DNA of 64,000 nucleotides, taken from NCBI GenBank assembly GCA_014898425.1, contig RCSZ01000010.1, positions 806,001 to 870,000 on the forward strand, read 5' to 3'. A program made the translations under genes and the position numbers. The notes beneath the pieces are model-generated. The model had not been told where the DNA came from. It saw only the letters and a list, made by a program, of their open reading frames with translations, and did no database searches. Shown here piece by piece: positions 1-64,000 of the stretch. How positions within the stretch are numbered: position 1 is the stretch's first letter; every line of letters begins with the position of its first letter. Source of the stretch: Botryotinia globosa. Its lineage: Eukaryota; Ascomycota; Leotiomycetes; Helotiales; Sclerotiniaceae.

Positions 1-3000
1 GATTCTAAATATAAATAATATATAAAACTTTAAATTTTATAGCAAAGTAATATTATATAATTTTATGAATTCATTTCCTTCAATCTTTTTTTTATTATCC
101 TTCTAATTAACTTTTATAATAATTGTAGTTTCTTTTATCCTCTTTATTTGAAATTCTTGGTTATTTTGCTTTTCTATTTCATTATTCTTATTTATTGTTT
201 TCTTAATCTCAAAATCTTTTTTTTGATTATCCTTATTATTTGTTTTTTCTATATTTTTGTTATTAAATATTTGATTTTTTACTTAATAATGAGCTTCCTA
301 TTTATATATCTCTCTTTTTAATTTATTTATAATAAAATCCTATAAAAATATATTGATAATTCAGTGAATAAAATCAATCCTTTGAATCTAATTGAAAGAT
401 TCTAATATTATATTTATTAAATAATATAATTTGTAAATAATTTTATTTTATCCTTCCTTTAAAAACAATTTAAAATTAATAATTAAATTTATCCTTAATA
501 ACTAATTTTTATAATAATCTTGAAATATTATCTCTAATTATAAACAGTTATTTATTATAACAAATCGAAAAAGGAATATATCTTTCATTTATATTTTCAA
601 TTTTATAAAGATTTATAAAAAGCTTTTTTTTATTTTTAATTTAAATCTTTTTTTTTCAGAAATAAGTAAAAATTTGTATAAAGCTTGCTGAAAATCCTAA
701 AGTTTTTTATTGTTATTATTTTTATTATCAAATCTAGAATTCGTTTTATTTATTTTGTTTATTTTATTTATTTTATTCTTCAATTATAAATATTCCTTTG
801 ATATTTTAAATACTTATATATTAAAGATATTATATATAAATACTTTAATCTCCGAATATATTGTAATTTCGTTTTAAATTATAATTTTAATAATATTATT
901 TTTGATTAATAATAAGGAAATCAATATATTTCTTTTTTAAGTCTAGTTATTTAGAAATAGATTATATTATATATAATAATATAGATCTAAAGAAAGTTTA
1001 AAGCTTTTAATTATAGAAAGTTAGTATATATAATTTTAAGATATAATGAAATTAGAATTACTATTTTCTGTAATTATAAAATCCTCATTTTATTTTATTT
1101 GAGTATTATATTTTAAACCTTTAAATTGATATCATTTTATTTTTCTTTTGGATATAAATATAATATCCATATCTTTATAAAATATAAACTTTTGAATATA
1201 TATTTGATTTATTATTTAATTCTATTAAACTGGATTTGAATAATATTTAGATATTTGTATTTCTGTTTTTAGTTCTTATATTAATAAATATTTTTTGAAA
1301 TATATAATTGAAAGATTTGATAATAATATTTGAGTAAAAAGTAATAATAAAAAAGATAGATAAACTTATATTCTCAATAGAAATATAATTAATTAAGAAT
1401 ATTATAAAAAAAGAAAAATCATTGATTTAAATTTATATAAACCATTAAATATATATACTAATTAAATAATCACATTAAACTCAATTACATTATTATTATT
1501 TATATATTATCTTTTCTATATTAGATATTATTTAATAGTTTAATAAATATTAGATCGATTTAATTGTGAAATATATTTCCTTATAATTTAAAATACTTTG
1601 AATTAAAAAAAATATATTAATTTTAGAAAGTATTTTTTTATTATATAATTTAAAAGAAAATCTCAATCTATTAAATAGCGGAAAAACCTCAATAAATATA
1701 TATAATATTTTCCCTTCAGATTATAAAATATTATATATAAAAACAATAGATATTGAATCTTATTATTACAGATTCTTTATTCCTTATATTCAAAAAACTT
1801 ATTATTGATTCAATTTAGTTTTTAAATATAATTCTTGAAATAATAGACTATAGAATAATTAGTGATTTATATTTAAATAAAGTATTATATACTTTCAAAT
1901 TATATAAATAAAAAGTTTTAAATGGTTTTATATAACAATTCTATAATTATAAATTAAAAATAAAGAATAAATTATAATACAAAATATAATTAATTATTTA
2001 GTTATTCTTATAGTATTTTATATTTCAGTTTAAATGAATAATAAACTTATATCAAGAATATCTTAATATATTTATTTAAATTTAAATATATATTCTTTAT
2101 AATATAAGATTATTATTCAAAAAATAAATTATTTTTTTTTGTTTTATAAATTAATTGAATATAATGTCAAAAGTATAATTGCTTTATACTATATTTTTTT
2201 ATTTGATATAAAAACTTATTATTATTTAGAATTTCGTTTTTTTTTATACCTAGAAATCGAAAATATTTTATAAATAATTATTTATTTATATAAAAAAAAT
2301 TCAGATTTCAAATATTTTTATATAAATATATAATTGGCTGATAAAAATAAATCTTATAATTCTTTAATTTCTTTTTGAATAATACTTTTTCTTTTATTTG
2401 GAGGTTGTTTTAATAGTTTATTTTAATTATAAGAAACAAAATTCGAATAATTAGATTTAATTAAAAATTTCTTGAGAGTTGTTATATATTTTCTTTTTAT
2501 TATATGAAATTGTTTTATTGAAATATATAGTAATTTTGTAAATTTATTAATAATTTGATTTTCTAATGTATTTGAAGATTGAAATGAATATATTGAAATT
2601 CGAATGTTATTTGATTGAATAGTAATTAATAAAAAGGAATAATAGATTGCTTATAAATATAAGGGAGTGAAATAAAAAAGTGAAATAAGAGTTGAATTAG
2701 ATGTATTTGATATTGAATGAGGGTAAATGAATTGGTTATATTTCAAGGGAAATTATATTAAAATAGAATAATTGTATTGTGAAAAAGAATATTTTTGAAT
2801 AGAATGATTGTATTTTGAAGGGAGTTATATTAATATAAAGTGGTTTGAAATTGAAGAATCTGATTAAATAGATTCTATCAAAAATAGATTTGATTTTAAA
2901 TGAATTGATTTTGAATAAATTAATTCAAAGGGAGAAATAATTAATTAAAAATTAAAAGTTGAATAAAAGTAAAGAAAGATTAAATTATTATTTTATTAAA

Positions 3001-6000
3001 AATATATAAAGAAGTTATATTATAAGAATGTAAAATAAAATAAATAATAAGATTTTTTAAATATATTATTATTCCTTTTTTCTCCTTTTATTTTATTTAT
3101 TTGATTAATTTATTCTATTTTCTAAAAACTAAATAATATTAATTACAAATTTTTAGAATTCTAAAAATATATATATTTTATTATCTTTTCTTTTATATTT
3201 ACAAATATTATATAATTATATATTCAAATATAATAATAAAGTTGAAATGTAGTTGGTATAATATAATTATAATTAGTATATATCTTTTAATATTTCTAAA
3301 ATTATATATATTAATATTTTTATATAAATAAAAAGATATAGATTTAAATATATTTTCAAATATATAGGAGATTCTAGATTCCAAGTTGAATAAAAATAAT
3401 TCTTTTTTATATAAATAGTATAACTTATTTTATATAAGATAAATATATTAAAAAATTATTTAAAATCAAAATATAAATTTAAGTTTATCTTTTATTAAAT
3501 TAAAATAGATATTTATATAACTTGAATAAAATATTAAAGAATTTTTTAGGAGTTTAATTAATTAAAATAAAATATTATCTATTTTATATAATTAATTCAT
3601 TAGATCTTTATAATTTTCTTATTATTTTTATTTATTTATTTTTTTAAGAAAAATTCAATATCAATCTTGAATATTGATATTAATAAATAAAATAAGAAAG
3701 TTTATAATATTCCCTTTGAAATATATTCCAAGATAATAAATTACAAAAAGATTAGTGATTTATATTTAATTTGAATATTATATATATTTTAATTATATAA
3801 GGATTTATATAATTAGAGTTTATATAATTTTATTATTAAGAAAGCCAAGTTAATTAATCTTTTTATACGAATATTTATATAATTAGAAAGTATATTATAT
3901 TCTATTTATAAGTATTTCTTATAGGGTGATAATTAATAGTTTATATTTAAATAGAATATAATAATAAATATATAGTATATTTTATAATTCCATATTCAAA
4001 AGTAGGGATTTGATAATCTTTTTTAATGTTGATAAAGGGTATATAAGGATAACTCTAACTTTTTATTAGTATGATTAGAAAATATATAAATTTGAAGCTG
4101 GATGTATGAATATATTTGCTTTATTTAGAAGTATATTCTATAAGATTATAAATCATAATAGGAATCATTTAATTTCTCAGTAATATAATAATATATATAT
4201 TAATTCAATTTAATATTTTTATATAAATTTTGATATAGTTTTATTAATATAATCTATATTTAGTTTCTATATTATAATTATTTTAATAATTTATTTCTAT
4301 TTATTTTAAAACTTATAAATTATATTATTTCTATTTATTGATTATTTAACTATCTATATTATATTTGATTATAGAAATAATTAATTGATATATATATTAT
4401 TTCAAATAAAAAAATGATTAATATTTAATATATAATAAATTTATAATATTACTTTTATTGATTTTTTGGAATAATAAAGATAAATAGAAAAATAAAATTA
4501 GAAAGATATAATAGTATTTATAAATAATATCGAATTCAAGTAAATAAATTCTAATATTTATAGTAAGATTTATATATATAATATCGGAATAAAGAATTTT
4601 TAATTAATTATAGAACAATATTTTCAATACTTTCTATATTTATTATTAATTAAAAATAATATTCAATTATATTTTATATAATTAAAGAAATTTCAAAAAA
4701 AGTTTTTGATTTATAAATCTTTAAATAATATTATTTTATAATTAGAGTTTTATAAATTACAATAAATATTTATTATTGAATAAAATAAAAAGTTTTAATT
4801 TTAATTTAATTAAGTTTTGATTTATATTTGATTAAATATTATTATATTAAATATTGATTTAAACTAAAAATATAAATCTCTAAGAATATTATTATATATT
4901 TTGATTATTTTAAAAAGAATATTATATAATCAAAATATAGTAATTACTTATAGCTTATATTTATTATAATCTCATTCCTTTTCTTTAAATTATTTAAAAT
5001 ATTAAAGTAATAAAGCAAGTATTTATAAGGATATAAGAATATATATATATAATAATTGCTTAACAAATTCAAATAAGTTTAGCATAATAATAATCTCCCT
5101 TTCTATTAAATTATCTTTTTCCAAATTTTCTTATAATTAATACATTTGAAAAATAACTTAGTTTAATTAGTATAAATATATATCTAAACCCTTAAATATT
5201 AATATATTTCTTTTTAATAAGAATCTATTTATTATATTGATAATATATAATAGTTATTATATATTATATATATAATATGATTTTTTCGATTTATAAGATA
5301 TATAATCAAAGGTACTTATCTCATTATATCTTTTCTTTTCTCTTCGATTTCTTTATAAATTATTTTAATCTATACTTTAAATATAAAGCAAGGAATAATT
5401 ACTATTTTATATAAAAATATACTTTCATATTATAAAATTCCTATTTAATCTTTATTTCCAACTTTTAATTTAATTAAAAGCTAGTATTTATAGAATATAT
5501 TATTATCTATTCATTTTATAAAAAGGAAAATCAAATTATAAATAAATCTTTTTCAAAAAAATATTAATTTTGTTTTAATAATCTTTGAAAATATATAGCT
5601 TTATAAGCAAATATCTATTCATTAATAATATAACTTTTATATTCTAATTGTTTTGAATTTAATATATTAATAATATAATAATTCAATAATTCTCAATCAT
5701 CTAATAGAATTTTCGAATCTAATACTTTTCAATTATTAATCCTATAGAACATAATTCTTCTTACTTTAACTTCAATTTTTCCTATTCGAACTTTAGTTTA
5801 TCAAATTATACTCAAATATAAATTTGCTTCATCAATTCTATTCACTCAATTTACAAATTATTATTATATTTCTACACCTCAATAATAATATTCATCAATT
5901 TCTCACCAATCGTTTAATATATATCAAAATTCAATACCATTATTCTTATCTAATTATTATTCAATTTCTAATAATCAATTATTAAATTCAAATTATAATC

Positions 6001-7714
6001 AATTTATATTATTTAATAATTCAATATATTATTCAATCAAATAATCCCCTATCCCTTTATTATCATCTATATAATATCAAAATATTATCTTTATATAATA
6101 TAACCCCAAATCTTAATTCATTTATATTCTAACCTATACGAATTATATCAATAAAGTAAATACTTTTGCTACAATCAATTCAAATATTATACCATCTAAT
6201 ACACCGATTTTCAAAGTATTAACTTTATTTCAACCTTAACCTTATACTATTAGAAGATTATTATATAATTATAATTTAAATAAAAATGATTATATAAAAA
6301 CTAATAAAGTTTTGAGCTAGAAAATAATAATTAATGTTTTTATCAAATTTAATCAAAAATATAAAAAATATAATTTAAACTTTTCAGATTCTTTTATTAA
6401 AAAGATTTTATCATTAAATATCAATATTCTTATCTAGAATTATATAACCTTAAATACTTTTAAAAAATAATTTATATTTGATTCAAAAATTCAAATATAT
6501 TTTGAATTATATATTTCAATTGATAATTAAAGTTTTTAGATATTTTAAATTATTTGGAAAATCCCTATTTTTTAAATATAATTAAACGAGTTTAATTACA
6601 TTCTGATATTGAAAAATAAATATCAATTATATATTGGAAAATCTAATAGAAATAAACAAAAGATTACTAAATATATAATATACTTTCCCAATAATACTTA
6701 TATTATACTAAATGATTTCTTAAGACTAATATTTAGTAAGAATACTTATCTATTTCTTTACATTCTAATAAAATCAATAATATTATCATCAATCTTTTAA
6801 TATTATAATAATAATAATAACAATAATAAAGAATCTGAATTTTTTATTATAAAACAACTCATAAAAGAATCTTTATCTCAATAATAATTAATACTATTAT
6901 TACCTCACTCACTATCACAAACAATTTAGATTAATAATATAATACTTTCAATTGTTTTATTAATAAATCAATAAAATTTGAATCAAAATAATCTATTTAT
7001 ATTTCAAACTATCTTATTAATAAATTAATAAAATTTGAATCAAAATAATCTAATTATATTTTGAGCTATTTTATTAATAAATTAATAGAATATAAATCAA
7101 AATAATTAAATTATATTTCTAAATATTTTATTTGATTTAAATTGATAGAATATAGTTATTAATTATATAAAAAATCTAAAAAGAAGTTTTAAATTATTAA
7201 AAGAAAATAAGCTTACAAATTTACAAAAATGTATTATTTATTAAAATCTATAATTAGGTTTAAAATCAGATTATAATATATTATTCCTTTTTCAATCTTT
7301 ATATAATTATTATTTTGAATTCAATTGTTTTTATAATTAAATTAAAATATCAATATTAAATACATCTTTTCTTTTTGCTCTCAAAGTATTTTAATATTTT
7401 ATTTATAAAAATATATATAAAATTAATATCCTTATAAAAATAGAATCTATTAATATTGATTTATAATATATATTAATATTTATAATAATTAAGGATTCTT
7501 ATATTAGAAATAATTAATAATTATAAAACTTTTTAATTATAAATATTAATAAGGATTCTTTATTATTACCTTTAATATTATTAATTATCTCTATTATTAA
7601 CTTACAACCTTTAATATTATTAAATACCTCTGCTATTGCCTCTAACCTATAATCTTTAGTATTATCAAATATTTCTATTATTACCTTTAATTTATTATTA
7701 TTAATATTAAGAAT
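1..7714. other. Extremely AT-rich, RIP-type degraded DNA; no intact gene
   Basis: Nearly all of this stretch is A and T, rich in TpA, with stops in every frame. The few open frames are short, of biased composition (Ile, Asn, Lys, Leu, Tyr), and start at TTG or similar, so I call no gene. This is what RIP leaves of repeated DNA in Pezizomycotina. A 57-bp tandem array lies near 6,957-7,160. An irregular array of T-rich units starting ctttaatattatt occupies about 7,560-7,710, just before the LTR of element A. Beyond that I see nothing I can assign. Confidence 0.85.
6957..7160 (+). repeat. 57-bp tandem array, probably a decayed coding repeat
   Basis: Three full 57-bp units begin at 6,957, 7,014 and 7,071, each opening ttattaataaat, followed by a partial fourth. 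The period equals 19 codons. Read on the plus strand in the frame of 6,957, the units align as LLINxxNLNQNN. Stops occur at codons 5 and 6; at codon 5 the first unit still has CAA (Gln) where the next two have TAA, the expected RIP product. The original gene is not recognisable. Confidence 0.6.
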
Positions 7715-7719
7715 ATCAA

Positions 7720-7878
7720 TGTCACGGCGCCAACTACGTTACCTACATTGCCTTTGTGCCTTAGGCACAAACCCTTAGCATACCCTTAGCGTACCCTACT
7801 TCCTATAATAGAACCTCAATCTTTTATAATATTTAGAATCCTTATAATATAATATAAATCTTTACCTATACTCTGATA
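7720..7878 (+). repeat. 5' LTR of element A
   Basis: This copy is 159 bp, the same length as the 3' copy with no gap needed. It differs from the 3' LTR only by transitions, and these run in both directions: some sites are C here and T there, others the reverse. Both copies were therefore mutated independently. A perfect 8-bp inverted repeat TTTGTGCC/GGCACAAA around TTA lies at 7,753-7,771. Confidence 0.9.
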
Positions 7879-10800
7879 ATTTGTATCATTTATTTAAAAG
7901 CTATTATAATTTCATTTTAAAAGATACTTATTTAAAAGATCTCCAATCACCTCGATCACTCTAATCCTATTAAAATTACAATCTGATTGTATTAATTGAA
8001 TCTATTATTAATCCACTATAAATAATTTTACCATTTTTCAACAAAATTATCCGATTATATTAAAACATACCCATATTGATCCATCGACATTTTATAATCA
8101 CAAAAGTACTCTAGAGATGGCTGATTAAACGGCTGTATTTAGTCTACTCCTATAATTCCTTTTTTTGAATTACATTATTAATTCCATTGAAACTAATGTT
8201 TCCTTATTTATAAATCTATTCTATAATTCGAATATTATATATTTTATAGCTACTTAAACTATATTTACTTTGATTAAAACAATTATAACTTTATTATAAG
8301 AATAAGTTATTATAGCATATATTCAAATCAATAAAGTCTAATTATAGATTATCGAATTGTAAGATATAATTGAAATACTAAAGATTATTATTTATAATAA
8401 TCCAAAAGCTTCATTCTATTGAAAATACTTTATTTCTTTTGAAAAATTCAATAATAATAAGTAAGATATTGTAAAATATTAAAACTAATATATAGCGTTC
8501 CATAATATAATCAATTATTGTTTAACCACAAATTATAAAAACAAATCAGAATTCCAATAGATTATATTCCTTGTCAATTTATTTTTTAACTTGATTTATA
8601 TAAATAATCAAATATACTTTGATATAATTATAGATAATCCATATAACTCTAATCTCTAGTTTTTTAGATAATATATTATAACAAATATTTAAAGTGAATT
8701 GAATAAATAATATTAAATTCTTAATTTTTTATAAAAGATTTTTATAAATTATAATAAATATAAAATAAGGAAAACTCTATTTAATAATTTTATTATCAAA
8801 TTCAAGCAATTCATTATCAAATACAGAAAAACCATTGAATAATAAATCGTTAATCTCAAGTTCAAGATTTTATAAAAATTAATTAATATTTCAATTAATT
8901 ACTCTAATAAACTTTTTACTATTAATATTAATATATAAACAATTTGATAATAAAATATTTATAATAATCTAAAAGAGAAAATTTATTTTAATAATCAATA
9001 AAAAAACTAAAGTATTAATTTCAATTATAATCAATTGAGGTATTATAATAAAAAATCAGTTTTAATTATAATTCTTTTTATATTAAAATTATCTGATAAC
9101 TTTATATAATTGAATATCATTTAATAAGATTAATATCTTTTATTTTATTATATTTAAAAGCAATATTTTGATTTTAGCTTTTACTTTTATTATAAGAAAC
9201 TAGATTATATTAAAAATAATTATAATAAAAAACAAATCAATAATATAAAATACAATATTAATATTAATATAAAATACAATCCTTATACTAATTGTTTTCT
9301 TATAGCCAATTAATATTAGAGTTTTAAATTTTATTATAATATTATCAATTTCTTATATCAAAATCTATTTCTATTTACCAATTGTTTTCTATTTATTAAT
9401 TGTTTTTCAATTATATTATTATATTATATTTTATTGATTCCCTTTAATTTTATTCAAAAATTTAATTTAGAAGGATATATTAAAGAATCTATTTATTTAA
9501 AGAAAAATAAAAGTTTTATTCTTTAATTTGATATATCAAAAGATTAATCTTGATTTATAATTATAAATCGAAATTCTTTATAAAAAATTTATTTTTGTAG
9601 ATTAAAAGATTAATTATATCTAAGAATTCTTTATATTTTAGAATAATAAATAGCAAATCTTTTAAAATCTCAATAAAAATCTTTTTTATATTTAATATAA
9701 TCATTTTATTTATTAGTCTTATAAACAATAAAATTATGAGCTATAGTTTTATTAATAAAAAAATTGTTTTTAAACTTTAAATATCTATATACCCCCTTCT
9801 TTATATTTGTTATTTATTTTTAGTTAATAGAAAGCTTTTTAATATTCTTTTTCAATATATATTCTTGAATATATAAATCAATAATTATTAGAAAATTGAT
9901 TTGTTTTATATTATTATTTTATTAATTATAGATTTATTGATTTTTGATTTTTTTTAGCTTTAATATTATAACCCTATTATTAATTAGTTAGCAATAAAAC
10001 TCAAGTTTATATTTATATATTATTTAAAATATTATTATTCTATTAATATTATAACAATTATTGTTTTCAATATATCTAATAATTATAAAATAATTTTATT
10101 AAAAAATAATAAAGTTATAATTGATTCTAAACTACTTTTATAAAAGTTTGTTTTGAAATTAATTTTTATAAAAGATATTATTAATAAAAACTTTGAAATT
10201 AAGTTTTTATTATCTCAAGATTAATTAATAATTCTCAAATTTATCAAAATTCTGGATATTCAAAAAAACCCTAATATTATCAATCTTGAAAACAATAAAA
10301 ACAAAAATTTTTATTATATTTATTATATTAATAATAAAGCAAATATTCAAATTAAAATGATTTTTAATTATTTATTCTTGAAATCAATCTTAGTTTGATT
10401 TATTACTAATTCCAAAAAATATAAGAAATTATTATAAAATTAGAATATTTTATTTTCACTATTATTATTACTATCAAATCCCTTAAATAAACTGTTTAAT
10501 ATTATACAAAATATCCACTTCAAAATATAAAATATAAAGTTCTTTATAGTTAATAATTTTATATAATTCTATAAAAATAATAATATTTATATTACAAAAA
10601 TATTTTAGGATAAATTAAATAGGATTTATAATCTATATTATATAATAATCAAGAATTCTATTTAATTATATTAAGATTTAATAAATAATAATATTAATAA
10701 ATTTATAAAAAAAATAAATCAATTTATCCCTTCTATATCAGAAATTTAAAATAAACTATTTCCTTAGTTTTATAATCTATACCCAGAATTTCTATCCTTT

Positions 10801-10879
10801 TTTATCAACAAACTTTTATTATAATATTTATAGAATTATAAAATTGAGATTATACTAAACAAAAAACTACTATATAATA

Positions 10880-13500
10880 AAGACTATCCAATATCTCCAA
10901 TTAAATTTCAAATTGTTTATAAATGATTTAATAACAATTTAAATAAAAAATTTATTTAGAAATCTTATTTCTAATCAATCATTTTATTTCTTCTAATTAT
11001 TAAATCAGAAAAAGGTATTCGAATCTATTAAGATTATTGAAATCTAAATAATATTATTATTAAAAATCAATATTTTTTATTATTAATTAAAAAAACCCTT
11101 AATATTTTATATTATACTAAAATCTATATTAAGCTTAATATTATCATTGTTTTCAATAAATTATAAATCATAGAAGATTATAAATAAAAAATTACTTTTA
11201 TTATTTATTTCGATTTATTCAAATTATTAATAATACTTTTCAAATTTTGTAATATATTAACCTTATTTTAGAACTATATCAATTATATTCTCTTTGATTT
11301 TTTGAATAGAATTTACATAGTATATTTAGATAATATTTTGATTTACTTCGAGAATATTACAAATTATAGAAAATATATCTACAAGATTATCTAATAATTA
11401 ATCGATATTGGATTATAAATTGATATCAATAAATATAAATTTGAAATAAAAAGAATCAAATATTTTAATTTAATTATTATTTTAGAAGGTATAAAAATAA
11501 ACCCAAAGAAAATTGATATTATATTTAATTAGAAATTATTAATTAAATTTAAAAATTTTTAATATTTTCTTGAATTTATTAATTTTTATTAATATTTTAT
11601 TTATAATTTTTCTAAGATTGTAGAGCCCCTTAATTGTTTTTTAAAAAAGGAGAAAATATAAAGCTAGAACTCTAAATAGGAAGATATTTTTATAATATTA
11701 AAAAACATTTTCTTCTTTATTTCAATCCTTATTATATTTGATTATTATTATTATATAATAATCAAAATTAATATTTTTGATTAGATTATAAATAATATTC
11801 TTTTGCAATATAATAATAAAAAAAATCTATATTTTATGGTATACTTTTTATCAAAATATAATATTATTAAATATAATTATAAAATTTATAATAAAGAATT
11901 TCTAGTAATTATAAAATTATTAGAGAAATAAAAATCAAAATTATATAGTATTTAGAAATTATTTGAAATTATTATTGATTATAAAAACCTCGAATATTTT
12001 ATATTAATAAAAATATTAAACTAATAACAAATTAAATGAATCAAATTCTTATTGAAATTTAATTTTTGTATTATATATTAATTTAATTATAAAACTATTC
12101 ACTTCAACATTTTGAATTATAAAATTGAAGATTACCTAATATATATCGATTTTAATTATAATTGAATTAAGAATTGTTTATAAATAATTCTTTCAAAATA
12201 GATATTTAATATCATTATATTTAAGAATATTATTTGATAAATGAATAACAATTTAAATCTGATTATAACCCCAATAAATATAATTATTCTTAATATTAAT
12301 AAATTGATTGATAATTTTATTAATAAAATATATAAATTATTCAAATTAGTTATAATTATATATATAATACTTCGAAATCCTTCTGCCTACTATTAACCAT
12401 TAAATATTCGAAAGGATCTTTGAATAGCCTTATAAGATTATAGATTAATTAATAATAAAATCTTCTATTATAACCACCTCTTTGTTCCCCCCTCTATCGA
12501 ATTTTGTATACAAATTATATATTGTATATATTCAATCAAATTAGTTGGATACCCAGACCATATCAAAACTATCAACCTTATCTCTCATATATATTAATAA
12601 TCCAATATATCTAAAAAGATCAAAATATTCATATAAACTTATTAACTCTATTTTTATATCAAAACCTCCCACCTCATTACACCTAAATTCCTTAAACCCT
12701 TATTAATATCATTTTATTTTTAATTAAATATCTCTATCAATTATATCATATTATTACTAATTAATAAATATTACAAAAAGAAATATTAATATATTATTAT
12801 AATTATTTATTATTTAATCAAAATATAATATTTTATATTAATAATAAAATTATCTATAAAAAAATTTGTAAATCAATTTATTAAAAAGATATATTATCTA
12901 TATAACACTCCCAATAATATTATATCCAATAAAAACTCCCAATTCATCTCTAAATTCTAAAAACATCTATCCAAACATTTATTAATCACTTTGAAATGAT
13001 TTTCCTCATTTTATCCCAAATCCAATAATCAAATGAAAAAGATTAATACTATAATTAAATAATATCTTCATATTTTTATAAACTTTTACTAAAATAATTA
13101 ATTCGATTAATTTCTATTTATAGAATTTATATTAAATAATATTATATTAGAAATTATTAGTATATCCCTATTCTTCATTAATTACAATTACTATCTATAC
13201 CTCGAAATTGAATTATTTATATCAATTTTATTAAATCTATTATATCAAAAAAAATAAAAGTTCCTCAAAACCAATAAGATTATAAATAGATTTGATTTTA
13301 TTCTAATCAAATTTAAAACACTTATAATTTAATCAATCTAAAAATATAAAGATTATATTAATAGAATCCAAACTAATATTTCTTTTTACAAAAAAAATAA
13401 TAAGATATAAATTAATATAAAGAATATAAAAACCAATCATTTAATAAAAAAGAATAATAATAAATAAAATAATTTTTACAAAATCTTTAAAGTTTATAAA
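10880..13500 (+). pseudogene. Ty3/gypsy pol relic of element A (RT, RNase H, integrase)
   Basis: No frame is open, but the polymerase pattern is clear when stops are read through. Around 10,880-11,180 the text matches the start of the RT (YPISPIKFQ..., then a GIR..DY..LN..IIKN.Y-like block). At about 11,320-11,350 the catalytic box reads YLDNILIY, so the second Asp of the YxDD motif is Asn, a G-to-A change. At about 11,600-12,100 come FSKIVEPLN and the TDHK-like RNase H tail. From about 12,530 a GYPDH..TI.LIS segment and a PLLIS stretch match the integrase zinc-binding and linker region. Boundaries are approximate. Confidence 0.75.
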
Positions 13501-14164
13501 CAAATCTACTTATTACAACTTTTAGCCAACTTCAAGATTTTTTCAATATTTTATAACTTATTATTTTAATTGTTTTATTATTTATTGGGATTATTAGGTC
13601 AAGATATTATCAATATCATTGAATTATATAAAAATCAAAACCAAGTTTTTAAAAAAGATAACAAAACATATAAAAAGATTAAACAATAAAAATTCGAAAA
13701 GATTCTCGATTATTATAATAAATATAATTTTTATTATTATATCAAATGAAAGTATTATTTATTATTATAATAACTAGTTAAAAATTTCCAAAATTAGAAA
13801 AAAATGATTATTGTATTTCATTTAATATATTTGAATAAATCAAATCTATCTATATAGATTGAATTCAAAAAATCGATTATTTCGAATATTATTATATCAA
13901 AAATAATTTTTAAATAAGAATTGGATAGATTGAAAAAGATTTGTTAATTAACTATTATCTTAAAAACAATTCGCTTTAATCTTGTAATAGAAATTAAAGT
14001 GTTCTAGTATTATTTTAAGGGATTTTGAGTTGTTATTTAATTAATTTAGATATAATGATAAGCTGGCCTGTTAAACCAATCCTTTATAACTTTGCTATTT
14101 TTTAATAAAATTATAACCTATACTTTAGCTTGCTTAGAACAAGCAAACCCTAAGGGGGGGGTAC

Positions 14165-14323
14165 TGTCACGGCGCCAACTATATTATCTATATTGCCTTT
14201 GTGCCTTAGGCACAAACCCTTAGCGTGCCCTTAGCGTGTTCTATTTCCTATAATAGGGCCTCAACCTTTTATAGCACTTAGAATTCTTATGGTATAATAT
14301 AAGTCTTTACCCGTACCCTGACA
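14165..14323 (+). repeat. 3' LTR of element A
   Basis: This 159-bp repeat is preceded by the polypurine tract and followed by the ATCAA target duplication. It carries the same 8-bp stem, TTTGTGCC/GGCACAAA, at 14,198-14,216, at the same offset (33) from the LTR start as in the 5' copy. The stem is unchanged in both LTRs although the flanking bases have drifted. Confidence 0.9.
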
Positions 14324-15482
14324 ATCAAATCCCTTTATATATAATTAAAACTCACAATAATTAATCTTAAAAAGATCTAGCTCCCTAATATATAATTAGT
14401 AATTATCTATAGAAAATATTCCCCAAAACTATAATCAATAATATATAACTTTATATAAGATATAAAATATATATTCTCAAAATCATATATTATGAATTAT
14501 ACGAAAATGAATAATATTTTAAGTCAAATTATTTATATATAGAAATAAACGATTTAATATTTTATGTCTTAATATTATTAATTAATATAGTTCTTCTAAC
14601 TCTTCTTTTAATCTATTTCTCTATTATTTTTTTTCTAAATTATTATTTTTTGTATTTTATATAAGAATAGTTTTGAATTATATTTATATATATTATAAAT
14701 AAGGAAATAAATATATTATTTAATAAAAAAAACGAAATGTTTTTATAAACAAAATGTTTTTATAATTAAAATATATAATTTGATTATTCAATAAAATATA
14801 ATTGAATATTCTATTATTCTATAAACTATATCCCCTTTTTATAATAATTACTTTTATTTTTTTCAAGATATATTATAATAAAGTATTAGACTTCTTAAAA
14901 CTTATATTTTTAATTATAAGATTTTTACTTTTAATTTCTAATATCTAGATAAATTGAAAAAAAAATTTAAATTGAAAATATTTCAAATAATTGATTTTAT
15001 ATAAATTGATTAATATATAAAGTCAATATTGTTTATAATATATAGAATATTTGTATAATTTCCTTAATAATTTTATTAAAATATTTAGTTATTATATTTC
15101 TTTAATTATTTATTAATATATTCCAAAATTAATATTAATAAAAAAAAATAAAAAGAAAAAAGTACAAACTTTTTAAATTCTCCGAATTGTTATTATAAAA
15201 TATACCACCTTTTGCCCTAATTATTTCTTGTTTTTATAATAATTAATATAATATTTAGTTTTTGATTATAAATAATACCAAATAAATATTAAAATTAGAA
15301 TTATTTAAATCTAAAATCCAAGGATTTTGAGATATTTAATTAATTAATTAAGTTATTTATATTATCTTTTTATAAAGGTATTTTTATTCTATATTATTTA
15401 TTACTTTTGAAATTATCAAAAATTGATTTTTCTATTCTTTTAAAAAAGATTAATATTTATTAAATAAAGATTGATCAATTTT

Positions 15483-15980
15483 AATTAAAGAATATAAGAA
15501 AAAAGTGATTTTTATATATAACTTTAACAAAAATAAAGATTGAGAGGAAATAATAATATTAATAAATAATTTAAAAAAAAATAAAAATCGAAAGGAAATA
15601 ATCTTTATAAATAGTTTTAATAAAAATGAGGATTGAAAGAAGATAGTAATATTAATAGATAGCTTTGAAAGAGATAAGGATTGAGAGGAGGGAATAATAT
15701 TATTGAGTGTTTTTGAAAGAGATAAGAATTAAAAAAAGGGAATAATATTAATGAATATCTCTAAGGGAAATAAGAATCAAAAGAAAGGAATAATATTAAT
15801 AGGTGTTTTTGAAGGAGATAAGAATTGAAAAAAGGGAATAATATTAATAAATAACTCTAAGGGAAATAAGGATTGAGAGAAGGAAATAATATTAATAAAT
15901 AGCTTTAAGGGAAATAAGGATTAAGAGGAAAAAATGATATTCATAAATGATTCTAAAAAATATAAAAATTGAGATAATAA
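15483..15980 (+). repeat. 48-bp tandem array: decayed 16-residue protein repeat
   Basis: About nine consecutive units run from 15,532 (15,532-15,579 is the first clear one), with weaker copies on each side. The period is 48 bp, and one unit is 45 bp, exactly one codon shorter. In the plus-strand frame of 15,532 each unit reads close to DKDREEGIILINSFEG. The recurrent stop is at codon 4, where most copies have TGA or TAA; one copy keeps CGA (Arg) and one has CAA (Gln). That is the pattern of CGA/CAA turned into stops by C-to-T change. The frame stays open for some way downstream. The parent protein is unknown. Confidence 0.7.
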
Positions 15981-18900
15981 TTGGTTTTTTATTACTATAA
16001 ATAATCAGTATAAATATAATTTTAAAAAAAGAAAGGAAAAGTTATTATTTTTTATATATAATATATATAAAAAATCTTTATTAATAAATTTATAATTAAT
16101 ATAAATTTTAGAAAATCTACCTAGCATAATAATATATTTTTTAAATATTCTTCTATCTTTCCTATTACAATAAGAATAAAGCATAATTACTTTATCTTTA
16201 TATTTGTAAGTTAATAAAGTTATTATATAATATACATTATATTGTAAATTGAAATAAATAATGCTTAATTATAAAATGATTTTATACTATATTTTTTTAT
16301 ACTAAAGTTTTTATATCCCAAATAATTTATAGAAAGAAATATATAAAAGCTGATATTATCCTTGTTTTATATATTCTTTAATTTTTCTTTAATAGAAATT
16401 TATTAATCTTTATAAAATAAATAATAAAAGTATATTTGAAAAGTTTATAAAAAACAATAATATATTTTTTAATAATAATAAGATTTTGAAATTATTCTTT
16501 TCAAATTATTAATTCAAATTAAAAGAGTTATATTATATTAAATCATTATATCTAAATTTATAATAGATTCAAGTAATTAATAGATTTATTAATAATACCT
16601 ATACTTTCTACTATAATAAACAATAATATATTATTCAAAGAATAACTAAAATTAAATAAAACTTTTTGATTGCCTTATAAATAAAATAGAATATTATAAT
16701 TATTTTTATTAATATAATTTTTAATATCTAATATTGATATTTCAAGAAAATAATAATCTTTGGAAGAATTATATAATATAATCCAATTGAATTTAAATAA
16801 AATATAAAGATATTAAAAGTATAAGAGAAATATTACTAAATAATTATAATTATAAAAATTATTTCTATCTATATTTAATTTGCTAAAGTTTGATTATTAT
16901 ATTAATTCTTCTTTATTCTATATTCTCAACTATACCTCTATATTTAAATAATCTAAAAATCATATCTATTTTTTCTTATAATATCTCCATCTATAAAAAA
17001 CTAATAAATTACTAGCTTTAATATTAATAAAATAAATACTAGAGAATTCTTATTCAAATATCTTATAATAATATATAATTATTAAAAAGCTAATATCGAA
17101 ATTGATATTAAAAGTGAATATAGCTTTGATATCTTCAATATATATTTTCCCAATTCTAACAACACATTATCAATTATTATTACTTTTATAATATTACAAT
17201 CTATTCTATTAATATTAATCAAATCTTCAATATTATTTATAATCTACAATATATTTCTATTGAATTTAATAATTCTGTATTAATATATTCTTTTATTTTT
17301 AAATTATAATAAAAGCTGAATTCTCTTTTAATAAAAACAATAGATATAAATTTATTAGTTTTATTGCTTTTATATCTTTGATTATACTATATCTTAATTA
17401 CTATATCTCAGTAAAATACAATAAACTATTTGATTAGTATTTAGAATAAAAACAAAAGATTTCTTATTATTTAATAAATTAGTAATATTATAATAAACAA
17501 AAAGAATATATATATAAAAAAAAGGGAAAAAGGAATTGAAATTAAATTATATCGAGTAAAATAATAAATTAAAGGGATAGAAAACCTTAATATATATCAA
17601 CAAAAGATATACAATCTTATTTTTCAAAAAACTGAATAACAATTTACTTTTTTATATAATATAATTAAAATGTTTTGTAATAGTATAGCTTTAAAAGTTT
17701 TTTTATTATTATCTAATAATAATTTATTTAATATCAATAAAAAGATTTTGAAAATGTTTTTTAAAGATAGAAAAAAGATGGGAAGATAATAAAAAGTTTT
17801 AATACAAAAAATAATTATTATAAGATTAAAATATTAAATTTATTTATTAATCAAATAAATTGTTATAAAAAGTATAAAACTTTTATAAAACTTTGAATTT
17901 GATATTTCTATTTCTATTTCTATTTTTATTATTATTATTATAATTATATAATATATATCAAATAATTCAATCCTAATATTCCTTATATATTATTATATTA
18001 TAAAGACTATATATAAACTTATATTTTTTTTGAAAAAATAATGATAAGAGTTTATTATTTGGAATTCTATTTATAATAAATTAATGATAAGTTTTTAAAG
18101 CTCAATAAGAATTATTTTTGATTAATTTATAAAATGTGATTACTAATTTATATTTCGCTATATTAATTTTGTATTGATAATCTTCTAAATCTTGTATATC
18201 TTTTATTTATTACTCAATCTTATGGATTTGAATTTTAATAGTATAGTAATAAAAATCAGATTGTTTGTAATTGATTGTTTTATAATTGAAATAATAATAA
18301 ACTTTTTTGCTAATATGAAGATATATTTGAATCTATTAATTGTATATATTAAGAATTTAATAATTGGGATAATATAAATTCTTTTGTTTAAAAACTTATA
18401 GAAACAAAGTTATAATAGTTTTTGGAATTATAGAATTATTAGAAAAATATTTGTTTGAATAGATAATATTGTATATTAGTTGATAATCAATATTATTGCT
18501 TTATATATTATATAAATATTGTATAATTATTATTTAATATATAAAATCAATATTCAATTTAATATATTAAACAAATAATAAAAAAACTTATTTTTTGTTA
18601 AATATATATTGGAATTATATTATAATATCTTGGTAGAGAGGTTAAGTTTATTATTAGAAATTATATAAAGTCGAGGGATATTAGGTGATATTGTTTTTAT
18701 ATTAAAAGCTTTGAGTGAGTGATTTATATAGTATTTATATAGTTTGTAATAATATTGTAAATTGTTGATATCAAATAGTCTATTTCCTTTTAATTTAGTA
18801 AAAAGAAATTCCGATTTTTTATTTCTTTTTTTCAATTATTATTTTGTTAATCAATTTTTTATAATTTGTAATAAATAAGTTTTGTTATATATTTAATTAT

Positions 18901-19218
18901 TTTATTATTTTATTATTCAAAAAAAAAAGCTTTTCAAATATGATGTTAATTGTTAAATTCCTTTATTTATATTGTTGTAATATTCAAAATAACTTTAATT
19001 ATATAATTAATTAAAAAGAATAAAGGAAATTCGATTTATTGATTATATTACTTCTCATTCTTTATTTATTTCTTTTTATTATATTTTTTATAATTTTTAA
19101 ATTAATAAAATGAATTTCCTATCTTTTTATTTATAGTAGATATTACTCAAGCTTTTGGATTTGATTTTTTGATAATAGTTTTTTTTTTTTTATAAATAGA
19201 TTATTATATTAATGGAAT

Positions 19219-19510
19219 AATTATTGATAATATTTTTAGTATAAAAAGAATTTAAGATATTAAAAATGTTTATAGTGTTGATAAGTTTGTTGAAGTAATA
19301 TTTTTATTTATATTATAAGGAGAGCAATATAATAATAGGGCAATTATTAATAATATTTTTAATATAAAAAAGATTTAAGATATTAATAATAATTATAATA
19401 TTAGTAAAATTATTAGGGTAAGATCCTTGTTTATATTATATAAAAAATATTACAATAATATAAATAATTCTGATAAATTCTTTTTAATATAATAGATATA
19501 AGAAATATTT
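19219..19510 (+). repeat. About 123-bp tandem array: decayed 41-residue repeat
   Basis: Units start at 19,219 and 19,342 (123 bp apart), with a diverged third from about 19,466. In the plus-strand frame of ATT at 19,220 both full units read II(D/N)NIF(S/N)IK(R/K)I then a TAA then DI, and later FLFI or LFIL. The shared stop is at the same codon in both. The length equals 41 codons. Parent gene unknown. Confidence 0.55.
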
Positions 19511-22080
19511 ATAGTTAAATTTGAATTAATTATATTTACTATAATTACTATTAATTCAGAATTATTCCTTATTTCTATAATTGAAATTGAATAATTATTA
19601 TTTGTTATAAAAATAATATTAAAATTATTATTTATTTGTAAAAATACATTAAAATGATTATTAGTATTGAAATCTTATCTAAAAGAATTCTTATTATCAT
19701 TCAAATTATAAAATATTCTAAGATTTGAAATGAATTATTATAATCAAATTTACAATTTCTAAATACAATATATTTATAAAAATTTTTATAAAATATATAA
19801 TACTATATCTTTTCCTTTTATTAAATCTATTAAGTTTTTGAAGCTTTTAATCATTTGTTTTTCTTTAATCTCTCTTATTATATTCTCTTTTTGAAACTAA
19901 TTACTATTATTCTTATAAAATATAATTATATTTAATATCTTTTTATTTCGAAAAAAAGATTGAGAGAATATACTGATAATATTATTATTTATAATTAATA
20001 AACTATTTGTATAATAGATTAGTCTATAATTATATAATATTATTTTATTTAATTCCTATTAGCTAAAAATTTTAGAGTTTATTGAAAACTTCGAATTCTA
20101 TAGATTGGCTTTAACTTTCAAATATATTGATATATATCTATTTATATTTATATTATTTATTGTTATAAATTGATCAATTATATTATTATTTATATATCTT
20201 TTCAATATAAATTAATTATAAAATATAATCAATTTTTATAATATATTGATTAAATATTGAATTATATATTGAATAATATACAAATAATTTATTATAAAAT
20301 AATTTTTGCTAAAAACTTTAGCTTTATTATTCACTTTAAATAATTACTAATATTTTAATAATATTCTATTTCAATTATTATTCAATTATTTTATTAATTA
20401 TTGTTATATAATCCATTGTTTGTATTCATTTATTTTATAAACAAATTGATTCAATTTATATATAAACTTTTTAATCTATTTGTTCATTTGATATTATAAT
20501 ACATTATTATCAATCAATTTCTCTATTTACTACATCAATAATCTAGTTTAATTATAATATAATTTAATTATTGAAATTATCTTCTAATTTACTCATATAT
20601 ATTGAATATCAAAGACTTGAATCTATTTATATATCAATAAATTCACAACTTTTAATTATAAACGAATTTCATTATTTGATATAGAATATTATATTAATAA
20701 AAATAATATTATATCAAATTGTAAATAATTTGAATAAAAAATAAAAAGATAATAATTTGAGATATATAATAATCTATTAAATCTTATTATTAGATTTAAA
20801 TTTTATAATATTCCATTAAATCTTATTATAAAATTTAGAGATATAAGATTATATTAAAGAATAAATAAAAGAATAAAGGAATATCCTATATTATATAAAT
20901 ACTTATATAGAAAAGATTTAGAGATAAAGGAACTGTTTTTAAATAAAATTAGTCTATCCGGAATATAAAGCTTTTCAATTTGAGTTATTTCTATAACAAG
21001 TTTTATAAATCAGAAATATATTTATAATAAAATAATAAATTAAATAAAAAGAATAAATAGAATTAAATCTTATTATAAATGAATTATAATATAATATCAA
21101 TAATAAAAGAATAAATATTACTTATATAATAAATCCATATCTTTATTATCAAAATCATATATAATCTGAATCTACTTTTCCCAAATATCTTCAATCAATT
21201 ACATCGAAAAATAACAAAATCTATATACCTTATTAATCACAAAAAGAATTTAAAAACTTTACAATTTGAATTCTATTTATTAAATAATCTAAACTTTATA
21301 TAATAGAAAAAAACAATAAAAAATAAATATTATTTGAAAGATCTTTAATTATTTAAATTCCTTTTCAATATTATATAAGATATATATAGATTTCACTATT
21401 AATATAAAAAAAGCTTATATTTTCATTTGTTTTTTTCAAATTCTAATAATTGATTTGAAATGAATTTATAATTTATTAAAGAAATTCTTTAAAAAGGTAT
21501 TCAATTTCCATTGCTTTTTTCGATTATATAGAGCTAGATATATATATAGATAATAATTTTATAATATCAGATTGATATCTAGATAGATTATTTCTTTAAA
21601 AGATTCCTTATATTATTTATATAAATTTATACTAAATTTATATTTGTTATAATATAGATATACTTATATATAATCAAAATAATCAATATATTTATATATC
21701 AAGATATTTGAAATTCCGTATTTTGATAGTTTTTATTATTTTGATTCATTTTTATTTTAAATCCCTTTCAAATTCCCTCAAAATTATATACTGATTATAA
21801 TAATTTAGTATTTTTCTTTGGAATATTGTTAAAATTAAATCTATATATAGTTTGTTTTTTTTGATTACTTTTTCAAATAAAGTTTTCAGATTTATTAATT
21901 TTTGAATATTTAATTTTACTTTCTATTCATTAATATTTGAGTATTTTAATTTTTAAATAATATTACTTTATTATTGATTTATTCTTTTTATTTAAAAAAT
22001 CACAAATATAAATATTTTTGTTCAATTATTTAAATCTCTTAGTTATAGTTACTATTAATTATTTATAAAAAAAATAATAC

Positions 22081-22644
22081 AAATCTCAATTTCAAATATA
22101 TCAAACAATTATCAATAATAGTAGCTTCTTTTTACTATTTATCAAAATCCTTAAAATCTTAAAGAGAAATATTAAACTATAATTAATAAACAATTTATAG
22201 AAATAAAAGAAATTCCAGTTTTAATTATATCAAAGAATTAATAATATCAATAATTATTCTTTATTATTTATAAAGATCCTTAAAGTTTTAAAGAAAAAGA
22301 TTAAGTTATATTTAATAAATAATTTGTAAAGATAAAAGAAATTCCAATCTTAATTATATTAAAAAACTATTAATAATAATAATTTCCTTTTATTATTTAT
22401 TAAGATCCCCAAAATCTTAGAAAAAAAGATTAAATTATATTTGAGAAATATTTTAAAAAGATAATAAAAATTCTAATTTTAATTATATTAAAAGATTAAT
22501 AATATTGATCCCTTTCCTTTATTTATTAAGATTTTTATAATTAAAAAAACGAAAATCAGGTTACACTTAATGAATAATTTATAAAAACAAAGGAAATTCT
22601 ATTTCCAATTATATCAAAACTCTAATAAACTTAATTCCTTTCTT
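22081..22644 (+). repeat. 129-bp tandem array: decayed 43-residue repeat
   Basis: Four units start at 22,132, 22,261, 22,390 and 22,519, with a partial unit upstream. The first three are exactly 129 bp and the fourth is 126 bp, so the length change is one codon. In the plus-strand frame of 22,132 every unit reads LLFIKI (or LFIKI) near the start and a KFxFxLYQ block near codon 30. Where one copy has TAA another has CAA or CAG: the LYQ codon is CAA in units 1 and 4 and TAA in units 2 and 3. This is strong evidence for a former coding repeat on this strand. I do not recognise the family. Confidence 0.7.
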
Positions 22645-25600
22645 TTAATTCTTAAAATAATATAATTCCTTAATAAAGGTTTTATAAGTCATTCTAAATA
22701 CAATCAATCAAAGTTTCTATAATTTCGAATATCTTTTTTAAAATTAAATAAATAATATTATTTAATAAAGAATAAATTCATTTTATTGATATTTTGAAAT
22801 ATATTTAAATATATTTTGAAATATTTTATATTAATTAAATAAAAATAATTGATATAACAAAATTGTTGATTATTCAAATAAATATAGAAATCGAAGAATA
22901 TATTGCTTATTTATTCTAATATAATTAATAAAAAAAATTGTATAAGAAATTAGAAATAATAAAAATAGATATAGATAATAAGTATACTTTTTTTATAGTT
23001 TTAATAAAAAAAGGAAAACATTTAAAAAAGGATTTGCTTTTTATAAATAAAAGATTAGTAAAAGCTAAAGATATCCACCTTCAAGTTCTCAAAGTCCTTA
23101 TAAATATTATTTCAAACTGAAATAATAATATTATATTCTATATTAAGTTTATATTATTAATTGATTATATAAATATTAATATTAATATTTATTATATATT
23201 AAATATTATAATAATAAAAAGATTTGAAATATATAATAAAAAAAGTAATAAAAATATTAGTACATTTAATATAATAAATAAAGATATAAAGAAGGTATTA
23301 ATAATAATTAGTTTTAAATAATATAAAATAAATTATATGAAATATTTAATAAATAATATATAATAATAAGAACTTATTATATTATCAAAAAGTATTTTAG
23401 ATATATATAAAAATAATAAAGAGTATATAGTTTATAAATTCTTTGAAGATAATAATCAATATTTAAGCAAATCATTTATTCTATAAATTATTAAAGATAT
23501 ATTATATTATTTACAAAATACTCGAAAAACAATAAAAGCTAATTCTATTATTATTATATACTAGGCATTCTTCACTCTGATTAATATTAGTAATAACAAT
23601 AATAATTTACTTTTATCTATACCTTTGAAAAAGATTATATTATTGAAGAAAATAAAAGCAAAAAGAAATAAATATAATAAAAAAGTTGAGATAAAAAGAA
23701 AGCCAATTATATTAAGAAAAAAACAAAAAACTATTTGATTAATTTTCTTTATTAAAAGAAAAGAAAAGTAATTTAAGGATTTAATAAATATATCTAAAAC
23801 TTTTATTAATTAATAGTTAAAATATAACTTTGTTTAGGTTTTTGATTTTTATAATAAGAACCAAAAAACTAGAAAGAATCAAAAATTTATTTTCTAATAA
23901 ATTATTCTCAAAATGAATAGGATTTTTTATTATTCTTAAATTTATTTTTAATTTTCTTAATTGATTTTAATATCAATAAATTATCTTTTATATTCTATAA
24001 AATTATTTGATAAATTTTAAATTTTTTATTTTAAAAGTTTTTGAGTAATTTGAATATAATTGGAATATTATAAAATTAGATTAAAGTAAAAAAAATATTT
24101 GTTTAATTAAATTTATAATTATATTTAATTATAATTAATAATTATTTAAACTATTGATTATTATATATAATATCTTCAAAAATTATATTTCAAAAACATT
24201 CTACTCTTATCTTTACTTTTAATTTTTTATTTGTATTATTCAAAAAGACTTATTAATTAATATCAATTAAATTTAAGATTATTATTATATAATATATTTT
24301 TATAAATAAAGAAAATATAAATAATATTTTAAATAATATTAAAATAGAATTATAACAAAATATAATAAAAAAACAAATTCAAGATTGAATCAATCAACAA
24401 AAAAAGAATAAATTAAATGATTTATTAAAAACAATCAAATATATTATAATAAATAAATGAGAAATTTAGTTAATATTTTATTAAATAAAATTAGTTTTAT
24501 ATAGAAAAATACTGTTTACAAATAAAAAAGAAAAATAGATTAATAAAGATTAGTTTAAGATTATAATAAAAATCCTTCTCAAATATATAAATTCCAAAAT
24601 TGATATTAAAAATTGAAAATTGATAAACAGATATTTCATTCAATTAAAAAAGTATTAGAATATTTCTCTTTATAATTTTATCAAAAAATAATTATAGAAA
24701 AAAATAAACAAGTTTTTGAAAATAATAATAAATCTATTTTGATATATTTGAAAATAAATATTAAAAAAGATTGAAATAACTTTAAAATCTAATAATTTTA
24801 TAATTATTAATAAGATTCCAAATATAGATTGTATATTGAATTCAAAAATATATATAATTAAAAATATAAAAAAGATTCCTATTGTTTTGAATTCTATATA
24901 CAATTTCAAATATACTACTATTTATTTATAATATAGGAATAGAATTTAATATCTTAAATCTATTCTTATCTTCGAATTGAATCTAGAGATAACTAAGGAT
25001 AATCAATATACTAAGGAAATACAATATAATTCTAACTATATTGTTTATTAGTAAGCTAATTATTTTATTAATAAAAAGATCTTTAAGGATTGATTAGATA
25101 TTCATTAAAACCCTTCGATTACAGTGAATTTTAATAATAGGATGTTATATATATATATATTTAATATTAATCTTATTTATAATATTATATTTATTAGAAA
25201 ATAATTTCATAATTCTAATCATATTAATACTCTAATTCCTATCTTTACTATCTCATCTTTTCAAATCAATAATATTTAATTCTATATTATATTAAAAATA
25301 AATCTTTGTAATCATAAAGAAAAATAGTTCATTATAAATTCAAACTCTTATAAATTCTATTATAACAAATATACTCTTAACAAACAATATATACTCTTAA
25401 TTAAATAATAATTGATTATCTATCAAAAGTTTTATAACGATTATTATAATACCCTAATAGAAATATTTCGAAGATTAGAATATATCCTTAATCTAATTAA
25501 TATTAAAAATAATAAATTGAATATTATTAATTATTTAAATATAAAAAAATATTTAAATATTAATATATTTAACAAGAAATTTGAAGATTTTTTAATAATA

Positions 25601-26159
25601 AATAAAAATAATGAAAAAAAAGAAAAGAAAAAAATATAATAGAAGAATATTGATTTCCTTAATGAAAAGGATAATAAAAAAAGAAAAGTAGATAATGAAA
25701 TTGATAGCTTTGAAAACCCAAATATTATTTGATTATTTAATGAAAATAATAATAAAAGTAATAACAAGATAATAAAACAAAAAGATATATAAAAAAAAGA
25801 TTTAAAAAAGAAAAAAAAAAAGTTTATAATTCAATAAAAAAGAAAGAGAATAGCTAAAGTTTCTTTAATATTTAATTAATGAATTCTATAATTTCCTTTA
25901 TATATTTGAAAGATTAAAAATAAATAAAAAACAAGAAATGTATTCGATTTAGATATTGATATGAATATAAGGATTGAAGTATATATACTTTATAAAATAA
26001 ATATAATATGAATGGAATAGGTTTTGATATATTATTTATCAATTCTATATTTAATAGATAAATATTCTTTTAATAATATTATAAAGATTATCAAGGAAGT
26101 TATTATTATAAATTCTACTATTCTAAATATTAATATTTTATTTATAGTTTTTAAACTAC

Positions 26160-26629
26160 TCTGATATTTATAATCTTTAAATCTTCTATAATATCTATAG
26201 CTTCCAAACTATTTATAATATCTACAATCTCCAAATTTCCTATAATATTTATAACCTTCGAATTTCCTATAACATTTATTATTTCTAAACTTTTTATAAT
26301 ATCTATAACCTTTGAATTGCCCCGATATTTATAGTTTTTGAATTATCTATAATATTTATAATCTCTGAATTGTTTATAATACCCACAGTTTTCAAACTTC
26401 TTATAATACTTACAATCTTCGAACTATTTATAATACTTATAGTTTTCGAACTTCCTATGATATTTATAATCTCTAAACTTCTTATAACATTTATAGCCTT
26501 TGAATTTCTTATAATATTTACAATCTTCGAATTTCCTATAATACTTATAACTTCTAAACTTCTTATAATACTTATAATCTCCGAATTTCCTATAACACTT
26601 ATTATCTTCGAACTGTTTATAATATCTAC
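26160..26629. repeat. 27-bp minisatellite, left part (interrupted by element B)
   Basis: About 17 units of 27 bp, each opening tataatat or tataacat. One unit is 26 bp. The array stops in mid-unit at 26,629, where element B begins, and resumes at 34,655. The length is nine codons and both strands are open in one frame. The minus strand reads YYRKFEGYK-like nonapeptides; the plus strand reads hydrophobic FELxIILTI-like ones. Which strand, if either, was coding is undecided. Confidence 0.85.
26626..26629. other. Target-site duplication CTAC, left copy of element B
   Basis: CTAC lies directly before the TGTGAGCG start of the 5' LTR and recurs directly after the 3' LTR at 34,651-34,654. Removing the element and one CTAC joins tataatatctac to aacctttaaattatt, which is exactly one 27-bp minisatellite unit. 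This confirms both insertion points. Confidence 0.9.
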
Positions 26630-26869
26630 TGTGAGCGAATCTTTGTGCTGGTCACGTGGTCCACTTCTGTAACTAGTATTTATAGCCCTTTTCCTTGTAG
26701 TTTAAAAAGAGCAGTCAATTCCTATCCACTAAACTTCTAGTATGTTTTGTGAAGTGCTATGTAAAGCCTCCCCCTCCTCTCTCTTATCTGAAGCGATATG
26801 TTATGGTGATTTTCCTGTAGTATATATAAAGGACTATTTTATAATCTTATCACTTTTTACTTTTTTATA
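26630..26869 (+). repeat. 5' LTR of element B, RIP-mutated
   Basis: It aligns without gaps to the 3' LTR over 240 bp. The first 40 or so bases are identical. After that I count about 33 differences, all transitions, and in every one this copy has A or T where the 3' LTR has G or C. The downstream bases tggtaattta (26,871 on) are the only candidate for a primer-binding site, itself probably mutated. Confidence 0.92.
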
Positions 26870-28440
26870 TTGGTAATTTATGTAGGGAAGAATGTTGAAA
26901 GATTAGAAAGTTGTATGTAAATTTGAACTTTTGAATTGCTTTAGAAAGCAGAAAGTCATTGGTTTGGAAAAGTTGATAGGAAATAGGGGAACAAGGAACT
27001 ATTTAGTATTGCAGTAAAATCAAAATGATAATGGTTTGATGATGGAAGGAGAGGGGGGAAAAACAAATACCTTATCTTCAAAATCGATTTGTAGTTTTGT
27101 ATGAATCTAAATTGGAGATAAGATTGCTTTTGATTGAATCATTTTTATTTTTTTTGAAAGGTTGTAAGAATAAATCATAAAAATTTCGTTATCTACAGAA
27201 TTTGTAAGAATTTGGATAAAGATTTGATTTTGAAGGAAAAAGTTTTCTTTTATGAAGTGGATTTAAAATTTGTTGGTTAGTATTTATCTTTGTATTTAAG
27301 GTTTGGTAAATATTGAGTTTATTTAGAATTTTCAAGATTATTTTGGTTACATTTATATTTAGGTAGGATTTGAAAATTCTAAGAAACTTAAAAACAATCT
27401 ATATCGAGGTTAGAAGTGCTATGTTGTTTAATTTAATTGAAAGGATTATTTATAAAGATAGTCTTTTTGTTTCTAAAGACAAATTTCTAGATGTATTTCT
27501 GAGAGAAATTTGAAATTCGAATTTCTTAGAACAAATTGCTAATTTATATTTTTGAATTTTTGTGAATAAGTTTGTAGTTATATGAGTTTGAAAAAAAAAA
27601 GTAACTTTATCAAAATTTGACAAAGTTATTAGAAGAAAAGTGAATAGGGTAGCAATCGAGTCTCTATTTATATTACACCGAAAACCTTTTAAATCTCTAT
27701 ACAATCATCCGATTATTGCAACCATCCATTAACAAAAACGAAATCACTTAATATAACAATAAAATCTATATTATATCAATCTCCGACTTCAATAATAAAT
27801 CCAAAATCTAGGATAATCATCCAATTATAGATTCAGAGTTTTCAAGCTTATTAATTAACCTTGATATTTTCAATATAGATAATCTCGAAAAGAATACTTC
27901 TAAATCAAATATTTTTTTTATATCCAATTGAAAAATAAATAAGAGCAAAAAACCCGATAAAAATTTCAACCCAAAACTCTTGGAAGGGAATCTCAATATC
28001 CAGTAATTCGCTGCTTTTCTAGAATACTTTTCAAGAATTCTTATACCTCCAATACTACCTCCTGAAATTATTGATATACCATAATTCAAGAGTTCCAATA
28101 TTACCGAATAATATAAAGGTATAAAACAATTTTAATGAAATTATTATATTCCAAATGAAAATTTCCAAATATAAATCTCTTTATAAATGGATTGTATATT
28201 TTGAAAGGAAATTAAAGTTATAAAGAAATAACAATCTAAAAAATAAAATTGAAAAAAACATTTCAAATCTGCTTTCCTTAAGGAGTATTTCAATAATAAT
28301 ATCCTTTAGAAAATGTATTTTTACAAATATCTACAAAAATTTGTTAAAAAGTATAGATAGGAAGGAGGCATTAGATATGACAATCTTGGTTGTTTTGTTA
28401 GATAATATAATCAAATTGTATAACAATTGATTAAAAATAA
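26870..28440 (+). pseudogene. Element B leader and gag N-terminal relic
   Basis: AT-rich and full of stops. A motif tatgtagggaagaatg at 26,880-26,895 resembles the polypurine tract at the other end of the element apart from G/A changes, and contains an ATG. Minus-strand open frames at 27,450-28,098 are shadows with no motifs. By position this should be the untranslated leader and the first part of gag, but I can show no protein match here. Confidence 0.45.
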
Positions 28441-29704
28441 AGCTTCAACAAAAAGTAAAGTTATTGAACTATTCCTCAAAAATATGCCTTTTAAAACCTT
28501 TCAAAGATATATCATTTAAATCAAATACAATATAAAATGATCAAGTATAATAGATTGGAATAAAGTATTTAATTGAATAATTCAATATACTGAAAATAAG
28601 TCCCAATACATTCTTCTCAATATAAGCGATAACAAGGATTCTAATTTCGATGAATTATTGGAATCTGCCACTCTATTTATAAAGATTTGGGATAAAGCAA
28701 AAATCCCAATAATTTAAAGAAATGATGGAATAAAGAAAATAATAAAAGCTTTCAAGAATTTTATATTTGTTATAAAAAAACAAATGTAATTAGGTTTTAA
28801 GTCTAAAAAAAAAATTGAAATCCATCAGGTTTTTTTCAATTCAAAAGCAATGGAAATACTTTAGATTTCAATTTGTAAATTTATATAGGTTACAGCACCT
28901 ATTATTATCAATACTATTATTAACTTAAAGATAATGGAAACTATATATACAATCTATAAGAGAATATATTATAATTGCAATAACAAATAATCTAATAACA
29001 AAGACTATATTCTAAAAAAAGATTGCCCGATTTTTAAAAAGTATTTTGATAGAGGATTCGTATACTACAATAGGCTGGGATAGTTAATATGGGGGTTAAT
29101 AGATGGCTCAGATAATCCTGCTCCAATCATGCATAACAGCAGAATCGGCCCCAGCTTAGTAAAAGTGATTAGGTTGCGAGCTCTCCAAAACGATTGGCTG
29201 AAACCCTCTGAGGATAAGGAAATGTTACACTTTATCAACATCAAGGAAGAACCCACTGATACTGCATTAGAAGGGAAAGTATATACCATTCAAGAGTATA
29301 TCAATGCTACAGAGGAGGCGCAAAGGAGATGCGGAAGACTATCTTACAACAACTTGGATAAGGTAATCAAATCATACCTGAGTACCTCTGCGAAACCTAT
29401 GCCCTCATTTGCAAACAAAATCCTTAAACTCGGTCGACAACCTATGATCGAGATATCCTTTCAAGAGTCTGTACAGGCTGAATTAATGGAAATCTATACT
29501 TATAATCCTGAGAACCCTGCAATAAAAGTTGTAATCGAAAAAGTGCTGGATAAAATCAAAAAGCCTAGGAAACAAATAATTCCCCAAATAATGAACAATA
29601 GCTATAGGATAGTAGAGGAAGTTGATTGGAATATTCTATCAATTACAATCCCTGTTACCATAGATTTCATTATCAAAGAATACCCCAATATATGGAAAAG
29701 GTGA
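28440..29704 (+). pseudogene. Element B gag relic with zinc-knuckle remnant
   Basis: Reading through stops, the segment before 29,050 is gag-like. At about 28,970-29,030 the text CNNK..SNNKD.....KKDC recalls a CCHC zinc knuckle with changed residues, followed by PIFKKYFDRG. A frame then stays open from ATG 29,129 to 29,704 (191 codons). It includes DGSDNPAP just upstream of the ATG and HNSRIGPSLVKVIRLRALQ, the link between nucleocapsid and protease in fungal gypsy elements. This piece is less damaged than its flanks. It is part of a broken polyprotein, not a separate gene. Confidence 0.65.
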
Positions 29705-29812
29705 ATTATGAAAATAAATGATCTGATAAAACCATCAACCCTTGATAGTTATATAATAAATTTGATTAACAAACTTCCTACCTCGTTCAGATCTTCAGAA
29801 TAAGTTGGAGCT

Positions 29813-30229
29813 ATGAAAGCTTTCCATTCGGATGTAATCTATAGTTCTATTTATATTTCTACAGAAGATAACAGAAAAGATTTTTCTTATATTAGGGTAT
29901 CTTTTAACAATCAAGGCTTTGTTAAAACAATTCCAGATTCTAGTTCGACCATCAACTTAATCGATGTCGATTTGGTTATGAAATTCAATCTGTCAATTAG
30001 TTTGGTTCAGATTACCATTATTGAAATCAGTCCTCTCAAAACTAATATTAGGGGTCTTTATAAGAATATATATATATCCCTTGAAGGAATATCAAACATT
30101 ATTAGTTTATTTGTGATGAAAAACGCACATAACGATTTGTTACTTGGAATACCGTGGCTCATTACAGATGAAGTCATATTCGTATACAAAAATGGATTGC
30201 AATATATTACAATAATAAATGATGATTGA
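29813..30229 (+). pseudogene. Element B retropepsin-like protease relic
   Basis: A frame of 138 codons covers the aspartic protease of the polyprotein. The active-site region reads PDSSSTINLID, where the family has Asp-Ser/Thr-Gly; the Gly is Ser here, a single G-to-A change. The flap-proximal end NDLLLGIPWL matches the family's hDLLLGxPWL. The frame is separated from the gag piece by stops in the same frame, so it is a fragment. The altered catalytic triad suggests an inactive product. Confidence 0.7.
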
Positions 30230-30599
30230 AAGAACCAAGCAAATATTTGGTGCACTGGATAAAAGACGATTGTACCCTTTCGAGTTTCAAATCTGAGAAA
30301 CTAGAGTTTGATATACTCAGGGGACAATATATCGGGACAAGTTTATGCTTCTCATTAGAAAATAATTTTGTTGAATTCTAGCAAAGTTGTCTTTTATCTT
30401 ATATAAATATCTTATATAAGAATAAGGTAAATAAGATACTTCCTTTAAGTTAACCTGGAAACCTTACAAACGAAAGGCTAGAAGGGAGAAGTAATTGGCT
30501 GAAAAAGTATAAGGAAAGAAACCTTTATTTGCAACCTTCAAAAGAATAAAAAGATTATCTGATTCTACGATTCAATAAGGAATCTAAAGGTTATCATTT

Positions 30600-31660
30600 A
30601 ACTATAGATAGATATAAAGAAATAGATTTTGAGAAAATACTTTCTACTTGTGAACAAGAACTATTATTTGCCTACTTGCTAAATCGAGAAGGAGTGTTCG
30701 CCTTTGACTGGATACATACTGAATGAGTGTAAGAAGAAGTAGCTTTTTCACAGAAAATACGAATTGTCCTACACAAAGCTTGGCAAATACCTGAATTTCC
30801 TATTCCAAAAGCCTTGGTTGAAACTGTATCCAAAATACTTCGAGAAAGAATGGACCAAGGAGTTTTTGAATATGCGGATGGTTTTTATAGAAATCTGTGG
30901 TTTTTAATAAAGAAAAAGACTTCTAGTGTCTACAGATTCATAAATACAGTTGTTGAACTTAATAGACATTCGATTAGAGATGCAAATCTATCTCCAGATA
31001 CTGATACCTTTGCAGAAAACTTCGCAGGATGTCGAGTCGCTTCCCTAATCGATTTCTTTTCGGGTTACGATCAGATTCCTCTAACTATGGAGAGTTGCGA
31101 TATAACTGCCTTTCAAACACCACTTGAACTACTACACTATACAACGTTGCTACAAGGTGCCACTAACTCCATTGCCCAATTCTACAGAATTATTATGAAA
31201 ATTCTGGGCGATTTAGTTCTTGAAACGGCTATACTATTTCTAAACGATATAGGAATAAAAGGATTTAAGATTGACTTTAGCAATAAGGAAATTATACCTG
31301 GAATACAGAAATTTATTCTTACACACATTCAAGGGATTAATAAAACCTTGGAATATATAAAAAGAGCAGAATGTTCAATTGAAGCGAAATCCAAATAATG
31401 CTTTGATGGTATAGAAATTGTGGGGTATATTGTAGAATCTGAAGGGCGAATTCTATAACAATCAAAAATCGCTTGGATTATAGATTAGCCTGAACCCAAG
31501 GATGCTACAAAGGTTTGTATGTTTTTAGATGTATGTGTATACTATCGCATCTAGATCGAACAATTTGCTCAAAAAGCCGAACCATTATACCGCCTATTGA
31601 AAAAAGACTGGGAATTTGTATGGACAGAAGAACAGAAAGCTAAAGCAGACACATTGACGG
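30600..31660 (+). pseudogene. Element B reverse transcriptase and RNase H start, relic
   Basis: RT begins near 30,600 (CEQELLFAYLLNREGVF) and is open from 30,814 to 31,398. LIDFFSGYDQI, TAFQTPLELL and LQGATNSIAQF match conserved fungal gypsy RT blocks. The catalytic box reads FLNDIGIKG, so the first Asp of the xxDD pair is Asn, consistent with RIP of GAT to AAT. Downstream, VCVYYRI is followed by TAG where Trp is usual (TGG to TAG), then AEPLYRLLKKDWEFVWTEEQ, the start of RNase H. Similarity to pol stops near 31,660. Confidence 0.8.
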
Positions 31661-31662
31661 AG

Positions 31663-34218
31663 ATGGCCATGGTCCTAATTCTACGGGATAATCTTCACAT
31701 CAAAGCTCATGTGACGACAAAGCAAATGAAAATCGACAATGAAACCGTCCTCCTTAGAGTAGAAAAATCCCGCGAACTACGGCAAAAGGCCATCGACAAA
31801 ATTCGTGCGTACTGGGGCCACTCGCAGAAAGGCATAACGTTCGCCACAATTTTGATTATGTCTTATGGTACGAAATTTCACAATGAGCTCTCCAAACTGG
31901 CTAGGATCGCTACTCCAGAAACCGTGTTGGAACTGGTTAACGGGGAACTCATACGCAGACTCTCTGGAGACCCGAAACCTGGGGTTCGAGTTAATCGGCA
32001 TCTGATGCCCTCCGAATTCAAAATTGCTCTCAGAATTCTGGACAAAAAGCTCCCCGATAAACCCTTCGAGTGGGACGACGAGCAAAGAAGAAAACTTGGC
32101 CTCCAATACAATATGGTTGGAATGCTTGGAGAAGCCAGTGCAGACTACTCCGAAGATATCCCCCCCGTTGGAGATTCAGTTATCGAGTTTTTGCAAGTTC
32201 CTCCCCCTCCGCCCTCGGAAGACGTCCTCACGAATCTCCAAAGGTGGTCAAGACTTGGCTTGGCAGTAGTAGACGAAGACACCGAACCACTCAACGAATG
32301 CTTGATGGACAAAATCATACCTCGACAAGGTGTCCTGCCAGGAAGTGAAGACGAGGAAGATGAGGATGATGATGTCAGCCAACCCAAAGCATGCAAATGC
32401 GCAGAAGGTGTTCTACAATCACAGGATTGGTTTCACCTGCTGAAGGAAAAGTATGTTGCGAAACAAGTGGGTTGGAGGGCAATGGTGATGTTGGTAGACA
32501 AGATGCCTGATAACCTTTGTGGCTACCACCTACGTCAACTTGCCAGTGTTCTTGGGCTCAAAGCTGCACGCATAAGCCGAAAGGACCTGTTAAAACGTCT
32601 TCGGTTTCTGTACAAACGTCAAGACCGAATCGACGATATCCGTATCAACGACAGGTACTTCCATTGGTTCAAAGAAAGCGCGGTAGCTAGTAAGGAAAGA
32701 AGGGCGAAGCTTCTTGGTGTGTTAAAATTCAAACCCATCAAGCGCAGTGCTGCTGCACCTGTGATCGTTCAAGCCCCTGCCGCTGGCCTGACCGCGGTCC
32801 ATAGGCTCGGAGTGTATGAGCCTGCGGAACCCGATAAATATCTTCATCTCACTGGAAAAGTCTACACTCCTTTGATTCAAGAGTCCGTAAGAATGTACTG
32901 CCACCACAACCGCTACGAGAATATGGGACTCGGATTCGCCCATCACTGCTACTACTCCCCAATGCAACAAGCCTCCAGACGGGACCTAAAAATCTGGCGA
33001 ACCGTTGCATTGCAGCGCATGGATCGGGAATTTCGTCTCATCTCTATTCCTTTCCCAGCCGTCATCATTCAGTCTAACGAGACCTTCGATCATACGTTCG
33101 TGCATGGAAACGCAAGAGAACTTTACGCTAAGCATCGACTTAGGTATGCAGACGACCTCACTGCATATGTCGTTCACTCTCAATCTAAAAAGTCAAAATA
33201 CGGAGTAGGGCATGGCAGAGTAAAATCAGAATCGGAACATGAGACGACGTGGCGGGATCTCGCTGCATCCACCTTAGGAACGTTTAGTAAGCTTTTCGAG
33301 AAAGGTTACTTTCAGGACATTACTTCAAAGAAAGGTTACGCGGGGTACACTCATTTGATTGCCTCGGCACAGTTCGTTGGAAAAGCTAACCGCAACTGGG
33401 CACTTGTAGTTGCGGGGAATCCTGTGACGTTCAGAATCAGGCCCAACAATGAAGATGTTGTTCCCTTTATGGTGTCAATTGTACCGTATACCACAGTGAG
33501 AAGACTCCCAGGGGGCGATTTGGACCCTACACTGGGAAATGGGTTGAAATATCAGGATGTTAGGAACGCACATCGTGACTTGAAACCTATCTTCGACAAA
33601 CATGTCACCAACAACGGCCAATATGAAGTTCCTGGATTCCCAGTTGAGTGTCACTTAACTGCTCAAAATCCTGTCGAACAAGCTCTCGTCGGTGAGCTCC
33701 CTTGGGACGATTTGTCTGTGCTCAAAGAAGCTACTAGGCTTCTTTCTATGGACAACGACGAATTCAACGCTTGGTATCAGCATTATGCAAAAGATACCAA
33801 GAGCTCTCTCTTGCGCGCTTTTGAGGACGCCAAGTCTGTTGAGAGACACTACGGGGATAAGTCGTACTTTGCAACCTTGGAGCAAAACCCGGAGGACGGA
33901 CATGACAACAGGTACTTTGAGCCCGATGAAGAAGGGGAGAACGAGCCAATCCCATCAAGCAGCGACGATGACGAAGATAGCCCTGACCCTGGGCAGGACA
34001 ACGGAGGACCTTCCGGTACTCCGGGGAGCAGGAGATCGAAGAGAATGGCGACTCCTTTGGAGGATGAAGGCCAAGAGGAGGAAGTACAAGAACCCAATTC
34101 TCCCCACCGATCCCCGAGGACTCCAAGGAGCTTGCGGAAACCTAAAAGGATTCCGGACCCTTTGACTCCCTCCCGGAGAAGCAAAAGAATTCGCCGTCAA
34201 GCTCCTGTTGGTACTTGA
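31663..34218 (+). CDS. Intact long ORF of unknown function inside element B (about 851 aa)
   Basis: One frame is open to TGA at 34,216-34,218. It is continuous upstream with RNase H, so the start is uncertain: ATG 31,663 (good context, gagATGGcc), ATG 31,726, or a pol fusion. The product matches no family I recognise. Visible features, in order: a proline run (VPPPPPSED, about 32,197-32,223); an acidic run (GSEDEEDEDDD, about 32,341-32,373); a helix-loop-helix stretch with LRQLASVLGLKAARISRKDL (about 32,533-32,592) that resembles a SAP DNA-binding motif; and a low-complexity acidic then basic C-terminus with two SRRSKR motifs (about 34,030 and 34,171), probable nuclear localisation signals. 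Base composition is normal and it has no RIP damage, unlike the adjoining pol. The best guess is a host or foreign gene captured by the retrotransposon. Confidence 0.75.
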   Translation: MAMVLILRDNLHIKAHVTTKQMKIDNETVLLRVEKSRELRQKAIDKIRAYWGHSQKGITFATILIMSYGTKFHNELSKLARIATPETVLELVNGELIRRLSGDPKPGVRVNRHLMPSEFKIALRILDKKLPDKPFEWDDEQRRKLGLQYNMVGMLGEASADYSEDIPPVGDSVIEFLQVPPPPPSEDVLTNLQRWSRLGLAVVDEDTEPLNECLMDKIIPRQGVLPGSEDEEDEDDDVSQPKACKCAEGVLQSQDWFHLLKEKYVAKQVGWRAMVMLVDKMPDNLCGYHLRQLASVLGLKAARISRKDLLKRLRFLYKRQDRIDDIRINDRYFHWFKESAVASKERRAKLLGVLKFKPIKRSAAAPVIVQAPAAGLTAVHRLGVYEPAEPDKYLHLTGKVYTPLIQESVRMYCHHNRYENMGLGFAHHCYYSPMQQASRRDLKIWRTVALQRMDREFRLISIPFPAVIIQSNETFDHTFVHGNARELYAKHRLRYADDLTAYVVHSQSKKSKYGVGHGRVKSESEHETTWRDLAASTLGTFSKLFEKGYFQDITSKKGYAGYTHLIASAQFVGKANRNWALVVAGNPVTFRIRPNNEDVVPFMVSIVPYTTVRRLPGGDLDPTLGNGLKYQDVRNAHRDLKPIFDKHVTNNGQYEVPGFPVECHLTAQNPVEQALVGELPWDDLSVLKEATRLLSMDNDEFNAWYQHYAKDTKSSLLRAFEDAKSVERHYGDKSYFATLEQNPEDGHDNRYFEPDEEGENEPIPSSSDDDEDSPDPGQDNGGPSGTPGSRRSKRMATPLEDEGQEEEVQEPNSPHRSPRTPRSLRKPKRIPDPLTPSRRSKRIRRQAPVGT

Positions 34219-34245
34219 TCTTGGGGTTCCGCTAAGAAGCTGTTT

Positions 34246-34270
34246 AACTTTGCCAAATCTTGGCAAAGTT
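34246..34270 (+). terminator. Perfect 11-bp inverted repeat after the element B ORF
   Basis: Arms AACTTTGCCAA and TTGGCAAAGTT flank a 3-base loop, 28 bp past the stop codon. It could form a strong RNA hairpin near the 3' end of the transcript. A terminator or processing role is inference. Confidence 0.45.
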
Positions 34271-34372
34271 ATCTTTCTTCTGTAATACTTGTTGAGTTGA
34301 TTGTGTTGAGCAAGGGCAGTGTTTGTTTTTTTTTCTTTGACCATCTTCCTTCACGTTCTCGTGCCTGGGTTT

Positions 34373-34410
34373 ATTGATCGAGGCGATCAATGTTTCTATG
34401 TGGGGAGGAA
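34373..34410 (+). other. 8-bp hairpin followed by polypurine tract of element B
   Basis: ATTGATCG/CGATCAAT with loop AGG lies at 34,373-34,391. The purine tract tggggaggaa (34,401-34,410) directly abuts the TGTGAGCG start of the 3' LTR, as expected for the plus-strand primer of an LTR retrotransposon. Confidence 0.7.
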
Positions 34411-34650
34411 TGTGAGCGAATCTTTGTGCTGGTCACGTGGTCCACTTCTGTAGCTAGTATTTATAGCCCTTTTCCTTGTAGTTTAGAAAGGGCAGTCAGT
34501 TCCCACCCACCAAACTTCTAGTACGTCTTGTGAAGCGCTATGTAGAGCCTCCCCCTCCTCTCCCCTGTCTGAGGCGACACGTTACGGTGACTTTCCTGTG
34601 GTATATGCGAAGGACTACTCTATGACCCTACCACCTTCTACTCTTTTACA
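34411..34650 (+). repeat. 3' LTR of element B, not RIP-mutated
   Basis: This 240-bp copy keeps the C and G bases at all of the roughly 33 positions where the 5' copy has T or A. It contains a TATA-like tagtatttatagc box and ends CTTTTACA. It is followed by the second CTAC target copy. Confidence 0.92.
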
Positions 34651-34785
34651 CTACAACCTTTAAATTATTTATAATATTCATAGCTTTCAAACTTCTTATA
34701 AAACCTATAGTTCTCCAACTTCCTATAATATTTACAGTCTCTAAATTTCCTATAAAATCTATAGCCCCCGAAATATTTATAACTC
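34651..34785. repeat. 27-bp minisatellite, right part
   Basis: The array resumes after the target duplication with about five more units in the same register. It then dissolves into AT-rich sequence near 34,785. The minus-strand frame here reads YRFYRKF, CKYYRKLE and YRFYKKFE, matching the left part. Confidence 0.8.
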
Positions 34786-37700
34786 CTATAATTAATAATA
34801 TTAATATATTTAATATTATTAATAATAGAGGTAAAAATAAAGATAATAATAGATTTGATAATAATAATAATAATAAAAAAATAAATAGAAATATAAATAA
34901 TTAATAACAATATTATACTGATATTTCTTTAGATTAATATAAAATAGAAATTGGAAATTCAGTTATATATATAAAATTTCAATTAGATTTTATTATATCT
35001 ATTTGTTAATGTTTATTGATAGAATTTTGGAATAAGGAGAAGTAAAAGAAATAGAAGAAATAAAAGAAGTAGAAGAAATAGAAAAAAAAAAAAAAGAAGA
35101 AAAGGAAGAGAATATTTTTAAGAAAATTATTAGGAAATAATATTAATAGTTATAATCTAATATAATAAGAGTAAAAAGCTTGGAAATCTAAGTCTAGTGA
35201 TTATTTTAATAATTGAAAAAAAAAAGATAATAAAAAAAAAAAGAGAAAAAATAATAATTTTATAAATAATAATAATAAAGTTATTATAATTTATATATTA
35301 ATTGATTTTTGAAGTATTTTGATTAATTAAATTATCTTTTCAATTAATTAATTAATTAATTGAAATAATTATAATGAATATAATTAAAAAATAATAATTA
35401 AAAAATCAATATTTATTTGAAAACTTTATTTTGAAATATAAATTTATAAATATATATTATTATTAATTACTAATATCATTATTTTTATTATTACAATTAT
35501 TATATAATATTTCCTTTATTTTTTATAATATTAGTTTTATTTATAAAAACTATATTATTATTTAAATCTTTTATTTCTTTTATTTTGATATTATCAAATT
35601 TATTATTTTTCTTATCCTTATTATTATTTAATTCCAAAAATTGATAATAAAAAGAGTTTTTATTAATATCAAAACCAGTACCTTTATTAATAATAAATAA
35701 TTTAATAATAAATAATTTCAGATTGAAAAATACAAAAGATTATTAAAGATTTTTTATATCTTAAATATTAAATATTTAATAATTATTGAAATATTTAATA
35801 GAAATTTAATTCATTTCAATTGAATTAGTATCTTTATTATAATTAATAAAAAGAAAGTGATATATCTTAATATTAGTAATTAATTAATTGGAAATATTAA
35901 TAGATCAAGATTAATTGATAATAAATTATTATTCAAAATCTTTTATTAAAAATAGATAATCTTTATTTTTATTTGGATTCAAATTTATATTAATACTTTT
36001 GAAATAATTAAATATTTTCTATTAAATAGAAAAATAAATGGTAATAATAGTTTGCAATATAAATTATATAATATATTTGTAGTAATAAAAATAAATATAC
36101 TTTAAACTATAATATAATAATATATTATAAATATATTAATTATTTTCATTTTTTTTATAATTAATTTGAATAGGAAGGATTACTACAAAATTATAAGATT
36201 AAAAATATTCAATAAAACCTTTCAGAATAATAAAGCGGATATATTTATAATTATTTATAATATAAATTAAAAAGATATTTTTATTTAAATAAATTAAGAA
36301 ATTATTTATAAATATAAAAATCCAGTAATCAATGATTATTTCTAAAGAATATATATATTTTATAAAAACTTTTTTCAATTATTCAATCATTACATTCTAA
36401 TTAGCATAATTAGTATTATTAAATATAAAATATATATTAAAAGAACAACAAGCTTTTTTTATAATTTCTTGAATTAAAATAAACTCAGAAAATTAAGGAA
36501 ATATAATAATAATTTTTACTTAATTTCCTCTATCTATATAAATAATAATAATAATAAAAAAGGAATTCTTATCAAAATTTCAATCTATTAATAAAGAAAT
36601 TAATATATCTATCCTCATAAAATATTATTTAGAATTAATAAATATATAATATAAAAAATAATCAATATTGAAAATATAATAAAATTGAAATTGATATTTT
36701 AAATATAAACAATTATTAAAATTAAAGAAATATTATAAAATAAATATAAATTTGAGTTTTTTATATAACTTTTTGTTTTTTATTAATTTATCTATACAAA
36801 TATAATAATAATTCATTTTAAAATCCTTAACCTATTAATAAAACACTTGAAAATTAGAGAATTCATCCCGAAATAACTTTTAATAAATTTAATAAATAAT
36901 TTATTGAATTATACTATTAAATATTCTTATATCCATTTATATATAAAAATCGAGATATTTAATTAAAATATTTTTAATAAAAATATATTATTGTTTTCTA
37001 TCTTTTTCTTCTTTTTTGTTTTAATATTTTCGTTTTTAGTTAATAAAAATAAAGAATTTATTTTTATTTATAACTCGAATTTAATTTCGAATAATTATAT
37101 TAATAATATATTTGAAAATCTTATATTAAATTTATATATATATGATTTTAATAATTTGTGTTTATATATTCAATAATATAATTATATTATAAGCACCTTA
37201 AAACTTTTTTTTCTAATTAAAAATATAATCAATTATATTAATAATAAAAAGATTCTATTAATATAATACTATTATAATAAATAAAAAAACCTTATAACTT
37301 TTGAATTAAATTCTAAAAAAGTTTAAGAGAAGGTTTGAAAAAAATATTGATTTATAAAAAAAGATTTTATTAATAAATAAGAATTAAAGATTAAATATAT
37401 TATTAATATAAATAGCATATCGATTTATTCGAATTGATTATCTAATTATATATTTTTATTATATAATATAAAAGCAAATAAACAATTTCGAGTAATTCTA
37501 ATATTCAATAATTTCTTTTATAATTTCTAAAGTTATTTGTAATCTTTATATTATTAAATCTTTCAAAAACATTTATTATAGATTCTATATATTAAGGTAA
37601 TTATAATATAGTTTATAAGTTTATAAAAAAAGAAAATAATTATAAAAATATTTATTAATATTAAAAAATTATTAATATAGATTTCGAATTATATTATAAA

Positions 37701-38790
37701 CTCTTCAATCTTATTATAATATATAAACTTGTTCTATAAAATCTATATAATCCAAACATTCCAATAAAGATATTTTTTTAAAAAATCGATAATAATAGAA
37801 ATATAATTTATTGTAAATAAATTAAGGAGAAATTAAGAATACTAATAAACTATTGGTTATAATTAGAAACAAAAATAATCAGATATATATTATATGATTA
37901 TTAATAATAATAGATTGGTTGAAATAGTTATAATCAATTTACAGAATAGCAAAAAGATTGAACTAAATAGTGAATAAATAATAATAATAAGAGTATAGAT
38001 TTAAATGAAAATAAAGATTTGGAGAAGGGGAAAGATAATAAGGATTCAAAACAAAAAGAAAAAAATAATAGAATAATAAATATAAACAAAAGATATATTT
38101 ATAATATTGTTATATTAATAATCTTAAAAAATACTCCAAAATATATCAATAAATTGTTTATCCTAATATAAAAGATTATAAAAAAAGATAGAAAATTTGC
38201 TTCGGAAATCAATTAAAAATATAATAAATAATTTACAAAATTTATATTTATTAAAAAATTAAATTTATTTTGAAAAGATTAAATAAAAGTTATTAGAATA
38301 TATAACAAATAATAATTACAATATTGAAATAAATTATAATATTTTAATTAATACTTTGAAATTATTAATTTAAAAATATCAATTTAAAAAACTCTATTTT
38401 GAATTATTTCAAATCTATTATTACTAATTATTATTATTTCAAAAGGATTTTGTTTTTATATTCTATTTCAATCAAAACCTTTGATTATTAAATATTTATT
38501 AAACTCTAAATATCTTTAATCAAATTATTTTTATAAATCTATTTATTTTTTAATAATCTTTTAAAATATTATAATATAGATTTCTCAATATAAGATTATA
38601 AATTATATTTAATAATTTTATAAGATATTTGAAATAATTTATTAAATAAAAATCTATTGAAAAAGGTAGGAATAATTTTAAAAATAATGAAAAATCCTGT
38701 TCATTTAATTTAAATATAATGATAAGAGGGGGGTATAGTTTTTTGATAAAATATATGTTGTAAATAATCTCAATAAAAAAAATGTTATAT
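34786..38790. other. AT-rich RIP-type DNA up to the gene-bearing region
   Basis: There is no intact gene. A purine-only style tract of aga/gaa repeats lies at about 35,037-35,112. Near the right edge, aatttaaatataatgataag (38,707-38,726) followed by aggggggta differs by one transition from a motif just upstream of the 3' polypurine tract of element A (14,043-14,062), suggesting the end of another gypsy relic. The base composition changes abruptly to normal at about 38,790. Confidence 0.75.
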
Positions 38791-39128
38791 AGAATACAAG
38801 GATTTTATGCAGAAGATAAGGATGTTATGCACGATGTGTTTGAAGTTATCCTAATAGGCTGCCATAAATGTATTGGTTCTGTGGCCCCAGGTTTCTTTAC
38901 TGATTGCCCCTATCAGAATGCCTGAAAAGCTCGGTACTGATATGACGTTGCATAACTTGTGGCTTGGCACGTTTTTCTAGAATTTAGAATTCTTGATTTA
39001 AGGTGCCTCGATTTTCCTTCATATACATACCACAAAGAACAAAAGAACATCGTTCGGGTATTTCATACCTTCTCATGAACTTTGTCCTTACTCGAAGCTT
39101 CTCCTAAACAACCCAAGGTCCCGTCACA
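38791..39128 (+). promoter_or_regulatory. Upstream region of the phosphotransferase gene
   Basis: About 340 bp of normal-composition DNA separates the AT block from the start codon. The last 100 bp are pyrimidine-rich, ending ccgtcacaATGg, a good fungal start context. No specific operator is recognisable. Confidence 0.4.
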
Positions 39129-40582
39129 ATGGTGTACGTACGACAAGAAAAACTTCCAGGCCTTAAGCAGTACAAATATTCCGGTGTCGACCATTCCCTC
39201 TTATCTCGATATGTTCTCAAGCCGTTCTACACGAATTTCGTGATAAAATGTTTCCCGATGAGCATGGCACCGAATCTGATTACTCTCACGGGTTTCAGCT
39301 TCGTCGTTATCAATATCCTGACTTTGTTATGGTATAATCCAACGCTTGATGTGGATTGTCCGCCTTGGGTGTATGCCAGTTGGGCTGTGGGATTATTCTT
39401 GTATCAAACCTTTGACGCGGTCGATGGGACTCAGGCGTATGTTTACATTCATTTCCAATTGACGCGTAAGGAGAAATGCTGACCTGGCGCGTCGGAAACA
39501 CAGACGACGAACACATCAGAGTGGACCGCTTGGAGAGCTCTTCGATCATGGTGTTGACGCAGTCAATACTTCTCTCGAATGTTTGATTTTTGCGGCTTCG
39601 CAGAACTTGGGAATGGGCTGGAAGACAGTCATGGTCTTGTTTGCTTGTGCGAACTTAAATTGTGACCCCTTGCCAGTATATGCTAACGATTGATAGCTCT
39701 CCTCACATTCTACGTACAAACCTGGGACGAATATCATACAAAGACTTTGACATTGGGCTTGATCTCTGGACCTGTTGAAGGAATCGTCATCCTCATCACA
39801 GTCTACGCGTTCACTGCAATTAAAGGTGGGGCGAGCTTCTGGACTCAATCGATGTTCAGGACTGTTGGCATTCCACATTACGCGTTTATTCCTGAATACA
39901 TTTATGAATTACCATTCAATGAGTGGTACATGGTTCAAGGTGGAATTGTGCTGGTTCTCAACACTGTACAAAGGTAAATTTACCCCTCTTTGACCCTTGT
40001 CAAAATGTCTCACAGCTAACGACCCCTCCAGCTCCATAAATGTGATCAAAGCTCGCAGAGCTCGTGGAGACAGGTCTCGAGGCGCACTTTTGGGTCTCGT
40101 TCCCTTCTTCTTCACGTGGTCGCTCATTCCAGCCTACCTTTATCTCAACCCTGAAATTCTTTACAATCATCTTGTTCCTTTCGTTTTCTTCGCCGGGCTT
40201 GTCAATGCTTACTCGGTGGGCCAGATGATCACTGCCCATTTGGTCAAACTGCCATTCCCTTACACGAATGTATTGAACCTACCGCTTGCTTATGGCGTCT
40301 TTGACTCTGCAGGGCCATTTTTGAAGGAGAATTTTGGGTTTGGATGGCCAAGTGCTCTTGGTGGTGGTGTATACCAGGTCGCATATCTCTTCTGCATGCT
40401 TGGTGTTGCGATTGGAGTTTATGGAAGCTTTGTGGTGAGTAATCGTTCCTCAATTATCTCTTGACATTTGCTAACACCGTAAGGTTGATGTGATTGTTAC
40501 AATTTGCGATTACTTAGACATTTGGTGTCTGACTATCAAACATCCATGGAACGAAGAAGAAGAGGCAAAGAAAGCCAATTAG
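39129..40582 (+). CDS. Choline/ethanolamine phosphotransferase (CPT1/EPT1-like)
   Basis: This is a CDP-alcohol phosphotransferase, which transfers phosphocholine or phosphoethanolamine from the CDP-alcohol to diacylglycerol, the last step of the Kennedy pathway in ER/Golgi membranes. Five exons: 39,129-39,436, 39,504-39,646, 39,697-39,973, 40,032-40,434, 40,484-40,582, giving 409 aa, close to yeast Cpt1/Ept1. The signature DGx2ARx8Gx3Dx3D is complete (D99, G100, A103, R104, G113, D117, D121) and spans the first splice junction. Several hydrophobic segments follow, including YVQTWDEYHT and SGPVEGI, typical of eukaryotic members. Intron 2 uses a weak GTGCGA donor; the alternative GTGACC donor 15 nt downstream would leave only 35 nt. 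The sequence does not decide between choline and ethanolamine. Confidence 0.93.
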
Positions 40583-42605
40583 AATATCTATTTACGACGG
40601 ATGTAACGTGAACATGACGGTAGGGGTTTCTAGCAGGTCGGAGCTGGTTCAGGGTTGGGATGGCTGAGTTGGTATTCGTATGGGTATAACATCTGGTCTG
40701 TATATATACCATTTATAGCGAGTTAAACAAACTAATCCATTTGCCTCTGCAATTCTTCAACTCGGTTGTGCTGCCGAGGATTGAAACTCAATTCAACGTG
40801 ATCCTGATATCAAGATTGAGAAAAGGGCTAGCCAAAATTAGGTTTCTAGTGGCTGCAGAGTTGTGCCGAATTTTAAAATTCGATCTGAGATGCCAGGCGA
40901 GGCTCGCTTCAGAATATCTACCTAATTACCCATGACATTTTCGCATTTCGTTTCTCCCCGCATGTGAAATATTTTTTCCGTTGAACTGTTTCTTATACCA
41001 CCTTCCAAAAAATTCGCCGTCCACCGGATATTGTCAAATTAATCTTTGCAGTTCGGATGAACACAAGCAGCGTCTCGATTTCAATCCTTCGCCCGTTTCT
41101 ACACAACTAATTATTCAGTGCTGCTGAAAGTTTTAGAAATCTCAGCCCATATGAAGCCGAAACCGCGAGATCAGTATTCCAGGGTTGTAGTGACGATGAA
41201 TACCCAGGTCGATCTTCTTTCGATCCGCCATGGTTAAATTCAATCTGTTCTGCATTTCTAATTCGGAGGTTATATAAATCTCCGAAGGAAGTCGGTTGAG
41301 TTAAGCTTGATCTGAAGTTCGATCTGAGCCTGCATTTCCCAGTTTATCTTGCAAAATCTGCATGGTGTTGCCCCAACCCCGCACAATGCAATGGAGATTT
41401 GAAGACGGGGAAGATGCACAATTATGTTTTACCAAATGTCTTTGTCTATTTAAGCTTTTATATTGTCTCTGTATCGAGATCCATATATGAATTGCTTTTC
41501 TGTACTTTGAGATGGCTATTTATCACTCAAAATGAGATCGCTTAATCATCTTACGATGTTGGCTATTTCGTTCTCGAATTAGACGAATGACATGACATTG
41601 AAAAGTAGGAGGGAAAATATAATGAGATTCATGGAAATGTCGAACAAGAGCGTAATGCACCTGCTCCCCAAGTAATACCAAGGGGGAGGCGGAGTACGAA
41701 GGAGGGTCGGAGGGGTCACGGGGATAGATAAAGCAAATTAGGGAGTACCAGCCTAGTTGAAATTGGTATACAAGAGAAGGGAGTCGGGGCGATTTTTGTT
41801 CTTTTTGGAATTGGGAGTTAATGGATTTACTGTTTGCCAAATGTATTAAATTGTACGTAGGTATGGTTCATGTGAAGCTAGCCTCAATTAGTACTACCAA
41901 GAGCCCTGTCCTGCATCAGAACTCTTCACCTCGTAGCTATTACACCTCAATGTAATAATCTTCAACCTCCGAATGCCCTCATCATAGTCTGCGCTGCTCA
42001 TAATACTCTTTAGAGGGCAATACTTTAATACAGAATAGGTACTACTTAGTAGTTTCCTGCATGAACTCGCTTAATCACTTTTTACTGAATCCCATTGCTG
42101 ATCAATAACAAAGAATCAGTTCAATGATGGGTCATGGAATCTTGAGGGGTTTCTATTACAATGAAAGGAAATTATGGAAACTCTGTGCAGTTTTAGGGCA
42201 TGTCATTAATAGTCGGCTTTCATGAGCAGCCGACCAGTTCCATTATTCCGTGGATCTGGCTTATATGGAGACTCTCATATGACAAGAATAGACTAGCTAA
42301 AATCTAGTCTTTTATCGGTCAATCTGGCATGCAAACTGAACATTCGAAGAGCCTTTCGAAGATTCAAATGTGACTATCCGAGAAATGCCAAGAGTGGAAC
42401 GACTTTAAGAATGAGAGATAAATTGTATAGCGTTCACTAAACGCTCTAATTATTTCATGAAGACTTACTACCACCTCAAACTCCAAAGAGGAACGCAAAT
42501 AAGAACTCCTTGATGTCCTTCACTCGTCTTAAGCAGTCTACCTCGTCCCATATGTCCAACAATCAACCTTAACACCTTTGAAATTCTTCCAAGCCATCTC
42601 ATAAA
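40583..42605. other. Intergenic, no gene seen
   Basis: About 2 kb of normal composition. Short open frames lack ATG starts or motifs. The left part holds the 3' end of the phosphotransferase transcript (tatatatacc near 40,701). I see no RNA gene. Confidence 0.5.
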
Positions 42606-43574
42606 TCATAGTAACTCATCACTGCCACTTGCGACACTGTTCTCGATTGCATCTAGTATTGCGCTCTCCTCGAAAACTGGTCCTTGCCCATCGCACTTCG
42701 CAGCGTTCTTCAGCCTTTCACTAACGATTCCTACATCCACCAGACCTTGCTTGTACAGCGGATGTTTGATGATATAGTCCCACGTCGCACCCGCCGCCAA
42801 CAACCTTTCCCCTTTATCACTCGTTACGATTCGATGGCTGGGAAATTTATTGTCGTGCGCATGTAGAACCTCACTGTAAAAGTCCGTAGGGGTATATCTC
42901 ATGGGCCCGACATTCGATATAGGTTGCGAACCTCCATGGTTCGAATGCCTGTACGTCGCTTTCAATATTTCATTTTCCGTCGCAGCTTTTGTAAGCTGTA
43001 GCTTCAATCGCTCGTTTTCTTGAGCCAGATCTCCGGTACTTTTTTCGAACTCTGCAAGTTTGGCTTCTAACTCTTTTACATGTCGCTCTTTGCGTTCTCG
43101 GAAGGCCCGTTGTCTGATTTCTCAGGTCTTAGTATACTATGGTACAAAGTAAAGCTTCAAAACGAGTGAGCTCAAAGAAATGATCTTACGCTTGGCGATT
43201 TTGGGCTTTGCGCCGGGATTGTGCCGGTGTCAAATTCTCCTCCTCGTCGCTATCTCGTCGCATCGCATCGTCGATTGAATCGGTAGGCATGTCGGTGTAT
43301 ATGGGATGGGAGATCGATGGTTTGTGCTGTGAAAGCGGGGTTGTGACTTTGGGAATGCGTGAGTCGTAATGATTGGCATAATCATAGGGTTGGAATTGAT
43401 CGAAGACATCCTGCTGTTTGATGTTAGCAGGAACATTCTGCTCACAGGAGATGGGCCAAATACAGGCGGAGAGTTGCTGAATTCATCGGTAGTTGATGCG
43501 TTTGTGTGGGTTGGAGTAGGAGGAAGAAGAGGGAAGAACGGCTGAGCATTCGGAGTGTAATATGAATAATCCAT
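42606..43574 (-). CDS. bZIP transcription factor of the Yap/AP-1 type
   Basis: Three exons on the minus strand: 43,464-43,574, 43,190-43,413, 42,606-43,113, giving about 280 aa. The basic region contains NRQAQRAFRERKERH, the fungal Yap/AP-1 signature (N..AQ..FR), split by intron 2 between Gln and Ala. A leucine-zipper helix follows (VKELEAKLAEF...ENERLKLQL). The C-terminus has TWDYIIKHPLYKQGLVDVG and a terminal GSDELL, as in KapC/RsmA/Fcr3-like factors. There is a single Cys in that tail and no Cys-rich redox domain like Yap1, so a classical oxidant-sensor role is unlikely. Intron 1 is best read as 50 nt (donor GTATTT); the GTGAGC donor would give only 32 nt. Its acceptor is a tandem CAGCAG. 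It should bind DNA as a dimer in the nucleus; its targets are unknown. Confidence 0.88.
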
Positions 43575-46500
43575 CTTGGATGTTGAAAGGAGATCGATGC
43601 GCCAAGAGCTTTATCAAGTAAGAGCTACACTGTCAAACAGTATTTAATATCTTCTCTTCAATAGGAGATATTTCTTCGATTGTATTAATGTATCCGCAAA
43701 TGGTTACAGTATTATGAACTCTTGAAATGAATTTGATGGCTTCGGAAGGCTTGTGAGGTGGTAAATGCTTGGAGCATTTGTGAATAAGGTTATCCGCTAG
43801 GAACCCTGGAATGTGGTAAGGCTCGTAGCGATAAAAACGCCTGAGCATCACAAATCTTCCCCCCTCGCCCCTTCAATACAATTCGGTAAAACAGGATTAA
43901 GATCACATTGCACAGATACTTCATACTTATCCGACTGCAATAACTTGGCAGACTTGTGCGTTTAATAACTTGGAATCTCAACCATGGGACCTCTTCACTT
44001 ATATACTCCGTGACTGAGTATACTAGTAGTTGTACCTATATATGGATACTCGGTCGCAACCGTTGCAACAAACAGCTGACGGAGGGAATTCAACAATGTC
44101 ACTTAAAAACCGATTAAAATCAAGCGTATGTATCTTCATCTGACAAAACACCCTGAATCCATATACGAGCTGTGCTGTTGTTGCTGACACCCATCGGCAA
44201 ATCGAACAGAGTATTCCAAGGCGAGAGGCTCGAAAACTCACTGGTTATCTCCAAGTAAGCAGCAGCGGGATAGATAGAACGTAACAGTGGGATAAAATCC
44301 GAACTACTGTCGTTCACAAGAGAGGTCGCTCGATATCCTCCCAATTCGGATGGCATATAACACGCATGTCCCGAGTTCGGTAGATGAACTGGTTCGAGTT
44401 ACAGGCGCTCTTTATGTGCATATGCATGTTTGGTGTCATACGTGTGTGAGCCTGCCTTGTGCTTCCAGTGACGACCATAACGACCCTTGCTTGCCGTTCC
44501 GCCGATCACTAGGCTTTTGTCAATCATCGGCAAGCATGTATCTTCACAGATCAGACGCGAAGGATCAATAAGCTTAACTATAAATTGCTACATATCGAGA
44601 AACGACAATATTGCAACAGGGCTGCTAGAATACATGTCGCCTAGCTCTTATGGAGCTCAGAGATCTAATCCCCCAGCTTCATATACTCACATGTCAGTCA
44701 TCTTTTCTTACGTCTTGCAACCATACGTATATACGTATTAAAGCAACCTTCACTCGGTGATAAGTAACATTCATACACTGAAATTTGGTTTCGCAATCGC
44801 GAGAGTCAACCAACTCTCCGGGCTAGAGCAGTAATCAATTCAATACACGAACTTACATCCAGATACTCTCACAATCCTCTCTACTCTTTTGATATCGAGT
44901 TACTATCGAGCCCATAGCAGCGTTATAGGGAGATGAACAAGGCTCCATAGGCCACTTCTTGTAGTTCCGAGCACGTACTGCAGTGAACAGGTAAGCTTAT
45001 TCCTGTGTTTCATGTTTTATCTTTCATAGTGGAATGTTGTTTGTACCGATATCATTTGAATGCTGGTGTAACAAATGATTCACACTTATATGCATGATCT
45101 TTTGAGAGGTCAATGAGGAGCGAGAGGAAACTCATCAGCTGAGATTCGCCATCACACATTCCTTAGAGCTTACCAGAGTACTAGATACCGGAACAGATAT
45201 AGAAGAAACCAGCCACTTGCCCTTCCCATGCCAGCCTGAACCTCATCAGTAAATCTGTCTAACAGTTCTAGCGCCTCACTTTTTGATATCCATTGCGCCG
45301 GAGTGACTTATCATAGCTGCACACATGGCTCGCTCTCGCAATCACGTTCTCCTATTCGGCTAATGCTGAGAGTCGTTTTCATCAAAGATTCTCTACATAG
45401 TATCCATTCGGCTATAATGCAGCTCCTATCTCTAACCTAAGTAGTCCAACAAAAGTTCGAGTCTTTAGGCATGACGCTCGGTCAAAACGGAAAAAATACA
45501 GGGAGCTGAATACGCAAATACCTGAAACGTCTATAGATACCATGCTTCCCTTAGCAAGAATCGCATGGTCCCTGGTGCTACCCGTTGACTCTGCGGATCT
45601 CGATTGTAAGCATTACGTCTCGCCAGATGATTAATCTATATTTCAAGAAACTTGGTCATCGCGTACAAGAAGTTCAGCTTTTCGTGTACTTGGAAGCAAA
45701 CTGTTTTTAAGGCTATCGTAATTGGAACATCAGTGATGGGTTTATGAGAGACCGATCCGATATTTGATACCGACTTGTGCTCATCTCACGGGCTTGCGAA
45801 GTCACATCTGAATCCTTTTAGAGTGCTTTCATATAACAGACGATCGGTTACACAAGCAGTGCTAATCCATCACGCGACAAATCTTTATGAGTTTTTGCAT
45901 TATAAAATATAAAACAATGTTCGATCGCATCGTTGAGGCGATGATCGCATCTGCAGACCGAAAGTTATGTTATTCCAACTAGTTTCGCCGATACTTACAA
46001 TTGCTGTCTCTAGGTTGAGTGTTGTTTCAATAAATGCACTCTAGATTTGACACCCATCTTGGTCTCAAAATCAAAATTCTCGGTGTAAGGGTGTCCAAGT
46101 CTTGTCAGTGATAAACTCGTCGAACAAGCGAATTTCAAAATGGTCGATTAGTTTCAACGTGCTCGGAGTCTAGGATTACTCCAGTTCGAATATCACAGCC
46201 CAGGAATATAAAATCTAGAGACTGTAATACTTCACTCTCTCGAAGCGGACGTGTCAAAGACTTTTACTCATGCCGTACACGTGCAGTGTATATGTTCCAT
46301 CTACGGCATTGAAAAAGTAGATAAGAGGTATTTCAATTTCAAACTTGATCTTTTCCCTTTTATGAGATACTCTGCACATATTTTACTCAACCTGCGTCAT
46401 TCTTGTATATTTTATTCTGTGGGTGTATATACAGATACATGTCAAACTCTGAGCGATACTATCTCACATCGCGGACATGTTTTATCCCTGAATCACAACA

Positions 46501-47541
46501 GGAACTTGAATGGCTCATAAGGCATATACATTTTAGGTATGGCCATGATGCCCTTATTCATATGAGCTTTCCTATATACATGAAAGCGTTCAGCTTCGGC
46601 ATATCAGCAGACTCAGATGGCTAGTCGTATGCTCGCATGATAAAAGCCATTACTTCTTCCGGAATCGGTGTCACCTCTACAATTATCATTGTTGAATACA
46701 TGTGATCATATATCTCAGCTACGGTTTCGACTTGGTGGATTGATTTTGAATACCAGATAGTAACTGTCGGTGGTGTTGCAGCCGTTTGGACAATTCAATT
46801 GTCACGTTCTCCACGGAGAAGAAGTCATCTACATAGCTGCGTGGCTACATGATCCCTACAATTTGCACTAATTACAACATTGTCTAACGCAGATAGAGCT
46901 AGCACTCAAGGACAATTTTGATCTGTGGTTATAATAGACATACATGTCAATCATCGTGCTTGTAATCTCATAATGCAACACGTAAATCAACAGCCATGTT
47001 CATGTGGGATTTCTTCCCGAGGTTGAGACTGTAGCTCATTTTTAGAATCCGAATAACATATTGTCTTCAAACGAAATCTGGGAAACATTTGATATTGTAC
47101 ACATAATCTGTGTCACAAGCCAGCCCAGTATATGATGGCTTCCACGTATCCGATGTTCTTGTGCTGAGAGCGGAGCATTGGCCAGGAGCTCAGTGACTAG
47201 TTCTCCTTCATTAATTGTAATATTTCATTTTGTCTTTCACTGGCCACCATGAACGTATCATTGCAAAACAGATCAGCCTCTTTCTCCGATGCGTGAACCA
47301 TCTAAGAATTCATGCTTCTAACTTTCAGGGAAAGACATCAGAGGTAGAGCTCCGATTTAACAACCGAAGTCTACTTTTTTTTGAGATCATTTTCAGATGT
47401 GGCAAGCGAACTCTCCGTACCTTCCTCCATAATTTAAAGCCGAGAAGAAAGCAGTCTCCGACATCCGTACACATATCCGAATCTATTTGGTGCAGGTTGT
47501 AATATGCTGTATAGATTCATCAAACAGTACAAACACAAACA
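43575..47541. other. Long intergenic stretch without a supported gene
   Basis: Nearly 4 kb with normal base composition but only short, motif-free frames on either strand. A perfect 16-bp palindrome ATACGTATATACGTAT occurs near 44,724-44,739. The region just left of 43,900 should contain the bZIP promoter. Non-coding transcripts cannot be judged from sequence alone. Confidence 0.5.
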
Positions 47542-47630
47542 GGCACGTTAAGCAAGCGGTCAAAGCTCCTACCAATACCGAAGGGCAGTGGTCTGTAAAA
47601 AGATTCGTGGGTTCGAATCTCTCACGTGCC
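47542..47630 (+). pseudogene. tRNA-Leu-like sequence with no usable anticodon loop
   Basis: It has a perfect 7-bp acceptor stem (GGCACGT/ACGTGCC), an A discriminator as in tRNA-Leu, a 3-bp D stem with the AGCGGTC core, a long variable arm of class II type (GGTCT/AGATT), and a T arm with GGTTCGAATC. A T7 run at 47,641 could end pol III transcription. The anticodon arm fails: CTACC/GGCAG has a mismatch and a 10-base loop, and the alternative CCTAC/GAAGG has a mismatch and lacks U33. It is probably a tRNA pseudogene or a tRNA-derived SINE head. Confidence 0.6.
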
Positions 47631-47962
47631 ATCCAATCAATTTTTTTCAACATTTTTGACACTTCACGATAAGAAGCTATATTCGAAAGTGATAATCCGC
47701 ATCGTAACAATATTCGATCGCGTAGAGAGTGACTTGTATGAGGCTGCTCGCGGGTCCAGTATGCTCATTCCTTCTTCGACGGACTTTTAGAACAATGGAG
47801 CTGCAAAAACTTCCAATACATTCGGGCCATAATATTTGCTTAAACAGTTCAAATTGTCTATATGCTTTAATGTACCTACACAATTTATAAGTGATGAGTT
47901 ATAGTTCAGGCGGTGAGCTGTACTAAAAACTGCCGAACATTTGCTCCAAGGTCAGTTATTTA

Positions 47963-48940
47963 CTAGAGTTCAAGTAGGAATCCGGAACAGTCATCGTCTT
48001 TATCACCGTTGTCCGCCCACATGTTGAATCTCGTTTCTCGAGACGCTTTCTTTTGAGCGACGGTTGCTTCCTTCGTCGTTTTCCGCAACTGCCATTCGGC
48101 AAGGGGCGCTGCCTCACGAGCAACAGGCAATAACAATGCCCTGTTCTGATTTTGCTCCGGACTCCAATTAAAGTTCTTGCAGCTCTCTAGATTGAGCATG
48201 ATAAGAGCTTTTAGAGTCAAGTTTGCGTCATTGCCACCATGATGAAGAGAATCATAACAATATGGGATCTGGAAGTATTTTAGGATCACCCAGAGACGTG
48301 CTCTCGTCGCTTCCTTGACAAGACGCCTAAACAAATCGCATGTATCAACTATGATGATGATGTTTGCGAAGTCACTTAGATCCGGCATCAATCCCATCTT
48401 TCTCATATTGAACAAATCATGGAAAATTCCATTGGCTATCAGGATCACTTGATGGGTTTCTGTTGACTGCGGGAAAAGGCTTCCAGTTCATGAGACCCGT
48501 TGAAGCAAATCATTGACTTTGTTTCCTTCTATGTACTCGGGTTCGCCATATCGGAATTTTTTGCTGATTGTTTTTTAACGGTGAAGTCCAAAGCTGTATG
48601 TCGATAGGAGTTTACGCGTGTCAGACGCCGGCTTTTGCTTAAAATCTTGAAGGTCTCTTGTATCCAGTGTACAGATATCGATTTCATTGACCCGAGTTTG
48701 GTCTTTGCTCATCTCGAGATCCATTGATACAATTATGCAGTGTTTAAAAGCATTGTGGCTGTCAGCTTGAAATGGTTCGCAGCTGCATTGTGGTAGTTGT
48801 GATGCCACTTCGGAGGGAAAACCAAAATTCTGTTGAAGTGTTTGGATGACTTTATCCTCCCGGCATGACTGGCAATGAGCTTCTGTGCTTTTGCAGCTTC
48901 CTGTTTGAAGAATGTTTAAATCTTTGAGATGCGAAGTCAT
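47963..48940 (-). pseudogene. Gfd2/YDR514C-like DEDDh nuclease-fold gene broken by two stops
   Basis: One continuous minus-strand frame of 325 codons from ATG 48,940 to 47,963 is interrupted only by TAA at 48,577-48,575 and TGA at 48,490-48,488. The RNase H-like fold common in fungal Gfd2/YDR514C-like proteins is readable across both stops: VSMDLE (D74, E76) with VNEIDICTLDTRDL, FRYGEPEYI between the stops, FHDL (Asp about codon 175), and HHGGNDA (His about 233, Asp about 238). The DEDDh residues are thus kept. No canonical intron removes either stop; the only in-frame options use GTC donors. The first stop is a plausible CAA-to-TAA change. The N-terminus has a Cys-rich stretch. It is most likely a recent pseudogene. 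Confidence 0.72.
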
Positions 48941-49517
48941 TTTTAGGCGTTTGTTTCCAATGATTCAAGGACAGGTGCTAAAATAGCTAGGTATTGTGAG
49001 ATAATTAGATATTGTAAATAGTGAGATAAATTTAAAGTAACTGTGGTCGTATAATGAAATTTGAAGGGACACATAATTAATATTTTCGATGATAATTATG
49101 AGAGGGGGGAAATTTAAAAGATTTATATGGAAATGTTTAGCTTCTATAGAAATCTACTGACTTTCTAGCTTAACCCTAACATTCAGTGACAGCATATGTC
49201 ATTACTAAATAGTACGACCAATAATCTAAACAAAATTAAAACTTTTACTAGTCCTCCGGTACATGAAAATCCCTGGGCACCTTGAAAATCATAGGAAATT
49301 TTGCACATTGGATCAATCAGGTGCGAATTGATATGCTATGCTGAACTTCTTTGGAGTACTGGAACAGCGAGATGTCCCTCATTCTCACGACTTTTCCAAC
49401 GCTTCGCCCTCCTAGATGTAATCTAACAGTTCACAATATCGGTACGTGAAGTAGGATAATATGATATAGCCAACCGCAGCCTCGATGTCACAAAAAAGAG
49501 TGAAAACAATTCCCGTC

Positions 49518-49823
49518 TCAAAGTTTTCTTTTTTTCTCTGAGCTTTCGCTTCCCGCAGGACTTCTTCCTCTCCATCGCTTCGTCGCGTTAATTGACTTTC
49601 CTGCTACGAGCGCGGCCCACATTCTCTTATCTTCTTCCTCGATCATATGTCTCTCGAGGCTCTGACAAGCTTGCTTGAGACTTTTTATGAGCTGCGGAGA
49701 AAGATCTTCGCGTTTCTGAAGTTGCGGGTGGTCACCTTCCGAGTCCGAGAATGAGGCAGATAGGGGACTAGGTCGAGGCGCCATCTTCGACTCAAGCCTG
49801 GAAATTTTCTGTGAACGATACAT
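49518..49823 (-). CDS. Small hypothetical protein
   Basis: The frame is open further upstream without an ATG. The first ATG is at 49,823 (101 aa); a second at 49,784 (MAPRPSPLS, 88 aa) is equally possible. The product is Ser/Pro-rich at the start, then has a charged helix with LIKSLKQACQSLERHMIEEEDKRM written in two parts: LIKSLKQACQSLE and RHMIEEEDKRM. It ends in a basic tail, SSEKKRKL, a possible nuclear signal. I recognise no family. No introns are needed. Codon pattern and charge distribution look protein-like, but a chance frame cannot be excluded. Confidence 0.45.
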   Translation of the reverse strand: MYRSQKISRLESKMAPRPSPLSASFSDSEGDHPQLQKREDLSPQLIKSLKQACQSLERHMIEEEDKRMWAALVAGKSINATKRWRGRSPAGSESSEKKRKL

Positions 49824-51016
49824 TGGAGAGGTGTTCTTTGTATTTGATGTTTTGAGAATTAGAAACTTGATGTACAATGATGGTGTTGAAAATTTATTTA
49901 CGATTATTAAAGATTCCAGAGGATGATATTTCGAGATGCACTGGATTTTCTGCTTCAGTACCGCGTCGTTATGAGGAAATAGAAATGGTGATATATCGAA
50001 TGTAATTGACCCGAGTTATATGAGAATATATATCCGTACCGTAAGATATGAATGACGCAGATTTTTAAGTGTACTTAATATCGATGATGGAATACGGTAG
50101 AAGTGAGTGTGAATGAAGCTACGTGTGGTGGACTCTCTAAGCTACTTGACTAAGCGAACTTTAGTGCGAGGCGAACTTCATCACTAAGAGATCGGATGAA
50201 GCTAAATTCATTACGGTACACGTGTGTCATAAGCTTTTTTTGTCTCTTATGATCAAATGAAAGTATTACATAGATTACGGATAATACATAGGAGAGCTCA
50301 GAGCGGAGAGTTGGGACGTAGGAGAATATAGACTTTGTATTTCTCCCCGAAATGTGTAAGGTTTGAAAGTTCGATAAACTTGCGGTTATTTTTCTGACCG
50401 TATTTCATAATGCCATTCAATGGGCATAGCTATTCTTAGTGAGAATCACCTGTGGCTTTCCCGAAGCTTTGTGAGATGTCATGACACAAATATCCAGATC
50501 TAACTAGACACAGGGACTTGCCCCAAAGATCTTGAAGTCTCCATACTTTAGTAGAACTGCATTATGAGCTCGTAAATTGACAGCCCAAGAGCTTATTTGC
50601 ACCTGCTTAATTGATATACAGCTCTATGGATGTTCCTAGACCTTTCAAGAAATCGGGCATTGTTGTAAAATTTGATCTTTTTTCACCAAGTTCTTTGACA
50701 TTCATCTACAGTCGCATGGTGTTTTGCAGGTATTGTATTGAACCAAAAGTTTTCTTAATGCAGTTCCAAGATTTTCCTTCGTTGTTCAAAATCTTTTTGC
50801 TGGAAGAGACTGTCTAGTTCTACGGCAATCCTATTGTGCTGTCGGCGTTTCATGTTATAACTCACAAAGGAAGGTGTTTATTGTATATTATCCTGTATGA
50901 GTATTAAAACGGGTTCAACTCTGTCACGATTTAAATCACTTCCTCCATTGCACCATCACTGCAAGTATTGAAAACTCAACTCCAAACCACAAGTACCACA
51001 TCACATACTCTCCACG

Positions 51017-51223
51017 ATGTCCAAGATGCCAGCACAGAAGCAACATTTCGACAAACTTCTCGACCTTGAACTCCAGAGGAAGAGAGCGTCAATCAGAAAA
51101 ATCAATGCAGAAACCCGGAAAATAAAGGCAGAAGCAAAATGGTTAGATGCACAAACGAAAAGCATCACCATTTTCAACAAACAGGCTAAAGAAGCCAGCA
51201 ACGGTAGTAATCCAGATACATAA
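51017..51223 (+). CDS. Small basic helical protein, hypothetical (68 aa)
   Basis: ATG at 51,017 follows a C/A-rich leader (ccacatcacatactctccacgATG), typical for this genome. The product is almost entirely amphipathic helix, rich in Lys, Arg, Glu and Ala (LDLELQRKRASIRKINAE, then TRKIKAEAKWLDAQTKS), and could form a coiled coil. There is no signal peptide or membrane segment. It ends after a short polar tail, SNGSNPDT. It may be a complete mini-protein or the first exon of a longer gene; no downstream exon is evident. Confidence 0.45.
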   Translation: MSKMPAQKQHFDKLLDLELQRKRASIRKINAETRKIKAEAKWLDAQTKSITIFNKQAKEASNGSNPDT

Positions 51224-52577
51224 AGGGAAGACAGGAGATGGTGGGGAGTTGACTCGGAGTGCCTCTTGAGAGATCAAATTGGGGCTATTGAATCTTCTCA
51301 ACGGTGAAGTCAATAATAAGGAGGATGCAGAGGGGTCTTGGGCTAGTGTTGAATGGAAAGCATGTTTCATTCAGAATAAAGCTTCTCTTTCTACCATCAC
51401 AGAAGATATGTCTGGGCAGTATTCAAAATTATGAACAAGTTCATTTGGTCTTCATACTCTTGACTTTGTATTGCATTCCAGTATCTATCTCTCCTGTTCC
51501 TCAAACTCTTTTCTCCCTTGAGTATTTTATCAATCTTTTCTTTCTTTCTCGAAAAGCTGGGTGTCGTTATGAATGTCACCTCAATCCTTCTGACAATACT
51601 CAGACTTTATATGAGTCTCATATGAATTTAGAGATTTTTACTATTCATAACACAATAATCATCATTATAAATACGTTATTCCCCTCATGAAATCCAGATG
51701 TGATATTATGGATATATATCTCGAGACCTCATCTTGAGTAACTGTGATATCCTTTTGCCATTAAAATACCTTGAAATACGTTAGTAGATACTGATAGAAT
51801 AGTTGAGCTCGCTTTTAAATTGAAACTCAAGGCTCTCTGAGGATCATGCTGTTCAAAATGCCAAATAGCCTCTCACCTGGCTGTGATAGCTATCAGTTCC
51901 TGATGGGAGAAAAATAAGATTTGGGACAGAAGACTATAAGATTTGAAGTCCATTTCAGTACCTCAGTGCTATTAGTTTCTCTCATAAAAGACAGAAAACG
52001 AGTTGAAGAAAAAATATGGTAAAATTAAAACAACTTGTCGAATGTGCTGGCTATTCAAGCCTCTTATTCCTGCTTCTAAGAGACAACTGACCAATAATTC
52101 AACAATTGGGAATCAGATAATAGCATCTAGTTTCTGAATCTTTTAGAAGATTTTCATGCCGCAGGTCAGATCTTTTCTGCAAGCTATTCAAATAATAGAG
52201 ATCCACACCTCTGTATAGCCACTGTTTTGATTGTGCAAAGCCTCAATGATTTTGATCACTAGGCCTTTAGCTCAAATAGTGAATTGTTGAGATCATCATT
52301 TAATCTTTGTCACTGTACCAGTTCAATGAAATAGTCAAGAGCGGATCAAAAAATCCAATGTAACAAAACGATACGGTTGAAGCTTCCTCATCAAAATTCC
52401 AGCCAATAAAAGAGCAGGACCTCGAGCCGAAAATCCCCTTTCTTCAAAACACAACCACCATTTTTCCATCACAGGTTGTTTTTGAACAATCACTCTTCCA
52501 TCAATTAATCTCTGGACAAGGATTTCTTGATGCCAACCTTTGTCATTACTGTATTTCTCGATAATTAATCTGCCAGC

Positions 52578-53387
52578 ATGTCGTCATTTTCTGTCCCCGC
52601 TGTTCGCAATGCTACTGGTGTCTCTGCTGAGAATAGCGTAACGGCAATCATCATGCGCAATCGAGCAATTCTCTACGAGAGCAATAACTCCACCCGTCCT
52701 TTCAATCCTTCCCTGTTGAATTTACTTAATACCATGGTATGTTCTCTCCTTGCTATTCACAAATCTAAGGATGTCCTCTCATTGTCACTGCAAACTTCTA
52801 TCGATCTACCTAAGAAAGAAGGAAGAACCCATCGCGCGATACCTTTTCTTTCCACTTTTTCCAAAATCATAGCTAACGCAATCAAAGCCCAACGACGAAG
52901 CTTCCGAGTCCAGATTATTTGCCCGCGCGTCCGAGAAGAGACAATCCCACATCGACACTACCATTCTCCTCGATGGCGCATCCGACATCCTTCAACAGTC
53001 TGCCGAAAAATCCTCAGAAGACTCAAGCGCCCAGAATGAAGCCGTCGATGACAAATCCACAACCGCTTCTTTCTTCCGCTGTTGCCAGGTTAGTGCCTTT
53101 CTCTCCTTTTTACCCATTTTTTAGTTACATTCCCCATTTCCCTGCGATCTACACAAACTAAAATATACATATAGTGTCAGCATACATCTCATTTGCCAAA
53201 TTGCAGCAGAGAGGAACAGAAAATCGGCGTCGTCCAGGGAAAAGAGCAGAAAATTCTCATAGTCAATAGCGAATGCGAACATGAGAAGTGCTCTCGATGC
53301 GTCAATGTTGATGAGAATGGTGTGCGTGTTGGTGTAAAGCCGTGGGAGTTGGAATGGACAGGCCCTGCTGTTCCCACACAGGCCTAG
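52578..53387 (+). CDS. Cys/His-rich hypothetical protein, three exons (190 aa)
   Basis: Exons 52,578-52,736, 52,888-53,088 and 53,175-53,387 join in phase 0 throughout. The first intron (151 nt) has GTATGT and a gctaac branch; the second (86 nt) has GTTAGT and ends catatag. The middle exon is polar and acidic (ARASEKRQSHIDTTILLDG, then many Ser/Glu). Joining exons 2 and 3 creates RCCQCQH, and further on CEHEKCSRC, a CxxC ... CxHxxCxxC arrangement likely to bind zinc, as in small fungal zinc-ribbon-like proteins. The acceptor of intron 2 was chosen because it alone keeps exon 3 in frame and completes the Cys pair. Function unknown. Confidence 0.6.
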
Positions 53388-53395
53388 GATTGGAT

Positions 53396-53445
53396 GTGCA
53401 TTTGGAAAGTGCGGTGGGCTGTGCATTTGGAAAGTGCGGTGGGCT
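53396..53445 (+). repeat. Perfect 25-bp tandem duplication in the 3' flank
   Basis: Two identical copies of a 25-bp unit starting gtgcatttggaaagtg (53,396-53,420 and 53,421-53,445) lie 8 bp after the stop codon of the Cys/His-rich gene. The perfect identity suggests a recent slippage event. Confidence 0.9.
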
Positions 53446-53915
53446 GTGAGGAAGGCTTTGGACAAAGTTCAGAAAGAACGTTGCGGTGCAGCTACAACCT
53501 AGGTAGCGGTTGCCGATTACAACAGGCAATATAAAGAGTATAAACCCGATGCGCTAAGACGAGTTTTCACCTCACAACAGTCCAGTGTACCATATCTTAT
53601 CAACGACTCAAAAGCTAAAAATTACAAATTGTGAATTACAATCTTGATCAGTGAAAGTTCAGTGATCTCATGAAATCCATGTCTGATTCGGCGTCGAAAG
53701 ATCTAGGTATTATTATTCTATGTGGATCAAACCATTCTCAAATATATGCTGCAACGATTGCCGTTCTTTCAAATCTATATACTCTCGCGTCAATGTGTTC
53801 AAGGATTTCTTTGTTCTTGCGCGGTCCCATCTAAAAGCCCTCCACTTTAAAACACAGAAAGGAGATCAGTATCTTAGTTCTCAAAAATCAAAAATCAAAG
53901 CGATCATCGAGTATC

Positions 53916-55989
53916 TCACTTCTCAGAATAGGTAGCTGGGACCGCATCCCCTTCTACCTCAGGCACCTGAAGTTGTTCATCCGGTTCTTGTCGGAGACCT
54001 TTCGCAGGCGCTCCTTCACTTTCCACGAAATGTGAAATACGTTCTCGGGGAAGCCATGCTCCTACGGGTGTGAACCACCAGGAAATCAGTGCTAAGATTG
54101 TTACACCTGCCATTATTATTGGCGCATCTGTGTTGTATCAGTATATGGCGGAGAGACGAGCAGCTGTGGAAACAATGGAGGGTTACTTACAATTCAATGT
54201 AGATGCAGTGACAGGGAATTCGTAAGGACTGAAAAGAATTGCCACAACCCAACCATTCCAAAAGATTGAGATGAACTGAAATGGCCTACTCCATTTACCT
54301 AAACTCCATCTTGGCGTTGGAAATGTATGTGGTGTCAAGAAAAATCTTCCAAAAGAAATAAGTCCATACGCGGCCGCCGATGGAACACCAGCAGCGGATA
54401 TAAGGGACGTGAATGCGACTGCAGAAGGTAAGATGGTGCAAGTCACAAGCGAGGCACAACCCCAAATTACAAGGACAGCGTTTCGGGGTTGACCTTCAGA
54501 TGAAACACGTGATACCCAACCTGAGAATGGAAGAACGCCATCACGAGCCACTGCAAAGACAAGTCGAGATGCAGCGACAATAGCAATTGCGGTATTGAAC
54601 CAAAGTGCAACCACTGCAATGATGTTCATGAAGACATGTCCACCTTGTCCTAAAACAACTGCATAGAGAGGTACAAATGGTTGAGGCGAGCCGTAAGAGA
54701 ACAGAGTATCTGGATCAGGCGTGCAGAAAAGGAATAGAATGATGGTGGCAAACCCTCCTACACCACTTACAATCACACTCCAGAATATGCCTCTTGCGGC
54801 TGTGATTGAAGCGTTTTTGGTTTCTTCGGCGACGTGTCCAGAAGCGTCAAATCCAATCAGGATACCAGCAGTAGCGAGATAAGACAAACACCAATTCCAT
54901 CCAGCAGGTGCACCGGTTCCATTGTAAGTTGTCATAAACGCCTCCTCTGCAGTTCGGAAACCGATGGTTCGGGCAGCTCCTATTGGTAACCAGATGAGGT
55001 TAAGAAGGAAATCAAGCATGACTAAAAAGCTCGATACCCAGAAGACATACTTAAAAAGACGAGCTGGTTCACATGTCAATAATTAAAAATTGTTTCGATT
55101 AAGTGTGACACTCACGTGGTAGAAAATTCACGATTGCGGCTAATGCAAGGAGAACCTCAGTACAAATCCATTGTACTGCTCGGAACTTGATATCACTGGT
55201 ATCCGTTGGGAAATCAACGTTGAAGACAACGATTTCCTGATAGATGTTAGACAACCTTCAGAACTCGCTCGTAGAGCTGTGGGAATATCACGTGAACGTT
55301 GACTTACCGAAAGCATGTAATTGACAGCTCCTTGGGTATTGCCTGCAAGTAATTAGAATAAATTTCGGGGAATAATGAATCCGAGTTGAGCTTACTTGCA
55401 CAAAATGTCATCCAGGCAGTAGTACTCCACCAGGCAACAACAAATCCTAAAAGTCGACCATACTTGGCTCCTCCAGCTTCAGCTGCCCAAAGATAGATGG
55501 AACCAGCTGAGGGTGACGCAGAACAGACTTCTGCTATAACAGCAGCAGTAATGAAGGTAAAAAAGCATGTCACAAGATAACTCGTCCTATACAGTTGAGA
55601 GAGTTAGAAGTCATGTGAGAAGTTCTAGATTCGGATGCGCAACTAACCAATAAGCTAAAGGGCCTCCAGAGGCGATTCCAGTGGTGTAAGTAACTCTTAC
55701 ACCTCCAACGAAATACAAGGCAGCGAAGGATGTTGAGAAGTTCTCAAAGAGAGTGTATGTTCGGTGTAGCACCTATATCAATTTTGTGAGTCTTTGAGTC
55801 GTTGTATTGTGGATAAAAAGGTTTGACGTACGGGTTTGTAGCCAAGAGTTTCCTGATCGAGTAGATGAGATTAGTCTGAATGTCATCCATCATCGGGATT
55901 GATTGAGGTATAAAGCGATTACTAACCAATTGAGCATCGTCTCTTGCTTCAATTATGACACTCTTATTGTCTTCCCCATTGTGAACCAT
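53916..55989 (-). CDS. APC-family amino acid/GABA/choline-type permease (546 aa)
   Basis: Eight minus-strand exons: 55,927-55,989, 55,832-55,852, 55,648-55,772, 55,396-55,586, 55,308-55,342, 55,116-55,236, 54,191-55,063, 53,916-54,127. All junctions keep frame with GT..AG ends. The second exon is a 21-nt micro-exon (ETLGYKP). The protein is a plasma-membrane symporter of the fungal amino acid-choline transporter branch of the APC superfamily (relatives Uga4, Hnm1, Bio5). It has hydrophilic termini, about 12 hydrophobic segments, a TM1 region with ALYFVGGVRVTYTTGIASG, the SAGSIYLWAAEAGG motif, and FDASGHVAEETKNAS in the middle. Length is normal for the family. The substrate cannot be told from sequence. 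Confidence 0.92.
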
Positions 55990-58846
55990 GTTGTCACTGG
56001 TTGTTTAGTAGTTGACTAAATATCACCTACGAAGGGGTTTGGAAAGAAGGAAGCAAGTGAAGATAGAAGTGATACTAGTCACACAGTCACACTGTACCTA
56101 GCAAGACATTTAGTCCTCCGTACTGTGCCGCCTTTATACTCCCGAGAATACCCACTGGTGCCACTACGATGTTCAATTATTAGTCCACGGTACAAATCAC
56201 GACAGAGGAAAGAGATTTTAATGGCGCTAACCATTTTATTTTAGCCGGAGAAGCCAAAATCCTAATGGTCGGTCCGTTTGTCATCGATTTATTACTACTA
56301 TAGAATCAAAAGAATCGAACAATAAGGGCACGAATAAGCTGCACAAATATTAATAATTGGTATAATTTACCTACATATTACATATATTATATGCGATAAA
56401 TTACCTACCTACAGTACCCAAGTAGGCAGGTGCAGATACAGAGCACGATATCATTATTCCGTCCCCATGTCGAAGAAAAATGATAGCTAACCTTACTGTG
56501 CCCCACTTTCAAAGTCGCCCCACTAAACCACTTCAACGTACTAGACCTTCTTTGGCGGGGAAAGTATTTTGTGTTTTGAACAATATGTCTACAAAACATC
56601 GCAGTGTTCTTGTTTGTATGACTTAATTTGATGCCGACTATGTACTTCCTTCGTCATTCGAGATGAAGACGACCGCCAGTCAACTTATTGAAAGTTCAAC
56701 TATTGACCAGAAACCGCTTGGGGGATGCATGCAACCAACCCTGTGAAATATCTCCATCACGCGTTGGTTTCAATTCCAAAACGGACTTCATTCCCCCACG
56801 ACGACCTTCTGATCGTTATGGATTCAAACAATTACCTTTACAGTTGTTTGATATAGTGCCATCTTGGGGTTTTGCGTGCAATTGAAGCATGAGGCCTTAG
56901 ATGCCCATCACAAACGCAAACTTGCGGACGATCGTATTGAAGGACATAGTTTTGGACGTTATTTAATCCTTTTGCTCCGAGAAGAACAAACTTGCCCTCT
57001 CTATTCCTTCCAAACCTTACAATTTCAAACAGCTTCGTCCGTTCCCCACTGCACCCATCAAATTTGTTGACGCACCATCGTTACATCTCGTCGATCGCTG
57101 GGCGTCTCTCATCGTACATTGATCCACTCAGCACTAGTCTACAAAGTGAACAACGATCAAGGTCAAGATCAAAGATATTTTTGGGGATACTACTTAATAC
57201 CATCAAAATATTGAGATGCAGCTGATCCTTTGCTTTTATAAGTATAATAGCTCTAGTTGAAACTGCACTTCAGTCCAACACGCCTGGAGCATTATGAGTC
57301 GCGCAAGTGCGTCGCCATGAACACGTTTAAACTAGTCTGCATCATGCGAGAGGAAGTTATAGATGGCGTATCATGACTTATTGGATGCGAATCTCACCTT
57401 GCAAGGGGCGTATTGTCTCATGAAAGAGTTGTATTTCAGTGCGTTCTGGTACCCCCAAAAGTTTTTAGTTTGTATGTCCTAGATGTTCACCTTTGTAATC
57501 TAAGAAAAGATTTAAACTTGCCTATAAGCAATTATGATTTCTTCGCTACCTGCTATCTCATCTGCCCCTTCCATCTCGATCTTCATTTGCCAGCCCCACA
57601 TTGTCAATGTCTTTGACGTGCTTACAACGACATGCACATCTACACCCGCCTCAACTTTTTCGCCCCTCTTCGCTGGCGGTAGGTATGCTTGTTCCCTCTG
57701 CGTACCTCTGGTCTCAAATTACAGAAATCATTTGGCTCCCCGTACCAAGACATATGCATAGTAACATTTAATACTATTCAACTTTACCCACACGAAACTA
57801 GGTTTGAATTTGGGCTATTGCTCGAGGCCTCTATTGACTTGTCGTTGTCGAAAATGGTGGTCATTCCGATGATTATTTCCAAGTATAAAGAATAGATATA
57901 AGTATTATGTTAGAGAAAATAGTACAGAAAGCGACCGTGGCATTTGATTCTTAAGTTACTTAAGAATTCAGGCTACCATGCATCAACCGAAGTTTATCAA
58001 GCTCATTCTTTTGCTAAGGACAATTTATCTCACTATATATAAAGGAATAAACACCGGTCATTTGAAGATGACAGCTTGATACCATCATTACACATCACAG
58101 ATAACCAATGACATTTTGGTACGCAATGGCAAACCGGTCCAAGATTGATTCCTACCATACACCACGAACAAAAACATCTTTCGTACCAGAGACGAGCACA
58201 TAAACCAATGCAGCCAGAGGATTTAAAGGCGATGGAAACACGGGCGCTAAATTCGCTTTACTGAAACCAATCAGGTTTATTCGTGAATATTACATACCAG
58301 GAAATGTGCAAGAACCGACTGCTGTGGTCCTGTCTCGAGCCTGTCCTCAGTCCCCTACGAATTCTTTTCATAGGCGTCTAGGATTAGAAATGAACATAAT
58401 TTGGTGACCTAGGAGCTGAAAGAGAAATCATGCATGCGATAACCTCCTTTTGTAACTCATCTGGGATCCTAAGCGAAAATAATCTACCTACAAGCAAGGC
58501 CCTGAACAGTGCATTATCACTGTCGCTAAACCCTTTTCGCAAACTACTGGAATACTGGGTGAATTTAGCTAAGCGCAAAAGCTCGGAAGATTAGCCAATC
58601 CTGTTGTCAGCTCATGATTGTTTTCCTCAAAGTTCTTCTGATCTCAGCATTTCATTTATTCCATAAAATCTTGATCACTGCTTCGATTTTGTCATATAAT
58701 TTTCTTGCTTAAACCTCAAAAGAGCTATATGCATTTACTCCATTTGGGTTTCTTTCAATCACAGTCCTCTATTATCTATTAATGCCCTGTAGACAGTCAC
58801 TTTCCCTGACACTTTGGCATTTACAAGGCTCCTCCCTCAATTAAGC
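55990..58846. other. Intergenic, possible F-box-like gene relic
   Basis: The left part holds the permease promoter. Around 56,690-57,230 several overlapping short plus-strand frames look protein-like (FKQLPLQLFDIVPSW recalls an F-box start; HKRKLADDRIEGHSFGRYL follows in another frame), but no exon model joins them. I suggest, weakly, an old pseudogene. The rest shows nothing. Confidence 0.3.
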
Positions 58847-60069
58847 ATGTCGTACAACAAGCATACCGTTGGCAGTTTTTTGCAACAGCTGAAAAATTAC
58901 GATGCAAACCAGAGTATCGAATCTTTGTTGCATGATGAAGAGGTACGTAATGTCGTTTGCCGATTCTAGTCAAGGAAGATAGATCTAACTCGGTCCACAG
59001 TTCGCCAGCCTTCTTCGTAGCATCTTCATATCTCTACCTTCAGAATTCCAAAGCACAGCCCGAGAGATGCTCACCAAGACCAATCAACGCGAGAAAAAGA
59101 AGACGAAAAGCCCAGCATTTTCAGCGGTCATTGATATCCACAATATTGCTTTACCGCCCACTATACAAGATCACTATTGGTTGTGGAAGGAGAATCCTTC
59201 GCGATTCTGGCATCCCGTTGAAATTTCGCATGCCAATCAATCAGTCGAGTTCATCGCAGTCGAAGCATACCTTGTAGTTCGAAGGCTTCGTCAGCGACAA
59301 GTGCTCGATACCATCCTTTGAAGGCTCCACGCTAGCTTCTGTTACCAGCTGGCATTGTTGTTAGGGCAGGGTAAAAGGATGGCACTAACTGACTCACACA
59401 ATAATCTCTGTCAACGACTGGTCAAGGCCCTCGCACAGTGCGAGAAAATCACTGAAGAGGAAACTGTTATTAAAGCGAACCTGCAACGATGGGTCGCTAA
59501 TGGGTCGAGATACAACAAAATTTGTATGGCTCTTGACAAAGGCGCCTTGTTTTTGCTTCCTCATATATCCGACGCTGTGTAAGTCAACATCCATTCCGCT
59601 TTCAAGGTCAGCATACTAATAGTATAGATGGGAGAATACCAAATATCTAAAAGGTGCAGAATTTGGTGATGCAATGTCCCATCTGAGGAGTCAGGGCATT
59701 ATGGAGCTATCAGTTCAGCTTGAGGCCGACGTTGTAGCTAACCGAATTCTCAATGCTGCGCTTGATCCTTTCAAATGGGATGTTGTTGATTCAAGGACTT
59801 TCGCTGCCAATCAATCAATGGAGCCAAAGATCTTTCCTGTTGAATCATACGCTGAGTCGAAAGTTGTTGAAGCAGGTCCCTTCATCGTATCACAAGCAGT
59901 TACTGCCGGTCCGACTAGCGAACCAAAGGCTCTTGACACGAAGCCAATTTCCATCACTTCGCTATCAAATCCACCAGATGCGGCACATCAATCTGATGAG
60001 AAATCGAGAGACATAAATTTACATTTGCAGTCGCGCAACTCTACTGAGAAGGGACAACGTATTAATTGA
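58847..60069 (+). CDS. Hypothetical protein, multi-exon, with an in-frame TGA or a weak intron
   Basis: ATG 58,847 opens exon 1 (to 58,942). Exon 2 starts at 59,001 and the reading continues to 59,578, and exon 3 is 59,628-60,069. Introns of 58 and 49 nt have good signals. Within exon 2 a TGA at 59,319-59,321 breaks the frame, yet protein-like reading resumes in the same frame (LALLLGQGKRMALTD). A 48-nt in-frame intron, 59,301-59,348 (GTGCTC..CCAG), would remove it and give 355 aa; its branch site is poor. Otherwise the gene is a pseudogene with one stop, 371 codons. The N-terminal third is basic (NQREKKKTKSP). The C-terminus is Ser/Pro/Glu-rich and probably disordered. No known domain was recognised. 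Confidence 0.6.
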
Positions 60070-61222
60070 GTCTCCACTTATGATTCAACTCTTACATAGT
60101 ACCCGTAACGGTCGGTCCCAGGTATGATTATGTCAGGTGAATGAGAGGATGGAGAGGAAACTTCCTGGTTATGATGTGATGAGAGGCTGGTTTCACGGTT
60201 AATAATTTTGTTACGCAACACTTATATGGTTTCCAAGCTTTCATTATCAATACAAATTTCTTATATCTTCTGCAAATACTGGCCTACTGAGAAGGATATA
60301 ATCCTGCTGGAACAACCTTGTTTGAAATGATGGGTAAAGGTGACACCACCCGGCACCTGTACCAATGCTCATCTAGTTAAAATCGGAAGCAGATGTAGCT
60401 TCCCATAACATCGATCTCGTCGAATTTATGCCATGCCACTTTTTGTAATCACCGCCAATGGATCTTCTACTATAAAACCTACGTGTCAGTGAGTGCGGGG
60501 CAAATCACTTACCTTAACAGCCGCTGTACTGATCAGCAGTGATGAGAGTCAAAAATTAACCAATTGTGTATGTACTTTGTTTGACCTCCCATTGAATGCT
60601 ATCTTGGAATGAGGTCAAGAAGATGAATCGATCTTAGATGGTGACGCAACGGTAAAGAAGATACCTAAGAAATTTGGGATAGCTCAATCTGAATACACTG
60701 GGGTTGGTATCATAGTAGAAGCTGTGGAACTTGACTAAGTAAGTTCCAATTACCTCACATTATTTCGAGAAAAAAGATCCAGTATATAAACAGAACGTAG
60801 ATGATATTGAAATGTGGTTGAGTCACCAGTGGGTGTACGGACTGACAAAACACCACGAAAAATTAACTTATAGATATATGCTGATATATCAATTTTTATA
60901 TCTTGGAAATTACCACAATTTTTTTATTAGAAATCACATAATCAAAACGATTGAAGCATGAATTTATTGAATATTTGAAAAATGAGAAGTGTCTCATCAG
61001 TCAATTTACTTACTTACATGCATGCTATTGACACGAACAGAACGAATGATTTACCTGATGAAATGAACAATTCGAGTACTGAATTTTTGAATTCAAATCA
61101 CGGAATTCAAATGTAGTAAAATGGGGATGAAGATGTAAGATTGTTCATTACGATAGGTAGAAGTAAGAGAGCTGTGCAACGTAGAATATATTGTTCTTTT
61201 AAGCTTGTCTACCAATCAATCA
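60070..61222. other. Intergenic, no gene seen
   Basis: The stretch is somewhat AT-rich near 60,860-61,150. There are no supported frames or RNA genes before the tRNA. Confidence 0.5.
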
Positions 61223-61324
61223 GGTGTTGTGGTTTAGTGGTATAATTCTTGCTTAGGGATTTATCAGTCTTTGTTGATTGATTCTCCATGTAAGAGGTCC
61301 CCGGTTCAATCCCGGGCAACGCCC
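61223..61324 (+). tRNA. tRNA-Pro (AGG) with a 30-nt intron
   Basis: The cloverleaf is complete: acceptor GGTGTTG/CAACGCC with one G-U pair, D arm with TTTAGTGGTATAA, anticodon stem CTTGC/GTAAG, loop TTAGGGT with anticodon AGG at 61,255-61,257, and T arm CCCGG-TTCAATC-CCGGG with discriminator C. The intron at 61,259-61,288 begins one base after the anticodon, the standard position. The mature tRNA is 72 nt before CCA. It resembles fungal proline tRNAs closely. Confidence 0.92.
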
Positions 61325-61335
61325 CAAAATTAGAC

Positions 61336-61356
61336 TTTTTTTTTTTTTTTTTTTTT
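61336..61356 (+). terminator. Pol III terminator, run of 21 T
   Basis: An uninterrupted T run starts 12 bases after the tRNA-Pro end, far longer than the 4-6 T needed to stop RNA polymerase III. Confidence 0.85.
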
Positions 61357-62068
61357 GGATATGTTCCTTTGCTCTACTCTTGCAAGTAACAAACAAATAC
61401 ACATTAGTCGTCTTGGGTGAATTCAACAGCAGCGTACGTCCACGTACCTGAATTGATTGCTAATGTCCTTTTTTACCCCTCATGATCAATTTTTGAGATA
61501 CAGTTGCTAGGTGAGATCTTACATAAGCACAACCCCTCTGTACTCACTTGTGCGTCGATCGCTATGTAGATCTAGAGTCCGTTGATAATTTTCAACATCT
61601 ATTGATCTCATAAGATATTGTTGAGCACTCGCTTATTCAAGTAAGAGTCAGGGATGAAAAGGTTTCATTCGTGGTATTGTTCGTTTCTCATTTGCCCGAT
61701 GCACATATGCACATGTAGCCGTTTACACAAAGGTTATCCATCTCCTCCTTCTCCTTCTCGTCATGATCATTATCGTGAGATGTGTGTATACCTATGTAGG
61801 TCAATATTTATGAAGAAAACAGTTACCCGTATTCTGTTCAAATTCCACCTTTCATTGCGATCGATCATATTTGGTATGGAAAAGCCAGCTGATGAAAATA
61901 GATCAAAACAACAAATAATGAGACAAATTCTCCGTTTCTCTTGTGCCCCTTACTTGCTTCTAGAACACTGATAAATAGGTAAGGATAGCCAAGGCTTTCT
62001 ACTGTAAGATGTGTTCTTTCATTTCTGTATTCGACCTTTCGAATTAATTTTCCTCATATCATTGAATC
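61357..62068. other. Intergenic, promoter side of the transporter
   Basis: A 105-codon frame at 61,654-61,971 starts with ATG but is Cys/His/Arg-rich with no domain, and overlaps the expected promoter and leader. I do not call it a gene. The last 60 bp are pyrimidine-rich before the start codon. Confidence 0.45.
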
Positions 62069-63220
62069 ATGAGTTCTTTCACCGACAACCTCCTCCCAAT
62101 CTATATCGTCGGAGAAACCATACGCGCAAACTACGCATACTTTGCCTTTCATACGGCTCCTCAGATAACTCCATCGTTGATCGCACTTCTTTCCGAAACT
62201 CTAAAGCTTGCTATCGCAGCTATAATTATCAATCATTCCGAGGAAGGTCTTTCTTCCATCAGAAAAAAGTTCAATAGGAACGGTTTCAGGGATGTTCTGC
62301 AATACGGTGTTCCAGCAGCCTTTTACCTCATCAATAACTTGATATATTTCACAATTTTGCCTTCCACATCACCGAGTCTTCTCCAAGTATGTATGCTGGC
62401 AAAAATTCCCGCGACGGCGATCTTGCATCATTTCTGGGTTAGGAAGCAAGGAAACGCTCGATCCTGGATATCGCTTGGATTCCTCTGCTTCGGGCTCTTT
62501 CTCTTCAATATCCCCTCGGGCGATGATACAAAGGGTTGGCTCGTGGCTCCTGTGGCAGGATTGGTGATAGCGGTATTTTCTGCAATCGCTAGCATTGCTA
62601 GTGAGTCTCTTACCAAGACCGGGTCATTTTGGGAATCGCAACTGTGGCTTTACCTTTGGGGAGTGTTCTTCTCCATCGTCTCATACCCCATCGCTACTTG
62701 GATGACGGCTGATCGGGGGACGAATTCGAATCTCTCGGTAATATCTACTGCAACGATTGCTATCTACTTTTCATGTCTAACATCTGGTGTCGGCTTAATC
62801 GTTGCTGCTATGCTGCGGAAAAAAGACAATCTTACAAAATTGGTTGGAACTTCGATCAGTCTGCTCACGATTGCGGCAACTCAGTATGTCATATTCCCAG
62901 CATTACGATCATCGGGCTTTACGGCGTGGAAGATGATGGGTGGATTGGTAGTCATAATCTCGACTGGCTGTTATAATTATTTCAAGGATACATCCCCAGA
63001 GAACGTCACTTCGTTTAGCCGGCTCCTTCCAATCTCCAATGAGTTCACTGAAGATGGCGAGCTCTCAAGATCCGAGAAATCAATTGCTCCATCGGCACTG
63101 GAACGGATGCTCTCATGGTTTCCGTCTTTTCATCAGAGATCCCAATCCACTTCTTACGGGTTGGCTGAAACTCGGGAGGCTGAGAGCGAAGAGAGATTGT
63201 CATCTGCCAGTAAAGATTGA
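62069..63220 (+). CDS. Nucleotide-sugar transporter, SLC35A type (383 aa)
   Basis: A single exon with ATG in context atcATGa. The protein is a multi-pass Golgi/ER membrane antiporter that exchanges a cytosolic nucleotide sugar for the nucleoside monophosphate to feed glycosylation. It matches the UDP-galactose/UDP-GlcNAc/CMP-sialic acid transporter family: about ten hydrophobic segments, LQYGVPAAFYLINNLIYF, then LLQVCMLAKIPATAIL with the Lys of the conserved KxxxTA block, and a TM pair near GLVVIISTGCYNYFK. The last 70 residues are a polar Ser/Glu-rich cytosolic tail. Length is usual for fungal members. The sugar specificity is not determinable here. The gene is intronless, unlike most of its neighbours. 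Confidence 0.88.
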   Translation: MSSFTDNLLPIYIVGETIRANYAYFAFHTAPQITPSLIALLSETLKLAIAAIIINHSEEGLSSIRKKFNRNGFRDVLQYGVPAAFYLINNLIYFTILPSTSPSLLQVCMLAKIPATAILHHFWVRKQGNARSWISLGFLCFGLFLFNIPSGDDTKGWLVAPVAGLVIAVFSAIASIASESLTKTGSFWESQLWLYLWGVFFSIVSYPIATWMTADRGTNSNLSVISTATIAIYFSCLTSGVGLIVAAMLRKKDNLTKLVGTSISLLTIAATQYVIFPALRSSGFTAWKMMGGLVVIISTGCYNYFKDTSPENVTSFSRLLPISNEFTEDGELSRSEKSIAPSALERMLSWFPSFHQRSQSTSYGLAETREAESEERLSSASKD

Positions 63221-64000
63221 ACCTCATCCCCGGAAGTTTGTTTACCAGCCTGATCTTGATCAAAAGGTCATTGGGAGACTTGAAGATTTTCTGGAAGCTC
63301 AAGTCATTGATATATCGGATGAAGTTTGAAGAGGTCGACTGTTGGTCATGATCTTCTCTCGGTGGATCCAGCCTCATAAAGTCGGGACAAGTTTGCGAAG
63401 CCATACCTTCTTGATATCATCTAGCCGTTATTTAGACCAATATTCCTGCTTAATTATGCTCGCTATCTTTGTTCCAGTTTTGAGCATTTTTAGAGCCCGA
63501 GGTAAACCATGACTGCTCAGATAGCCATTCCTACACGCTTCGTCTGCAGCCGCACAATCTACAGAATCTTATTCCTAAGAACTGCATATCTAACAAATAT
63601 CCCTATGAATAGATAGAAAACTTGAATACTCAGAAATACACGATTCATAAAACTTTGATTCATTCTCCTGGTGTTCCATCTACGTAGCTAGTTAACAAAA
63701 TCGACAACAAAATCCTAGACCTCTTTTCTCTACCTTCTCATCCCCCAAATGCATCTTTACAATTCCAAGTGTTCCCACACTTCCACATAAATCTCTATCC
63801 CATCAACCTGCACTAACCAAATCCCTCCACAGAACACTTCACTGACCTCTCCTCGTCTCCCAAAATCTAAGCTCGCTCCCCATATCCAACATCCCGCTTA
63901 GCGAGTACTTTTACAGCCTGAATTCACGAAACATCCCACCACCCCCCCTAGACATCTCATCACATCACAAACAAATACCAAGATATAAACACCAAGATAT
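63221..64000. other. Intergenic to window end; likely promoter of the next gene
   Basis: Frames at 63,039-63,404 are shadows of the transporter and its 3' flank. From about 63,720 the plus strand is strongly C/T- and A/C-rich (for example catcacaaacaaatacc), like leaders elsewhere in this window, which suggests a plus-strand gene starting beyond 64,000. Confidence 0.4.

What the first reader, a model, noticed from the sequence alone, without database searches (positions are those of the whole stretch)
31600..34410. Intact 850-codon ORF of unknown family riding in a gypsy retrotransposon
Within an otherwise RIP-ruined element, a 2.5-kb frame with normal base composition is fully open and ends just before the polypurine tract. 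It carries a SAP-like stretch, acidic and proline runs and two SRRSKR basic motifs, and matches no retroelement protein I know. It may be a captured host gene, a domesticated factor or a retrotransposon accessory gene. Gypsy elements with an extra 3' gene (brtn) are described in Botrytis; whether this is a homologue is unknown.
Basis: partly seen in the sequence, partly recalled or inferred. Interest (0 to 1): 0.88.

Follow-up and report, generated by a model that had tools for sequence, protein, structure and literature searches.

The report
Accessory gene of a Botrytis retrotransposon
The long open frame is the extra gene at the 3' end of a Botrytis jumping gene that was active recently; here it was left unmutated while the fungus's mutation defence damaged the rest, and it lies in an element whose genes are separated by a short mirror-image sequence found about 600 times in this genome.

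Summary
Observation confirmed. The 887-codon frame 31555-34218 lies in a Ty3/gypsy element (LTRs 26630-26869 and 34411-34650, 4-bp target duplication). Its first ~24 codons are the end of reverse transcriptase, fused in frame to the inside of a ~930-940-aa accessory protein; RNase H, integrase and ~85-95 N-terminal residues are missing (2.69-kb deletion). The accessory gene belongs to the family: 25 of 26 RT loci found carry it downstream on the same strand. Against 15 of 27 other copies the window ORF differs almost only by C>T/G>A changes in those copies (0-10 transversions in ~2.6 kb), so its intactness shows escape from RIP, not selection. Homologues found (capped search) are Botrytis only, 52-64% identical where a host protein is 92-93%: it evolves like an element gene. 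brtn is titled an antisense gene; this ORF is sense. Domestication in this window is unlikely: start region lost, 5' half RIPed. Unexpected: a 25-nt palindrome stands at five gene boundaries of this family and at three fixed places in Boty-like elements; its RIP-tolerant form occurs 598 times, control 2. The protein's function is unknown; two structure predictions failed.

The parts
26626..26629 (.). 4-bp target-site duplication CTAC, left copy
   Evidence: the five other copies with both ends read have ATAT, TTAA, ATAA, GTAT, ATAT. Joining the flanks restores the phase of the 27-bp array (match 0.67 at period 27, 0.29-0.38 at the other periods 24-30).
26630..26869 (+). 5' LTR, 240 bp, RIPed
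   Evidence: 33 differences from the 3' LTR, all T/A here against C/G there.
27603..27627 (.). 25-nt palindrome hp1, upstream of gag-protease, RIP-touched
29084..30229 (+). RIPed gag-protease remnants (two open pieces in one frame)
   Evidence: second piece matches RVP_2 weakly (E 0.0019, below cut-off).
30364..30388 (.). 25-nt palindrome hp2, between protease and RT
30733..31398 (+). RT remnant
   Evidence: RVT_1, E 2.4e-7, 31.1 bits, above cut-off.
31555..31626 (+). end of the RT frame, read in frame into the accessory ORF
   Evidence: Follows the pol side of full copies up to ~31624-31628.
31617..31639 (.). deletion junction in a short imperfect repeat shared by pol and accessory ORF; 2691 bp missing against 3 copies, 2688 against a fourth; RIP ends here too
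31627..34218 (+). accessory ORF, interior and C terminus, almost unmutated; first ATG at 31663
34246..34270 (.). 25-nt palindrome hp5, 27 nt after the stop codon; folds as RNA with z = -5.3
34400..34410 (+). polypurine tract
   Evidence: GTGGGGAGGAA directly before TGTGAGCG of the 3' LTR.
34411..34650 (+). 3' LTR, 240 bp, almost unmutated
   Evidence: RIP fraction 0.03.
34651..34654 (.). 4-bp target-site duplication CTAC, right copy

Best explanation
The ORF is the sense-strand 3' accessory gene (here 'ORFx', ~930-940 aa) of a ~10.7-kb Ty3/gypsy family of a Botrytis species, order gag-protease, RT-RNase H, integrase, ORFx, LTR. SHOWN: the gene accompanies nearly every RT locus found; the 15 compared copies were almost identical before RIP; the window copy has a 2.69-kb internal deletion that fuses RT to ORFx in frame; RIP struck it only 5' of that junction. 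INFERRED: this copy landed late, when ORFx in the other copies was already too mutated (best copy 72-78% identical to an unmutated one) to be recognised by RIP, while the first ~1.2 kb was still 84-88% alike and drew RIP that spread inwards; a deletion between short imperfect repeats, before insertion by template switching or after it, removed the transition zone. GUESSED (about 0.35): the full ORFx protein, with a strongly conserved N-terminal half, a CHH-x11-HHC motif and an acidic/basic tail, binds nucleic acid and helps the element's RNA or particles at the nucleus, as is reported for CERV of Cer1.
For: 25 of 26 RT loci have ORFx on the same strand, 2903-3005 bp downstream (window 160). 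ORF compared with 15 of 27 other ORF clusters: 681-923 C>T/G>A, 0-6 reverse, 0-10 transversions in 2412-2598 sites. RIP fraction in the window 0.16-0.47 before 31600, 0.01-0.03 after 31640 including the 3' LTR; the 15 others 0.45-0.76 in the ORF bins. Matching 4-bp duplication and restored 27-bp phase: one insertion. RNase H models match 3 of 3 full copies read (over the cut-off in 1), an integrase zinc domain 1 of 3 (below cut-off), inside the segment the window lacks. Identity by bins. dN 0.27 with dS saturated between window ORF and C24, 839 codons. RIP limits of ~80% and ~400 bp: passages of PMC10787394. CERV: title and abstract start of PMC10309623 in a search listing.
Against: The identity of the best copy does not step down at the junction: it is already 0.76-0.82 from 1.2 to 5.2 kb, where the window is RIPed, and 0.77-0.82 in the deleted part, so a threshold alone does not place the RIP edge; identities are those of today, not of the time of insertion; only four copies cover the first 1.6 kb. 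RIP can act below 80% where short matches are interspersed. In two copies C>T hardly depends on the next base (0.55, 0.56, 0.55 before A, C, G; 0.42 before T), unlike the CA/CT bias reported for B. cinerea (PMC8365987), perhaps through saturation. Integrase core (rve) was not found in the family. Two AlphaFold jobs failed (mean pLDDT 36.2 and 40.9), so the protein's role has no structural support. Four of 29 ORF clusters have no RT match nearby. Confidence was lowered from 0.80 to 0.75 on re-checking the identity bins.
Confidence: 0.75

Rival explanations
1. The window locus is a chimera: a RIPed copy whose 3' third was replaced by gene conversion or recombination with an unmutated copy or cDNA, or an assembly join of two copies.
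For: RIP changes stop within some tens of bases of the deletion junction, while the identity of other copies does not step there.
Against: The target duplication matches and the tandem array is in phase across the element; the 3' LTR is almost unmutated to its last bases, so the tract would have to end at the LTR border; no second copy of this family without stops was among the matches in the assembly.
Confidence: 0.25
2. ORFx has been domesticated as a host gene, at least at the C24 locus, and perhaps kept by selection in the window.
For: C24 holds an intact 943-codon ORFx with its own ATG, divergent from all other copies, with no gag or RT match within about 6 kb upstream; long-term constraint on the protein; intact homologues in B. 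cinerea, P0001 and P0002.
Against: The C24 gene is followed by the same palindrome, a polypurine-like run and a diverged LTR (64% over 146 bp, E 1.9e-8). The proteins are only 52-64% identical between the five sequences, against 92-93% for a host transporter of the same window. B. porri has the gene as two neighbouring models (P0003, P0004). The window copy lacks the start region and has no substitutions to test.
Confidence: 0.15
3. The ORF is brtn, the published additional gene of Boty-like elements.
For: Both are extra genes in Botrytis gypsy elements.
Against: brtn is antisense by its title; ORFx lies on the strand of RT at 25 of 26 RT loci. The one intact Boty-like pol of this genome has no ORF of 200 codons behind it but AT-rich DNA. 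No protein named BRTN among the few homologues returned. The sequence of brtn was not compared.
Confidence: 0.05
4. The ORF is an ordinary pol piece or a chance open frame.
For: Its first ~24 codons are pol.
Against: No Pfam match for the rest; conserved over the rest of its length in B. cinerea and B. porri proteins; shuffles reach 252 codons.
Confidence: 0.02

Closest known systems
LTR retrotransposons with additional ORFs (PMC7264820, passages and abstract start seen; rotifer ORF3 families, PMC5408684, abstract read)
   Same: Extra gene besides gag and pol, lineage-specific, often of unknown function.
   Different: No Pfam relation to the enzyme or env types named there; flanked by the element's own palindromes.
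brtn of Boty-like elements (Zhao et al. 2011, seen only as a citation)
   Same: Extra gene of a Botrytis gypsy element.
   Different: Antisense by title; this one is sense. Sequences not compared.
BcGypsy1-4 of Botrytis cinerea (PMC8365987, passages read)
   Same: Gypsy subfamilies of the same genus, RIP-damaged, with additional ORFs drawn in that paper's supplementary figure.
   Different: The supplement could not be read, so whether ORFx is among those ORFs is open.
Conserved Hairpin Site of fungal GalEa Copia elements (PMC5445492, passages read)
   Same: A palindromic motif conserved across families of fungal LTR elements.
   Different: One site right after the 5' LTR, 9-bp pieces, a priming role suggested; here 25-nt palindromes stand at gene boundaries, up to five per element, in Gypsy elements.

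Membership tests
Ty3/gypsy LTR retrotransposon | Paired LTRs with target-site duplication | tested here: met
   240-bp LTRs, CTAC/CTAC
Ty3/gypsy LTR retrotransposon | protease, RT, RNase H, integrase in this order | tested here: inconclusive
   RVT_1 above cut-off in the window; protease weak; RNase H models in 3 of 3 full copies (over cut-off in 1); integrase only a zinc-domain match below cut-off in 1 of 3
LTR retrotransposon with additional ORF | a non-gag-pol ORF present in most copies, inside the LTRs | tested here: met
   25 of 26 RT loci; an LTR follows the ORF in 14 of the 15 copies read (L010-L021, L023, L024; none found for L022)
brtn | antisense orientation to gag-pol | tested here: not met
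   ORF on the strand of RT at 25 of 26 RT loci, the 26th without a match in range
brtn | sequence homology to BRTN protein | not testable with these tools
   sequence not held; name absent from the homologue lists
domesticated host gene | host-like identity and synteny across species | tested here: not met
   52-64% between ORFx proteins versus 92-93% for a host protein; synteny itself was not testable
domesticated host gene | purifying selection after leaving the element | tested here: inconclusive
   dS saturated between C24 and window ORF; no second allele of C24
SAP-domain protein | match to the Pfam SAP model | tested here: not met
   not reported at E up to 1 (window ORF) or 5 (four homologues and C24)

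The most novel reading that the evidence does not exclude
A shared 25-nt palindrome marks the gene boundaries of several Botrytis gypsy families and works as a common module joint: by template switching between palindromes during reverse transcription the elements swap or gain whole gene cassettes, and ORFx, bounded by palindromes 25 nt before its ATG and 27 nt after its stop, is such a gained cassette. The same RNA hairpins could in addition allow separate translation of the split gag-protease, RT-RNase H, integrase and ORFx frames.
Probability: 0.2. Interest if true: 0.78.

Novelty: new variant of a known kind. Interest (0 to 1): 0.55.

Why it matters
Accessory genes in gypsy elements are a known kind, but this is a large protein without a Pfam relative, and the homologues found are all from Botrytis. 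The window copy keeps its interior almost unmutated beside more than twenty RIP-broken copies, and RIP stops there at one point, which is a natural case for asking what sets the limits of RIP. The palindrome, 598 places in one genome against 2 for the control pattern, would be a new cis-element of fungal gypsy retrotransposons, as far as the five literature searches here show, and makes the question of how such elements gain and express extra genes testable.

Tried and rejected
Ordinary pol or integrase segment: rejected for all but the first ~24 codons. Host gene under selection in the window: dN/dS among copies is not usable, since the copies differ almost only by RIP transitions. RIP protection by the ORF being unique in the genome: rejected as first put, because the 15 compared copies were nearly the same sequence before RIP; replaced by the late-arrival reading, which itself does not explain the sharp edge. 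Plasmid collection: no match. PDB by sequence: one weak match, E 0.25. Structure: two AlphaFold jobs, mean pLDDT 36.2 and 40.9, so no fold search was run. Pol relics beside the C24 gene: one RNase H-like motif seen by eye; Pfam none at E 0.1 and no tblastn hit of the Boty-like pol there at E 1; a pol hit about 6 kb further lies in AT-rich DNA between its own direct repeats. Palindromes away from known elements: 6 of 21 unplaced sites were read, GC 0.15-0.24, no open stretch of 110 codons, no hit. A possible third family: two stretches, six frames each, no Pfam match at E 0.1. A first placing of the 47 intact palindromes gave 23 of 47; it used 19 of 89 gag rows and too short a range, and the recount with 68 rows gave 26 of 47. 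Literature on the motif: with Botrytis/Boty; wider; 10 of 34 listed; letters of the core; 15 of 183 listed; none of the titles or abstract starts listed describes it. Supplements could not be read.
Full report
The observation. The frame 31555-34218 is open for 887 codons; 500 shuffles of the same bases gave at most 252. Its GC is 0.49; the gene-bearing right part of the window has 0.42, the flanks of the element 0.12-0.14. Pfam reports nothing for it up to E = 1.

The element. The ORF lies between two 240-bp LTRs (26630-26869, 34411-34650) with CTAC on both outer sides; five other copies with both ends read also have matching 4-bp repeats. Joining the flanks restores the phase of a 27-bp tandem array (match 0.67 at 27, 0.29-0.38 at the other periods from 24 to 30), so this is one insertion. 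The genome is a Botrytis: a host transporter at 62066 is 93% identical to B. porri and 92% to B. cinerea.

The ORF is a family gene. In the own genome 26 RT loci were found with the window's RT and 29 ORF clusters with the ORF; 25 of 26 RT loci have the ORF on the same strand downstream, at 2903-3005 bp, the window alone at 160 bp (lists are lower bounds, and the pairing looked for the same strand only). Four ORF clusters have no RT match nearby, one of them C24. In the C13 copy, used as a coordinate frame with 15 further rows (the window among them), frames without a stop common to all rows run 1624-3675 (gag-protease), 3753-5390 (RT-RNase H), pieces from 5526 to 7142 (integrase region, interrupted by two common stops) and 7446-10280 (ORFx, 944 codons). 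The first conserved start of ORFx is at 7494, ATG in 9 of 15 rows and ATA in the others, which gives about 928 codons. Rows fall to about five in the first 1.2 kb, so common stops there mean little. RNase H models match 3 of 3 copies read, over the cut-off in one, beginning at about the junction; an integrase zinc domain matches 1 of 3 below the cut-off. The integrase core was not found in the family.

The deletion. The window copy leaves pol and enters ORFx at about 31624-31628, inside a short stretch where the two are alike; 2691 bp are missing against three copies and 2688 against a fourth. This removes RNase H, integrase and ORFx's first 85-95 residues, so the frame is a fusion.

RIP. Against 15 of the 27 other ORF clusters (those fetched), the window ORF shows 681-923 C>T/G>A changes in the other copy, 0-6 in reverse and 0-10 transversions over 2412-2598 sites. 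The low protein identities of those copies are therefore mostly RIP. In bins, the window is changed at 0.16-0.47 of mutable sites before 31600 and 0.01-0.03 after 31640, 3' LTR included; the others at 0.45-0.76 in the ORF bins. The two LTRs differ at 33 sites, all T/A on the left against C/G on the right, so RIP came after insertion. The best compared copy is 0.84-0.88 identical to an unmutated element in the first 1.2 kb (four copies there), 0.76-0.82 from 1.2 to 5.2 kb and 0.72-0.78 in the ORF (14-15 copies). With the roughly 80% and 400-bp limits of RIP (passages of PMC10787394) this suggests a late arrival whose 3' part found no partner. But identity does not step at the junction, so the sharp edge needs a further cause: the deletion removed the transition, or pairing stopped there; a chimera or assembly join remains possible. 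In L010 and L011 C>T hardly depends on the following base (0.55, 0.56, 0.55, 0.42 before A, C, G, T), which is not the usual RIP bias.

Selection and relatives. The protein homologues found, among the about 8000 best candidates of two capped searches, are B. cinerea P0001 and P0002 and two neighbouring B. porri models, P0003 and P0004. Identities among window, C24, the two B. cinerea and the B. porri proteins are 52-64%. Between window ORF and C24, 839 codons give dN 0.27 with dS saturated: long-term constraint on the protein, but no evidence about the window copy. C24 holds an intact 943-aa gene; 21 nt after its stop codon comes the palindrome and 178 nt after it an LTR-like sequence (64% over 146 bp, E 1.9e-8); the stretch around that LTR matches nowhere else in the genome. 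So C24 too came from an element.

The palindrome. Comparing the 3' ends of window and C24 genes showed a shared 25-nt palindrome, with changes on both arms that keep pairing. In the family it stands at five places: before gag-protease, between protease and RT, between RNase H and integrase, 25 nt before the ORFx start and 27 nt after the ORFx stop; in purine/pyrimidine letters the 14-letter core occurs at these five places only of 10,712 bases (about 0.65 expected by my arithmetic). The intact core occurs 47 times in the genome, control 0; the RIP-tolerant form 598 times, control 2. Of the 50 places listed of the 598, all on C1 and C2, 20 stand at fixed offsets to Boty-like gag (-110 to -131, +1938 to +1988, +5939 to +5960, one at +6215), 12 at fixed offsets to the window family's RT, 18 are unassigned. 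Of the 47 intact ones 26 are placed (22 in Boty-like elements, 4 in the window family or at the C24 gene) and 21 are not. The window itself holds six RIP-tolerant matches, three in each of its two gypsy elements. In the Boty-like element with intact gag and pol the middle palindrome lies inside the open pol frame. Among the 38 different intact sequences, pairs 8/18 and 9/17 match better than shuffles (16 and 4 of 2000 reach the observed count), pair 10/16 does not, and pairs 11/15 and 12/14 match less often than shuffles, as in a loop; the outer seven pairs are fixed by the search pattern, and related sequences can exceed shuffles without structure. Of six RNAs folded, four fold clearly better than shuffles (z -3.4 to -5.3), one moderately (-2.4), and one, before C24's ATG, does not (-0.6).

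What it does. The protein's role is unknown. Conserved features over the five sequences are a dense N-terminal half, a CHH-x11-HHC cluster and an acidic tail with basic motifs. A helper in RNA handling or nuclear steps, as reported for CERV of Cer1 (title and abstract start seen), is my guess. For the palindrome I see three roles: joint for module exchange, RNA signal for expression or packaging of split frames, or DNA site of a host protein; nothing here decides between them.

Noticed in passing
window 7720-14344: A second, Boty-like gypsy element: repeats 7720-7899/14165-14344, RIPed gag at 8117-9544, and three RIPed palindromes at 8024, 10092 and 14088, about the places usual for that family.
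   Followed up: partly
L009 829-3657 (contig C24:69828-72656, minus): Intact relative of the accessory gene with its own start on a 301-kb contig, with palindromes before and after it and a lone diverged LTR behind it.
   Followed up: partly
L025 (contig C1:3845000-3854999): One Boty-like element with gag and pol free of stops, where the other 30 pol loci scored carry stops (31 of 417 candidates were scored).
   Followed up: no
L049, L050 (contig C1:707200-713400): Palindromes in pairs 60-66 bases apart with a partner 3.7-4.7 kb away at three loci of contig C1: perhaps a third element family; no Pfam match.
   Followed up: partly
family copy C13, 3673-3753 and 5388-5526 (coordinates): Stops at 3673, 3750 and 5523 in 15 of 15 rows and at 5388 in the rows present separate gag-protease from RT and RNase H from integrase; gag-protease and RT frames do not overlap, so simple frameshifting would not join them.
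   Followed up: partly
window 26139-26625 and 34669-34755: The element sits inside a 27-bp tandem array.
   Followed up: partly
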